The notes under the pieces were generated by a model. It saw nothing but the letters and a program-made list of their open reading frames with translations. It had not been told where the DNA came from and ran no database searches. Shown here piece by piece: positions 1 to 64,000 of a stretch of DNA of 64,000 nucleotides. Origin of the DNA: Cymodocea nodosa (Eukaryota > Streptophyta > Magnoliopsida > Alismatales > Cymodoceaceae). The stretch spans positions 12,000,501-12,064,500 of the forward strand of contig CM072344.1 of NCBI GenBank assembly GCA_036874045.1, in the 5' to 3' direction. Both the position numbers and the translations under genes were made by a program. Each line of letters begins with the position of its first letter. Within the stretch, counting starts at the first letter, position 1.

Positions 1-372
1 TGGCACTTGTCAATTATTAGGAAATTCTTTAGTGTCATGGTTTAGCAAAAAGCAAAATTGTGTAGCATTATCTACAACTGAAGCTGAATATATAGCTACT
101 GCACTTTGTTGTGCTCAAATCCTATGGATCAAAAAACTTTAAAAGATTTTAATTTAGCCTATGAACCAACTAAGATTTTCTGTGATAGTTCTACAATAAG
201 TTTGTCTAAAAATCCTATTTTACACTCACAAGCTAAACATATAAAAGTTCAACATCATTTTCTAAGGGATAATGTAATAAAAAGAAAAATAGTATTAAAT
301 TTTGTTCCAACCACAGAACAATTAGTAGATTTATTTACAAAACTCATAGATGAGAATACCTTTTCAAATTAG
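1..372 (+). pseudogene. Copia RNase H, C-terminal end (element E)
   Basis: The translated remains read as the last part of a copia RNase H. They include a segment corresponding to the SWFSKKQNCVALSTTEAEY region, followed by a recognisable tail with FCDSSTISLSKNPILHSQAK, HHFLRDNVI and QLVDLFTKLID. The same tail closes pol in C1 near 33.4 kb (YCDSSSAINLSKNPVLHS, HHFLRDNVIKGK, QLADIFTKPLDKNTF). In the family this domain removes RNA from the RNA/DNA hybrid during reverse transcription. It is a fossil fragment cut by the window edge, and the upstream pol lies outside. Confidence 0.85.
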
Positions 373-2216
373 GAATAGAACTTGGTATCTATAGGTTATC
401 TGATGTTTAAATTGTCTTGTTCATTACATAACATTTTGGTTTGTTACAAATTTAGAATTTAATTTCTTTATATTTTAAAAAAAATCAAGATATCTATTTT
501 AGAATTATTGTTTATTGGTAGTTAAGAATTTATGAAATTCTGATTTTTATTGAAGTCATTTTATTTAAGGAAAAATTTAGAAAATTTACTTAAGGAAAGT
601 TGATTTAATTCAATATGAGTACCAACTATATTTTTGTTACTTATGTATACACCATTATGGAGATTTTAACTGAAAAATACATAGGAATATGTACCATTTA
701 TTAAAGGAAAGTTATTAACATACTGTTAGAAAAATTAAGTCTTGCAGTTGCCTCTTATTCAATTTACTGTCTTGTTTTATTGTTTGTCTATGATTGCTTG
801 AGTAATTAAGTCCGTTAGGGGATCTTAAACCCTATTCACTTGAACCAACTAATTTAGGATGTGTTGAATGAAAACTCATTTTACAAGTAATTCAAATTCT
901 ATTTTTTTTTAAAAAAAAAGGTTACCTGTTCTCACTTATCATTGAGTAACTGGTTATCTTTCCCTTAAGCAAGAGATTGTGATCATGTAGAAAGATGATA
1001 TTGTGGGAGGTAATACATAAAAAAAAAATATATATATATATATATAAAAGGGCAATGTACTCAAACTTAGTTTATTTTACAGGTGTTATAACAATTCTAC
1101 CATAATCTATGCATATAATCTTTGTTATTATCTATTCTTTACACAGTTCATGTACTCATTATTAAATTTTTTTACGTTACCTAAAGGTATATCTCTATAA
1201 ATTTTCTTTTGTAAATTGAATAAAATAAAAGTCTGAAAGTCTAAATTGTTAAATCTACTACTTATTTCTGTATTTACCTTAAAAAAAAAAGGAGGGAGAT
1301 AGATCAAATCTATTGGGGCTTCGCAACCCAATTTAAGTACGCCATTTTGAACTTAAATGACAAATCTATTTAAGGCTTAGCAACCCACTTAAGTCAGCTA
1401 TTTGAACTTAAATGACAAACCTATTAGGGCTTGGCAACCTAATATTAAGTATGCCATAGTTTCTTTTTAATACATTTATGTAGGGGGAGCAAACAAAGAA
1501 AAACACTAGTAAGTTTAATCAAGTGCAAATATTCTGGAACTTATACTGATAAAAAGTTAGACTCATTCAGTTTGTTTAACATATAGTTATGTATTTCACT
1601 TAATATCTGCTATCTTATCTCGCATATAAATAAATAACCATTTGAGTTTTTTGTATCATTATGTTTTATTCTTCTAAAAACTTGAATAGTTAGATTTCTC
1701 TCTAAGTTTCTATTTTAAATTCTTATATTTTATCTTTTTAAGAAACGAACAATTATGCTTAAGTCTTTGACTTTTTCACATATCCATCCGAGAAACTCGA
1801 ATAGTTAACTTAATATTATTATATTTTTATGAAAGTCTTAAAATATGACAATAACTATTCTAGTTTGTCGTATAGTTATGTGCTTTACTGCTCATAAAAC
1901 TCGAATAGTTACCATAAGTCTTCGAGTTTTCTCATTTTTACTTAGCTAGTAGTTATTTTCTTTAAACAAACAGTTACACTAAGTCTTCTACTTTTATAGG
2001 TTGTAAAACTCGTATAGTTATTATAAGCATTTGAGTTATTTATTAGTAATAGATCTTATATTTATGATTTCAATGATTAAATCCATTTATCCGTTTATAA
2101 ACTCAAAGAGTTATAAATGTTTTACTAACCTTTCATCTTTCTACCTTGGTAAAACCCTAGTTTCACAATCTTTACTTCCACTAAGTTTTACAATGAACAA
2201 CGAAGATTAATCGACA
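373..2216 (+). other. Non-coding region between pol and accessory ORF (element E)
   Basis: No credible coding region was found here. The stretch holds an A-run/TA microsatellite (about 1,018-1,048), a tandem repeat of about 56 bp (1,305-1,457), an internal PPT-like tract TGTAGGGGGAGC (about 1,481-1,492), and a cluster of short words of the form ACTCGAATAGTTA and their complements (about 1,785-2,115). Its position matches the post-pol non-coding module of C1 (33.4-34.97 kb), although by eye only the layout, not the whole sequence, is clearly shared. Confidence 0.6.
1305..1457. repeat. Tandem repeat, about 2.7 copies of 55-56 bp
   Basis: Units start at about 1,305, 1,361 and 1,416, each beginning CAAAYCTATT and containing GGGCTT-GCAACC, then TTAAGTNNGCCAT and TGAACTTAAATGA. 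The copies differ at several bases, so the array is not recent. It sits in the post-pol non-coding part of copia element E. Confidence 0.85.
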
Positions 2217-4791
2217 ATGTCAAGACGTGGTAGAATAACAAAAGTGCAGAAAGAGAGATGGAACTTCAGAAGATAGAAAGTGAGATTAGCAACATTTACT
2301 CCAGGTATACTTTTTCAAATGAAGTACTACATGAAATTAGAAAAGATGCTCATGATGAGAAAAATTTCTGTTGGAAATTTTTTAGAAACTATGTTGAGAC
2401 ACAGTTTAAACTAAAATAGACCGAACTTTCTACGTTACAAATGTGGAAAAGAACATTACAACCTAACCCTATGGTTATTACAAGTTCTAGACAAGTACTT
2501 AAAAAATCAGTGCAATCTATTACTCATTATGGAAAGAAATGGGGACCAATGATAGAAAATACCAATAGGGAATTAGAATTTTTGTATTCCCAACATAGTT
2601 TTCCCTCGGCTATTTTAGACGAAATACAAAAGTTTATTGATGAACAGAAAATTGCCATTTGGAAAATAGGCCTTCGAAGTGAAGGACAAAAAGTTTATCA
2701 ACTAAAAATGACAGAAGTTGAGAGATTAAAACTCTATATTCCATTATTGCAACTTAGGCATCATGGTGAAGGACTGTCAAAACCACAGGTGCATTTAACA
2801 GGAGAGATTAAGAAAACATTAGATCCTCTTGAGCAACCTGAAAGATTGCAGACATATAGTTGGAAAAACAAGAAGACATTAGAATATTTTGGATTAACTA
2901 TAGGTGTACAAGGCATATTGCAGCAAAGAGAAGAATCATTGAAATATGGAAAACTATGTTCCATTGCACAAGCTAGACAGGATTTTGTTTCAAGAATCCC
3001 AACAAATGTAACAAATATCATATTACAAGCATACACTTTAAGGTATTGATTCACATTAGTACATAATGTTTCTTTTAATACAATGGACAATTTTTCACAT
3101 CATGCCATAAGCCAACATTCTTTTCTTATGAAAATAGAAAATGTAGGAAATTTTGATGATATATATACAAATGATATCAATTTTGATGACATTTTTAATG
3201 ACATAGACACTAAGTCTATGAATTTTGAAGATATTTCATCTGAAGAGGAATGTACAGATATTTTTCCTCTTACTATATCTTGGATAGAGGCTTTTGATTT
3301 TTGGTATAGTTCCTTATACTACATTTTATACATGTGGTTATGTCTATTACAGTATACAGTATATTTGTTGATAAATGTATATAATTAGCAAACTACACAA
3401 TTACAAATAGAATATGACATTGCTAATGTTTCAATTGTAGAAATTTCAAAATTACAGAATGACTTTTATTACATAGACAAATATAGAACATTCTTTCATA
3501 CAAAGATAGTTGTTGTATAGACCAATTATAGAAATAAATGTTGTTGATAAATAGAATAGTATACAGACTGTTGTTACAGATATGTTTCACGAAGATCAAA
3601 CAGAGGAAACTCAAAAGATTATTGATACGACAATAACAGATATTTCAGACATTTATACTAGCTATGATAGAAATTCCACCAGTTCTAGAAGATCTGAAAA
3701 TATAGATGTTGTTCACAATATTGAAACAAGTCCCAAGTTAGAAAATCATGATAGGAAAATACCTAATCTTGAATAGAATTTAGATGAAAATACATTATTA
3801 TGGTTCAAAAATACCTCCTGTTATGAAAAATTTCAAACATATAAAACTTTTACAGTTTTATATTCAAGACTAGTTAAGTTTGAAGGGATGGTACATATAC
3901 AAGAAATGTTTGAATTTCAAGGCTTGTTAACTCTACTTCCACAACAACTAGGCCATCTTGTTATACCAAAACTTGTAAGTTGTTTTTACTCAAATTTAAC
4001 AATGGAAGAAGGTATTCTTGTTTCAAATATACAAGAATTAGATATATATTTAACTCCAGAAATAATTTATCAAGTACTTGGTCTGAAAAATGAAGGAGTT
4101 AAATTATCAGAAAGAAAACAGGTTTATCAATTGGGATGGGACATTAAAAGTTTAGCCAAAAATCCAACTACCAACAATCAAATGAGATTGTTAAATGATT
4201 TAAATGGCCAAGCACGTTTTATTGCAAAAATATTGCATGCTTCAATGTTTTAGAGGTTTGGTCATGGTGTAGAGGTTGGTAGATGTTGTCTTTATGCTAC
4301 ATATGCGTTGATTAACCATATACAGGTGAACTAGTATGATATTTTTGTAAATTATTTTATGGTGATACACTTTTAAGAATTGTGGCAAGTCAAATAGATA
4401 TTACACCTTGGCCATAGAAAAGATTAAAGTCCAAATCTTTCTCTGCAAAAGAACTACAAAAATACCAGGAAACAAATACACCTATAATTCGACAGCAACA
4501 ACAACAACAAGATCAGCAAACTCAGTCACAACAACAACAACAACAGTCGACATAGTTTTCAACACAACAGCAACATACAGTACATGAACATATAGGTATA
4601 TATACAGATACAAATACAAATATACATATAGATACACATACAACTTTACATATAGACATAAATACAGAATTTTTCCTGCAACCATCACAAGTTTCACATT
4701 CATATTTAGATCAAGCAATAATTGATCAGATCAACACAGTAAGTACAAAAATTGCAAGGCAAATTTCAAATACTCTACTAAATATTTTTTG
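2217..4791 (+). pseudogene. Accessory post-pol ORF region (element E)
   Basis: This is the remains of the extra ORF that follows pol in this copia lineage, seen as several open stretches (2,441-3,049; 3,083-3,388; 3,888-4,253). The N-terminal part is helical and contains the same helix pattern twice (ELQKIESEISNIYSRYTFSN and RELEFLYSQHSFPSAILDEI). The middle is acidic. The 3,888-4,253 stretch has MFEFQGLL, CFYSNLTMEEG, LTPEIIYQVLGLKNEGVKL and DLNGQARFIAKILHASMF. These blocks match the C-terminal domain in C1 (36.3-36.9 kb) and in the gypsy copies (15.6-16.3 kb and 50.5-50.8 kb). The domain resembles the plant 'putative transposon protein' family (Pfam Transposase_32, from memory). Its function is unknown. 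It sits where other Sireviruses carry an env-like ORF. The fossil is broken. Confidence 0.8.
4491..4578 (+). repeat. CAA-rich low-complexity tract (Gln-rich tail of accessory ORF)
   Basis: Runs of CAA/CAG encode a glutamine-rich tail just after the conserved domain of the accessory ORF. A similar CAA tract lies at the same place in C1 (37,064-37,122). An AT-rich TACA/TATA microsatellite follows to about 4,660. Confidence 0.8.
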
Positions 4792-5118
4792 AAGACAAAG
4801 AGGCTTGTGATTATACAAACTATGTATTGCATGATTTATTCATTGTAATTTGTTATCGAAAATTACTTATATAAAGAAATTACATTTTGTAAACTGTTTA
4901 CTGCATTTAATGTCATACACTTGTTTTCGACAAATTCTTGTTTAAAACAATTTTATATAAACAATTTATTCTTATCCACGAAAGTTATGTATGTTTAAAA
5001 ATTTCTTTTTGAACGATATGTACTTAGCAAATTTTTCTTCCTTACATTTTATTTACTTTTTTATAATGGCAAAAAGAGGGAGAAGATAGATTATTTGTCT
5101 TATTAGGTTTTGACATCA

Positions 5119-5135
5119 TCAAAAAGGGGGGAGAT
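5119..5135 (+). other. Polypurine tract of element E
   Basis: CATCAAAAAGGGGGGAGAT lies directly before the 3' LTR. The same arrangement, with one fewer G, precedes the 3' LTR of C1. In the family this tract primes plus-strand DNA synthesis. Confidence 0.85.
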
Positions 5136-6404
5136 TATTAGGAATTTTGTTTTGATGATAAATGCTTTATTAACATTTTTAAATAAGTCTAAATAATATT
5201 TTCTAAGTATAATACTCACTTAATTAAATGTTGACAAGTTATCAGAAAGTTTCATTTAAAATTTTGGATAGTTAACTTTTGGATAGTTAGATTTTCAAAT
5301 AGTTAAAGTTTTCAAATAGTTAGATTTTAAGATAGTTAAACTTTTGGATAGTTAACATTTCGATTTAGTCGAAGAGTTATGTTAAAAACTCGTATAGTTA
5401 AGTTATTTACATGTGTGTTTTTAATGTTTTAAGTTATCACGTGTTTTTCATGTGCGTTTGGTAATGAAAATCGAAGAGTTAGATAACTGTTTGAGTTTTA
5501 TAAAATGACTAACAAATAGATAAGTTTTCTTTGTTTAGTCACGTGTTTTGTAGGTGCAAAAACTCGAAGATTTATGGATAAGTATTCGAGTTTTTACAAA
5601 ACTTAAAGGATAAGTGTTTGACTAAAGCGGTGACTTAGTAGATATTCTATAAATCTCTAGGAAGATAAAGTTTCGGTGAATCTATGAGTGGAAATCGTGG
5701 AAATTCAAAATGATAGTTGAGAAAGTGGAAATTCAAAATAGAAAGTGGACATAGTGAAAATTTAAAAAGATAGTGGAAATCGTGGATAATTTGAATTCGA
5801 AATTAGTACGTGGATTATGGATTATGGATTGAGTGGATGAACATGCTGAACGTGAAGTTAGAGTTCGACTACTAAAAATAAAGGGTACGAGCTGCATTAC
5901 GATGATCCTGATTCTAATCCCTAAACACAAATTGAATGATCAAGTCTGAATATTCAATCCCAAATCTCAAATATCAAGTTTGAATATTCAACTACATATC
6001 AAATCCAGAAAAATTCTCCAACATTAGAAGAAGTTCAGAATTCCAAGCAATTTCAGAAAAGGAGTTGCAAATGCAAGAAGTCTAGAAATTCAACAACTGG
6101 AGAAGAGATACAAAAGCTGAGAAAAAACAAGGAAAAGGAGCTACGTGCATAAAAGATCAGGTTTCATACAATTCGAAATTAGCTTTGAATAAGGACTTCA
6201 TTTTCTATTTGAGTTGTATATCAGACATTACTGTATCAAAACCAACAAGGAAATTGAGCTGAAAAGATATTGTAAATTCTTTCTTTAAAGTTTATAAAGA
6301 ATAGGATTTTATTTATGAGTGTTTTGTGCTCTTGTTTTATCTGCTGGTAATTTTAATTACTAAAAACACAATTCACCCCCCTCTTGTGATACAATGATCC
6401 TACA
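5136..6404 (+). repeat. 3' LTR of copia element E
   Basis: The LTR starts TATTAGGAATTTTGTTTTGA just after the PPT and ends with AATTCACCCCCCTCTTGTG followed by GATCCTACA, the same end as the C1 LTRs. It carries many short words of the type GGATAGTTA and ACTCGTATAGTTA between about 5,260 and 5,610. The partner 5' LTR lies outside the window, so no age can be given. Confidence 0.88.
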
Positions 6405-7790
6405 CCCTCATTTTCCAGCCATCAACCAACACCCCCATCTCCCTTGTGTGAAGCTTCCAAGGAGGAGGACAGCTCCTTTCCATCTTCAAGCTAAGGTTAG
6501 GGTCCAAAAGGAGGCTTAGACCACAAGGCTCTCTCTTTCCCTTCCCCATCTTGATGTGGAGAGCTTAGATCATCGACCATCTCTTCTCTTGGAGCTGCAA
6601 TATGGGAATGTGGAGGAGGTTCAAATCTTCATCTTGGATGTGTGGCACCTTCCCTTGAGTGTTGGAGACAATAACATCTTGGGAAGCTTGAAATCCATGT
6701 AATTGGAGGTGGAGATGAATTAGGGAAAGGTAACCTTTTGTCTTGAAACAACCGGTGAAGGATTCCATTTCTTTGGAGGTCTTAGAGGAGGGGTGATAGC
6801 CTAAATCCAAGCTTTCAAGGGACGTGCAACAATATTCATCATTGGAAAACTTGTTCCAAGTCTTCGGTAGCACTTAAAGAGGTATATGGGTGAGGAGATC
6901 AATTGTATTTAAGTGTTTTGTTTTGTTTGTGTTCTTATGTTGTGTTTCTATGTTGTTCTTGATTGAATGTTTGTAAAAAGCTCTTCTAACAGTAGGTAAT
7001 CTTTGGTTTTTGTTATTAAGATCTCGTTTAGATGATGGAAATGCTTTAGTTTTATGTTTATATTATGAATGGGTGCAAATAGTTGTGAATGGCTGGTACA
7101 AATTTTTGTTTCCTCTATTTTTAGAATTAGAGCTTATGTGCTTCGTTCATATCTTGAGTTTTTCTCACTGTTTTTCATCAATTCTTAAGCCATTTTTGTA
7201 GAGAAATAAAAGATGATTCTTTATGTATACTTTGTTTAATTTTTTGAGCACATTTGGTTTGATTTTTCTATTTTATACGAAGAGTACATTCTTAGTTTGA
7301 AATTGCGTTTTCGATCAATAGATTTGTGAAAATGTCTAATACTATTTCTCCCTCTATACACTATACTTTTAAGATATGTAAATTGGGTTTGTTAGATTGA
7401 TCAGTCTATTTTCATTCAATAGTGATTTCATAGAATTTTATGAATAATTGATAAAGTTGTCAAGTTTTTACTATGAGTGCACGTTCTGTAATATTTCAAG
7501 ACTGTTTTAGGCACCTCACTAGGTTTTGATGTTATTTTCAACTAAGAACAATTTAGAGTGTAAAATGTATTTTTAAATAACTTAAAACCCTTTCTAGTGA
7601 ATATTTTTGTATGATTTTTCAATGCCTAGTTTGGGAGAAATTGTTGTTAAAAGTAGAGTTATTTTTTGTGATTTCGAAGAACAAGTTAGGAAGGAGTGGA
7701 TTTTTTGTAGTTCCAGATTCTGTGTAAATAGAATCCTTGCCTTACTTTACTCCTTTCAAAAGGTAGGTTTTTCGTAAAGTTTTTTAGTGT
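6405..7790. other. Unassigned intergenic DNA, somewhat GC-richer at its left end
   Basis: No credible gene was found. The first 500 bases are richer in G+C than the surroundings and contain only short ORFs with no recognisable domain. The rest is AT-rich. The part from about 7,380 to 7,680 looks distantly similar by eye to 59,800-60,070, so it may belong to an old LTR or repeat family that also flanks the nest on the right. Confidence 0.4.
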
Positions 7791-7794
7791 CTCT

Positions 7795-7986
7795 TGTTAA
7801 TTCATTATTTTATAAGTTAATTTTGAAGATGAAAAACATATGTTTAATATTCCTAAAATAATTTTTACAGTCATTCTATTGAAACTTAAATTATCTATCT
7901 GTTATTTAGTTAGAAATCTTTTGAAAATAGATTTCGAAAGGTTTTTATTTTTGTCAAGTGGTTGATCAGAGAGTTACACTGCAAGT
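7795..7986 (+). repeat. Probable solo copia LTR D, left piece
   Basis: This is a candidate start of an LTR (TGTTAATTCATT) whose remainder continues at 23,773-25,262 and ends at 59,567, with gypsy A and gypsy B inserted in between. The start is uncertain: no PPT precedes it and no target duplication was found. Summed over the pieces the LTR would be about 1.7 kb, close to the copia LTR lengths of 1.27-1.75 kb seen here. The last five bases, CAAGT (7,982-7,986), are the target duplication of element A. Confidence 0.35.
7982..7986. repeat. Target site duplication of element A, left copy (CAAGT)
   Basis: CAAGT immediately precedes the TG start of the left LTR of element A and is repeated at 23,768-23,772 right after the CA end of the right LTR. 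Confidence 0.93.
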
Positions 7987-9832
7987 TGTTCGTGTTTTCC
8001 CAGCACTACACTAGAAAAACTTGGATTTGTTACTTCTATTTTTACTTAGTTAATTTATCTTTATGCCTATTCTTTCTTTTAGAAGTAAACAAACAACCTT
8101 TAATACAATTTAGATATTAATTCCAATTTGTACTTTAATTGCAAGTGCACAGTGTCTATTGTATCAGTTTGCAAGTACAGGTCGATCCCACAGGAAATTG
8201 CTGACAAATTTAAGAAATATTTGATTGTGAACAATTAAAATTTATATTCAATAAGCACTCCGTTGAGTTATAGTTAACTCAATAGACTAAGTTCGTTGAG
8301 TTATGGATAACTCAACGGACTATCCTTGTGGACTTAAGTTAACTCTACGAGCCTGTCTCTTCTTTATAATACTGCTATTTACAAAGGAATTCGGCCAACC
8401 ATTGGGCGATTCCACAGATTGTAAATAACATCAATTAAGCTTTTTAATGCTAGTTAACATTGGATTTATCATTATGCAATACTAACATTCAGATGATTCA
8501 AACAGTAACCATTAAAATCTTTAAGTTGTTTTGTACGAACCAATTTCAGTAAACTGTAAAATTAAAACTAACATTCAACAATCATAAAACTAATACAGAT
8601 AACATTAATCACGATACAACACAAACAATACAGTACTCAAATACAACATACAAACAAAGATAAATTGTTTTTGGTATTTTTGTTTTTATGTGAACATGGA
8701 AATGGGTGAAAGGTGAAATGTAAAGTAATTTCACTTGACAGTAAATACTTCTAACACTACTTGCAACGTGATTACACCACTGAAAATTGAACCACTTACA
8801 ATTCTGTCTCCTCTCCCTATAGAATCGCGAGTCTAGAATTGCAAGATGATCTCCTCTTCAGCATACAGGCATCAACCCGAAGCCAAGGCTAAAAGCTTTA
8901 CGATCTTCTGAAATATGAGTCGGCGCTTGGTGAAAATGTCTTCCCTTCCTGCGACGCGATCACTCCTCACAGTGGTTGTCAGGCATTGTGTTTGGCTCAG
9001 AATCGACCCGACATCAAGCAAGTATCCTCACAGACCTCCGATGACTGGTGATTATGGTGGTGATACGATGGTTGGTGTGATACTTCAGAGAATCGCTGAT
9101 ACTATCTATAGAAAGCTCAGTGCTCCTCCTCTGTATACACTGGCCGTCCATCGATCACACTTTTTCTTTTATATTTCTTCAGTGGTAACTTCTTCTGCTT
9201 GAATGATCGGTTGGATTTCCTTCCTTCAAATCAACGGCAATAATTTCTTTCTCCCTACACAATTGAATTCTTGTGTGATACGTGCGAACATGGTTTTTCC
9301 TTCCAACTGTCTGTTCTTGCAACCGTTATAGTGGCATATTAGAAAATATATAGTCTTTGGAGTTACAGATAACTCAACGGACTTCCTTCGTTGATTTAAC
9401 TATAAAACACGTGCAAAAATAACAACTTAAGTTTATAACGCTAACCTAACGCATTACCTTAGTGTATTTTCATGTAACTCAATGCGTGCAGTTATACTAA
9501 CTTAACGAGTTATAACGTAAGTAAATCTACCAGCTCTCAACACGTGTCAGCAATAGTTTAAACATAAAATAACATTCCAGAGAGTTACAGGTATAACTAT
9601 CCGATGCTCAGATGCATTTTCGGATACTTAAGAATTTCACAGCCTACAATTTACCGATAGTTCATAAATGTACTAAATTAACATTAATTCCCCAAAATTA
9701 AGTAGATTCTTCAATTAAAGCATATAACAGTGCAATTATAACATAATGGCTTAATTCTCATATGATAAGCTAAATATTATGCAATTAACCATCATTTAAC
9801 CATTAATAATATGCACTTTTTCATTCTAAACA
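7987..9832 (-). repeat. 3' LTR of gypsy element A
   Basis: On the plus strand it runs TGTTCGTGTTTTCCCAGC to TTTTCATTCTAAACA, so in element sense it starts TGTTTAG and ends in CA. It is nearly the same as 21,905-23,767. It contains two good inverted repeats of the CGTTGAGTTA/TAACTCAACG type (8,261-8,284 and 8,294-8,317), the motif GGGATCGACCTGTACTTGC in element sense, and a GC-richer core at about 8,820-9,140. Confidence 0.93.
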
Positions 9833-9848
9833 CTTCCCCCATACCTAA
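9833..9848 (-). other. Terminal polypurine tract of element A
   Basis: In element sense the sequence reads AGGTATGGGGGAAG directly before the 3' LTR. B has GGTATGGGGGGAG at the same place (39,823-39,836). Confidence 0.85.
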
Positions 9849-10079
9849 ATTTTGCTAGTCCCTTAGCAAACTAAGATCTAATTAATTGGTCTTTCAAAAA
9901 GTACTAGAATTAATTCTCCCCCTTTTGTTTTTTTTCTTCTGTTTAGCATAAACATATATTCTGTATGTTTCAGTAATCAACCTGCAAAGATATTTAGAAT
10001 ATATGTAAATTACATACAAAGTATATCATCTTCATATAGGTGTTAATTATATTATCATTTGTTCTTCTTTTCATCATCT

Positions 10080-11050
10080 GTAATCTTGAATTTTTCAATA
10101 AGTTTTTCTAGAAGAAATTTCGACAACATACAAATTAAAGTACAATCCAATTCAATCTGATTAATACAAGTAGAATAAAGAATTGTATTTCCATTAAACA
10201 ACTTCAAAAGTCAATTCCAAATTCATATTTCAGCAATTCTAGATAATAGAAAATATACTCGATTCATAAGATATCTATATTTCACAAAACACTTGTATCT
10301 TTTCAAAACAGTATATTTTTTTTTTTCTTTTTCTTTTTTTTTCTCTTTTTTTTTTGTGTACTTTAAAAGTTAATTTGACAAGCTTGAATCATGCAAGAGC
10401 TTTCTAATGTACCCATGTAACGAGCTTTCAGTCAACAATCCCAGATCTGATCAAGATCTTAGGTTGCTAGATTTTTAGAGTCCTTTTTCAAGTCAACAAT
10501 CCTTACATGCTCAAGTACAAAAGGCTCGTGATCAAACAAGTCAATAAACTCTCAAGGTTTTTTTTTTTTCTTTTTTTCTTTTTTTTTCTAAAAATAAATG
10601 CACACACAAAACAAAGCATTAATCACATACTGTATATGCACGTATTTCATTAATACAGATGCAGTAAAACACCAATCTCATATAATCCTGCTTCTATCAT
10701 TTACTAAAGATATGAATCCATAACAATAAGCTCATACTTTATATGTAGTTTAATAAGATCTACACATAAATCATTCTACAAGTTCAATCAGTCGAAGTAA
10801 ATGTATCTTTCATCATATGTGTTTCATTTAATCTAGAATTCACATCTCAGCTCCTTCAGGACTTCAGATAATTTTCTGATTAAGCATTAAATATTCTGAT
10901 TTCATTTTAAAATCGTGAAACTGTTAAACTCATGAAATTCAAAAAAATCATAAGATATATCTAGATTTACATAAATAATAAATTCTATAGCATCTTCTAT
11001 AGCCTTCTAAATATAACATTCAAGCAGTTTATAAAAATTTTACAGTCTCA
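10080..11050 (-). other. Non-coding 3' module of element A, homologous to copia C1
   Basis: No coding region was found. In element sense this stretch aligns by eye with 33,480-34,350 of copia C1. The best block is A 10,382-10,471 against C1 34,017-34,106, including GATCAGATCTGGGATTGTTG, ACTGAAAGCTC and TACATTAGAAAG. Outer blocks also match, for example AACTTGTAGAATGA and GCATCTGTATTAATG. Element B carries the same module at about 40,060-41,000. In gypsy the module lies between an internal PPT-like tract (11,161-11,176) and the terminal PPT. It holds T-rich runs at about 10,309-10,355 and 10,557-10,590. Confidence 0.8.
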
Positions 11051-11160
11051 ATTATCGGATAGTTACAGCAAGTTCATAAAAATTTTCAATTTCCTCAAAA
11101 CTTTGCAGTACCATTTTAATTCCTTTAATTAAGAAACTTACATGGCTGTTACTTTAATTA

Positions 11161-11198
11161 CCTCCCCCCCATACCTACATTTTGCATTGTCCTCAATG
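11161..11198 (-). other. Internal PPT-like tract with CATTGAGGACAATG hairpin
   Basis: In element sense the hairpin CATTGAGGACAATG (11,185-11,198) is followed by TGTAGGTATGGGGGGGAGG. The same pair is in element B at about 41,089-41,127. A palindromic CATTGAGGACAATG followed by a G-run is, from memory, common in Athila- and Tat-type gypsy elements near their 3' ends. Here it lies about 1.3 kb upstream of the LTR, with a second purine tract at the LTR itself. Confidence 0.75.
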
Positions 11199-11617
11199 TA
11201 AAAGATTTGACAATAAGTACAGTAATTGTAGTAGGCATGAATAAAGTTTTGTTTGATTTAAAATTTAGGATAAGTAATTGGTTACATACCTTGTTCCATT
11301 TGTATCTCTTTCTGCATATTCTAATTTTTGATTCTAAAAATCTTTTCATTCCCAGATAAACACAGAATATAAAACAAAATAACATTTAACAAATATTAAT
11401 AAATCAGTGTCTTGTGTGGAACCTAGGCTCCTATGCCTTTGGTGGCTCACAAGCAAGCCAGTTGGTTTCCCAGAATAGATACCAACAAACTGGATTGATA
11501 TTTTGTTTTGTTTGCTTTTTTGTTTTTATAAAATGAACATGAAAAACTTCAAAATTCTTTTTTTTTTTTCTAAAAATAAATGCAAAATACACAACATTAA
11601 ACACACAAAATCACAGC

Positions 11618-12235
11618 TTAAGAACATGATTGAAAAGTAGAAACAAATGGAATAAATGTATCAGTCCAAGCAAACTTTTTAGGCATAGTTCTTCTTGCTA
11701 TTAATTCTGTTTTAATGCAGTTCTTGGTCCTTTTTAATTTGTAAACATGCAATATATTATAAATTCCAAATACGAGTGTATTACCATTAATGATATGTAA
11801 TGCAGAAAGGGATCCTTTCTGGTTCCAAGGTAATGTAGCAGTTTCTATTTCTACATCTATTTCAATATACTCCTCTTCCCACTTCCATTCATTCATATCT
11901 TCCATAATCCATATTTGAAATTTCATCAGTTCATCCCACCATCTTATCAGACATAAAGTAGGATCATCTTCTTCATTATACCACATTCCTATTTGAATTT
12001 TATTAAATTTTTTAGATGGTGGTTTAGCTATTTCACTCGGTACAGGTAAAATTTCTGTATAATCATCATAACTGTCTATGCTCACTATGTATAAATCAGA
12101 TCTATATGCTATTGATATCTCCGTAACTAAATAAATATAACCATCAAGTATGACATGTGTTTTGTTAATTAATGATTTTTGTCCTAGATATATTATAATG
12201 TTTTCATTCCAAGATCTGTTCAGAAAATTATACAC
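11618..12235 (-). CDS. F-box protein, C-terminal associated part (element A)
   Basis: An open stretch of 205 codons lies just behind the F-box ORF on the same strand. It reads like the beta-rich F-box-associated region of plant F-box proteins: DLYIVSIDSYDDYTEILPVP, a segment with LIRWWDELMKFQIWIMEDMN, an aromatic/acidic strand, then LVFGIYNILHVYKLKR and a closing DTFIPFVSTFQSCS. The last phrase resembles the usual FVESL-type ending of plant F-box-associated domains. In the family this region recognises the target protein. Element B has the same sequence, split by the C2 insertion (46,645-47,050 and 41,546-41,741). It is treated here as part of a broken element. An independent host gene is unlikely because both gypsy copies carry it at the same place. 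Confidence 0.6.
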   Translation of the reverse strand: MYNFLNRSWNENIIIYLGQKSLINKTHVILDGYIYLVTEISIAYRSDLYIVSIDSYDDYTEILPVPSEIAKPPSKKFNKIQIGMWYNEEDDPTLCLIRWWDELMKFQIWIMEDMNEWKWEEEYIEIDVEIETATLPWNQKGSLSALHIINGNTLVFGIYNILHVYKLKRTKNCIKTELIARRTMPKKFAWTDTFIPFVSTFQSCS

Positions 12236-12256
12236 ACTTAAGCGTAAATCTTCACC

Positions 12257-12757
12257 CTAATTTCCTATAGGTCTCCAATAATATAATTTTTTAGGAATTG
12301 TAGAATTTTTATCAAAAAATATTAAATTTGACCCACAATTTTCAATTGGTACTTCAAATCTATTAGGTCTTCCTATATTCCATTCTTCTCCTGTTATAGG
12401 ATTTCTTATCAAAATATCAGGTAATAATAAACTTGCATACCTTGGTCTCGTCTTATATATGATTAATCCTTCATCTATCCCCATAATATGATTTATTCCT
12501 TCTAATGCATTGGGTGGAATTCCAGTAGTTTCTTCCATAGCCAGATATTCATGGGTATTTGAACTACGATTAAATGACCTCCATATGAATCCATATCTAA
12601 TCTTAGTCATTTTTGCAGCTTGTAGTCTTTGAAAATATTTTTCTTCAATACAGTCTTTAATTTCCTTTGATACACAACACATCCTGCACAGATCTTTAGC
12701 TGACAAGTTACTTAGTATTTCCCTTTGTGCATCCAATGGTAATTGCATTAATTCCAT
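12257..12757 (-). CDS. F-box protein, N-terminal part (element A)
   Basis: The 166-codon ORF starts MELMQLPLDAQREILSNL and continues SAKDLCRMCCVSKEIKDCI. This is a clear F-box at residues 5-45, with the LP-x-D start, the hydrophobic I-L-S-x-L core, then CRMCCVSKEIKD. F-box proteins bind SKP1-type adaptors and select targets for SCF ubiquitin ligases. Later residues (ILIRNPITGEEWNIGRPNRF, YYWRP) fit the NP-x-T-x-E phrase found after the F-box in many plant family members. It lies 3' of the Gag ORF on the same strand. A pyrimidine-rich tract ending in ACAG lies 9 bases before the ATG, so expression from a spliced RNA is possible, as for env genes of retroelements (inference). The same ORF occurs in B at 47,375-47,584. 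It was probably captured from a host gene. Confidence 0.8.
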   Translation of the reverse strand: MELMQLPLDAQREILSNLSAKDLCRMCCVSKEIKDCIEEKYFQRLQAAKMTKIRYGFIWRSFNRSSNTHEYLAMEETTGIPPNALEGINHIMGIDEGLIIYKTRPRYASLLLPDILIRNPITGEEWNIGRPNRFEVPIENCGSNLIFFDKNSTIPKKLYYWRPIGN

Positions 12758-12766
12758 TTGTCGATT

Positions 12767-12784
12767 CTGTAAAATAAAAACAAA
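12767..12784 (-). other. Possible 3' splice acceptor before F-box ORF
   Basis: In element sense the sequence reads TTTTTGTTTTTATTTTACAG, then 9 bases, then the F-box ATG. It has the pyrimidine tract plus AG of a plant acceptor. Element B has a T-rich tract ending TATAG at the same place. A candidate donor (CTGGTATGTAA) lies at about 14,318-14,328. No transcript evidence is available. Confidence 0.4.
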
Positions 12785-12952
12785 AATTTAGCAGAGACAA
12801 AAATTAACATAACTACTACACACCCTCGTGGAGTTAAGGCATAACTCAACAGACTAAGTTTGTTGAGTTAAAAATTAACTCTACGATACTATTAACTTAA
12901 AATAAAAATAAAAACATATATAAATACAGATAGTTGCTTCAAATATGCTGCT
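12785..12952 (-). other. Spacer between Gag and F-box with hairpin words
   Basis: A short non-coding spacer. It contains GTGGAGTTAAGGCATAACTC and TTTGTTGAGTTAAAAATTAA, members of the recurrent GAGTTA/TAACTC inverted-repeat set. Element B has the same spacer at 47,600-47,770. Confidence 0.6.
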
Positions 12953-14296
12953 TCATTCAGCTGCCCTCCCAGAAGAGGTATCAATTTCATTAACCGTTCT
13001 ATTGACAGGATTAGGTATAGCTTGTATTGGCAATCCTCCAGTAGGTCTAACTTCCATTGGTTCCTTCTGTCTAAGTGGTATATTTCTATTCTGATTTTGA
13101 TTTACAGCATTTCCAAATATAAATTCTAGACGATTGTTTACTTATTGAATTATCTTTTCTAATTTCTCTATTCTTGCTTCTTGTTCAATTAATACTTCAT
13201 AACTTATGTTCTTCTCATTTATATTTTCTCCTCCCTGGAAATTGTTGTTTCTCCAAGATAAATTCGGGTGATTTCTCCAATTAGGATTATAAGAATTTCC
13301 CAAGTTATCTCTCTAGTTTCTAGCATAAATAATATCTAAGTCATTTATGTTTGTATTCTTTTCTGCTAGCTTTTGATTTAATGATAACTCTTCTATTTTC
13401 TTTGTTAATTCATTTAATTTCACCTCAAGCATAGTATTGGAATCTATTTCATGCATTCCTCTTGGCAATAATCTTTTATCTGCAATAACTTCAGCCAAAT
13501 TTTCCCACTGTGTAGTTCTTTTTGCAAAATTTTCTAAATATGCCCATGCTTCTTCACTACATAATTTTAAAAATCCATTTTGACAAGTAGATTCTAATAA
13601 AGATTTCGTTGAAACATCTATGCCTTCATAAATTATGCCTATTAATTGTGCTTTACTTATTGCATGATGTGGACATTGAGTTAGTAAATCTTTAAATCTT
13701 TCAAAATATTTCCAGAATGATTCACCCTGTTTTTGGCTACACATTAATATTTCTTTCTTCTTTTTAATCGTTTGATGTGTTGGATAGTATTTTTCCAGAA
13801 AAATAGAGTAAAATTCAGTCCATGTAGAAATTGAATCAGGCGATAGAGTATATAACCATCTCTTAGCTGTATCTTTTAAAGCAAAAGGGATATATCTAAG
13901 TTTAATAGCATCTATACTCATGTTCGACATTCTCATCATTTAACAAACTTCGTTAAATTCTCTAAGGAAATAATAAGCATCCTCTCTTTCTAATCCATGA
14001 AAATGTGGCAATTGACTAATATAATTAGATTTCAGTTCAAACCTATCTCCCTCAAAGTTTGGCAATCGAATACATGAAGGTTCATCAATTAATTCAGGAT
14101 ACAAAATCTCTCCTAATGGTTTTTCTACTGGAGTAGCCATCTCGACGTTCTCTTTTAAAGAAAGGTTAGCTACACCCCAAAGAATTTCGTTAAAGTTCAG
14201 TTTAGAAAATTTTTCAATACTCCTCTGCAATGAAAATTCCTGGATAGGTGTTCTTACTAATTGTTTAGTGCTTAGAGAACGAGTCTATGTGCTCAT
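12953..14296 (-). pseudogene. Gag capsid ORF region located 3' of pol (element A)
   Basis: The translated sequence is a typical gypsy Gag capsid. It has FELKSNYISQLPHFHGLE, AYYFLREFNEVC, then IPFALKDTAKRWLYTLSPDS, TEFYSIFLEKYYP, GESFWKYFERFKDLLTQCPH and LIGIIYEGID, which are hallmarks of the Retrotrans_gag family. A C-terminal part has the NPNWRNH-type phrase (clearer in B) and a short coiled coil. Gag forms the particle in which reverse transcription occurs. In ordinary Athila elements this domain is next to the 5' LTR; here it lies after integrase and the accessory ORF, before the F-box ORF. B has the same order (47,771-49,076), so the arrangement predates both insertions. It is a fossil with a few breaks; the main open stretches are 13,313-13,939 and 13,940-14,230. 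Confidence 0.85.
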
Positions 14297-14603
14297 AAAT
14301 AAATAACAGAAGATTAATTACATACCAGTCTGAAGCTTTCCATTCTATAAATATTTGTTGTCGGATGAATGTTGAATCAGCTGCTTCTCCTTCCAGTTCC
14401 TCCAATGCTTTCTCCTTTCTCTTAAAAGTGCTGGTAACTCGTAAATAACATTTTGTTTCACATATATACTGTGCATCCATAAAGTGAATAAATCTCGTTG
14501 CAAGAACGTGTCTTGCAACGTGCATCGTGGTTCCTGTTTTAATGGGTATGTGTACCACTACTAATTTCAAATTTTGGTAACCGCTAAACCGATGAAGTTT
14601 CAT
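14265..14603 (-). CDS. Small unknown ORF upstream of Gag (element A)
   Basis: A 112-codon ORF starting MKLHRFSGYQNLKLVVVHIP lies just 5' of the Gag ORF in element sense and overlaps its start in another frame. It includes ARHVLATRFIHFMDAQYICE and a basic/acidic helix (FKRKEKALEELEGEAAD). I do not recognise a family. A related sequence is visible at the same place in element B (about 49,090-49,385: LVVVHVPIK, ARHVLATRFIYFMD), so it is an old part of this gypsy family rather than noise. It could be a small accessory protein, an exon of a longer captured gene, or leader sequence that is open by chance. Confidence 0.4.
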   Translation of the reverse strand: MKLHRFSGYQNLKLVVVHIPIKTGTTMHVARHVLATRFIHFMDAQYICETKCYLRVTSTFKRKEKALEELEGEAADSTFIRQQIFIEWKASDWYVINLLLFIYEHIDSFSKH

Positions 14604-15241
14604 TTGTGGTTAAAAGAATAACCATTCTACTTAATCCACGAACTAACCTCGTTGAGTTATAGATTACTCAATAGAACACAGTTGGTTACTGTTGCTAACT
14701 CCATGGACTAACTTCGTTGAGTTACAGATAACTCAACGGAGTGACCTTATATTATATTACTGACCTTGTGGAGTTACGGTTAACTCAACGAAATTACTTC
14801 GTTAAGTTAATACTTGGCAACTTCTAAGTTTCACTCTCGTAAGTTTTCTATTCTGTTTTTTTTATTCTTTGTCATTCTGCTAACTATAATAAAGTTAAAT
14901 CTATGTCATTAATGCCTCATTTTGATTAAAATACATTTAAATCTGAACATTATATAAAGATTTAAATTGTAGGTCATTTTATGTTATGTAGAATTTACAT
15001 TTTACCTTATAACATGTAGAAATTTTTAAGTAGTTATCCTGTCATTCAGCAAATTGTAAATCTGTTACATATACATAAAGTTCCACAAATTACATAATAT
15101 TCAATAAATTCCATTCATTTCACATTCAAATACGTTTGAAAATTGCATCTGAAAAATTATATTCATTAATATGAATCAATTACATTACAAGTACATCATA
15201 CAATTTCATATAATTTTACACAAGTAGACGAACAATACAAT
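14604..15241 (-). other. Non-coding region with a cluster of GAGTTA hairpins
   Basis: No coding region was found. Between 14,640 and 14,830 lie at least three inverted repeats of the form CGTTGAGTTA-CAGA-TAACTCAACG and variants (for example about 14,718-14,741). The rest is AT-rich. The matching region of B (49,390-50,040) has the same cluster. Confidence 0.7.
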
Positions 15242-17491
15242 TTAATCTCTATGCCTAAGTTCATCTACTTCCTTCTAGAGTTTTTCTAATTGCTGCTCTA
15301 ATTGATTTATCCTCTCTACTACTCATGTAATTTCTCTAGAAGGTATAGCTAATTCTGCAGCTACAAAATTTTTGTATTCTTTCACTGAAATGGTTCCAGA
15401 TCTTATCCTTTTTGATGTCCATTTAGTGAAATCAATACTATCCACCATCAGTAGTGGAATCAAATCTCCATAAAATAATTTCTTCTTCACTGTTTTCAGC
15501 TTGGAGATAAAAACTACAGACCAATTTATTTGGATCTTATTTACAACTGCATACGTGGCCCATTTGACAAATTGACTTAATTCTATGTCATGGCCCTATC
15601 GTTGATAGACATTCTTAATCAGAATGTTAGCTACCATGTGTGCTTTACCATTTAAATGCTTCAATCTGTTTAATAATGGCACACCAGGATTGATAGCTAA
15701 ACAATCCTTAATTTGCTGCTCAGTCCATTCAACTGTAGTTGTATCTTCCAAAATTTTTGTTCCTTCATTCTTTAAACCAAATATGTTGTGGAGAAGCTCT
15801 GGTGTTATCTGTACATCAGCTTCCTCCACATTTGAAATTAATCCTCCTTCTCCTTCTCTTAAATTTGCATAGAAATAGGGCACTAAATTCTCATATACTA
15901 CATGCCCTCTTTCTTGAGATATAAATTGCAGTAGACCTTGGAATTCAAATAGATCTTTGATTTCTTGCATTCCATCCCAATTTACTGGTCTACTGTAAAT
16001 AATATCGTAACCCCTTATTTCTTGGTATTTGGTATAAGCTTCCTGACTACAAAAATGTACTTCATTCAAAATTGTTGTTTCAATCAGGTCAGGAAGGTGA
16101 CTTTGTTTCTCCAGAGGGGTTTGCTCTTGCTCTTCCTCTAGCATAGGCTGCATTTGGACATTCTCTTCAGATTCCTGAATTTTTACTTTTGCTTCTGTCT
16201 GTGGTGGTGAGCCAGCAAAACTCTCCACTCTATCTTGAATTCTTTCCATAATTTGCTGAAGAGTTTCTTGCTCTTCAGTGGAATCTATGAAATTATTTTT
16301 GTCCAAATGGCTTCTTTCAGCCTCTTCATTTTCTACTCTTTCTTCTTCCTCCTAACTACCAATTTGTTCTGTTACTGTTCTTTCTGATTCTGTAACAGAT
16401 TGGGATGGAGTCATGGGCAATTCAATTTCTGCCCTAATTTTTGTTTCTTCTTGTACAGACTGCAAACTAATTTCAGCCTAATTTTTTTCTTTTCTTTGCT
16501 CCTCCTACTCCTCCTTAGATTCGGATAGCAGGTTAATAAAAATCTGCTCCACAGGCCCTGTAAAAATTGGTACTTCAGATTTAATTTCTTCATAATCAGA
16601 CACTTTTTCTTTTTCTTTCTTTTTTCTGATTAGTTGTGCCTATTCTTCCTCTTCATCTTCTAAAATTAAATCTACAAAAATAGGCTCTGTAGGCTTTCAA
16701 ACCACAGGTACTGGCTCTTCTTGTTTAATTCTTCCAATAATTTCCGGTCTCGAAGGACCAGCTTCAGCTTCTTTTGCAGCATATCTAACAGCAGTTTTGG
16801 CAGTAGCTTCTTGATGCTGTTCCACTTTAATTTTATATTGGGCTTTCAACTTTTCTGCAACCCTCTTTTTGTACAGTGCATCAAACAGCAGGTGTGCTTT
16901 AGCCACTACCAAATCTTTTGATTCTCCTTGGTTTTTTCCAACTTGAACCAGTTCTACAAATTCTCTTATTTCTTCTTCAGTCGAAGGCCCCATCATTTTT
17001 GCTCGTGCCAATGGCTTAAATGGTGGAACTGAAGGTCTAGACTGCTGCTCCTCAGGAATAGGTCTTTCAGCAGTTGGTTCCTCTCGTTCTTCAGTTGCCT
17101 CTTCATTTGCTTTCATTTCTTGCTCCTAGATCACCTGTTTAGCTTGTCTACAGATTCATCTTTTGAACCAGAGTCGGGACTTATGCTGGATTAATTCTAG
17201 GGCAACTTCATTACTTGGCCTTATTTGTCTTTCCTTGCTTACAGCTATTTCTGTTGCTATTCTGATTCATGTTTCCATTATTTGAGGTATTCATATATCC
17301 ATATCTACTAAATCTCTTCTAAACTTGAAAAGTTCTGATTCTACCTTCTGTAGCTCTTTCTCTTTTGTCGTATTTCTGATCTTCTGCCGCGTGTGCCACT
17401 CTTCTGATTCCTTCAGAAATTCTGATGTATCAACAACATCTTCCCAGAATTCAAGCATCATCTTCATCATCGTGGAGTTAGACAACAGCAT
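15242..17491 (-). pseudogene. Accessory ORF region downstream of integrase (element A)
   Basis: About 2.25 kb of mostly open sequence encodes an accessory protein. The N-terminal helical part has KEKELQKVESELFKFRRDL and RPSNEVALELIQHKSR. A long Glu/Gln-rich middle follows, then a C-terminal domain (15,242-16,100) with IKDLFEFQGLLQFISQE, PYFYANLREGE, ITPELLHNIFGLKNEGTK, LNGKAHMVANILI and KKLFYGD. The same blocks occur in the post-pol ORF of the copia elements (36.3-37.0 kb, 3.9-4.3 kb, 44.2-44.9 kb). The domain resembles the plant Transposase_32 family (from memory). Function is unknown; the position is where env-like ORFs sit in Athila. It is a fossil with several breaks; the best open stretches are 15,596-16,306 and 16,697-17,116. 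Confidence 0.8.
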
Positions 17492-17639
17492 GGAATCGCT
17501 CTGATTTCTACTGTTCTAGATTCTAAATGATTTGTCGGATAATGCCCCCAAAACCCTAGGTTTTAGTTTAAATAAGCACTAAGTTTAGGCGGGTAATCGG
17601 GTCATTTCCCGAACCAATTATTACTATTTTATCCGCGAT

Positions 17640-17760
17640 CTTAGCTACAGTACTCCGTTGTGTTACAGGTAACTCAATGGAATAAGCTCGTTGACTAACT
17701 CAAGACCTAACGAAGTATGCTCATTGAGTTAAGCGTAACTCAACGAACTCCTCGTACAAG
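17640..17760 (-). repeat. GAGTTA hairpin cluster upstream of accessory ORF (element A)
   Basis: This region includes CCGTTGTGTTACAGGTAACT, GCTCGTTGACTAACTCA and CATTGAGTTAAGCGTAACTC, imperfect inverted repeats of the recurrent family. Element B has the same cluster at about 52,430-52,570. Confidence 0.7.
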
Positions 17761-17813
17761 CAATTATAATAATAAAAATATTACAGAGAATAGCTTTTCT
17801 ATTTTTTTTACAG

Positions 17814-18125
17814 GTTTAACCGATACTATGTTTCGGTCAGACCTAAATATTTTTTATTTTTTTATTTTTCTTTCGGTTGAACCGATACTATGTTTCGGTA
17901 AAATCAAATTTTTTTTCTGAAGATTAATATACAATTTTTTTTCGGTTTAACTGATACTATGCTTCGGTTAGACCAAAATATTTTTTTATTTTTTTACTTT
18001 TCTTTCGGTTGAACCGATACTATGTTTCGGTAAAACCAAATTTTTTCAATGTTCCGGTCATACCGATGCTATGCTTCGGTCAGACCTAAATATTTTTTTA
18101 TTTTCTGGTCATACCGATGGATCCA
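17814..18125 (-). repeat. CGGTT-rich tandem repeat between integrase and accessory ORF
   Basis: Five or so degenerate units combine CGGTTGAACCGATACTATG and TTTCGGT with T-rich spacers. CGGTTNAACCG is itself palindromic. Element B keeps a shorter version at about 52,646-52,760. A TTTA/TA microsatellite (18,170-18,206) follows. No coding potential is visible. Confidence 0.8.
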
Positions 18126-18225
18126 ATTGATTGAACCGCAACTATTTTTATGTTTTATATATATTTTTAATGTTTTATTTATTTATTTATTTATATATAT
18201 ATATAAACATAAAAACTGATTTCTT

Positions 18226-19549
18226 ACTAAGTAAAACTTGAGTAATCCTCTACTCTGACTTCTTCTATAATTCCAAATGAGCTTTTTGGTGTTTTCAGAA
18301 TAGGTTTAAGTCTTTGTCCATTTACTTTAAATATATTCTAATTTTTAGGATTTTCAATTTCAATAGCTCCATAAAGATAAACATTTTGAACTATGTAAGG
18401 TTCTGCCCATCTAGATCTTAATTTTCCTGGATGGTTATGGAGTCTAGCCATATAAAGATATACTTCTTGTCCTATTTCAAAGTTTTTAGGAATAATTTTT
18501 CTATCATGCCAGAATTTAATTTTCTCTTTTTCTCTTACAGTCTTTAAATAAGCTTCATTTCTAAATTCTACTAATTCAATTAGTTGCATTTTCCTATTTT
18601 CAGCAGCTTGATTTAAATTAGTGTTCAGAGTTTTTAATGCCCAATAAGCTTTATGTTTTATTTCAGCAAGTAAATGACAACTTTTTCCATATACTAGCCT
18701 AAAAGGTGACATACCTAAGCTCGTTTTATAAGCAGTTCTATAAGCCCAAAGTGCATCAATCAATCTATTAGCCCAATCTGTTCTAGTAGGATTTACTACT
18801 TTTTCCAAGATTAATTTAATTTGTTTGTTTGCACTTTCTACTTGTCCACTTGTTTGCGGATGATATGATGTTGCAATTTTGTGGTTTACTCCATATTTCT
18901 TCATTAAGGCTTCAAAACTTCTATTACAGAAATGAGTTCCTCTATCACTGATAATAGCTTTAGGAATTCCAAATATGGCAAATATATTTGTTCTTATAAA
19001 TTGTATTACCACTTTGTTATCATTAGTTTTTGTAGGAATAGCTTCTATCCATTTAGATGCATAATCCACCCCCAACAATATGTAATTAAATTGATTAAAC
19101 ATAGGAAATGGACCCATAAAATCTATTCCCCACACATCAAAGATTTCAACCTCAACAATAGGATTAAGAGGCATCATATTCCTCTTTGATATTCTTCCTA
19201 TTTGTTGACATCTTAAACAACTTAAGCAATATTTATGAGCATCTTTGAATAGTGTTGGCCAATAAAACCCACATTGCAGAATTTTTGCAGCATTTTTCCC
19301 TGAACCAAAATGTCCTCCACAAGCTTGGTCATGACAGAAAGACAATATGCTCAAATATTCAGTTTCTGGAATACACCTCCTTAAAACTAGATCAGGACAT
19401 TTCTTAAATAAGTAAGGGTCTTTCCAATAGTAATATTTTACTCTTGAGAAAAACAATTTCTTATCCTGTCTATTCCAATCCTTAGGTGTTAAACCAGTAA
19501 CTAAGTAATTAACTATGTCTACATACCAAGGCATTGTTTTGATGGTCAT
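18226..19549 (-). CDS. Gypsy integrase (element A)
   Basis: The 403-codon stretch 18,338-19,549 holds a complete set of integrase motifs. These are an HHCC zinc finger (H73, H80, C111, C114 in [10 protein letters not shown] and CLRCQQIG) and a DDE core with D143 ([10 protein letters not shown]), D202 ([10 protein letters not shown]) and E238 ([10 protein letters not shown]), giving the D-35-E spacing. A C-terminal part has [20 protein letters not shown]. The tail continues to about 18,226 with [10 protein letters not shown]-type residues also seen in B. Integrase inserts the element's DNA into the genome, giving the 5-bp target duplication seen here. No chromodomain is visible, as expected for Athila. 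The end of the RNase H/connection segment ([20 protein letters not shown]) lies just upstream. The fossil is largely open here. Confidence 0.9.
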
Positions 19550-19690
19550 TAATTGTTCATCAGGAAAATTATCCTTAATTTCAATATTTGATTTTTCTAT
19601 TTGTAATCTTCATAAATGATCTACTACTACATTCTCACAACCTTTTTTATCTTTAATTTCTAGATCGAATTCTTGCAATAATAATATCCA

Positions 19691-21502
19691 TCAGATCAAT
19701 CTAGGTTTAGTTTCTTTTTTCTTTATTAGATGTTTTAGAGCTGAATGATCCGTGTATACTATTACTTTAGCTCCAATCAAATATGATTTAAACTTTTCTA
19801 AAGCAAACACAACAGCTAATAATTCTTTTTCAGTAGTTGTGTAATTAGCTTGAGTATCATTTAAGATTTTGCTTGCATAATGAATCACTCTAGGAGATTT
19901 TTCTATTTTCTGTCCTAACACTGCTCCTACAGCAAAATCAGAAGCATCGCACATTAATTCAAATGGATGGTTCCAATTAGGTGCTTGAATTATAGGAGTT
20001 GAAATTAAGCTAGTCTTAAGTTTGAAAAATGATTCCTTGCAATTTTTATCAAAGTTAAATGGAACATCTTTTAATAGATTAGTTAAAGGTCTAACTATCT
20101 TGCTAAAGTCTTTAATAAATCTTTTATAAAAACTAGCATGTCCTAGAAATGATCTAATATCTTTTACTGATTTAGGTTTTGGTAGATTAGAAATTACTTC
20201 TATTTTAGCTTTATCTACTTCCAACCCTTTTTTAGAAACAACATGCCCTAAGACTATTCCTTGTTTAACCATGAAGTGACATTTTTCCCAATTTAAAACC
20301 AGATTTTTTTCCACACAGCATTTTAATATTTGGTCTAAATTGCTTAAACACACTTCATATGAGTTGCCATATACAATAAAATCATCCATAAATATTTCTA
20401 AAAATTCATTAGTCATTCCAATAAATATGCCCTGCACACACCTTTGAAAGGTAGCTGGTGCATTGCATAATCCGAATGGTATTCTTTTAAAAGCATAAGT
20501 TCCTTTAGGACAGGTGAAAGTTGTTTTCTCTTGATCCTCTAATGCTACTGGAATTTGATTATACCCTGAATACCCATCTAGGAAACAAAAATATTCTTGC
20601 CCTACTAATCTTTCCAACATTTGATCTATAAAAGGTAAGGGAAACTGATCTTTCCTAGTCACAGCATTCAGCTTTCTATAGTCTATACATACTCTCCAGC
20701 CTAATTGAATTCTAGTAGGTATCAAGTCTTGACTTTCATTCCTAATAACTGTTAATCCTGATTTCTTGGGAACTACATGGATTGGACTAACCCACGAGCT
20801 ATCAGAAATCGGATATATTATATCATTATTTAACCATTTAACTATTTCCTTCCTGACTACTTCCTTAAGGTTTGGATTTAATCTCCTCTCAGGAATTCTA
20901 ACAGGTTTAGCATTCTCTTCTAAATAAATGTGGTGACAGCATAAAGTTGAACTTATCCCTTTTATATCAGTCATAGTCCATCCTATTGCTTCTTTATAAC
21001 TTTTTACTACATCTTTTAATTTAGCTATTTGATCCTCTTTCAAATCTGAAGCAATAATGATTAGACAGGTCCGTTTATCTTCCAGAAATATATAGGTTAA
21101 TTCAAGAGGTAAAGGTTTTAATTCTAAATGTTGCCCATCAGAAGCTAGAGCTCCTAATTGAACATCATCATTTTTTAAATTAATTTCTTCCTGATCTCCT
21201 TCTATATTTATGCTTTCACTTTCTTCTAAAGTTTCAGAATTGATTTGCCTATTTAATTCTTCTTGAATCACATCATCTAACATATCTCCTTCATCCTCTA
21301 AAAAGTCTATGGTATGTAAGGACATTTCTAACTCCTCAAACTTTTTTGGTTTGAAAATATTTAATTGAGTATCCTTATTACCATATGCTAACTTCATTAC
21401 TCTAGTTTTACAATTTATAACAGCCCCTGATGTTGCTAAAAATGGCCTTCCCAAAATTAAAGATGTATCACTATTTTTATGCTTAATTTGTTGGGAATCC
21501 AA
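19691..21502 (-). CDS. Gypsy reverse transcriptase and RNase H (element A)
   Basis: A 603-codon open stretch. Residues 1-40 are the end of protease (SLILGRPFLATSGAVINC). A linker follows, then RT with RVCIDYRKLNAVTRKDQFPL (270-289), FLDGYSGYNQIPV (307-319), PFGLCNAPATFQR (342-354) and the catalytic FMDDF (371-375). RNase H has catalytic D519 (MCDASDFAVGAVLGQ), E558 ([17 protein letters not shown]) and D585 ([11 protein letters not shown]). These two enzymes copy the element RNA into DNA in the Gag particle. Wording is that of the Athila clade. B has the same region in pieces (53,967-55,589). Confidence 0.93.
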   Translation of the reverse strand: MDSQQIKHKNSDTSLILGRPFLATSGAVINCKTRVMKLAYGNKDTQLNIFKPKKFEELEMSLHTIDFLEDEGDMLDDVIQEELNRQINSETLEESESINIEGDQEEINLKNDDVQLGALASDGQHLELKPLPLELTYIFLEDKRTCLIIIASDLKEDQIAKLKDVVKSYKEAIGWTMTDIKGISSTLCCHHIYLEENAKPVRIPERRLNPNLKEVVRKEIVKWLNNDIIYPISDSSWVSPIHVVPKKSGLTVIRNESQDLIPTRIQLGWRVCIDYRKLNAVTRKDQFPLPFIDQMLERLVGQEYFCFLDGYSGYNQIPVALEDQEKTTFTCPKGTYAFKRIPFGLCNAPATFQRCVQGIFIGMTNEFLEIFMDDFIVYGNSYEVCLSNLDQILKCCVEKNLVLNWEKCHFMVKQGIVLGHVVSKKGLEVDKAKIEVISNLPKPKSVKDIRSFLGHASFYKRFIKDFSKIVRPLTNLLKDVPFNFDKNCKESFFKLKTSLISTPIIQAPNWNHPFELMCDASDFAVGAVLGQKIEKSPRVIHYASKILNDTQANYTTTEKELLAVVFALEKFKSYLIGAKVIVYTDHSALKHLIKKKETKPRLI

Positions 21503-21845
21503 AATTACAATATCAATAGGATATATAAAATTCTTGATTTAATTAAGACATCCTCTATTTTTCCTCTAGGGTATCTTATACTTCTATCAGCTAATTGAAT
21601 AACCGTACTAGTAGGAGTTAAGCCTTCTAATCCTAAGGATGCAAATATATCAATTGGCATAACATTTATACCTGCACCTAAGTTTATTAAGGTTCTTTCT
21701 AGAATGGTATTTCCTATGGTGCATGATATAACAGGGATTCTAGGATCAGATAACTTTTTAGGAATTTGTGGCAGAAATAGGGAACTACTTTGCTCAGCTA
21801 AAAAGACCTTTCTAAGAACTTTTCACTCTCTTTTCTTAGTACACC
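21503..21845 (-). pseudogene. Gypsy protease segment (element A)
   Basis: Translation gives the aspartic protease region: a GINVMPIDIF-type block, SLGLEGLTPTSTVIQLADRS and RYPRGKIEDVLIK, continuing into GRPFLATSGAV in the next stretch. The corresponding block in B reads LIDLGAGINVMPSDVFASLG. The enzyme cuts Gag-Pol. It is a fossil and incomplete in this copy. Confidence 0.75.
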
Positions 21846-21880
21846 AATCCTTGGATTTGTTACTTCAATTCAATTCAATT

Positions 21881-21897
21881 CCCCGGCAACGGCGCCA
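21881..21897 (-). other. Primer binding site of element A (tRNA-Asp type)
   Basis: In element sense TGGCGCCGTTGCCGGGG lies 7 bases after the 5' LTR. It is complementary to the CGGCAACGGCGCCA 3' end I recall for plant tRNA-Asp, the usual Athila primer. Confidence 0.85.
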
Positions 21898-21904
21898 TAA
21901 AACT

Positions 21905-23767
21905 TGTTCGTGTTTTCCCAGCACTACACTAGAAAAAACTTGGATTTGTTACTTCTATTTTTACTTAGTTAATTTATCTTTATGCCTATTCTTTCTTTTA
22001 GAAGTAAACAAACAACCTTTAATACAATTTAGATATTAATTTCAATTTGTACTTTAACTGCAAGTGCACAGTGTCTATTGTATCAGTGTGCAAGTACAGG
22101 TCGATCCCACAAGGAATTGTTGACGAATTTAAGAAATGTTTGATTGTGAACAATTCAGATTTATATTCAATAAGCACTCCGTTGAGTTACAGTTAACTCA
22201 ACAGACTAAGTTCGTTGAGTTATGGATAACTCAACGGGCTATCCTCGTGGACTTAAGTTAACTCCACGAGCCTGTCTCTTCTTTATAATACTGCTATTTA
22301 CAGAGGAATTCGGCCAACCATTGGGCGATTCCATAAATTGTAAATAACATCAATTAAGCTTTTTAATGCTAGTTAACATTGGATTTATCATTATACAATA
22401 CTAACATTCAGATGATTCAAACAGTAACCATTAAAATCTTTAAGTTGTTTTGTACAAACCAATTTTAGTAAACTGTAAAATTAAAACTAACATTCAACAA
22501 TCATAAAACTGATACAGATAACATTAATCACGATACAACACAAACAATACAGTACTCAAATACAACATACAAACAAAGATAAATTGTTTTTGGTATTTTT
22601 GTTTTTATGTGAACATGGAAATGGGCAAAAGGTGAAATGTAAAGTAATTTCACTTGACAATAAATACTTTCGACACTACTTGCAACGCGATTACACCATT
22701 GAAAATTGAACCACTTACAATTCTATCTCCTCTCCCTATAGAATCGTGAGTCCAGAATTGCAAGATGTTCTCCTCTTCAGCATACAGGCATCAACCCGAA
22801 GCCAAGGCTAAAAGCTTTACGATCTTCAGAAATATGAGTCGGCGCTTGGTGAAAATGTCTTCCCTTCTCGCGACGCGATCACTCCTCACAGTGGTTGTCA
22901 AGCATTGTGTTTGGCTCGGAATCGACCCGACATTAGGCAAGTATCCTTACAGACCTCCGATGATTGGTGATTATGGTGGTGATATGATGGTTGGTGTGAT
23001 ACTTCGGAGAATCGTCGATACTATCTGTAGAAAGCTCGGTGCTCCTCCTCTATATACACTGGCCATCCATCGATCACACTCTTTCTTTTTTTTCTTCTTT
23101 TCTTTTATATTTCTTCAGTGGTAACTACTTCTGCTTGAATGATTGGTTGAATTTCCTTCCTTCAGATCAACGGCAATGATTTCTTTCTCCCTGCGCGATT
23201 GAATTCTTGCGTGATATGTGTGAACGTGGTTTTTCCTTCCAACTGTCTGTTCTTGCAACCGCTACAATGGCATATTAGAAAATATATAGTCTGTGGAGTT
23301 ACAGATAACTCAACGAACTTCCTTCATTGATTTAACTATAAAACACGTGCAAAGATAACAACTTAAGTTTATAACGCTAACCTAACGCATTGCCTTAGTG
23401 TATTTACATGTAACTCAACGCGTGCAATTATACTAACTTAACGAGTTATAACGTAAGTAAATCTACCAGCTCTCAACACGTGTCAGCAGTAGTTTAAACA
23501 TAAAATAACATTCCAGAGAGTTACAGGTATAACTATCCGATGCTCAGATGCATTTTCGGATACTTAAGAATTTCACAGCCTACAATTTACCGACAGTTCA
23601 TAAATGTACTAATTAACATTAATTCCCCAAAATTAAGTAGATTCTTCAATTAAAGCATATAACAGTGCAATTATAACATAATGACTTAATTCTCATATGA
23701 TAAGCAAAATATTATGCAATTAACCATCATTTAACCGTTAATAATATGCACTTTTTCATTCTAAACA
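21905..23767 (-). repeat. 5' LTR of gypsy element A
   Basis: A 1,863-bp LTR, partner of 7,987-9,832. Over the first roughly 370 bases I counted about 15 differences (near 4%). The GC-richer core at about 22,730-23,070 and the hairpin words at about 22,183-22,240 are shared with the partner. The right end TTTTCATTCTAAACA is followed by the target duplication CAAGT. Confidence 0.93.
23050..23057 (-). promoter_or_regulatory. Possible TATA box in 5' LTR of element A
   Basis: In element sense the sequence reads CCAGTGTATATAGAGGAGG, about 710 bases into the LTR and just upstream of its GC-richer core. It is a plausible U3 promoter. The 3' LTR has GTATACAG at the same place and element B GTGTGTAG, so the TATA form is not conserved. 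Confidence 0.35.
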
Positions 23768-23772
23768 CAAGT
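23768..23772. repeat. Target site duplication of element A, right copy (CAAGT)
   Basis: CAAGT follows the CA end of the 5' LTR and matches 7,982-7,986. Confidence 0.93.
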
Positions 23773-25262
23773 CACCACACAAAACAAGTAAATCAGATAG
23801 TTAACTCTTTTTCTAGGTTGATCGGAGAGTTATTTCTGTAACTATCCGAAAAGAATTTCTCTTCGGTGAGTAAAGCTCTTCTCTATTTGGATGGTTTGAT
23901 TTTTAAGTATCTAAAATGCCTTTGGTTTCGGATAGTTAAGTTTTAAGTTCTAGATAGTTAGCCATTTTTTGTTTTAATGTATTTTTGGCTACTTTCTTCT
24001 AAAGGACACATGTCATGCCCTTATCGCATGACTTAAGTGGCTTTTCAGAAGGTTATGTTGTAACTATCCGAAAATCCTTAAGAATCAGAGAGTTACCTTT
24101 AGTAAGTATTCGAAAACTATTTTAACCTTTGTATAGTTAATTTTTAATGTTATTCCTGACTTAAGTGACTTTACAGAAGGTTACATATGTAACTATTTGA
24201 AATTCCTTAAGAATTGGAGAGTTATCTTTTGTAAGTATTCGAAACACATTTTCTCCATCAGATAGTTTATTTTTAAATGTTTTATACTACTATTTGAAAA
24301 GGACACATGTTTTAATTTAAATGCATGACTTAAGCAGTCTTTCGGAACGTTAGCTCTATCTATCTGAAATGGTTTTGAGTTTCAGTAGGTTATCTTTTTA
24401 ACTCTCCAATTTTCTAAAAGCCTCTAAAGATTTTATTTCTACAAAATCTGCAACTGTTATTAATTGACTAACTATTTTGGCAAGATATCTTTTGATTGTA
24501 GATCTTGAATTAATTATGATTGAATGTTGTTATAAATGAATTACTACATAAGGCATCTAACCATTTCAAAATTCTTTCCATCTATGCAAATCTCGAAGGA
24601 AGAACAAAAAGGATTTGCAGAAAATTGAAAATATACACAGATTTTTCAGCACACAAAAGGAGAAATTGGATTTTCAGTAATCCTACAAACATTCTAAAGA
24701 TTCGTCTACAATAAGGTTTAGAAGATTAAAGGCTACAAATCAATTAGGATTTCTCCTCAAAGCTTCATAAATCAACTCTTCATAGGAGTTGACCTTGTGT
24801 TGTGTGTCTTATTCATTTTGAGTCAGTGACTCCTGAGTTTAAGCTGCTTTCTTGTTTGCTTGAAAACCCTAACTCACAAGGGTGTTGTGAGTATACCTTC
24901 ACAAGGTCGGGGCCTTGGTGAAGAGAGTGAAGTGTGATACTTCACTACTCAAGATTGGGGTCTTGAGTACACAAAGTTGGTGCTTTGTGTAAGGTTTTTG
25001 TTTATCCTTTAAAAACATCTGTAAGGTTGTTGCTTAGCCTACAAAAGCAACTTGTTTAAGGTTTGTGCTTAGCCTTAAAAGCACATTAGAGGAATTCTCA
25101 AGGTTGTGGCCTTGAGGAGTGGACTACCCAGTTTGGGGAACCACTATAAATCTTTTGTGTCATTTACTTTCCACACTGCATTTTTATCATCATAAAATCA
25201 ATTAATTAGGGTTCATTAGTGTCAATAGCTTCTGAAAATTAAAAGAAAAATAAATTTTATTA
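23773..25262 (+). repeat. Probable solo copia LTR D, central piece
   Basis: Non-coding. The left half is full of words such as GGATAGTTAAG, TAACTATCCGAAAA and GAGAGTTA. The right half has the GT-rich phrases typical of copia LTRs (AAGGTTGTGGCCTTGAGGAG, GGGGAACCACTATAAATC, CATTTACTTTCCACACTGCA). It runs to the GGACA target duplication of gypsy B at 25,263-25,267 and continues at 59,530-59,567 with CTATTCACCCTCCTCTAATG and GCCATTCGATCC, matching the C1 LTR end (CAATTCACCCCCCTCTTGTG, GCCATACGATCC). Confidence 0.6.
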
Positions 25263-25267
25263 GGACA
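25263..25267. repeat. Target site duplication of element B, left copy (GGACA)
   Basis: GGACA precedes the TG start of the left LTR of B and is repeated at 59,525-59,529 after its right LTR. Confidence 0.92.
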
Positions 25268-25397
25268 TGATTGGTTACCCAGCAACGACACTAGAAAACT
25301 TGTATGGTTACCTAGCAACAGTGCTAGAAAACTTGTTTGGATCTCTAGCACGGTGTTAGAAAACTTGTTTGGTTACCCAGCAACGCGCTAAAAAAAC
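25268..25397 (-). repeat. Tandem PBS-like units at LTR edge (B, 3' LTR)
   Basis: Four units of 32-33 bp, each with the pattern TTGNNTGGTTACCCAGCAAC, a degenerate GGCGCCA, then GAAAAC. The other LTR of B has three units (57,579-57,675) and A has only one (CCCAGCACTACACTAGAAAAAC). The pattern is that of the true PBS flank (CCCCAGCAACGGCGCCAGAA) just outside the LTR. Confidence 0.85.
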
Positions 25398-26526
25398 TTG
25401 GATTTGTTAACTTCTGTTTTTACTTAATTTATCTTTATGCCTATATCACTGAATTCATTTTTAAAAGTAAACAAACAACCTTTCACACAAATTAGATATA
25501 AATTCCAATTTGTGTTTTAACTGTAAGTGCATAGTGTCTATTGTATTAGTGTGCAAGTATAAGTCGATCCCATAGGGAATTGCTTAAGAATTGTAAACTG
25601 TTTCGTTTTTAACAATCAAATTTATATATTCAATAAGATCTTCATTGAGTTACAGTTAACTCAACGGATTAAGTTCGTTGAGTTATGGCCAACTCAACAG
25701 GTCGTGGACTTAAGTTAACTCCACGAGCCAACCTTTTCTATTTAATACTACTATTTACAAAGGAATTCGGCAAACCATTGGGCGGTTCCACAGATTGTAA
25801 ATAACATCAATTAAGCTCTTTAATGTTAGTAAACACTGGGTTTATCATTAGGCAATACTAACATTTAGATAATTCAAACAATAACCATTAAAATCTTTAA
25901 GTCTTTTGAACGAACCAATTTCAGTAAACTGTAAAACTAAAACAAACATAAAACAATCACAACACTGACAAAGATAACATTAATCACGATACAAAACAAA
26001 CAATACAACACTCAAATACAAAATATAAACAAAGATAAGTTGTTTTTGGTATTTTCATTTTGATATGAGCATGGACATGGGCGAAAGGTGAAGTGTAAAG
26101 TAATCTCAGTCGACAGTAAATACTTCTGTCACTACATGCGATGCGATTACACCACTGAAAATTAAACCACCTACAATTCTTTCTCCTCTCCCTATAGAAT
26201 TGCGAGTCTAGAATTGCAAAATGATCTCCTCTTCAGCATACAGGCATCAACCCGAAGCCAAGGCTAGAAGCTTTACGATCTTCTGAGATATGAGTCAGCG
26301 CTTGGTGAAAATGGCTTTCCTTCCCGCAACGCGATCACTCCTCACAATGGTTGTTAGGCACTGTGTTTGGCTCAGAATCGACTTGACATCAGGAAAGTAT
26401 CCTCAAAGACCTCCGATGGTTGGTGATTATGGTGGTGGTGATGATGGTTGGTGTGGTACTTTAGAGAATTGTCGATGCTGCCTGCAGAAAGCTTAGTGAT
26501 CCTCCTCTACACACATTGACCATACC
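25268..26526 (-). repeat. 3' LTR of gypsy element B, left piece
   Basis: Starts TGATTGGTTACCCAGCAACG and is collinear with 57,579-58,815. It begins (U5 end in element sense) with four tandem units of about 32 bp resembling the primer site. It is cut at 26,526 by copia C1 and resumes at 39,107. ATACC (26,522-26,526) is the target duplication of C1. Confidence 0.9.
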
Positions 26527-27848
26527 TATTGAGTATTTTTGTTTTGATGATGTGTGCTGAATGAAAATAATCATATTTGCTCAATTACTATTGCTTGTGA
26601 AAAGAAATTAAAATCATCAATTAATACAGAAAAAACTTACTGATATAAATACTTGTCTGTATTTGGATCTGAAGTTAATATCTAGTCGTTTCATTGCATT
26701 AATTTCTTATTTAGCTAAACGTTAAGTTAACGTGTGTTTTTATTGAAAAGCATGATATGTTTTAATGTTATATCTTCTGTATCATGAACAGTGTACGTTT
26801 AGACAACTAGTTAAGTTAGAGTTTTGTTTGTATAGAGTTCACGTGAGAACTCGTTAAGTTAGAGGCTTAAACGTTAAAATAAGTCACGTGATAACTCGTC
26901 AAGTTAGTGAGTAAAAGAAGAGACAAACTCGTTAAGTTAGTGTTATACACGTGGTAAAATTATAAGTTACGAATGTTGTATTGTATCACGTGAGGTGCAC
27001 ATGTTTAACTCGTTAAGTTAACATAACTAAACGCGTTGAGTTGCTATATTGAACACTAAGGCAACACGTTAGGTTAGTGTTACAAACTTAAGTTGTTATT
27101 TTTGCACGTGGTAAAATTCTTATTATAAAAACATTTGTTTATTACTGGTTCGTTGAGTTATCATAACACAACAGAAATGGTTCGTTGAGTTATCATAACA
27201 CAACGGAGATGGTTCATTGAAATAGCATAACACCACGGACTTAGTTCGTTGAGTTAGCTACAGTACTTGTCACGTGAAATGGCATATAAGGAACTCGTTA
27301 AGTTAGAAACGTTAAGTTATATATATACTTGTGTTACTCATTTAGTTAACATTAAAGTAACGACTTCTTATTACACTGATGAAAAACTTTTGGACGAGAA
27401 AGTTTATTTTGCAGGAAATTTTTCAGAGATCCAAGACTGATGATTAAAGGAAATTCAAAATATAAACGTGGGAAAAATTGAAGTATCAGAGAAAAGCAAA
27501 TTCGGTGAAGCATGAAAAGACAAGATATTCGTCACTAAAGAATTGCTGAAGAAGAAAAAGAAGAAGAAGAAAGATCTCAAACAGGGAGAAAAGTTTTAAA
27601 TTCCGTAAATTAGTTTTCTCTGTTTGTAGTTATGAAATTGTTTAGATGATACATAGTATCGAAATATAATTGCATCTACAATTTCTGAGGAGAATTGAAT
27701 TGTATATTGTAATTGAAACCTTGAATAAAAATGATTTTATGAAAACAATGTCTCGACTTGTTTTTGAGTTTTAAAGTTTCAATTATATTTCAAAAAATAT
27801 TAAAAATACACAATTCACCCCCCTCTTGTGTAGCCATACGATCCTACA
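26527..27848 (+). repeat. 5' LTR of copia element C1
   Basis: Runs from TATTGAGTATTTTTGTTTTG to ACGATCCTACA. The first two bases are TA in both LTRs, while the related C2 has TG. Contains many CGTTAAGTTA/CACGTGA words and GGTTCGTTGAGTTATCATAA repeats (27,145-27,260). The PBS follows after two bases. Confidence 0.93.
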
Positions 27849-27850
27849 AG

Positions 27851-27862
27851 TGGTATTAGAGC
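27851..27862 (+). other. Primer binding site of C1 (initiator-Met tRNA type)
   Basis: TGGTATTAGAGC two bases after the LTR matches, with one difference, the TGGTATCAGAGC primer site typical of plant copia elements. Confidence 0.9.
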
Positions 27863-28048
27863 TTTGTGAATAATCTTTGATATAAAATCGATACCAACTT
27901 ATTTAATATCATTGCTTATTCTACCTTCCTTGTTTTTAAACGAAAATTAATATCTGAGCATACGTTTAACTTTCTTGATTTAAGGCTCAAATTGTTTTAA
28001 AGTTTTTAGACTATTTAAAATCAAATAGGTTGAAAAATCTAAGGTAAA

Positions 28049-30298
28049 ATGGCTACTAGAAATGGTAATTTTTCTTTATATGAAGGCCAAAATCTTAATC
28101 GTCCTCCTTTATTTGATGGAATACATTTTGAATATTGGAAATATAGGATGACTGTTTTTCTTCAAAGTATAGATCATAAATTGTGGTTCATGATTTCTAA
28201 ACCATATACTCCGTTAACTACTCCTTATAATACTTGGACAATTACTGAAAAAGAAAATGAAACTTTGAATGCTAAGGGCTTAAATATTTTATTTTGTGCA
28301 TTGAGTTATGAACAGTTCAGTAAAGTGTCGGCATATAAATCTGCTTATGAGGTGTGGCATGCATTAGAAGTTTCACATGAAGGTACTTCTCAAGTTAAAG
28401 AGACAAAAATAAACATGTTGATTCATAAATATGAACTCTTTAAGATGCATGAAGACGAAAATATTTCTGAGATGTTTTCCAAATTTCTTGATATCATAAA
28501 CTCTTTAAAATGTTTAGGAAAGAATTTTGAACAGAAGGATTTGGTGAGGAAAATTCTCAGATCCCTAAGTTCTAAATGGTCTCAGAAAGTAACATCAATT
28601 GAGGAATCACGAGATTTAAATGTTTATACTATAAATGAACTTATAGGAAATTTAACAGCTTATGAAGTTCAATTAAATGAATCATTGAGTCACAACAAAC
28701 TAAAAATGAAGAAAGAAATAGCCTTCGAAATTAATTCAGATTCTGATATATCTACTGATTCTGACAAGGATTTGATTTTGCTGACTAGGAAATTCAAGAA
28801 AGCTAGGAAACAGCAAAGGAACAAAAATGATAAACCCTCAATGTTAAGATCATTGAATGACAAAAATTCTTCATCCAGAAAGTATGTATGTTACAACTGT
28901 AAGAAACCTAGACATCTTTCTCCAAATTGTCCTATGAGGAAAAATGAAAAGCAAAGTAGGACAAATCAGAAGAAGACAACTCAGAAAACTTAGAAAAAGT
29001 TTTACAAGAAAAAGGCTTTGAAGGTCACTTGGGATGACACGTCTGAAGAGTCTGAATCTAAGGAATCAACATCAAAATCTTCACATTCAGAAGGAGAACA
29101 AGAGTTAGAAGATGTTGCTCATGTGTGCTTCATGGCAGATGAGTCTGAGGTAATATTTGATCCTGAAAGTCATTCAGATTTCAACTTTGATGAATTATTA
29201 TGTGCTTATCATGCATTATTACAAAAACTTAAAGTATGTAAACTGGAAAATAAGAATATTAGAAAATCTTCATCCATTATGGAAGAAGAAAATTGTTTCC
29301 TGTCTACTACTTTAGAAAAGTTTAAATGTGATAATGAAAATCATGCTAGAGATTTGCAAAAATTTAGATTTAGTGAATGTATCCTGTATGAACAAATACA
29401 GAATATAAATGCTGAAAAATTAAAGATAGAATCTGAAAATGAAATGTTGAGAAACAATATAAATGAACTTGAATTAGAGATAGATAAATTAAAACTGAGA
29501 GAGCAAGATTTAAATTCTACCATTGAGAAAAGGAATTTAAGTTAAACTAAGTTAGACAAACTAACTAGTACCCTTGCGGTGTCTTATAAATTTGGCTTAG
29601 GATTTGATTATCCTGAATATCCTGAATCTCAAGCCAATAAAGGATTTATTAGTTGCAGTTCAAGTAAATCTAAGACTAAAATTTCTTTTATTATGAAACA
29701 AGGTAATAAATATGTAGAAGTAGGTACTTCAAGGGATGAATCATGTAGTAATAATGTAAATCAATGTGATTTGTCAAATTGTACTTCTAACATGACTATA
29801 AATGTTTCTAAAAATCTTGTTTCTTGTTCTGGAAATTCAGTTTCTAATGTTTCTAAAATTTCAGACAATTGTAGTAAATTGAAAATTCAGAAACCTGAGC
29901 ATGTAATTCAATACACTGGTATTAGACCAATTACTCATTCTGCATGTGATAAAACAAAAAATTCTTGTGTAGAAAAAGATTTTGTATGTACGAAAAATTT
30001 TAATACAAGTACAAAATCTTGGTATGAACTTACAAAAATGTATAAGCATGACCAAAATAAATTAACATCTGATAAAAATATGTTTGGTCTTGATTATACT
30101 ACATCTGAAAACAAAAAGAATGATTGCAAAAGCAATAATGCTATATGTGAGTATGAAGCTAATGATAAATCAATAGTACTTACAACTAATAAGAATATAA
30201 ATGGTAATGTTAAACTATTTTTAAACAAAAAGAAGAAATATGCGTTTAATGAACTTGGTCCTCAACAACATTGGGTACTAAGAAAAAGTTTTTCTTAA
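28049..30298 (+). pseudogene. Copia gag with long coiled-coil tail (C1)
   Basis: The first open stretch (28,049-28,993, 314 codons) begins MATRNGNFSLYEGQNLNRPP and has LFDGIHFEYWKYRMTVFLQS (residues 21-40), the N-terminal signature of Sirevirus gag. It also has ALSYEQFSKVSAYKSAYEVW and a CCHC zinc knuckle at residues 281-294 (CYNCKKPRHLSPNC). The following stretches (29,018-29,545; 29,579-30,298) are acidic, then strongly coiled-coil (EKLKIESENEMLRNNINELE), then Asn/Ser-rich, ending in GPQQHWVLRK just before protease. Gag makes the particle and binds RNA. A long coiled-coil extension is known in Sireviruses. The start is the first ATG in context after the PBS. The fossil is broken. Confidence 0.88.
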
Positions 30299-30301
30299 TT
30301 T

Positions 30302-30673
30302 GTGTTGCAGGAGGAAACAACATCAAAATGGATCTTGGACAGTGGAGCGTCAAGTCACATGACCAGACAAAAAAGTCTATTACAAAATTTTACAAATACC
30401 ATGAAAGGAAGTGTAACATTTGGAAACAAAAGCAAAGATAAAATTATAGGTATGGGCAATGTTCAAATAACTCCTACTTATGTTATTTCGAATGTACTAT
30501 ATGTAGAAAACCTAGGATTTAATTTGATGAGTGTCATAAAACTAACTAAAAATGGATATTATGTAGTGTTTGAAGATAATGTATGCAAAATAATTGATAA
30601 AAATACAGATGAAATTAAGTTTATTGCTAAAAGAAAAGGTTCTGTATGTATTTTATCTTACCTTCTGGTGTAG
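30302..30673 (+). pseudogene. Copia protease (C1)
   Basis: An open stretch with KWILDSGASSHMTRQ; the aspartic active site DSGAS is at residues 13-17. It continues with VTFGNKSKDKIIGMGN, NVLYVENLGFNLMSVIKLTK and a tail joining the integrase start (FIAKRKGSVCIL). The enzyme processes the polyprotein. It is part of the broken pol. Confidence 0.88.
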
Positions 30674-31905
30674 TTGATTTAAATTCATGTTTGCTAACTG
30701 AAACTAGTGATGCATATCTATGGCATAGAAGGATTGGGCATATAAATATGAGACTGTTACATAAACTATCTAGAAAACATTTAGTGAGAGGATTACCAAA
30801 GATTAAATACTCAAAGAACTTTATGTGTGATGCATGTGAGTTAGGTAAACTTCACAAGAACTCTTTTAAATCCAAAACTGATATTTCAAGTAAGAGAGTC
30901 TTAGAACTTATACATATGGATCTATTTGGACCAACAAGAATCATGAGTCTTGGTGGTAAACAGTATGTATTTGTTTTAGTAGATGACTTCTCTAGATACA
31001 CTTGGGTATATTTTCTAGCATCTAAGACAGAAGTTTTTGAAAAATTTAAAATGTTTTGCAATTTTGTTCAAAATGAGCAAAGTGTCTCTATTCAAAAACT
31101 TAGGAGTGATCATGGAATTGAATTTGATAATGATCAAATGGATAACTATTGTAATGAGCATGACATTAATCACAGATTTTCTTTTCCAAGAGCACCATGT
31201 CAAAATGGTGTTGTTGAGAGAAAGAATAGATCACTTCAAGAAATGGCTAGAACTATGTTGAATGAACATAAGTTACCTCAAAATCTTTAGGCTGAAGTAG
31301 TAAATACAGCTTGTTATGTTATTAACAGAAGTCATTTAAGACCTCATGTTAATAAAACTCCTTTTGAAATTATGTTTAATAGGCTTCCAAAAATTTCCTA
31401 TATGAAACCATTTGGCTGCAAGTGTTTTATTCTTAATACTAAGGATAAAAGGGATAAATTTCAAGCCAAATCGGATGAAGGAATTTTTGTAGGTTACTCT
31501 ACTATAAGTAAAGCCTATAGAGTATATAACAAGACTTCTAGGACTATTGAAGAAACCCTCCATGTAAGCTTCAATGAAAATTCTCTTAGAGAATCTCAAT
31601 CTAAAGCTGATAATGATGATATGATCAATTTTCCAAATGAGTTAGAGATCAATAGAGAGATTGATGATTTATTTGAGAAAATCAAAAATATGAACTTAAA
31701 TGATCAAACTAATGATGAAAGTGATGCACTTTCAGATGTTGATGAGAATATTGAGGAAAATCAGAGAAATTGGCGTTATTCTTCATCACATCCCATTACT
31801 CAAGTCATTGGTAATATTAATGAGGGAGTTAAAACTAGAGCTTCAGTAAATTTAAATAGTATGTGTATGTTTGTTTCTATGGTGGAACCAAGGAATATAT
31901 AAGAA
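30646..31905 (+). pseudogene. Copia integrase (C1)
   Basis: The 214-codon stretch at 30,646-31,290 has the HHCC finger (H27 and H32 in LWHRRIGHIN, C61 and C64 in MCDACELGK). It also has the catalytic core D92 (MDLFGPTR), D155 (LRSDHGIEF) and E191 (GVVERKNRS), again with a 35-residue D-E spacing. The second stretch (31,372-31,902) is the copia integrase C-terminus (KPFGCKCFILNTKDKRDKF, DEGIFVGYSTISKAYRVYN). The enzyme inserts the cDNA, here with a 5-bp duplication. The fossil is broken, but all key motifs can be seen. Confidence 0.9.
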
Positions 31906-33416
31906 GCATTATCTGATGAAAATTGGATAGTGGCAATGCAAGAAGAACTAAATCAATTCATCAGAAATGATGTATTGGAATTAGTTTCTCCACCAGAAAA
32001 TCAGTCCATAATAGGTACAAAGTGGATCTTTAGAAACAAAACTAATGAAACTAGTCAAATTATAAGGAATAAAGCTAGATTAGTTGCACAAGGGTATACA
32101 TAGGAAGAAGGATTAGATTATGATGAAACATTTGCTCCTGTGGCTAGGTTAGAAAGTATTAGAATATTATTGGCCTATGCTTGTTATATGGATTTTAAAT
32201 TATATCAAATGGATGTAAAGAGTTCATTTCTAAATGGTTTAATTAATGAAGAAGTCTATGTAAAACAACCACCTGGATTTGAAGATATTAAAAATCCTGA
32301 CTTTGTGTATAAATTGAAGAAAGCCTTATATGGTTTGAAGCAAGCACCTAGATCATGGTATGAAAGATTGTCTACTTTTTTAATAGAAAAAGGCTATATC
32401 ATCGGAAAAGTGGAACATACTCTATTTATTAAGAGAGATGGTAAAGATCAAATTGTTTTTCAAATATACGTGGATGATATAATCTTTGGAGCAACCTCAG
32501 ATAAGTTGATAGAAATATTCTCTAAAGAGATGACTAATCAGTTTGAAATGAGTATGATAGGAGAACTTTCATATTTTCTAGGACTTTAAATTAAGCAAAT
32601 GGATAAAGGTATATTTTTAAATCAGGAAAAATATGCAGATGAAATGCTTAAGAAATTTAATTTTAATGATACAAGGATTCGAGGAACTCCTATGAGTACT
32701 ACTTTAAAGTTAGATATTGATGACATAGGAAAATCTATAGATCAAAGAAAATACAGAAGTATGATTGGTTCTTTACTTTATTTGACTGCTAGTAGACCTG
32801 ATATTATGTTTGCTATGTGTGTTTGTGCTAGATTTCAATCTAATCCTAAAGAATCACACTTAATTGCAGTTAAAAGAATATTTAGATATATACAAGGAAC
32901 TAAAAATTTCGGACTGTATTATTCTATGGATAGTTCAATAGATCTTATAGGATATACTGATGCTGATTATGCAGGATCTAAATCTGATAGAAAGAGTACC
33001 AGTAGCACATGTCAATTATTGGGAAATAATTTGGTGTCATGGTTTAGTAAAAAGCAAAACTGTGTAGCACTTTCTACTACAGAAGCTGAATATGTTGCTG
33101 CTGCACTATCTTGCACTCAGATTCTGTAGATAAGGCAAACTTTAGAAGATTTTGGATTATCTTATGATACAATTGAGATTTATTGTGACAGTAGTTCTGC
33201 AATAAATCTTTCTAAAAATCCTGTATTACATTCAAGAGCAAAGCGTATAGAGGTTAGACATCATTTTCTAAGAGATAACGTAATTAAAGGAAAAATTAAA
33301 TTAGAATTTGTGTCTAGTAAAAATCAATTAGCTGATATATTTACAAAACCTCTAGACAAAAATACATTCTGCAACATTAGATTAAATTTAGGTATTTGTA
33401 GGCTATGTGATGTGTA
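31906..33416 (+). pseudogene. Copia reverse transcriptase and RNase H (C1)
   Basis: RT signatures in order are GTKWIFRNKTNE, ARLVAQGYT, QMDVKSSFLNGLINEEVYVK, KKALYGLKQAPRSWYERL and the catalytic YVDDIIFG (residues 110-117 of the 32,140-32,589 stretch). The next stretch (32,599-33,129) holds the connection (YRSMIGSLLYLTASRPDIMF) and RNase H (YTDADYAGSKSDRKSTSS, ALSTTEAEYVAA). It is followed by a tail with YCDSSSAINLSKNP and QLADIFTKPLDKN that ends near 33,416. Wording fits the Sirevirus clade. The fossil is broken. Confidence 0.92.
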
Positions 33417-34967
33417 AAATGCTTAAACTCCACATAAAAAGATAAATATTATTGATGATGTTGTTCACCTCATAGATATTATATACTTATTATAAATATC
33501 TAAAGTAATATCTAAACTGCTGCTTAAGATACTATGTATTTATTGTAAAATCATAGTAGTATCTTATTGATTTTAAGTAGTTTATCAATTTTAATAGTTT
33601 TTACGATTTTAAGTGGAAGTGTAAATGAAAAACATTAAATACTTCTAACATTCTAAAATTTTGATTAAATGTTTTCTTTGAATCAAGGAAAATTCATATG
33701 ATCATGCATAAATTTGACTTAATTGATTAAACTTGTAGAATAAGTTATATGTAACTCATCTTAAACTGTTAATCAAAAGTATAAGCTTATTGAAACTGAT
33801 CCATATTCTCAATACAATCATAGAAGTAAAAATTGTATGAGATTTGTGTTTTATTGCATCTGTATTAATGGAATACATATATACTGTGCTTAAAATGAAA
33901 AGTGCTTACAAAGTGAAAATCTTTGAGAGTTTATTGATCAATTTGATCACGAGCCTTTTGTACTTGAGCAGATAGGTATGTAAGGATTGTTGTCCTAAAA
34001 AAGGATTCTTTAAATCTAGCAACCTAAGGTCCTGATCAGATCTGGGATTGTTGACTGAAAGCTCATTACACGGGTACATTAGAAAGTTCTTGTATGATTC
34101 AAGCTTTTCAAACTAACTTTTAAAGAAAATTATCAATATTTACTGTTTTAAAAAGAAAAAGTTGTTTCATTAATTATAGATATCTTTGAATCACATATAG
34201 TTTATACCAATATGACTACTAATTTATTGAATCAACATTAGTACTTTTGAAAACGTTTATTTGAGATACATTCTTTTATTCTCCTTGAATTAATCGAATT
34301 GAGTTCAAAGTTGTGTTTTGATTCATATACAGTAGGAATTGATTCTGAAATCATTTTTGATGATGTCAGGATAACAGAAGTCTCTGAAAAGAAAATGTAA
34401 AAGTATAGTTATACTTAACATCTATTGTCACTACAAGTATATTTTGATTGACTATATTTGAAGTATATTTGTAGGGGGAGGATTAACAATGTCGAAAACA
34501 AATTAATATAATTTAGAATACAAATCTTAGTTAATCTGAATTAATGTCCTCTTAAAATCTTGATGAAATAATTTAAAAAGACAAATAAACTATTTTAGAT
34601 TCAAAGGACAAAATGTTCAAATAGTTTACAATGTTCTCAAGATAATGTTAAGTTTAGCATGTGTGTTGTTTTCGGAACGTTTCAGTTGGAAGCATTTGAA
34701 AATTGGTGTACTAACTAGACGTTATGTTAGATAAGGTAACGTGTAAAACTGCCTCTAGACAGCGTTTTACTCGTTAGGTTAGTTAACTCAACGAGTTATA
34801 CTTGAATATTTCGGGTACTTTGATTGAATAAACTTTATTCAATATTTATTTTATTTCTAAACCCGACTTCTCTTCACATTGAGTTATACGCCTAAAAACC
34901 CTATTTAAACACTTATTACACGGGCACTTAGGTTATTTGTAAACTTTGTCAAGAAAATCTTTCCCGC
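33417..34967 (+). other. Post-pol non-coding module of C1, shared with gypsy A and B
   Basis: No coding region was found. The part 33,480-34,350 is homologous in the same sense to the region before the 3' LTR of gypsy A (11,050 down to 10,080) and gypsy B (about 41,000 down to 40,060). The best block is 34,017-34,106. It ends close to an internal PPT-like tract TTTGTAGGGGGAGGATT (34,468-34,484). From 34,640 to 34,870 there are TAGACGTTATG-type words and an AACTCAACGAGTTATA hairpin. Confidence 0.8.
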
Positions 34968-34991
34968 TTGTTGCTGTTACAACCTGCGACG

Positions 34992-37261
34992 ATGGTCTCC
35001 AAGTTCTATAAAGGTCGTGGTAGAGGAAAAGGCAAAAGCAGAAGAGATGCAAAAGGAAAAGAAATAGAGAGTGATGAAGTTCCACGTACTTGGTTCAAGA
35101 AAATATTTCGAGTGGACAAAAGGTTAGAAGAACTTTATAGAGATTACTTCTTTTCTCAGGATATATTAGATGAAGTTAGACAAGAACTTCAACATACTGA
35201 TGCAAGTATTACATACATTGGTATTCGAAGTAAATATGATAGAGAATACAGAATGAAATGTGCTGAGATTGCATTTTTGGAACAGTATGCAAAATATTTG
35301 GAAAAAGGTGTAGGTTCATCAAATAGAACTCCTCAAACTCCTATAAACGGTACAAGACTACATGTATTTGAGGAAGAGCATGAATCAGCTATCCCTACTC
35401 CTTTATATTCAAAACAAGTAGAATCAAATATTGTTGTAGACAAAACAAAAGTTGATAGTCTTCGAAAGGCCGTTGCAATAGAAAGTGCCTTAGAAGAATT
35501 AAAGCAGAAAACTTTTATGGAGAAATTTGAAAAGAAAACAACAATACTTGAAAAGGAGAAACAGAAATATTATAGAAGAAGGAAAGTCAGAAAAATTATG
35601 TCTAAGGAAACAAAGTCTTTTGAAAAAGGAAAATCAGATGAAAATTTATTTTCAAAGGACAATGTATGTCTAGACATTGTACCTTATTGTGCATCTGATA
35701 AACTCATCAGTTCCGAACACACTGAAACTGATGAAGATAATGAGACTTTATTTTCCCTTGCTAGAAAACTTGAGAAGAAATCCAAGTCAAATATGAGCTC
35801 AAGTTTTTCTATTAGTACAAGTCTTGATGATGTAGAAATTGACAAATCAGAGCATCAGGCACCTGACATTGAACAAGTTATTGCAGATATAATTGACAAT
35901 GTAGAGGTAGTAACTAGTTCAAAGGTTGAATTGTCTAGAGTAGCAGATATTGAAAATGTTAAGACTCCAGAAGAGCTAAAAGTTAACCAGCCTTCTACAG
36001 AATCTATAGAAGTAGAGTCTGAGAATTCACACCATGAATCAATGGAATTATCTGTTGAACAAAATGAACAATTACAGACAGATACACCGGCTGTAGAATT
36101 TGTGGAAAATTGTACTCTGAACATTCTATAGAGACTGAACAGATGAATGTTGCGCATATTGACAATGTTCCTAACACTGTTGAAGCTAAAGAATCAAGCT
36201 TACTTGAGCAGCTTCAAGATAATATTTTGGAAGAGGAACAACATGACATTCATTTTGCAGAAGAGCTTCCTGAAGATGAATTAAACTCTGAATCACGGCT
36301 TTAGGTATCACCTTCTTTGTATACAATATTAAAAATTCAAGGTAATGCAATTCATTTTAGATCTGAAGAAGCATTGCAGAAATACAATAATCTGATTACA
36401 TGTCAGATTCTGCATGTTCGTCCAATAAAATTCAGAAATTTGATGGAAATAAGAGATCTGCTTGAGTTTCAAGGCCTCATTAAATTCTTGCCAGTAGGAA
36501 TGAAATGGAAGCAATACACAGAGCTTATTGCAGCTTTTTATAGCAATCTGGACAAGAATGGAAATTTTCTAAAAACTCAAATAAATGAATAGGAGTTTAT
36601 ATTGTCTCCTGAGTTAATTTTTGAAGTTTTAGGATTAAAGAATGAAGGTGTTGTTGTTACCAACAGATTTGACATAATAAGACAATTGGAATGGAACATT
36701 CAGTCTTTATCAAAAATTCTAGATGTATATTCTGAAATGAGATTAATGGAAAATCTGAATGCAGAGGCAAGGTTTATTGCAAATATATTGCATGCAAATT
36801 TATTTCAGAGAGTTGGACACAATATGGAAGTCAGCAGAAGTTTTTTATATGCAACTTATAGCTTGCTGAATAGCATTCAAATCAATTGGCTTGATGTTTT
36901 CACTTCTCAACTATAGCATATGAGTTCAAAGTTATTTTATGGTGATACTGTATGTAGACTCATTGCAAGTCAATTGAATTTATCCGATTGGCCCTCTAAA
37001 ACTAAAGGCATGAGAGCATTTAGTGTCAAAGATTTGCAAAAATTCTAAGCCATGTATAAACCTCAACGACAACAACAACAATAACAACCTGATACAGACC
37101 ATATACAACAACAACAACAAAGTTATTCAGTTCAAGCAGAACAGCAAACTAAGCTACCTCCTGACTTAGATGTAGTGCTTAACGACATCAGAAATGATAT
37201 TAGGCATCTAGGAGATAAAATATGTAATGCTATAAGTGATATACTTAGGAGGGGTACATAA
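34992..37261 (+). pseudogene. Accessory post-pol ORF region (C1)
   Basis: About 2.27 kb encodes a protein that starts with a very basic stretch (MVSKFYKGRGRGKGKSRRD), possibly RNA/DNA binding or a nuclear signal. A helical block follows (RLEELYRDYFFSQDILDEVR), then a long Glu/Ser/Thr-rich middle, then the conserved C-terminal domain (36,317-36,916). That domain has LLEFQGLIKFLPVG, IAAFYSNLDKNG, LSPELIFEVLGLKNEGVVV, LNAEARFIANILHANLFQRV and SKLFYGDTV, and a Gln-rich tail follows. The C-terminal blocks match the accessory ORF of gypsy A and B and of copia E and C2. The longest open stretch is 34,968-36,131. The start at 34,992 is chosen because the basic stretch follows it. Function is unknown. 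The fossil has a few breaks. Confidence 0.82.
37064..37122 (+). repeat. CAA-repeat tract in C1 accessory ORF
   Basis: Two runs of CAACAACAACAA encode a Gln-rich tail after the conserved domain. The same feature is found in element E and C2. Confidence 0.85.
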
Positions 37262-37743
37262 CTATTTTTGTTTGTTTCTGAATACAAAATGTAATGTTTG
37301 TATTACTTGTTTGATTCATTGAACAATACATTATTTTGTAAATGTATTCAATTATTATTCTTGTTTATAGAAATCGTTGTTGTAATTCTCTTATATACAT
37401 ATATATATTCTCTGTAATTATCTTTTTAATTAATGACAAAAAGGGGGAGAAATATTATAAAAAGATGATTATGATCTTAATTGCATATATATATTATAAA
37501 AGGAGATGCTATTTAAATGGTTATTGTAATTTGACAGATGATAATTAGAAAACTAATACTTATATAATTATTGACATCTGAGAGTTTTAGTTCTGAGAGG
37601 TAAAATTTACACAAACAATAGAAATAAGCTTAAATGAACTTAAGTCAACAAACAAGTTTGTTGAATTAAAAGTTAACCCAATGAAGGTGCTTTGTTGAGT
37701 TAAACATATTTCATAATTGATTTAATATGGTTTTGTCATCATC

Positions 37744-37757
37744 AAAAAGGGGGAGAT
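37744..37757 (+). other. Polypurine tract of C1
   Basis: CATCATCAAAAAGGGGGAGA directly before the 3' LTR is the wording I recall for Sirevirus PPTs. Confidence 0.9.
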
Positions 37758-39101
37758 TATTGAGTATTTTTGTTTTGATGATGTGTGCTGAATGAAAATA
37801 ATCATATTTGCTCAATTACTATTGCTTGTGAAAAGAAATTAAAATCATCAATTAATACAGAAAAAGCTTACTGATATAAATACTTGTCTGTATTTGGATC
37901 TGAAGTTAATATCTAGTCGTTTCGTTGCATTAATTTCTCATTTAGCTAAACGTTAAGTTAACGTGTGTTTTTATTGAAAAGCATGATATGTTTTAATGTT
38001 ATATCTTCTGTATCACGAATAGTGCACGTTTAGACAACTCGTTAAATTAGAGTTTTGTTTGTATAGAGGTCACGTGAGAACTCGTTAAGTTAGAGGCTTA
38101 AAGGTTAAAATAGGTCACGTGATAACTTGTTAAGTTAGTGAGTAAAAGAAGAGACGAACTCGTTAAGTTAGTGCTATACACGTGGTGATATTATAAGTTA
38201 CGAATGTTGTATTGTATCACGTGAGGTGCACATGTTTAACTCGTTAAGTTAGCATAACTAAACGCGTTGAGTTGCTATATTGAACACTGAGTCAACGTGT
38301 TAGGTTAGCGTTATAAACTTAAGTTGTTATTTTTGCACATAGTAAAATTCTTATTATAAAAACATTTGTTTATTACTGGTTCATTGAGTTATCATAACAC
38401 AACAGAAATGGTTCGTTGAGTTATCATAACACAATGGAGATGATTCGTTGAGATAGCATAACACCACGGACTTAGTTCGTTGAGTTAGCTACAGTACTTG
38501 TCACGTGAAATGGCACATAAGGAACTCATTAAGTTAGAAACATTAAGTTATATATATACTTGTGTTACTTGTTTAGTTAACATTAAAGTAACGACTTCTT
38601 ATTACACTGACGAAAAATTTTTGGACGAGAAAGTTTATTTTGCAGGAAATTTTTCAGAGATCCACGACTGATGATTAAAGGAAATTCAAAATATAAACGT
38701 GAGTTACAATGTGTGTGTTTTGATGAAGGAAAAAGGAAAGACGTGGAGAAGTGGAAAACCGGTAGTGGTTAAATGTGAAGGATATGCATGAAATGAAGAT
38801 ACAGTATAAAAGGCATAGAATTCTTATTGATCAATTTATCCTTGCACACAAAACAAAAAATCTTTTCAAGGATCAAACCATCCCTACACACCAAAAGAAA
38901 AATCCATGGTATCAAAATATAATTGCATCTACAATTTCTAAGGAGAATTGAATTGTATATTGTAATTGAAACCTTGAATAAAAATGATTTTATGAAAACA
39001 ATGTCTCGACTTATTTTTGAGTTTTAAAGTTTCAATTATATTTTAGAAAATATTAAAAATACACAATTCACCCCCCTCTTGTGTAGCCATATGATCCTAC
39101 A
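37758..39101 (+). repeat. 3' LTR of copia element C1
   Basis: Runs from TATTGAGTATTTTTGTTTTG to ATGATCCTACA, followed by the ATACC duplication. It matches the 5' LTR closely over the first kilobase but differs in the right third (about 38,700-38,910), where it resembles the C2 LTRs more (TATGCATGAAATGAAGATAC). Confidence 0.92.
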
Positions 39102-39106
39102 ATACC

Positions 39107-39822
39107 CGTCGACCACACCCTTTTCTTCTTTTTCTTGTTTTCTTTTATATTTTTTCAGTGGTAACTACTTCTACTTGAATGGTCAGTTGAATTTCCTTCA
39201 TTCATATCAACGACGATGATTTCTTCTCCCTTCGACGAGTGAATTCCTACGTGATACATGCGATCGTGGTTTTTTTTCTTCCAACTGTCCTATTTTTGCA
39301 ACCGCTATAGTGACATATTAGAAAATAAATGGTCCGTGGAGTTACAGATAACTCAACGGACAACGAACTTGCTTCGTTAATTTAACTATAAAACACGTGC
39401 AATAAAGAAATAAGCCACTAACATAACGCGTTACCTTAATGTGTATTCATGTAACTCAACACGTACAGTTATGCTAACTTAACGAGTTAAAGATGTGCAT
39501 CTCACGTGATATACTAAAGCATTTAAATTCAACACGTGCATAATTCTATCTTAACAAGTTCAAATATTTTACATACTTAAGAACTTAACTATCCGATGCT
39601 TAGATGCATTTCGGATACTTAAGAATTTCATAGCCTGCAATTTACCAATAGTTTAGAAATGTACTAAATTAACATTAATTCCCTAGAATTATGCAGGTTC
39701 TTTCATTAAAGCATATAACAATGCAATTATACCATAATGGCTTAATTCTCATATGATAAGCTAAATATTATGCAATTAACCATCATTTAACCGTTAATAT
39801 TATACACTTTTCATTCTAAACA
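39107..39822 (-). repeat. 3' LTR of gypsy element B, right piece
   Basis: Continues the LTR interrupted at 26,526 and is collinear with about 58,820-59,524. It ends TTTTCATTCTAAACA. It is followed by the terminal PPT of B (39,823-39,836). Confidence 0.92.
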
Positions 39823-41545
39823 CTCCCCCCATACCTACATTTTGCTAGTCCCTTAGCAAACTAAGATCTAATTAATTGGTCTTTCTAAAAGTGCTAGAAT
39901 TAACTCTTCTTTTTTCTTAGGTTCAGCATAAGAACTTGTATTATTATATAGATATTCTATATGTTTCAGTAATATTGTTTTCTCTTCTTCAATCTGCAAA
40001 TATACTTAGAATATATGCAAATTACATACAAAGTATATCATCATCACATAGGTGTTAATTATATTATTGTTTGTTCTGAATTTCATCATCTATCATCCTG
40101 AATTTTCCAATAAGATTTCTAGAAGAAATTTCAACAACATATGAATCAATGTACAATCCAATTCAATCTGATTAAGACAAGTAGAATAAAGAATTGTATC
40201 TCCATAAAACAACTTCAAAAGTCAATTCTAGATTCATATTTCAACAATTCTAGATAACAGAAAATATACTCGATTCATAAGATATCTGTATTTCACAAAA
40301 CACTTGTATCTTTTCAGAACAGTATATGTATTTTTGTACTTTAAAAGTTAATTTGACAAGCTTGAATCATACAAGAGCTTTCTAATGTACCCATGTAACA
40401 AGCTTTCAGTCAACAATCCCAGATCTGATCAAGATCTTAGGCTGCCAGATTTCAAAAGTCTTTTTTCAGGTCAAGAATCCTTACATACCTATATGCTCAA
40501 GTACAAAAGGCTCATGATCAAATAAGTCAATAAACTCTTAAAAAAATTTAAAAAAAAAAAAACAAAATATAAAAAAAATTAATCACATACTGTATATGTA
40601 CGTATTTCATTAATGCAGATGCAATAAAACACCAATCTCATATAGTCCTGCTTCTATCATTGACTAAAAATATGAATCCATAACAATAAGCTCATACTTT
40701 TTTTGTAATTTAATAAGATCTATACATAAATCATTCTACAAGTTCAATCAGTCAAATTAAATATATCTTTAATCATATGTGTTTCATTTAATCTAGAATT
40801 CACATCTCAGCTCTTTCAAGACTTCAGATAATTTACTAATTTTTCATTAAGCGCTCTGATTTCATTTTAAAATCGTGAAATTGTTAAACTCATGAAATTC
40901 AGAAAAAAAACATAAGATACTATATCTAGATTTGCATAAATAGTAAATTCTATAGCATCTTATATAGCCTTCTAAATATAATATTCAAACAATTACAGTT
41001 TATAATAAAATTTTCAATTTTCACAAAACTTTGCAGTACCATTCTAATTCCTTTAATTAACAAACTTACATGGTTGTTACTTTAATTACCTCCCCCCCAT
41101 ACCTACATTTTGCATTGTCCTTAATGTAAAAGATTTGACAATAAATACAGTAATTGTAGCAGGCATGAATACACTTTCGTTGATTTAGCACTTAACTCAA
41201 CGAATGAGTTTAAATCTAAATTCAGGATAAGTAATCAATTACATACCATGTTTCGTTTGTTTCTCCTTTTGCATATTCCGATTTTTGATTCTGAAAAACT
41301 TTTTATACATAGATAAAAGCAGAATATATAACAAAATAACATTTAACAGATATTGATAAATCAGTGTCTTGTGTGGAACCTAGGCTCCTATGCCTTTGGT
41401 GGTTCAAAAGCAAGCCAATTGGTTTCCTAGCACAGATACTAATAAACTAGATTGAATTTTTTTTTATTTTTAAATAAACTAAAACTAAAATTTTTCTAAA
41501 AGTAAATGTAGAAAACACACAACATTACAAGCACAAAATCACAAC
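39823..41545 (-). other. 3' non-coding region of B: PPT, shared module, internal PPT
   Basis: No coding region was found. It holds the terminal PPT (39,823-39,836), the module shared with copia C1 and gypsy A (about 40,060-41,000; best block 40,359-40,447), and the internal PPT-like tract with a CATTAAGGACAATG hairpin (41,089-41,127). A spacer follows up to the end of the F-box ORF. Confidence 0.8.
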
Positions 41546-41741
41546 TTAAGAACATGATTGAAAAGTAGAAACAAATCGAATAAACGTGTCAATCCAAGCA
41601 AACTTTTTAGGCATAATTCTTCTTGCTATTAATTCTATTTTAATGCAGTTCGTGTTCCTTCTTACTTTGTAAACTTGTAGTATATTATCAATGCTAAATA
41701 TAAGTGTATTACCATTAATGAAATGAAATGTAGAAAGGGAT
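41546..41741 (-). pseudogene. F-box ORF, C-terminal end (element B)
   Basis: Reads FHFINGNTLIFSIDNILQVY, ELIARRIMPKKFAWIDTFIR and FVSTFQSCS, matching the end of the F-box ORF in element A (11,618-11,800). It is separated from its upstream part by copia C2. The GGGAT at 41,737-41,741 is the target duplication of C2. Confidence 0.8.
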
Positions 41742-43491
41742 TGTAGGATCGTATGGCTACACAAGAGGGGGGTGAATTGTGTATTTTTAATATTTTCTGA
41801 AATATAATTGAAACTTTAAAACTCAAAAACAAGTCGAGATAGTGTTTTCATAAAATCATTTTTATTCAAGGTTTCAATTACAATATACAATTCAATTCTC
41901 CTCAGAAATTGTAGATGCAATTATATCTCGATACCATGTATCATCTAAACAATTTCATAACTACAAACAGAGAAAACTAATTTGTGAAATTTAAAACATT
42001 TCTCCCTATTTGAGATCTTTCTTCTTCTTCTTCCTTCTTCAGCAATTCTTTAGTGACGAATATCTTGTCTTTTTGTGCTTCATTGAATTTGCTTTCTACT
42101 GATACTTCAAATCTTCAGTGACAAAAATCTTACATTTTTATGCTTCATTGAATTTTCTTTCACTTGAGAGATTTTGCCCAAAGAGGTGTTTTTGATCCTT
42201 GAAAAAGATTTTTCTTTTGGTGTGCAGGGATGGTTTGATCCTTGAAAAGATTTTTCTTTTTGTGTGCAAGGATGGTTTGATCAACGAGAACTCTATGCCT
42301 TTTATACTGTATCTTCATTTCATGCATATCCTCCACGTTTAATCACTACCAGTTTTCCACTTCTCCACGTCTTTTCTTTTTCCTTTATCGAAACACACAC
42401 GTTCTAACCCACGTTTATATTTTGAATTTCCTTTAATCATCAGTCTTGGATCTCTGAAAAATTTCCTGCAAAATAAACTTTCTCGTCCAAAAATTTTTCA
42501 TTAGTGTAATAAGAAGTCGTTACTTTAATGTTAACTAAACGAGTAACACAAGTATATATATATAACATAACGTTTCTAACTTAACGAGTTCCTCATGTGC
42601 CATTTCACGTGACAAGTACTATAGCTAACTCAGCGAACTAAGTCTGTGGTGTTATGCTAACTCAACGAACTAGCTTAACCTTTCTTTCAGAAGGTTAAAT
42701 GATAACTCACCGAAAACAGTTTAAGTTTCTGATAGTCATAGATGTAAGTCACCGAAAAACTCTTTATATTATAAAACTAGTGAGACACGTGTCAAGACCT
42801 GAAAACATGACTTAAGTTACCTTTCGGATAGTTACGACTGTAAGTCTCTGAAAAACTTTAACTCACCGATTCAGTAATAAACAAATGTTTTTATAATAAG
42901 AATTTTACCACGTGCAAAAATAATAACTTAAGTTTATAACGCTAACCTAACACGTTGCCTTAGTGTTCAATATAGCAACTCAACTTGTTTAGTTATGTTA
43001 ACTTAACGAGTTAAACATGTGCACCTCACGTGATACAATACAACATTCGTAACTTATAATTTCACCACGTGTATAACACTAACTTAACGAGTTCGTCTCT
43101 TCTTTTACTCACTAACTTAACGAATTATCACGTGACCTATTTTAACCTTTAAGCCTTTAACTTAACGAGTTCTCATGTGACCTCTATACAAACAAAACTC
43201 TAACTTAACGAGTTGTCTAAACGTGCACTATTCATGATATAAAAGATATAACTTTAAAATATATCATGCTTTTCAATAAAACCACATGTTAACTTAACGT
43301 TTAGCTAAATGAGAAATTAATGCAACGAAATGAATAGTTATTAACTTCAGATCCAATACAGACAAGTATTTATATCAGTAAGCTTTTTCTGTATTAATTG
43401 ATGATTTTAATTTCTTTTCACAAGCAATAGTAATTGAGCAAATATGATTATTTTCATTCAGCACACATCATCAAAACAAAAATACTCAACA
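41742..43491 (-). repeat. 3' LTR of copia derivative C2
   Basis: On the plus strand it runs TGTAGGATCGTATGGCTAC to AAAAATACTCAACA, followed by the PPT complement ATCTCCCCCTTTTTGATGAT. It is 1,750 bp long, longer than the C1 LTRs. Confidence 0.92.
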
Positions 43492-43989
43492 ATCTCCCCC
43501 TTTTTGATGATGACAAAACCATATTAAATCAATTATGAAAATATGTTTAACTCAACAAAGCACCTTCGTTGGGTTAACTTTTAATTCAACAAACTTGTTT
43601 GTTGACTTAAGTTCACTTAAGCTTATTTCTATTGTTTGTGTAAATTTTACCTCTCAGAACTAAAACTTCTCAGATGTCAATAATTATATAAGTATCAGTT
43701 TTCTAATTATCATCTGTCAGATTACAATAACCATTTAAATAGCATCTCCTTTTATAATATGTATATGCAATTAAGATCATAATCATCTTTTTATATGATT
43801 TCTCCCCCTTTTTTTCATTAATCAAAAAGATAATTACAGAGAATATATATACATATATAAGAGAATTACAACAACAATTTCTGTAAACAAGAATAATAAT
43901 TGAACACATTTATAGAAAAATGTATTGTTCAATGAATCAAACAAGTAATACAAACATTACATTTTGTATTCAGAAACAAACAAAAACAG

Positions 43990-45170
43990 TTATCAACCCC
44001 TCCTAAGTATATCACTTATAGCATTACATATTTTATCTCCTAGATACCTAATATCATTTCTAATGTCGTTAAGCACTGCATCTAAGTCAGGAGGTAGCTG
44101 GGTTTGCTGTTCTGCTTGAACTGAATAACTTTGTTGTTGTTGTATATGGTCTGTATCAGGTTGTTGTTGTCATTGAGGTTTATACATGGCTTGGAATTTT
44201 TGCAAATCTTTGACATTAAATGCTCTCATGCCTTTAGTTTCAAAGGGCCAATTGAATAAAGTCAATTGGCTTGCAAGGATTCTACATACAACATCACCAT
44301 AAAATAACTTTGAACTCATATGCTGTAGTTGAGGCATAAATACATCAAACCAATTTATTTGAATTCTATTCAGCAGGCCATAAGTTGCATATAAATAGCT
44401 TCTGCTGACTTCCAAATTGTGTCCAACTCTCTGAAATAAATTTGCATGCAATATATTTGCAATAAACCTTGCCTCTGCATTCAGATTTTCCATTAATCTC
44501 ATTTCAAAATATACATCTGGAATTTTTGATAAAGACTAAATGTTCCATTCTAGTTGTCTTATCATGTCAAATCTGTTTGTAACAATACCTTCATTCTTTA
44601 ATCCTAAAACTTCAAAAATTAACTCAGGAGACAATATAAACTCTGGTTCATTTATTTGAGTTTTTAGAAAATTTCCATTCTTGACCAGATTGCTATAAAA
44701 AGCTGCAATAAGCTCTGTGTATTGCTTCCATTTCGTTCCTACAAGCAAGAATTTAATGAGGCCTTGAAACTCAAACAGATCTCTTATTTCCATCAAATTT
44801 CTGAATTTTATTGGATGAGCATGCAGAATTTGACATACAATCAGATTATTGTATTTCTGCAATGCTTCTTCAAATCTAAAATGAATTGCATTACCTTGAA
44901 TGTTTAATATTGTACACAAAGAAGGTGATACCTGAAGCCGTGATTCAGAGCTTAATTCATCTTTAGGAACCTCTTCTTCAAAATGAATGTCATGTTGTTC
45001 CTCTTCCAAAATATTATCTTGAAGCTGCTCAGGTAAGCTTGATTCTTCTGCTTCAACAGTGTTAGGAACATTGTCAATATGCTCAACATTCATCTGTTCA
45101 GTCTCTATAAAATGTTCAGAGTTCAATTTTTCCACAAATTCTACAACCGGTGTATCTGTCTGTAATTGTT
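43990..45170 (-). pseudogene. Accessory ORF, C-terminal part (C2)
   Basis: Open stretches 44,536-45,135 and 44,170-44,502 encode the acidic middle and the conserved domain of the accessory protein: RDLFEFQGLIKFLLVG, IAAFYSNLVKNGNF, LSPELIFEVLGLKNEGI, LNAEARFIANILHANLFQRV, SSKLFYGDVV. A Gln-rich tail follows. The sequence is nearly identical in wording to C1. It is the only protein-coding part left in this small derivative. Confidence 0.85.
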
Positions 45171-46639
45171 CTTTCTTCTTCCTTCTTCAGCAATTCTTCA
45201 GTGACGAATATCTTGTCTTTTTGTGCTTCACCGAATTTGCTTTCTTCTGATACTTCAAATCTTTAGTGAAGAAAATCTTACCTTTTTATGCTTCACTGAA
45301 TTTTCTTCCACTTGAGAGATTTTGCCCAAAGAGGTGTTTTTGATCCCTGAAAAAGATTTTTCTTTTGGTGTGTAGTGATGGTTTGATCCTTAAAAAGATT
45401 TTTCTTTTTGTGTGCAAGGATGGTTTGATCAATGAGAACTCTATGCCTTTTATATTGTATCTTCATTTCATGCATATCCTCCACGTTTAATCACTACCAA
45501 TTTTCCACTTCTCTACGTCTTTTCTTTTTCCTTTATCGAAACACACACGTTCTAACCCACGTTTATATTTTGAATTTCCTTTAATCATCAGTCTTGGATC
45601 TCTGAAAAATTTCCTGCAAAATAAACTTTCACGTCCAAAAATTTTTCATCAGTGTAATAAGAAGTCGTTACTTTAATGTTAACTAAACGAGTAACACAAG
45701 TATATATATATAACTTAACATTTCTAACTTAACGAGTTCCTCATGTGCCATTTCACGTGACAAGTACTGTAGTTAACTCAACGAACTAAGTCTGTGGTGT
45801 TATGCTAACTCAACGAAACAGCTTAACCTTTCTTTCGAAAGGTTAAATGATAACTCACCGAAAACAGTTTAAGTTTCGGATAGTTATAGATGTAAGTCAC
45901 CGAAAAACTCTTTATATTATAAAACTAGTGAGACATGTGTCAAGACCTGAAAACATGACTTAAGTTACCTTTCGGATAGTTACAACTATAAGTCTCCGAA
46001 AAACTTTAACTCACCGATTTAGTAATAAAAAAATGTTTTTATAATAAGAATTTTACCACGTGCAAAAATAACAACTTAAGTTTATAACGCTAACCTAACG
46101 CGTTGCCTTAGTGTTCAATATAGCAACTCAATGCGTTTAGTTATGTTAACTTAATGAGTTAAATATGTGCACCTCATGTGATACAATACATCATTCGTAA
46201 CTTATAATCTCACCACGTGTATAACACTAACTTAACGAGTTCGTCTCTTCTTTTACTCACTAACTTAACAAGTTATCACGTGACCTATTTTAACCTTTAA
46301 GCCTTTAACTTAACGAGTTCTCACGTGACCTCTATATAAACAAAACTCTAACTTAACGAGTTGTCTAAACATGCATTGTTCATGATACAGAAGATATAAC
46401 TTTAAAACATATCATGCTTTTCAATAAAACCACTCGTTAACTTAACGTTTAGCTAAATGAGAAATTAATGCAACGAAACAACTAGTTATTAACTTCAGAT
46501 CTGATACAGACAAGTATTTATATTAGTAAGCTTTTTCTGTATTAATTGATGATTTTAATTTCTTTTCACAAGTAATAGTAATTGAGCAAATATGATTATT
46601 TTCATTCAGCACACATCATCAAAACAAAAATACTCAACA
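45171..46639 (-). repeat. 5' LTR of copia derivative C2 (partial)
   Basis: Matches 42,015-43,491 and ends AAAAATACTCAACA before the GGGAT duplication. It is shorter than its partner. No PBS is recognisable next to it. Confidence 0.88.
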
Positions 46640-46644
46640 GGGAT

Positions 46645-47584
46645 CCTTTTCGGTTCCAAGATAATGTAGCAGTTTCTATTTCTACTTCTATTTCAATATA
46701 TTCCTCTTTCCACTTCCATTCATTTATGTCTTTCATAATCCATATTTGAAATTTCATTAATTCATCCCACCATCTTATTAGACATAAAGTAGGATCATTA
46801 TATTCATTATACTACATCCCTATTTGAATTTTATTAAATTCTGTAGATGTGGTTTAGCTATTTTTCTCGGTATAGGCAAAATTTCTATATATTCAATATA
46901 ACTATCTATGCTTACTATGTATAAATCAGATCTAAATGCAACTAATATATCTATGACTAGATATATATATTCATCAAGTATGGCATGCATGTTGTTAATT
47001 AATGTGTTCTGTCCTAGATATATCATAGTATTTTCAGTCTAAGATCTATTCAGAAAGTTATACACATTCAAGCATAAATCTTCATCCCAATTTCCTGTAA
47101 GTCTCCAATAATATAATTTTTCAGGAATGGTCGAATTTTTATCAGAAAATATTAAAGCTGACCCACAATTTTCAGTTGGTACTTCATATCTATTAGGTCT
47201 TCCTATAATTCCATTCTTCTCTTGTGATAGGATTTCTGATCAAATATCAGGTAATAGAATTGCATACCTTGGTTTGGTCTTGTATATAATTAATCCTTCA
47301 TCCAACCCCATAATATGATCTATTCCTTCTAATGTATTGGGTGGAATTCCAGTCGTTTCTTCCATATTCAGATATTAATGGCTAATTGAACTACGATTAA
47401 ATGACTTCCATATGAATCCATCTCTAGTCTTAATCATTTTTGTAGCTTGTAGTCCCTGAAAATATTTTTCTCCAACACAGTCTTTAATTTCTTTTGATAC
47501 ACAACACATCCTACACAGATCTTTAGCTGACAAGTTACTCAGTACTTCCCTTAGTGCATCCAGCGGTAATTGCATCAATTCCAT
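46645..47584 (-). pseudogene. F-box ORF region (element B)
   Basis: The N-terminus at 47,375-47,584 reads MELMQLPLDALREVLSNLSA, then KDLCRMCCVSKEIKDCVGEK: the same F-box as in element A, with about eleven differences in the first 69 residues. Downstream stretches (for example DLYIVSIDSYIEYIEILPIP at 46,820-47,026) match the F-box-associated part of A. Copia C2 is inserted in it at 46,640. Fossil. The presence of the same gene in the same slot of two independent insertions shows it was part of the gypsy family before either one landed. Confidence 0.8.
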
Positions 47585-47770
47585 TTGTTGATTCTATATA
47601 ACAGAAACAAAAATTTTAGCAGAGACAAAAATTAACATAACTACTGCACACCCTCGTGGAGTTAGGGCATAACTCAACGGACTAAGTTCGTTGAGTTAAG
47701 GACTAACTCTACGATACTTTTAACTATAAATAAACTTATATATATATATAGTTACTTCAGTTATACTGCT

Positions 47771-49076
47771 TCATTCAGGTATCCTCCCAGAAGAGGTATC
47801 AATTTCAATAACTATTCTATTGATAGGGATAAGTATTGCCTGTATTGGCAATCCTCTAGTAGGTCTAACTTCCATTGATTCCTTCTGTTTAAGTGGTATG
47901 TTTCTATTTTGATTTTGAATTGCAGCATTTCCAAATATAAAATCTAGACGATTATTTAATTGTTGGATTATCTTTTCTAATTTCTCTATTCTAGATCCTT
48001 GTTCAAGTAATGCTTTATAACTTATATTCTTCTCATTTATATTTTCTCCTCCTTGGAAATTGTTGTTTCTCCAAGATAAATTCGAGTGATTTCTCCAATT
48101 AGGATTATAAGAATTTCCAAAGTTATCTTTCTGGTTTCTAGCATAAATAATATCTAGATCATTAATGTTTGCATTCTTTTCTGCTAGCTTTTGATTTAAT
48201 GATAACTCTTCTATTTTCTTTGTAAATTTAGTTAATTTCACTTCAAGCATAGTACTTGAATCTATTTCATGCATTCCTCTTGGCAATATTCTTTTATCTA
48301 TAATAGCTTCAACCGAATTTTCCCACTGTGCAGTTCTTTTTGCAAAGTTTTCTAAATATGCCCATGCTTCTTCACTACATAGTATCAGAAATCCATTTTG
48401 ACAAGTAGATTCTAATAAAGATTTCATTGAAACATCTATGCCTTCATAAATTATACCTATTAATTGTGCTTTACTCATTGCATGATGTGGACATTGAGTC
48501 AGTAAATCTTTAAATCTTTCAAAATATTTCTAGAATGATTCACCCTGTTTTTGACTACAGATTAATATTATTTTTCTAGAAAAATAGAGTAAAATTCAGT
48601 CTATGCAGAAATTGAATCAGGTGATAGAGTATATAACCATCTCTTAGCTGTGTCTTTTAAAGCAAAAGGGATATATATAAGTTTAATAGCATCTATACTC
48701 ATGTTCAACATTTTCATCATTTGACAAATTTCGTTAAATTCTCTAAGGAAATAATAGGCATCCTCTCTTTCTAATCCATGAAATTGTGGCAATTGACTAA
48801 TATAATTTGATTTCAGTTCAAACCTATCTCCCTCAAAGTTTGGCAATCGAATACATAAAAGTCATCAACTAATTCAGGATACAGAATTTCTCCTAATGGT
48901 TTTTCTACTAGAGTAGCCATCTCTACGTTCTCTTTTAAAGAAAGGTTAGCTACACCCTAAAGGATTTCGTTAAAATTCAGTTCAGAAAATGTTTCAGTAC
49001 GCCTTTGTGTTGAATATTTCTGGGTAGGTGTTCTTACTAATCGTTTAGTACTAGGAGAACGAGTCCATGTGCTCAT
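47771..49076 (-). pseudogene. Gag capsid ORF region located 3' of pol (element B)
   Basis: The counterpart of A 12,953-14,296. Recognisable blocks are FELKSNYISQLPQFHGLERE, AYYFLREFNEICQMM, IPFALKDTAKRWLYTLSPDS, LIGIIYEGIDVSMKSLLEST and a C-terminal part with NPNWRNHSNLSWRNNNFQGG. A coiled coil follows (SRIEKLEKIIQQLNNRLDFI). It lies after the accessory ORF and before the F-box ORF, as in A. Fossil, broken. Confidence 0.85.
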
Positions 49077-49089
49077 AAATAAAATAGCA

Positions 49090-50040
49090 TTCGATTAATT
49101 ACATACTAGTTTGAAGCTTTCCATTCAGTAAATATTTGTTGATGGATGAAGTCGAATCAGGTACTTCTCCTTCCAGTTCCCCCAATGCATTTTCCTTTCT
49201 TTTAAAAGTGCCAGTAACTCATAAATAACATTCTGTTTTATATATATAATGCACATCCATAAAGTAAATAAATCTCGTTGCAAGAACGTGTCTTGCAATG
49301 TGTAGTGTGGTTCCTATTTTTATGGGTACGTGTACCACTACTAATTTCAAATTTTAGTAACCACTAAGACGACAAAGTTTCATTCGTGGTTAAAAGAATA
49401 ACCATTCTGCTTAATCCATGAACTAACCTCGTTGAGTTACAGATAACTCAACAGAACAATGCCGGTTACTATTGCTAACTCCACGGACTAACTTCGTTGA
49501 GTTACAGATAACTCAACGAAGTGACCTTATATTATATTACTGACCTCGTGGAGTTAAGTTTAACTCAACGAACTTACTTCGCTGAGTTAATACTTAGCAA
49601 CCTCTAAGTTTACTCCTTATAGGTACCTCTATGTTTTTTTTTTCTTTTCCTACATTCTGCTAACTGAAATAAAGTTAAATATATGTCATTAATGCAGCAT
49701 TCTAATCAAAATTTGTTTAAATCTGAATATTATATAAATATTTAACTTGTAGTTCATTTCATGTTATGCAGAATTTACATTTTACCTTGCAGCATGTAGA
49801 TATTTTCAAGCATCTATTTTTTTAATCCTATCATTCAGCAAACTATAAATCTTCTTAAACATTCATGCATAATGTTCCACAAATTATATAACATTCAATA
49901 TAGTTCATCTATTTCATCATTCTAAACATGCATGAAAAATATATCTGAAAAACATATATTCATTCATATGAATCAATTATAGTACAATCAAATCAGATAT
50001 TTTTCATACAAATATATACAAGTACAAGTAGACAAACTAT
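49090..50040 (-). other. Small unknown ORF remnant and hairpin cluster (element B)
   Basis: 49,090-49,385 is the counterpart of the small ORF at 14,265-14,603 (LVVVHVPIK, ARHVLATRFIYFMD). From 49,430 to 49,590 lie hairpins such as CGTTGAGTTACAGATAACTC and GTGGAGTTAAGTTTAACTC. The rest, to 50,040, is AT-rich with nothing recognisable. Confidence 0.55.
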
Positions 50041-50044
50041 ACAA

Positions 50045-52258
50045 TTAGCCTCTATTCCTAAGTTCATCTACTTCCTTCTAGAGTTTTTCTAATTGTTGCT
50101 CTAATTGTTCTATCCTTTCTACATCTCCAATAATGCCTCTAGAAGGTACAGATACTTTAGCAGCTGCAACATAATTTCTGTATTCTTTCACTACAATGGT
50201 TCTTGATCTTATCCTTTTGGATGTCCATTTCGTGAAATCAATACAGTCTACCATCAATATAGGTATCAAATCTCCATAAAATAATTTCTTCTTTGCAAAC
50301 TTCATTTTGGATAGAAAGACTTAACACCAATTAACTTGAATTCTATTCACAACTACATAAGTGGCCCACTTGACAAATTGACTCAGTTCAATGTCATGGC
50401 CCTATCATTGATAAACATTTTTAATCAAAATATTAGCTATCATGTGTGCTTTACCATTTAAATGCTTCAGTCTATTTAATAATGGCACACCAAGATTTAT
50501 AGCCAAACTGTTCTTGATTTCCTACTTTGTCCATTCAACGGCAGTTGTGCTTTCCAAAATTTCTTTTTCTTCATTCTTCAATCCAAGAATGTTGTGGAGA
50601 AGCTCTAGTGTTATCTGTACATCAGCTTCCTCCACGTTGGAAATTAATTGTCCTTCCTTTTCTCTTAAATTAACATAGAAGTAGGGCACTAGATTTTCAT
50701 ATATTGCATGCCCTTTCTGTTGAGAAATAAATTGCAATAGACCTTGGAATTCAAATAATTCCTTAATTTCTTGCATTCCGTCTCAATTTACTGGTCTACT
50801 ATATATGATATCATAACCCCTAATCTCTTGGTATTTATTATAAGCTTCCTGACTTCAAAAGTGTACTTCATTCAGAACTGTTGCTTCAGTCGGGTTAGGA
50901 ATGCGACTTTGTTGTTCTAGAGGGGTTTGTTCTTGATCTTCCTCTTCCATAGGTTGAACTTGAACTTGCTAAAAATGTTCTGCAGATTCCTGAACAATTG
51001 CTTCTGCTTTTGTCTATGGTGGTGAGCCGGTAGAACTCTCCACTCTGTCTTGAATTGTTTCATTAAATTAAGTTGAATATGCAAAGTCATTGTTTTCCAT
51101 ACGGCTTTATTCAGCTTCTCCTTCAATTTCTGTTCTTTCTTCTTCCTCCTGACTACCAATTTGCACTATCACTATTCTTTCTGATTCTATGGCAGATTAG
51201 GATGGAGTCATTGGCAAATTAGCTTCTATCCTAATTTCTGTTTCTTCTTCTTGTACGGGTTGTAGATTAATTTCAGCCTGTTTTTCTTCTTCTCTTTGCT
51301 TTTGCTGCTGCTCCTGCTCCTCCTCAGAATCGGATAGCAGGTTTACAAAAATTGGCTCTATAGGCCCTGTTGATATTGGTATTTCAGATTTAATCTCCTC
51401 TTGATATTCAGACACTATCTCTTTTCCTTTCCTTCTTCTGATTAATTGTGTTTGGTCTTCCTCTTCTTCTTCTAAGATTAAATCTATAAACATAGGCTCT
51501 ACATGCCTTTGAGCCATAGGTACTGGCTCTTCCTATTTAAATTTTTCAATATTTGCTGGTCTCGAAGGACTAGCTTCAACTTCTCCTCTTGCAGCAAATC
51601 TGATAGTGGTTCTTTAATGTTGTTCAACTTTACTTTTGTATTGGGCTTTCAATTTTTCTGCAGCCCTCCTCTTGTAAAGTGCATCAAATACCAGGTGTGC
51701 TTTAGCTACTACTAAATCTTCTAGTTCTCCTTGGTTTTTCCCAACTTGAACCAGTCCTTTGAATTCTCTTAATTCCTCTTTAGTTGAAGGCCCCAACATT
51801 TCTACTCGTGTTAACGACTTGAATGGTGGAACTGAAGGTCCTGGTTGCTGTTCCTCAGGAGTAGGTCTTTCAGTAGTCGACTCCTCTTGTTCTTCCTCTA
51901 CTTGTTGTTGCCGCCTTATTGCACCCCTTGCATGACCAGTAATGCACTTTTTGAACCATAATCTGGCCTTGCGTTGGATTAGCTCTAAGGCTACTTCGTT
52001 GTTTGGCCTAATTTTTCTCTCTTTACTTACAACAATTTCTGTTGCTACTCTGATTCTTGTTTCCACTATCTGGGGTATTTGTATACCCAAATCTACTAAA
52101 AATCTTCTCAAGTTGAAAAGTTCGGATTCTACCTTCTGTAACTCTTTTTCTCTTGTCGTATTCTTGATTTTCTATTGTAAGTGTCATTCCTCTAACTCTT
52201 TCAGAAATTGTGATGTATCAACCACATCTTCCCAAAACTTGAGTGTCATCTTCCTCAT
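50045..52258 (-). pseudogene. Accessory ORF region downstream of integrase (element B)
   Basis: The counterpart of A 15,242-17,491. The N-terminal part has EKELQKVESELFNLRRFLVD and RPNNEVALELIQRKARLWFK. The middle is Glu/Gln-rich (51,197-51,517). The C-terminal domain has IKELFEFQGLLQFISQQKGH, PYFYVNLREKEG and ITLELLHNILGLKNEEKE, followed by KKLFYGDLIPILM (50,078-50,305). Function is unknown. The fossil is broken. Confidence 0.8.
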
Positions 52259-52840
52259 CGTGGAGTTACACAATGACACGAAATTGCTCTGATCTCTACT
52301 ATTCTAAGTTCTAAATGATTTGCCAAATAATGCTCCCAAAACCCTAAGTTTTAGTCTAAATAAGCCCTAAGTTTAGGTGGGTAATCGGGTCATTTTCCAA
52401 TCAAAACTCTCGCTCTCTCATCCATGGAATTACAGATAACTCCGCGGACTAAGTCTGTGGTCTTAACTACAGTACTCTATTGAGTTACAGTTAACTCAAT
52501 AGAAAAAGCTTGTTGACTAACTCAAGACTCAATGGAGTAAGTTCATTGAGTTAAGTGTAACTCAACGGACTTCCCGTACAAATAGATATATATAAAAAAA
52601 TAATAAAATAAAAAAAATACTTAAGATAATAGTTTTTTTCTTTTTTTCCCGGTTAAACCAATACTATGTTTCGATAAAACCAAAAGTTATTTTTTTTTTT
52701 ACTAAAAATTAATATAGATTTTTTAATGTTCCGGTCATACCGATGGATCTAGTTGGTAGAACTACAATGATTTTTTATATTTTATATTTTTTTATTTATT
52801 TATTTTTTATATATGAAAATAAAATAAAAACTGATTTCTT
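52259..52840 (-). other. Spacer with hairpins and short CGGTT repeat (element B)
   Basis: No coding region was found. Hairpin words of the GAGTTA/TAACTC set lie at 52,430-52,570, and a short degenerate version of the CGGTT repeat of element A lies at about 52,646-52,760. A TTTA/TA microsatellite (52,785-52,815) precedes the integrase end. Confidence 0.65.
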
Positions 52841-52841
52841 A

Positions 52842-53960
52842 TTAAGTAAAGCTCGAGTAGTCTTCTACTTTGACTTCTTCTATAATTCCAAAGGAGCTTT
52901 TTGGTATTTTCAGAATAAGTCTAAGTCTTTGTCCATTTACTTTAAAGATATTTTGATTTTTAGGATTTTCAATCTTAATAGCTCCATAAGGATAAATATT
53001 TCGAACTATGTAAGGTCCTGCCCATCTAGATCTTAATTTTCCTAGATGGTTATGGAGTCTAACCATGTAAATATATACTTCTTGTCCTACTTCAAAGCTT
53101 TTTGAAATAATTTTCCTATCATGCCAGAATTTCATTTTCTCTTTTTCTCTTACAGTCTTCAAATAAGCTTCATTCCTAAATTCTTCTAATTCAATTAATT
53201 GCATTTTCCTATTTTCAGTAACTTGATTTAAATTAGTGTTCAGAGTTTTTAATGCCCAATAAGCTTTATGTTCTATTTCAACTAGTAAACGACAACTTTT
53301 TCCATATACTAGCCTAAAAGGTAACATACCTAAGCTTATCTTATAAGCAATTCTATAAGCCCAAAGTGCATCTATCAATCTATTAGCCCAATCTGTTCTA
53401 GTAGGATTTACTACTTTTTCTAAGATTAACTTAATTTATTTGTTAGCACTTTCTACTTGTCCACTTGTTTGCGGATGATATGATGTTGCAATTTTGTAGT
53501 TTACTCTATATTTCTTCATTAAGGCTTCAAAACTTCTATTACAAAAATGAGTTCCTCTATCACTGATAATAGCTTTAGGTATTCCAAATCTAGCAAATAT
53601 ATTAGTTCTTATAAATTGTATTACCACTTTGTTGTCATTAGTTTTTGTAGGAATAGCTTCTATCCATTTAGATACACAATCCACCCCCAACAATATATAA
53701 TTAAATTGATTAGACATAGGAAATGGACCCATAAAATCTATTCCCCACACATCAAAGATTTCAACCTCAACAATAGGATTAAAAGGCATCATATTCTTCT
53801 TTGATATTCTTCCTATTTGTTGACATCTTAAACAACTTAAGCAATATTTATGAGCATCTTTGAATAGTGTTGGCCAATAAAATCCACATTGTAGAATTTT
53901 TGCAATAGTCTTCCCTGAGCCAAAATGCCCTCCACAAGCTTGGTCATGTCAGAAAGACAA
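52842..53960 (-). pseudogene. Gypsy integrase (element B)
   Basis: Stretches 53,436-53,792 and 52,842-53,378 carry [31 protein letters not shown] and [14 protein letters not shown] (the DDE core), then ALWAYRIAYKISLGMLPFRL and VGQEVYIYMVRLHNHLGKLR, ending in [20 protein letters not shown]. The match to element A is close. The HHCC region lies just upstream. Fossil, broken. Confidence 0.9.
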
Positions 53961-53966
53961 TATGCT

Positions 53967-55600
53967 CTAATATTCAGTTTCTAGAACACACCTCCTTAAA
54001 ACCAGATCAGGACATTTCTTAAATAAGTATAGGTCTTCCCAATAGTAATATTTTACTCTTGAGAAAAACAATTTCTTATCCTGTCTATTCCAATCCTTAA
54101 GTGTTAAACCAGTAACTAAGTAATTAACTATGTCTGCATACCAAGGTATTGTGTTGATGGTCATTAATTGTTCATTAGGAAAATTATCCTTAATTTCAAT
54201 ATTTGATTTTTCTATTCGTAATCTTGATAAATGATCTGCTACTACATTCTCACAACCTTTTTTATCTTTAATTTCTAGATCAAATTCTTGTAATAATAAT
54301 ATCCATCGGATCAATCTAGGCTTAGACTCTTTTTTTCCTATTAGATGTTTTAAAGCTGAATGATCCATGTATACTATTACTTTAGCTCCAATCAAATATG
54401 ATCTAAACTTTTCCAAGGCAAACACAACAACTAATAGTTCTTTTTCAGTAGTTGTGTAATTAACTTGAGCATCATTTAAGATTTTGCTTGCAAAATGAAT
54501 CACTCTAGGAGATTTTTCTATCTTCTGTCCCAACACTACTCCTACAACAAAATCAGATGCATCACACATTAATTCAAATGGATGGCTCCAATCAGGTGCT
54601 TGAATTATAGGAGTTGAAATTAAGCTAGTTTTAAGTCTGAAAAATGCTTCCTTGCAATTTTTATCAAAGTTGAATGGGACATCTTTTAATAGATTAGTTA
54701 AAGGTCTAGCTAATTTGCTAAAGTCTTTAATAAATCTTCTATAAAAACCAGTATGTCCTAGAAATGATCTAATATCTTTTACTGATTTAGGTTCTGGTAG
54801 ATTAGAAATTACTTCTATTTTAGCTTTATCTACTTCCAACCCTTTCTTAGAAACAACATGCCTTAAGACTATTCCTTATTTAACCATGAAGTGACATTTT
54901 TCCCAATTTAAAACCAAATTTCTTTCCACACAGCTTTTTAATATTTGGTCTAAATTTTTTAAACAAACTTCATATGAGTTGCCATATACAGTAAAATCAT
55001 CCATAAATATTTCTAAAAAATCTTCAATCATTCCAGTAAATATGCCTTGCATACATCTTTGAAGGGTGGCTGGTGCATTGCATAATCCGAATGAGATTCT
55101 CTTAAAAGCATAAGTTCCATTAGGACAGGTGAAAGTTGTTTTCTCTTGATCCTCTAATGTTATTGGAATTTGATTATAACCTCAATACCCGTCTAGGAAA
55201 CAAAAATATTCTTGCCCTACTAATCTTTCCAGCATTTGATCTATAAAAGGTAAGGGAAAATGATCTTTCCTAGTCACGACATTCAACTTTCTATAGTCTA
55301 TACATACTCTCCAACCTAATTGAATTCTAGTAGGTATCAAGTCTTGACTTTCATTCCTAATAACTGTTAATCCTGATTTCTTGGGAACTACATGGATTGG
55401 GTTAACCCACGAGCTATCAGAAATCAGATAAATTATGTCATTATCTAACCATTTCACTATTTCCTTCTTGACTACTTCTTTAAGGTTTGGATTTAATCTC
55501 CTCTCAGGAATTCTAATAGGTTTAGCATTCTCTTCTAAATATATGTGGTGATAGCATAAAGTTGAACTTATCCCTTTTATATCAGTCATAGTCCATCCTA
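53967..55600 (-). pseudogene. Gypsy reverse transcriptase and RNase H (element B)
   Basis: 55,182-55,589 holds the RT start (CHHIYLEENAKPIRIPERRL, RVCIDYRKLNVVTRKDHFPL, EYFCFLDGY). The middle RT with its MDDF region lies to about 54,880. 53,967-54,839 holds the connection and RNase H ([48 protein letters not shown]) and [15 protein letters not shown]. Wording is Athila-like and collinear with A. Fossil, broken. Confidence 0.9.
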
Positions 55601-55742
55601 TTGCTTCTTTATAATTTTTTACATCTTTTAATTTAGCTATTTGATCCTCTTTTAAATCTGAAGCAATAATGATTGGACATGTTCGTTTCTCTTCCAGAAA
55701 TATATAGTTTAAATTAGGAGGTAAATGTTTTAATTCTAAATG

Positions 55743-56501
55743 TTACCCATCAGAAGTTAGAGCTCCTAATTGAACATCATCATTTTCTAAATTAATTTCT
55801 TCCAGATCTCCTTCTATATTTATGCTTTCACTTTCTTCTAAAGTTTCAGAATTGATTTGCCTATTTAATTCTTCTTGAATCACATCCTCTAACATATCTC
55901 CTTCATCCTCTAAAAAGTCTATGGTATGTAAGGACATTTCTAACTCCTCAAACCTTTCCAGTTTGAAAATATTTAATTGAGTATCCTCATTACCATATGC
56001 TAACTTCATTACTCCAGTTTTACAATTTATAACAGCCCCTGATGTTGCTAAAATTGGCCTTCCCAAAATTAAAGATGTATCACTATTTTTATGCTTAATT
56101 TGTTGGGAATCCAAAATTACAAGATATATAAAGTTTTTAATTTTAATTAAGACATCCTCTATTTTTCCTCTAGGGTATCTTATACTTCTATCAGCTAATT
56201 GAATAACCGTACTAATAGGAGTTAAGCCTTCTAATCCTAAGGATGCAAATACATCACTTGGCATAACATTTATACCTGCACCTAAGTCTATTAAGGTTCT
56301 TTCTAGAATGGTATTTCCTATGGTGCATGATATAACAGGAATTCCAAGATCAGATAACTTTTTAGGAATTTGTGGCAGAAATAGGGAACTACTTTGCTCA
56401 GCTAAAAAGGCCTTTCTAAGAACCTTTCGCTCTCTTTTCTTAGTACACCAATCCTTCAGAAATTTAGCGCAATGTGGCATTTTTTGCAATAGATCTAACA
56501 A
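55743..56501 (-). CDS. Gypsy protease region (element B)
   Basis: A 252-codon open stretch. It begins MLDLLQKMPHCAKFLKDWCT and FLAEQSSSLFLPQIPKKLSD, the linker typical of Athila Gag-Pro. The aspartic protease follows: VISCTIGNTILERTLIDLGA, then GINVMPSDVFASLGLEGLTP and, near the end, SLILGRPILATSGAVINCKT. The LIDLGAG block holds the family's active-site position. An acidic linker toward RT closes it. The enzyme cuts Gag-Pol; here it is part of a broken element. Confidence 0.85.
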   Translation of the reverse strand: MLDLLQKMPHCAKFLKDWCTKKRERKVLRKAFLAEQSSSLFLPQIPKKLSDLGIPVISCTIGNTILERTLIDLGAGINVMPSDVFASLGLEGLTPISTVIQLADRSIRYPRGKIEDVLIKIKNFIYLVILDSQQIKHKNSDTSLILGRPILATSGAVINCKTGVMKLAYGNEDTQLNIFKLERFEELEMSLHTIDFLEDEGDMLEDVIQEELNRQINSETLEESESINIEGDLEEINLENDDVQLGALTSDG

Positions 56502-56636
56502 AGGAATGTTAACTTGTACTTTTTCAAAAATTTCTCTAATTTTTTCTTATTTTTCAAGTATTATTTGTTGTAATCTTTCAGGATAGGGTGCTAAAGATTG
56601 TGATTTAAAAGATTCTTTTTCTTTTAGTTGATTTGT

Positions 56637-57500
56637 TTAATCATTTTTAGCCTCATTAGCAGATTTAGATTGTTCTTCAGTGATTTCTAGATTTTCAACT
56701 ATTACATTTTCATTATCATTTTGATTTTTACTCTTATCCACCTTCATATTATTTTCATTTTGAGTTCTTGGTGGTATATCAGTTCCAGATCTTAATGTTA
56801 TACATACATCTTCCAGATTTTCGTAACTCTCATGATGTTCTTGTATATCATTTTCGTGATTTTGATCTTTAATTGTTTTTAGTTTTAAAGTGCATTCTTT
56901 AAATTCTCTTGCATTAATATTTTTTTTTGGCTGTGTATTTTGCAAATTATGTAGATCTATAACATTATAATTTTCATTGTCCTATTGCATAACTTGTATT
57001 TTCATTGTATATTCGTCCAATGCTTTTAGTTTTCTTTCCAGATCATTTAACCTCATTACATTCAATTTTTGATCAATTTTCATTGTGGTTTTTTTAGTTT
57101 CGTAAATTATATCCATTTTAGGTTCTGAATATGCTTCCTTATAGTTTAATTGGTTGACTTCTTGTTGCTGACACATAAAGTATTCTAGTTTGTCCAGGTT
57201 TTGCTCTATACTACGTTCTAGTCTATCATACTTATCCCAAACTTCTGTATCTCTTAACATATTACAAATTCTATACTGACCATCAGTTGGGTAAACTATA
57301 GGATTCTCATACTCGGCTCTATTATATTGAGGATAATTCATTTGTTGTTCATGGGATCTAGCCATCTGCAAACGTCTTAGTTTCAAACAGTCAGAAATGT
57401 CGTGTCCTTCAAAATTGCAGAATTCACATATGCTAACTACAGGTTTCAGAAATCTTTGAGCATAAGCATATGTCATATTCTCAATTACAGAAGAAAACAC
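56637..57500 (-). pseudogene. Zinc-knuckle and acidic linker at 5' end of the gag-pol region (B)
   Basis: The ORF starts MFSSVIENMTYAYAQRFLKP about 55 bases after the PBS and contains a CCHC knuckle, CEFCNFEGHDISDC (C25, C28, H33, C38). It continues through a helical segment (NDLERKLKALDEYTMKIQVM) and an acidic Asn-rich linker (56,637-56,945). This is the nucleocapsid-like end of an Athila gag without the capsid in front of it; the capsid lies 8 kb downstream at 47.8-49.1 kb. The knuckle binds element RNA in this family. The corresponding region is not recognised in element A. Fossil. Confidence 0.8.
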
Positions 57501-57554
57501 ACAACACTCTAGCTATTAAAACAAAACAGCTCTAACAGTTGCTTATATAAAATT

Positions 57555-57571
57555 CCCCAGCAACGGCGCCA
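57555..57571 (-). other. Primer binding site of element B (tRNA-Asp type)
   Basis: In element sense TGGCGCCGTTGCTGGGG lies 7 bases after the 5' LTR, one base different from the site in element A. Confidence 0.85.
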
Positions 57572-57578
57572 GAAAACT

Positions 57579-59524
57579 TGATTGGTTACCCAGCAACGGC
57601 ACCAGAAAACTTGTTTGGATCTCCAACACGATGCTAGAAAACTTGTTTAGTTACCCAGCAACGCGCCAGAAAAACTTGGATTTGTTAACTTCTATTTTTA
57701 CTTAGTTAATTTATCTTTATGCCTATATCACTGAATTCATTTTTAGAAGTAAACAAACAACCTCTCACATAAATTAGATATTAATTCCAATTTGTGTTTT
57801 AACTACAAGTGCATAGTGTCTATTGTATTAGTGTGCAAGTACAGGTCAATCCCATAGGGAATTGCTTAAGAATTGTGAACTGTTCCATTTTTAACAATCA
57901 AATTTATATATTCAATAAGCTCTCCGTTGAGTTATAGTTAACTCAACAGATTAAGTTTGTTGAGTTATGGCTAACTCAACGGACTAACCTCGTGGACTTA
58001 TGTTAACTCCATGAGCCTACCTTTTCTATTTAATACTACTATTTATAGAGGAATTTGGCCAACCATTGAGCGGTTCCATAGATTGTAAATAACATCAATT
58101 AAGCTCTTTAATGTTAGTAAACACTAGGTTTATCATTAGGCAATACTAACATTCAGATAATTCAAACAATAACCATTAAAATCTTTAAGTCTTTTGAACG
58201 AACCAATTTCAGTAAACTGTAAAACTAAAACAAACATAAAACAATCACAACACTAACAAAGATAACATTAATCACGATACAAAACAAACAATATAGCACT
58301 CAAATACAAAATATAAACATAGATAAGTTGTTTTTGGTATTTTTGTTTTGATATGAGCATGGAAATGGGCGAAAGGTGAAGTGTAAAGTAATCTCAGTCG
58401 ACAGTAAATACTTCCGTCACTACATGCGACGCGATTACACCATTGAAAATTAAACCACTTACAATTTTGTCTCCTCTCCCTATAGAATCGCGAGTCCAGA
58501 ATTGCAAGATAATCTCCTCTTCAGCATACAGGCATCAACCCATAGCCATGGCTAGAAGCTTTACGATCTCCTAATATATGAGTCGGTGCTTGGTGAAAAT
58601 GGCTTCCCTTCCAATGATGCGATCACTTCTCACAATGGTTGTCAACCACTATGTTTGGCTCGAAATCGACCTGACATCAGGAAAGTATCCTCACAGACCT
58701 CCGATGGTTGGTGATTATGGTGGTGGTGGTGATGGTTGGTGTGGTACTTCAGAGAATTACTAACACTGCCTGCAAAAAGCTCAGTGATCCTCCTCTACAC
58801 ACATTGGCCATAACCGTCGATCACACCCTTTACTTCTTTTTCTTCTTTTCTTTTATATTTCTTCAATGGTAACTGCTTCTACTTGAATGGTCAGTTGGAT
58901 TTCCTTCATTCATATCAATGACGATGATTTCTTCTCCCTTCGACGAGTGAATTCCTATGTGATACGTGCGATCGTGGTTTCTTTTCTTCCAACTGTCCTG
59001 TTTCTGCAACCGCTATAGTGACATATTAGAAAATAAATGGTCTGTGGAGTTACAGATAACTCAACGAACTTGCTTCGTTGATTTAACTATAAAACATGTG
59101 CAATAAAGAAATAAGCTGCTAACATAACGTGTTACCTTAGTGTGTATTCATGTAACTCAACTCGTACAGTTATACTAACTTAACGAGTTAAACATGTGCA
59201 TCCCACGTGATATACTAAAGCATTTAAATTCAACACGTGCATAATTCTATCTTAACAAGTTCAAATATTTCGGATACTTAAGAACCTAACTATCCGATGC
59301 TCAGATGCATTTTGGATACTTAAGAATTTCACAGCCTACAATTTATCAATAGTTCAGAAATGTACTAAATTAACATTAATTCCCTGGAATTATGCATATT
59401 CTTTCATTAAAGCATATAATAGTGCAATTATACCATAATGGCTTAATTCTCATATGATAAACTAAATATTATGCAATTAATCATCATTTAACTGTTAATA
59501 TTATGCACTTTTTCATTCTAAACA
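57579..59524 (-). repeat. 5' LTR of gypsy element B
   Basis: Runs from TGATTGGTTACCCAGCAACG to TTTTTCATTCTAAACA, 1,946 bp, followed by the GGACA duplication. It begins with three PBS-like tandem units (57,579-57,675). It carries the same hairpins (about 57,925-57,985) and GC-richer core (about 58,470-58,800) as the other LTRs. Confidence 0.92.
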
Positions 59525-59529
59525 GGACA
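59525..59529. repeat. Target site duplication of element B, right copy (GGACA)
   Basis: GGACA follows the CA end of the right LTR and matches 25,263-25,267. Confidence 0.92.
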
Positions 59530-59567
59530 CTATTCACCCTCCTCTAATGTGCCATTCGATCCCATCA
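59530..59567 (+). repeat. Probable solo copia LTR D, right end
   Basis: CTATTCACCCTCCTCTAATG, then GCCATTCGATCCCATCA, resembles the closing bases of the C1 and E LTRs. No PBS follows, so D is more likely a solo LTR or a 3' LTR than a 5' LTR. Confidence 0.5.
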
Positions 59568-60535
59568 TTTCTTGATATGATTTTGTAGGAAATTTTGTGT
59601 AGATTATAATTATGTAAGTTTTGTAATTTTTAGAAATGTATTTCTTAAGGTTTTGATTTTTTCTTCCAAAGGTCGCAGCAGTTTTGAATTTCTATTCGAG
59701 TGCTATATTTGGTGTTTGATTCTTGAGTATTGCTTGTGCTGAAAACTTTATGGAATGCTGTTTTGTCAATTTTCCTTAGTAGTAGCACAAGTCTTCATTC
59801 AAAGCCTCTAATTTCATAGGATTTCATGGAGTTTTGACTGAGTTAAGATTTTTTCACCGAAGGTGCATTTTTAGAAAGTTTACAAAATGATTTTGCACTA
59901 TGTCAATAATATTTCTAAAGTTCTATAATGAGTTAGTCTATGAAGTTACTTCCATTTCAAAGATAACTCAAGGATCTTTCCAACCAATATTTTATCTAGA
60001 TTTTTGAATGTCCAGGTAGGAGGAAAAGAAAGTTAGAAGTTGGGCTCATTTTTATGATTTCGTGGCTAAAATTCATTAATTTTCTTGAGTTTCCTAGGGT
60101 TAACCTTAGGAGCTTATTGGATTTTGGGCAATATTTGAATTCTTCATTGTACTTATGTAATTTTTACCTATTAATTTGTAATTAGAATTTTCATTATGGA
60201 TTTAATGATGTGAATGTTTTGCTAAACAATTATTTCCATGAATTCAATTAAGACAAGCTCCTTGTGGATTGACCTGCTTTTGCATATGCTTAATACAATA
60301 GGCACCGTGCGCTTGCGATTTATAAATATAAAATTTAGGTTTTTCGTGTATTTAATTGAATAATAACAAAATACCTTACAAGGATCGACTTGTATTTGCA
60401 TACAAATACAATAGACATTATGCACTTGCAGTTAAAATACAAATTAGACTTAATAGCTAATTTGTGTGAAAGTTGTTTGTTTACTTCTAAAAGAAATTAT
60501 TAATATAAACATAAAGACAAACCAAACAAGTTTTC
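59568..60535 (+). repeat. Old gypsy LTR-like sequence
   Basis: Non-coding. The right part (60,265-60,535) holds, in plus sense, GGATTGACCTGCTTTTGC with TACAATAGGCACCGTGCGC, and again GGATCGACTTGTATTTGC with TACAATAGACATTATGCAC. A CAAGTTTTCC end follows. The A and B LTRs have the same block in element sense (GGGATCGACCTGTACTTGC, ACAATAGACACTGTGCACTT), so this looks like a plus-strand remnant of a related gypsy LTR with the block duplicated. The left part is unassigned AT-rich DNA. Confidence 0.5.
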
Positions 60536-60551
60536 CTGAACAAGTGCTTGA

Positions 60552-61275
60552 AGATTTGTAGTTACTTATTCCAAATTTCTCTATGTTTTGTATATTTTTC
60601 TTGATATACAAAAATTCCTTTCTCAACTTGTTTAATCTACATCCTAAAAAGAATGTCAACTCACCCATTAAAGTCATTTCAAATTGATTCTTCATCTATT
60701 TTGCAAACTAATTACTTAACTCCTCATTAGCTACTCCAAAGATGATATCATCAACACAAATTTGAAAAACTAGTAGACCTAGATAATTTTTCTTAAAGAA
60801 TAAGGTATTACCAACTTTACTAATCAAGAAACCATTATCTAGTAGAAAAGATTTCAGCCTATCATACCAAGCTCTCAAAGCTTGTTTCAAACCATATAAG
60901 GCCTTCTTCAGTTTGAAAACATGCTCAAGAAAATTAGCATCCTCAAAACTAGGTGGTTGCCTGACATATATTTCTTCTTTAATAAAATCATTTAGAAATG
61001 CACTTTGACATCCATTTGATATAACTTAAAATTCATATGAGCAGCAAAAGCTAGAAAGATTCTAATGGATTCTAATCTAGCTATAGGAGCCAAGGTTTTT
61101 TTTAAATCTATTCCTTTCTACTGATTATACCCTTAGGCTACTAATCTAGCCTTATTTCTAATCACATGCCCTGATTCATCAGATTTATTCTTAAATACCC
61201 ATTTAGTGCCTATAATTGAATGATCTTGGGGTTTAGAAATTAAATCTCATACTTCATTTCTTTTGAACTGTTTAA
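60552..61275 (-). pseudogene. Copia reverse transcriptase fragment (F)
   Basis: Recognisable blocks are KQALRAWYDRLKSFLLDNGF, LLVFQICVDDIIFGVANEEL (the YVDD region) and KNQFEMTLMGELTFFLG. These match the RT of C1. RNase H is not seen. Fossil, broken. Confidence 0.85.
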
Positions 61276-61282
61276 GTTCTTT

Positions 61283-62460
61283 CTACATGACACTAATCCA
61301 AAATTCATCATTTAATGCCTCATCAATATTTTTAGGTTCCATTTCAGATAGGAATGCATAACACCTAGATACATTAATTTTAGATCTTATTTGAACACCT
61401 TTTGAAATATCACCAATAATAAACTCTTTAGGGTGTAGAGGCAAAAATTTATGAGTATTAGGGTTTTCATTTCCTTCTTGACACATGGTACTTGATTCTC
61501 TAATAATTAATTCCTCACATTCATCTTCAGAAGTACCAATAATTTCTTTTGAATTAATACTTGGCTCTTCATCAAAATTTACATGCATTGATTCTTCAAC
61601 AACTAATAAGATTTTATTATATACCCTATAAGCTTTGCTTCTTGAAGAATATCCCAAAAATATGCCTACATCAGATTTTGATTCAAATTTATGTTTATTT
61701 TCCTTTGTATTCAAAATAAAACATTTAGATCCAAAGGCTTTAAAATAATAAACTTTAGGAATTCTTCCCATCCATAATTCAAATGAAGTCTTGTCCAATC
61801 TTCTTCTTAGGGTTACTCTATTCAAGATGAAGCATGTAGTACTAACTACCTTAGCCTAAAAATAATAAAAAACCTTATTTTCATTCAGCATAGTTTGAGC
61901 CATTTCTTGAAGAGATCTATTCTTTCTCTCTACAAGTCCATTCTGAGAAGGGGCTCTAGGAAAAGCAAATCTATGTTCTATTCTTAGTTCTTGGCAAAAT
62001 TTTTCCATATTTTCATTTTCAAATTCCCCTCTATGATCACTTTTAATTTTCTGAACTTTCAATTGTTTTTCATTTTATACTAGATTTAGAAAAATCTTAA
62101 ACTCCTCGAATACTTTACTCTTATGTCTTAGAAAAATCACCCAAGTAAATCTTGAAAAATCATCCACTAGAACAAATAAATATCTCTTTCCACCTAAACT
62201 TTTAGTTCTAGTAGGTCCAAATAAATCCATGTGAATTAATTCCAAAATTCTTTTAGATATAGTTTTCTTACCAAACTTAAAAGAACTCTTCTTCTACTTT
62301 CCTAATTCACATGCATCATAGATTTTATCCTTCTTAAATCTTAAATTGGGTAAACCATCTACTAGGTTCTTCTTAGCTAACATATCTAGCTACTTCATAA
62401 GAATATGACCTAGTCTATAAAGCCATAACCCTGCATTATCTAAATTGTTTGCTATTAAGC
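61283..62460 (-). pseudogene. Copia integrase (F)
   Basis: 61,856-62,062 holds the core (VQKIKSDHRGEFENENMEKF, APSQNGLVERKNRSLQEMAQ, with D and E of the DDE triad). Upstream, 62,060-62,460 has ELIHMDLFGPTR and a DACELGK finger. 61,283-61,825 is the C-terminus (DVGIFLGYSSRSKAYRVYN). Fossil, broken. Confidence 0.87.
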
Positions 62461-62844
62461 ATGAATCAATAGAAAAGACATCATCAAGTAAATTAAGAAA
62501 ACAAACATCATTCTTTCTATGAGCAATAAATTTAACTTCATTGGATTTTTCATCTATAACTAAACATTTCTTGGATTTAAATAAAACCATATAACCTTTA
62601 TCTTCAATTGAGTAATACTAATCAAATTATGCTCTAAATTCTCAACTAATAAAACATTATCAATAATCATTTTATTATTTACATAAATAGATCCAATTCT
62701 AATAAATTTACCTTTTTGATTGTTTACAAATCTTACATTTTCTCCATCAATTTTCTTCAGGTCTTTTAGGACAGATTTATCTCCTATCATATGCTTTGAA
62801 GCACCCCTATCCATCACCCAATGTGACCTAGTTTTGACTTGCAA
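62461..62844 (-). pseudogene. Copia protease (F)
   Basis: The start reads MQVKTRSHWVMDRGASKHMI, the copia protease active-site region, followed by GENVRFVNNQKGKFIRIGSI and VLLVENLEHNLISITQL. It matches the protease of C1. Fossil. Confidence 0.83.
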
Positions 62845-63435
62845 AAATAGTCATGATCACATTCTTTGGTACCCATATTTTCTTGGGTCCATTTCTTTTA
62901 GTGGAAAATATTTAAAATCTATTTTGTTTGGAAATCCATGTGTTATTTTGATTAATAGAATTTGTTTTTAACACATAGATAACTTTTTCTTTATTAATTA
63001 TTTTCAAATAGCCATTACTATACTCCATTTTATAGCTATTCGAGAAATTAATAAAAGCATAGGTTTTTGGTGGTTCATAATTAAAACCTATACCAAATTT
63101 ATCACCAAACACTTTGTAACTGTTTATGATATTTGTTAATTTCTTATCCCCTTTTGTAAATTCTCCTAATTTAAACTTTAATCTACCAATTTCTCTTTCT
63201 AATTAGTCTATTTCAAAATTTGAACTTGATTTTTCTTCATAGTAGTTTTTAAGTTTGTTATTCAGTTCAAAAGTTTCATCCTGTAAATTTTTGTTTTCTA
63301 AAGATTTAGTTTTCAGTTCTTTAACAAGTTCTAAGTTATATTGTTCAAGTTTAGAAACTTTATCATGCATATCAAAACTAAATTTTGAAGTCCTAAAAAA
63401 GTTCAAGTCCCTCTTAAGTATAAGCCTTTCCTAAC
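62845..63435 (-). pseudogene. Copia gag coiled-coil tail (F)
   Basis: 63,203-63,406 encodes a coiled coil (KVSKLEQYNLELVKELKTKS, LENKNLQDETFELNNKLKNY) like the gag tail of C1 at 29.2-29.5 kb. 62,912-63,112 encodes the Asn-rich segment (FGIGFNYEPPKTYAF). Fossil, broken. Confidence 0.75.
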
Positions 63436-63440
63436 AAGTG

Positions 63441-63452
63441 GTATTAGAGCTT
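63441..63452 (+). other. Primer binding site of copia piece G
   Basis: TGGTATTAGAGC is identical to the PBS of C1 and lies about 60 bases before a gag start. No LTR is recognisable to its left; piece F in the other orientation is there instead. Confidence 0.8.
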
Positions 63453-64000
63453 TGTTAGATCATTTTTCTACTAGGAAAGGCATTTTTAAGTCTAGATTTT
63501 TGAGATTAAAATGGCAAGTTTTGGAAGTGAAGTACAGTTTTCATAGGCCACCTCTGTTCAATGGAACAAAGTATACTTATTGGAAACAAAGAATGACTAT
63601 TTTTATTCAGTCAATTGACTTTGAACTATGGAATGTATTTATCGAAAAATTCCTGAATTAAATACACCATATAATCTTTGGACAGATGAAGAAAAGAAAC
63701 TGCAACAATTAAGTGTTAAAGGCATGAATATTCTATTTTGTGCACTATCTTATGAGCAGTTTAATAAAGTTTCATCTTATACATTTGCTTTTAAAATATG
63801 GCATGCACTAGAAATTACAAATGAAGGAACAAACCAAGTTAAGGAATCTAAAATAAATTTACTTGTACATCAATATGAACTATTTATGATGCATGAAAAT
63901 GAAACTATTTCTGATATGTTTACTAGATTTCTTACCATAGTTAATGGTAAGAGCACTTGGTTGAGAATGTTCAAGAGAAGATCTTGTAAGGAAAATTTTG
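63453..64000 (+). mobile_element. Copia piece G: leader and start of gag
   Basis: The gag start codon is at 63,511. Blocks RPPLFNGTKYTYWKQRMTIF and IQSIDFELWNV, then LSVKGMNILFCALSYEQFNK and YTFAFKIWHALEITNEGTNQ, match the N-terminus of Sirevirus gag as in C1. The piece continues beyond the right edge of the window. It may be the 5' part of the same element as F in rearranged form, or a separate copy. Fossil, broken. Confidence 0.8.

Follow-up and report, generated by a model that had tools for sequence, protein, structure and literature searches.

The window, as we call the whole 64,000-nucleotide stretch of Cymodocea nodosa DNA analysed here, holds LTR retrotransposons of the copia and gypsy superfamilies. 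The copia element C1 (26,527-39,101, plus strand) is inserted within the gypsy B 3′ LTR and flanked by the target duplication ATACC at 26,522-26,526 and 39,102-39,106. Between a 5′ LTR (26,527-27,848) and a 3′ LTR (37,758-39,101), which are 95.9% alike over their main 944-bp stretch, C1 carries a gag-pol frame (28,043-33,417) with Retrotran_gag_2 and with rve before RVT_2, the copia order; the final part of this frame gave no Pfam match and is, to judge by its position, presumably RNaseH. An accessory ORF follows, with its N-terminal part at 34,932-36,128 and the C-terminal domain of its protein, containing one internal stop, at 36,305-36,913. The octamer AGGGGGAG is found in the C1 linker at 34,473, 37,442 and 37,748. 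The first of these (34,473-34,480, plus strand), a Sirevirus-type polypurine tract (PPT, the kind of site from which synthesis of the second DNA strand is primed) upstream of the accessory ORF, is intact in seven of nine C1 copies, while the last (37,748-37,755) starts 10 bp before the 3′ LTR and is surrounded by an inverted repeat (CATCATCAAAA at 37,737, its reverse complement at 37,773). C1 is assigned to copia by RVT_2 and the domain order, and its likeness to Sireviruses lies in the octamers, the inverted repeat and the accessory gene. As Sireviruses are described in the available text of PMC2829016, which defines the PPT octamer and ascribes an env-like gene to many of these copia elements, C1 resembles them in the octamer that begins 10 bp upstream of its 3′ LTR, the inverted repeat around it, the two further octamers between pol and LTR and the accessory gene after pol. 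It differs from them in its gypsy-like linker, in an LTR that starts with TATTG rather than TG and in having no CGG-CCG boxes, a repeated motif that the same partial text reports in 13 of 21 Sireviruses; CGG-N(0-2)-CCG gave no match in the C1 5′ LTR and linker. The TATTG start is set by the target duplication, and AT is present there without a complete AT/TG attachment site.

Gypsy A and gypsy B are members of one family, both on the minus strand, and A has RVT_1 and reverse transcriptase before integrase, the gypsy order. The A 3′ LTR (7,983-9,833), directly preceded by the PPT-like TATGGGGGAAG, is 94.7% alike to the 5′ LTR (23,768-21,901), and the family has the PBS TGGCGCCGTTGCCGGGGAA, which we take to be of Athila type. 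An accessory (env-like) ORF in A (15,599-16,351, minus strand) matches PF20167 weakly (E 4e-4, 20.8 bits, where the curated cut-off is 45), and nearer the 3′ LTR is an F-box region (11,621-12,787, minus strand) made up of an F-box ORF at 12,260-12,787 and the next ORF. A second copia element, D, occupies the window from position 1 to about 5,130; it is a relative of C1, to which the end of its pol is 76% alike over 418 columns.

Between pol and the accessory ORF, C1 shares a non-coding module with both gypsy elements in the same sense. C1 33,695-34,378 aligns with gypsy B 40,779-40,089 at 74.2% identity over 702 columns (400 bits, E 4e-113), and C1 33,695-34,425 with gypsy A 10,819-10,036 at 68.6% over 807 columns (310 bits, E 6e-86), compared with at most 47.3 bits from 200 dinucleotide shuffles of C1 33,480-34,931. 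The three-way alignment claimed in the first-pass annotation thus lies far above shuffles. Its best 90-base block, in which about one base in ten was said to differ, is 93.3% identical to gypsy A (C1 34,017-34,106), and the weaker matches noted on either side of the block are real, as five of the six C1 pieces outside it match A or B independently (best E 6e-4, 4e-32, 3e-29, 1e-11 and 1e-12). Alignment no better than shuffled AT-rich sequence outside the core, the outcome that would have spoken against the claim, was therefore not seen; the sixth piece, 34,426-34,931, gave only a 22-base match to A and B (E 0.018). Upstream, a profile of the corresponding region of ten gypsy copies finds a weak extension in C1 at 33,486-33,626 (5.1 bits, reached by none of 300 shuffles, of which 78 scored, the best at -3.8), and its counterpart in gypsy A reaches about 11,040, close to the limit of about 11,050 given earlier. 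Downstream, profile matches stop at the PPT octamer at 34,473-34,480, and the C1 part after 34,425, taken alone, does not rise above shuffled sequence, 2 of 300 shuffles scoring as high. A multiple alignment hinted at some 60 bp of homology further downstream, for which the profiles give no support, and the C1 sequence after the PPT, considered as a possible gypsy LTR, matched that of B over just 49 bases (E 5e-5), so that we do not claim it as one. We accordingly place the module at 33,486-34,480 in C1 (plus strand), weak at 33,486-33,694, strong at 33,695-34,425 and weak again up to the octamer; at 10,036-10,819 in gypsy A (minus strand) by alignment, with the weak extension to about 11,040; and at 40,048-40,779 in gypsy B (minus strand) by alignment and profile. 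The module does not abut the gypsy 3′ LTR, as had been stated, since about 200 bp separate the two in A (10,036 to 9,833). When the internal region of C1 was compared with those of A and B, no match outside the module exceeded 38 columns, and pol gave no extended nucleotide match.

The position of the module was compared among A, B, L033-L036, L001-L008 and loci among L010-L029, sites picked near known copies or from the best matches. In each of the nine distinct C1-type copies the module is preceded by the end of pol and a linker and followed by the pre-accessory region, so that the placement between pol and the accessory ORF first described for C1 holds throughout; in all ten gypsy copies it lies downstream of the F-box region, with an LTR about 200 bp beyond it. 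This bears on the possibility that the module is an independent mobile repeat inserted into both families. As a discrete block of about 1 kb whose relative place differs between the families it might be taken for one, but its position is fixed in 19 of 19 copies, and a profile search of about 234 kb, mostly near C1 copies, found no free copy beyond an A-rich match of 58 bp in L013. Separate insertion in each family was thus not seen in this limited sample, for which the upstream module edges were also inspected by eye, and we regard such a repeat as very improbable. Within 200 kb of sequence adjoining known C1 copies (L010-L029) there are five occurrences of the module, four of them in gypsy and one in a C1 copy, and three 8-kb stretches (L030-L032) matched no library piece. 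The searches behind these samples covered a genome of 374.6 Mb and scored, for the C1 module, the best 40 of 3,895 first-look candidates and, for the gypsy module, the best 40 of 4,701, numbers that are not copy counts.

Conservation is uneven along the module. In an alignment of three C1 and six gypsy copies, identity is 97-98% among C1 copies, 86-93% among gypsy copies and 73-77% between C1 and gypsy, and a core (33,921-34,125, plus strand) differs between C1 and gypsy by about 6-8%, compared with about 24-29% in the flanks. The core columns that differ number 12 of 201 and 14 of 186, and single flanking windows differ by 13-37%. Majority sequences of the gypsy subfamilies differ less in the core (2.7%) than in the flanks (5.9%); individual gypsy copies compared among themselves show no clear identity peak in the core. 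The core may be either constrained or exchanged again later. Its predicted RNA fold is not beyond shuffles (z 0.43, -1.27 and 0.31), covariation in it is almost nil (1 of 54 pairs), and an RNA family search of 33,000-39,200 returned one sub-threshold match, outside the module. In a tree of the module, C1 forms a long branch (0.28) that joins between two gypsy groups, which would fit a single exchange that preceded the spread of the sampled gypsy subfamilies. Descent from a common copia-gypsy ancestor, or convergence under constraint, would fit a core that is better conserved than its flanks between C1 and gypsy, yet 69-75% identity in AT-rich non-coding DNA, set against a pol with no extended nucleotide match, and the retention of at best a trace of the module in copia D make this origin exceedingly unlikely.

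The sharing extends to the LTRs and the accessory proteins. Sense-matched stretches of 100-285 bp are common to copia and gypsy LTRs: the C1 LTR part at 26,803-27,110 (plus strand) has counterparts in gypsy LTRs, with bases 276-550 of the C1 LTR 71.6% identical to the gypsy LTR of L014 over 285 columns and bases 481-583 identical at 89% over 103 to that of L024, while bases 253-455 of the D LTR are 76.6% identical to the gypsy LTR of L023a over 235. The C-terminal domain of the C1 accessory protein corresponds to gypsy A 16,351-15,599 and to the copia D accessory domain (3,777-4,250, plus strand). Identity is 38% over 164 amino acids between A and D (E 3e-35), 38% over 156 between C1 and D and 34% over 159 between A and C1, and 300 shuffles, of which about 260 scored, gave at most 24.6 bits. 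Judged by their sequences, the accessory proteins of D, gypsy and C1 are homologous. Such likeness across superfamilies stands out because, in the part of PMC1142308 available, env-like proteins within the Athila lineage are described as showing little similarity to one another. A homologue search with the gypsy A accessory ORF found none among 212 candidates, and one with the C1 accessory ORF found one among 5,412, a 289-amino-acid protein at 90% identity. Taken with flanks that are about 24-29% diverged, the LTR pieces and the homologous accessory protein argue that the sharing is older and wider than one event.

Copia D provides a second chimera. The window's D, which is without the full module, has a PPT octamer upstream of its accessory ORF (1,482-1,489, plus strand) and represents the form without gypsy U3, here D1; two copies, in L020 and L027, make up the form D2. 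The two forms are about 78-86% alike to the left of the pre-accessory PPT, and D1 likeness ends 3 bases after the octamer. By profile, likeness to gypsy LTRs then starts 5 bases after the octamer in L027 and 14 bases after it in L020 (35 bases by blastn). This patch of about 340-375 bp (profile E 3e-61 and 3e-52) is 80% identical over 384 columns in L027, and 77% over 346 in L020, to the L023a LTR, which is itself followed by gypsy gag and pol. It begins 66-105 bases into the gypsy LTR and contains neither LTR end, which sets it apart from an inserted solo LTR; D1-like sequence returns about 400 bp beyond the PPT. The two forms thus resemble the states before and after an exchange, one of whose junctions falls at the PPT. 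L020 retains the octamer unaltered and L027 has AGGGGGAT in its place. Upstream of this, at 3,041-3,369, L020 also bears a separate piece of a gypsy LTR end, which is absent from L027. Eight further D copies, drawn from the best matches and closest to the window's D, are without the U3 patch; five have the octamer followed by D1-like sequence and three have no octamer. In the D2 linkers the C1 profile detects a degraded core-like stretch (E 0.0007 in L027 and 0.005 in L020 in a linker-only search, where the window's D gave E 0.18). It is the best C1-profile match outside module copies, a weak one with E values of 0.07 and 0.11 when the window and the loci were searched, and the gypsy profile over the same sequences did not find it.

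These junctions also bear on exchange at the DNA level, in which nested insertion or gene conversion among neighbouring copies would have produced chimeras that then multiplied. Elements are densely nested in the window, C1 itself sitting inside an LTR of gypsy B, and nested insertion is offered as an alternative for centromeric gypsy elements in PMC4079200, so far as its text is available. The D2 patch, by comparison, is internal and sense-oriented, with copia sequence on both sides and one junction at the PPT, and the module is about 25% diverged and therefore not a product of local conversion between C1 and B. We consider a DNA-level origin unlikely.

The first-pass annotation had read the module as an exchange of 3′ ends. 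Exchange between copia and gypsy is supported by extended nucleotide likeness that is confined to 3′-end or LTR-type regions, by the fixed positions and by D2 as a second chimera; a strict 3′-end exchange is not supported in C1, where the piece lies inside the element, with pol on one side and the accessory ORF on the other. We lean towards the view that the module is one of several 3′-region or LTR pieces passed between Athila-like gypsy and Sirevirus-like copia elements by template switching at or near PPTs, and our best reading of the whole is repeated copia-gypsy exchange with the PPT as a favoured junction, probably via template switching, a mechanism that we infer. In one cell, reverse transcriptase would copy RNAs of both superfamilies, presumably co-packaged, pausing at the PPT on one RNA and continuing on the other. 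G-rich PPTs are present in both families, each of which has its extra parts between pol and the 3′ LTR. Such a switch would have placed gypsy U3 next to the copia PPT in D2; the gypsy-like block of C1 lies on the opposite side, with its end at the PPT that precedes the accessory ORF. For C1 a switch from PPT to PPT is not an exact explanation, because the aligned module end in gypsy lies about 150 bp before the gypsy PPT, and the C1 junctions are less sharp than those of D2 since neither an intermediate element nor a module-free C1 relative was found among the copies sampled. A transfer from gypsy to copia is better supported for the U3 patch than for the module, because the patch is a truncated LTR; for the module, transfer from copia to gypsy is possible given the weak core-like remnant in the D2 linkers.

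The captured piece in C1, placed between pol and the accessory gene, is probably a control or leader region of that gene, and the gypsy U3 sequence of D2 is probably likewise a candidate control sequence. A promoter or leader role for the module is plausible because of a TATA-like CATATATAC near 33,877, a donor-like GTATGTAAGG (8 of 9 C1 and 8 of 10 gypsy copies), an acceptor-like TTTGYAG at the block end in most copies and the place upstream of the accessory gene. The candidate 5′ splice donor in the C1 core is GTATGTAAG (33,976-33,984, plus strand; found in the same proportions), and a candidate 3′ splice acceptor, TTTGTAG, ends at 34,474. These sites would also suit independent capture of the same host sequence by both families, for example a gene leader and first intron, and the gypsy F-box ORF may be a captured gene. 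Such a capture seems to us improbable, as the other shared pieces are element parts (LTR U3 and accessory protein) and no host copy was seen among the two sets of 40 best candidates, a minority of which were read with their surroundings. The available text of PMC2829016 describes repeated boxes upstream of the Sirevirus env-like gene and favours an internal promoter, none being identified there. A more speculative extension of template switching, which we offer tentatively, is that the PPT serves as an exchange point to one pool of 3′-end parts (linker module, U3 enhancer and accessory gene), supplying Sirevirus-like copia elements with an internal promoter and leader intron for the accessory (env-like) gene, that is, with a captured gypsy 3′ end.

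To our knowledge, copia and gypsy are usually seen as lineages that recombine only within themselves. Recombination of LTR elements is already known: PMC4079200, in its available part, describes mosaic centromeric retrotransposons of grasses that arose by exchange between subfamilies, with template switching or nested insertion proposed. The elements described here are likewise mosaic, but those exchanges are among related gypsy elements and these between superfamilies, and it is the superfamily-crossing reach, the PPT junction and the shared accessory gene that are unusual. No copia-gypsy exchange is described in the available part of PMC9744471 or in the titles and abstract openings of the literature found, which is no proof of absence as most subscription journals were outside reach. 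Here the copia-gypsy border appears to be crossed by LTR U3, an accessory gene and non-coding sequence of control type, which occur throughout the copies sampled. If this is true, pol trees do not describe the regulatory and accessory parts of such elements, and expression of the Sirevirus env-like gene becomes a directly testable question.

Gypsy A resembles Athila-type elements, as given in the available portions of PMC11728184 and PMC1142308, in the place of its accessory ORF after integrase, which may be PF20167-like, and in its PBS. The gypsy elements here differ from that type in their 3′ part, where the accessory ORF is followed by the capsid part of gag, then by the F-box region and then by the module. 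The gag is thus split: the capsid part (PF03732; 13,316-14,284 and 56,985-57,512, minus strand) precedes the F-box region, and a zinc-knuckle part, recognised by eye without a Pfam match, follows the 5′ LTR. By tblastn over the window and L009-L036, the capsid part was found in A and B of the window and in L010, L013, L024, L026 and L029, each time with accessory or F-box sequence adjacent; the zinc-knuckle part lay elsewhere, in B of the window and in L014, L017, L022, L023, L024, L025 and L028; gag upstream of pol, as in Athila-like elements, is represented on the 5′ side of the sampled gypsy copies by the zinc-knuckle part only. The F-box ORF (PF00646, E 3e-10) lies between the gag part and the 3′ LTR, and DNA matching it occurs in the same place in L013, L015, L024 and L029. 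One AGGGGGAG octamer is present between module and LTR in gypsy A (9,923, minus strand), where five other aligned gypsy copies differ. Elsewhere in the window, a short C1-type element without gag-pol (42,025-46,639, minus strand; LTRs about 95.5% alike) matches C1 between its LTRs solely in the end of the accessory region and is likely a deletion derivative, and 140 bp at 60,382-60,521, 83-85% like the 3′ part of gypsy LTRs, lie beside a minus-strand copia remnant in the opposite sense.
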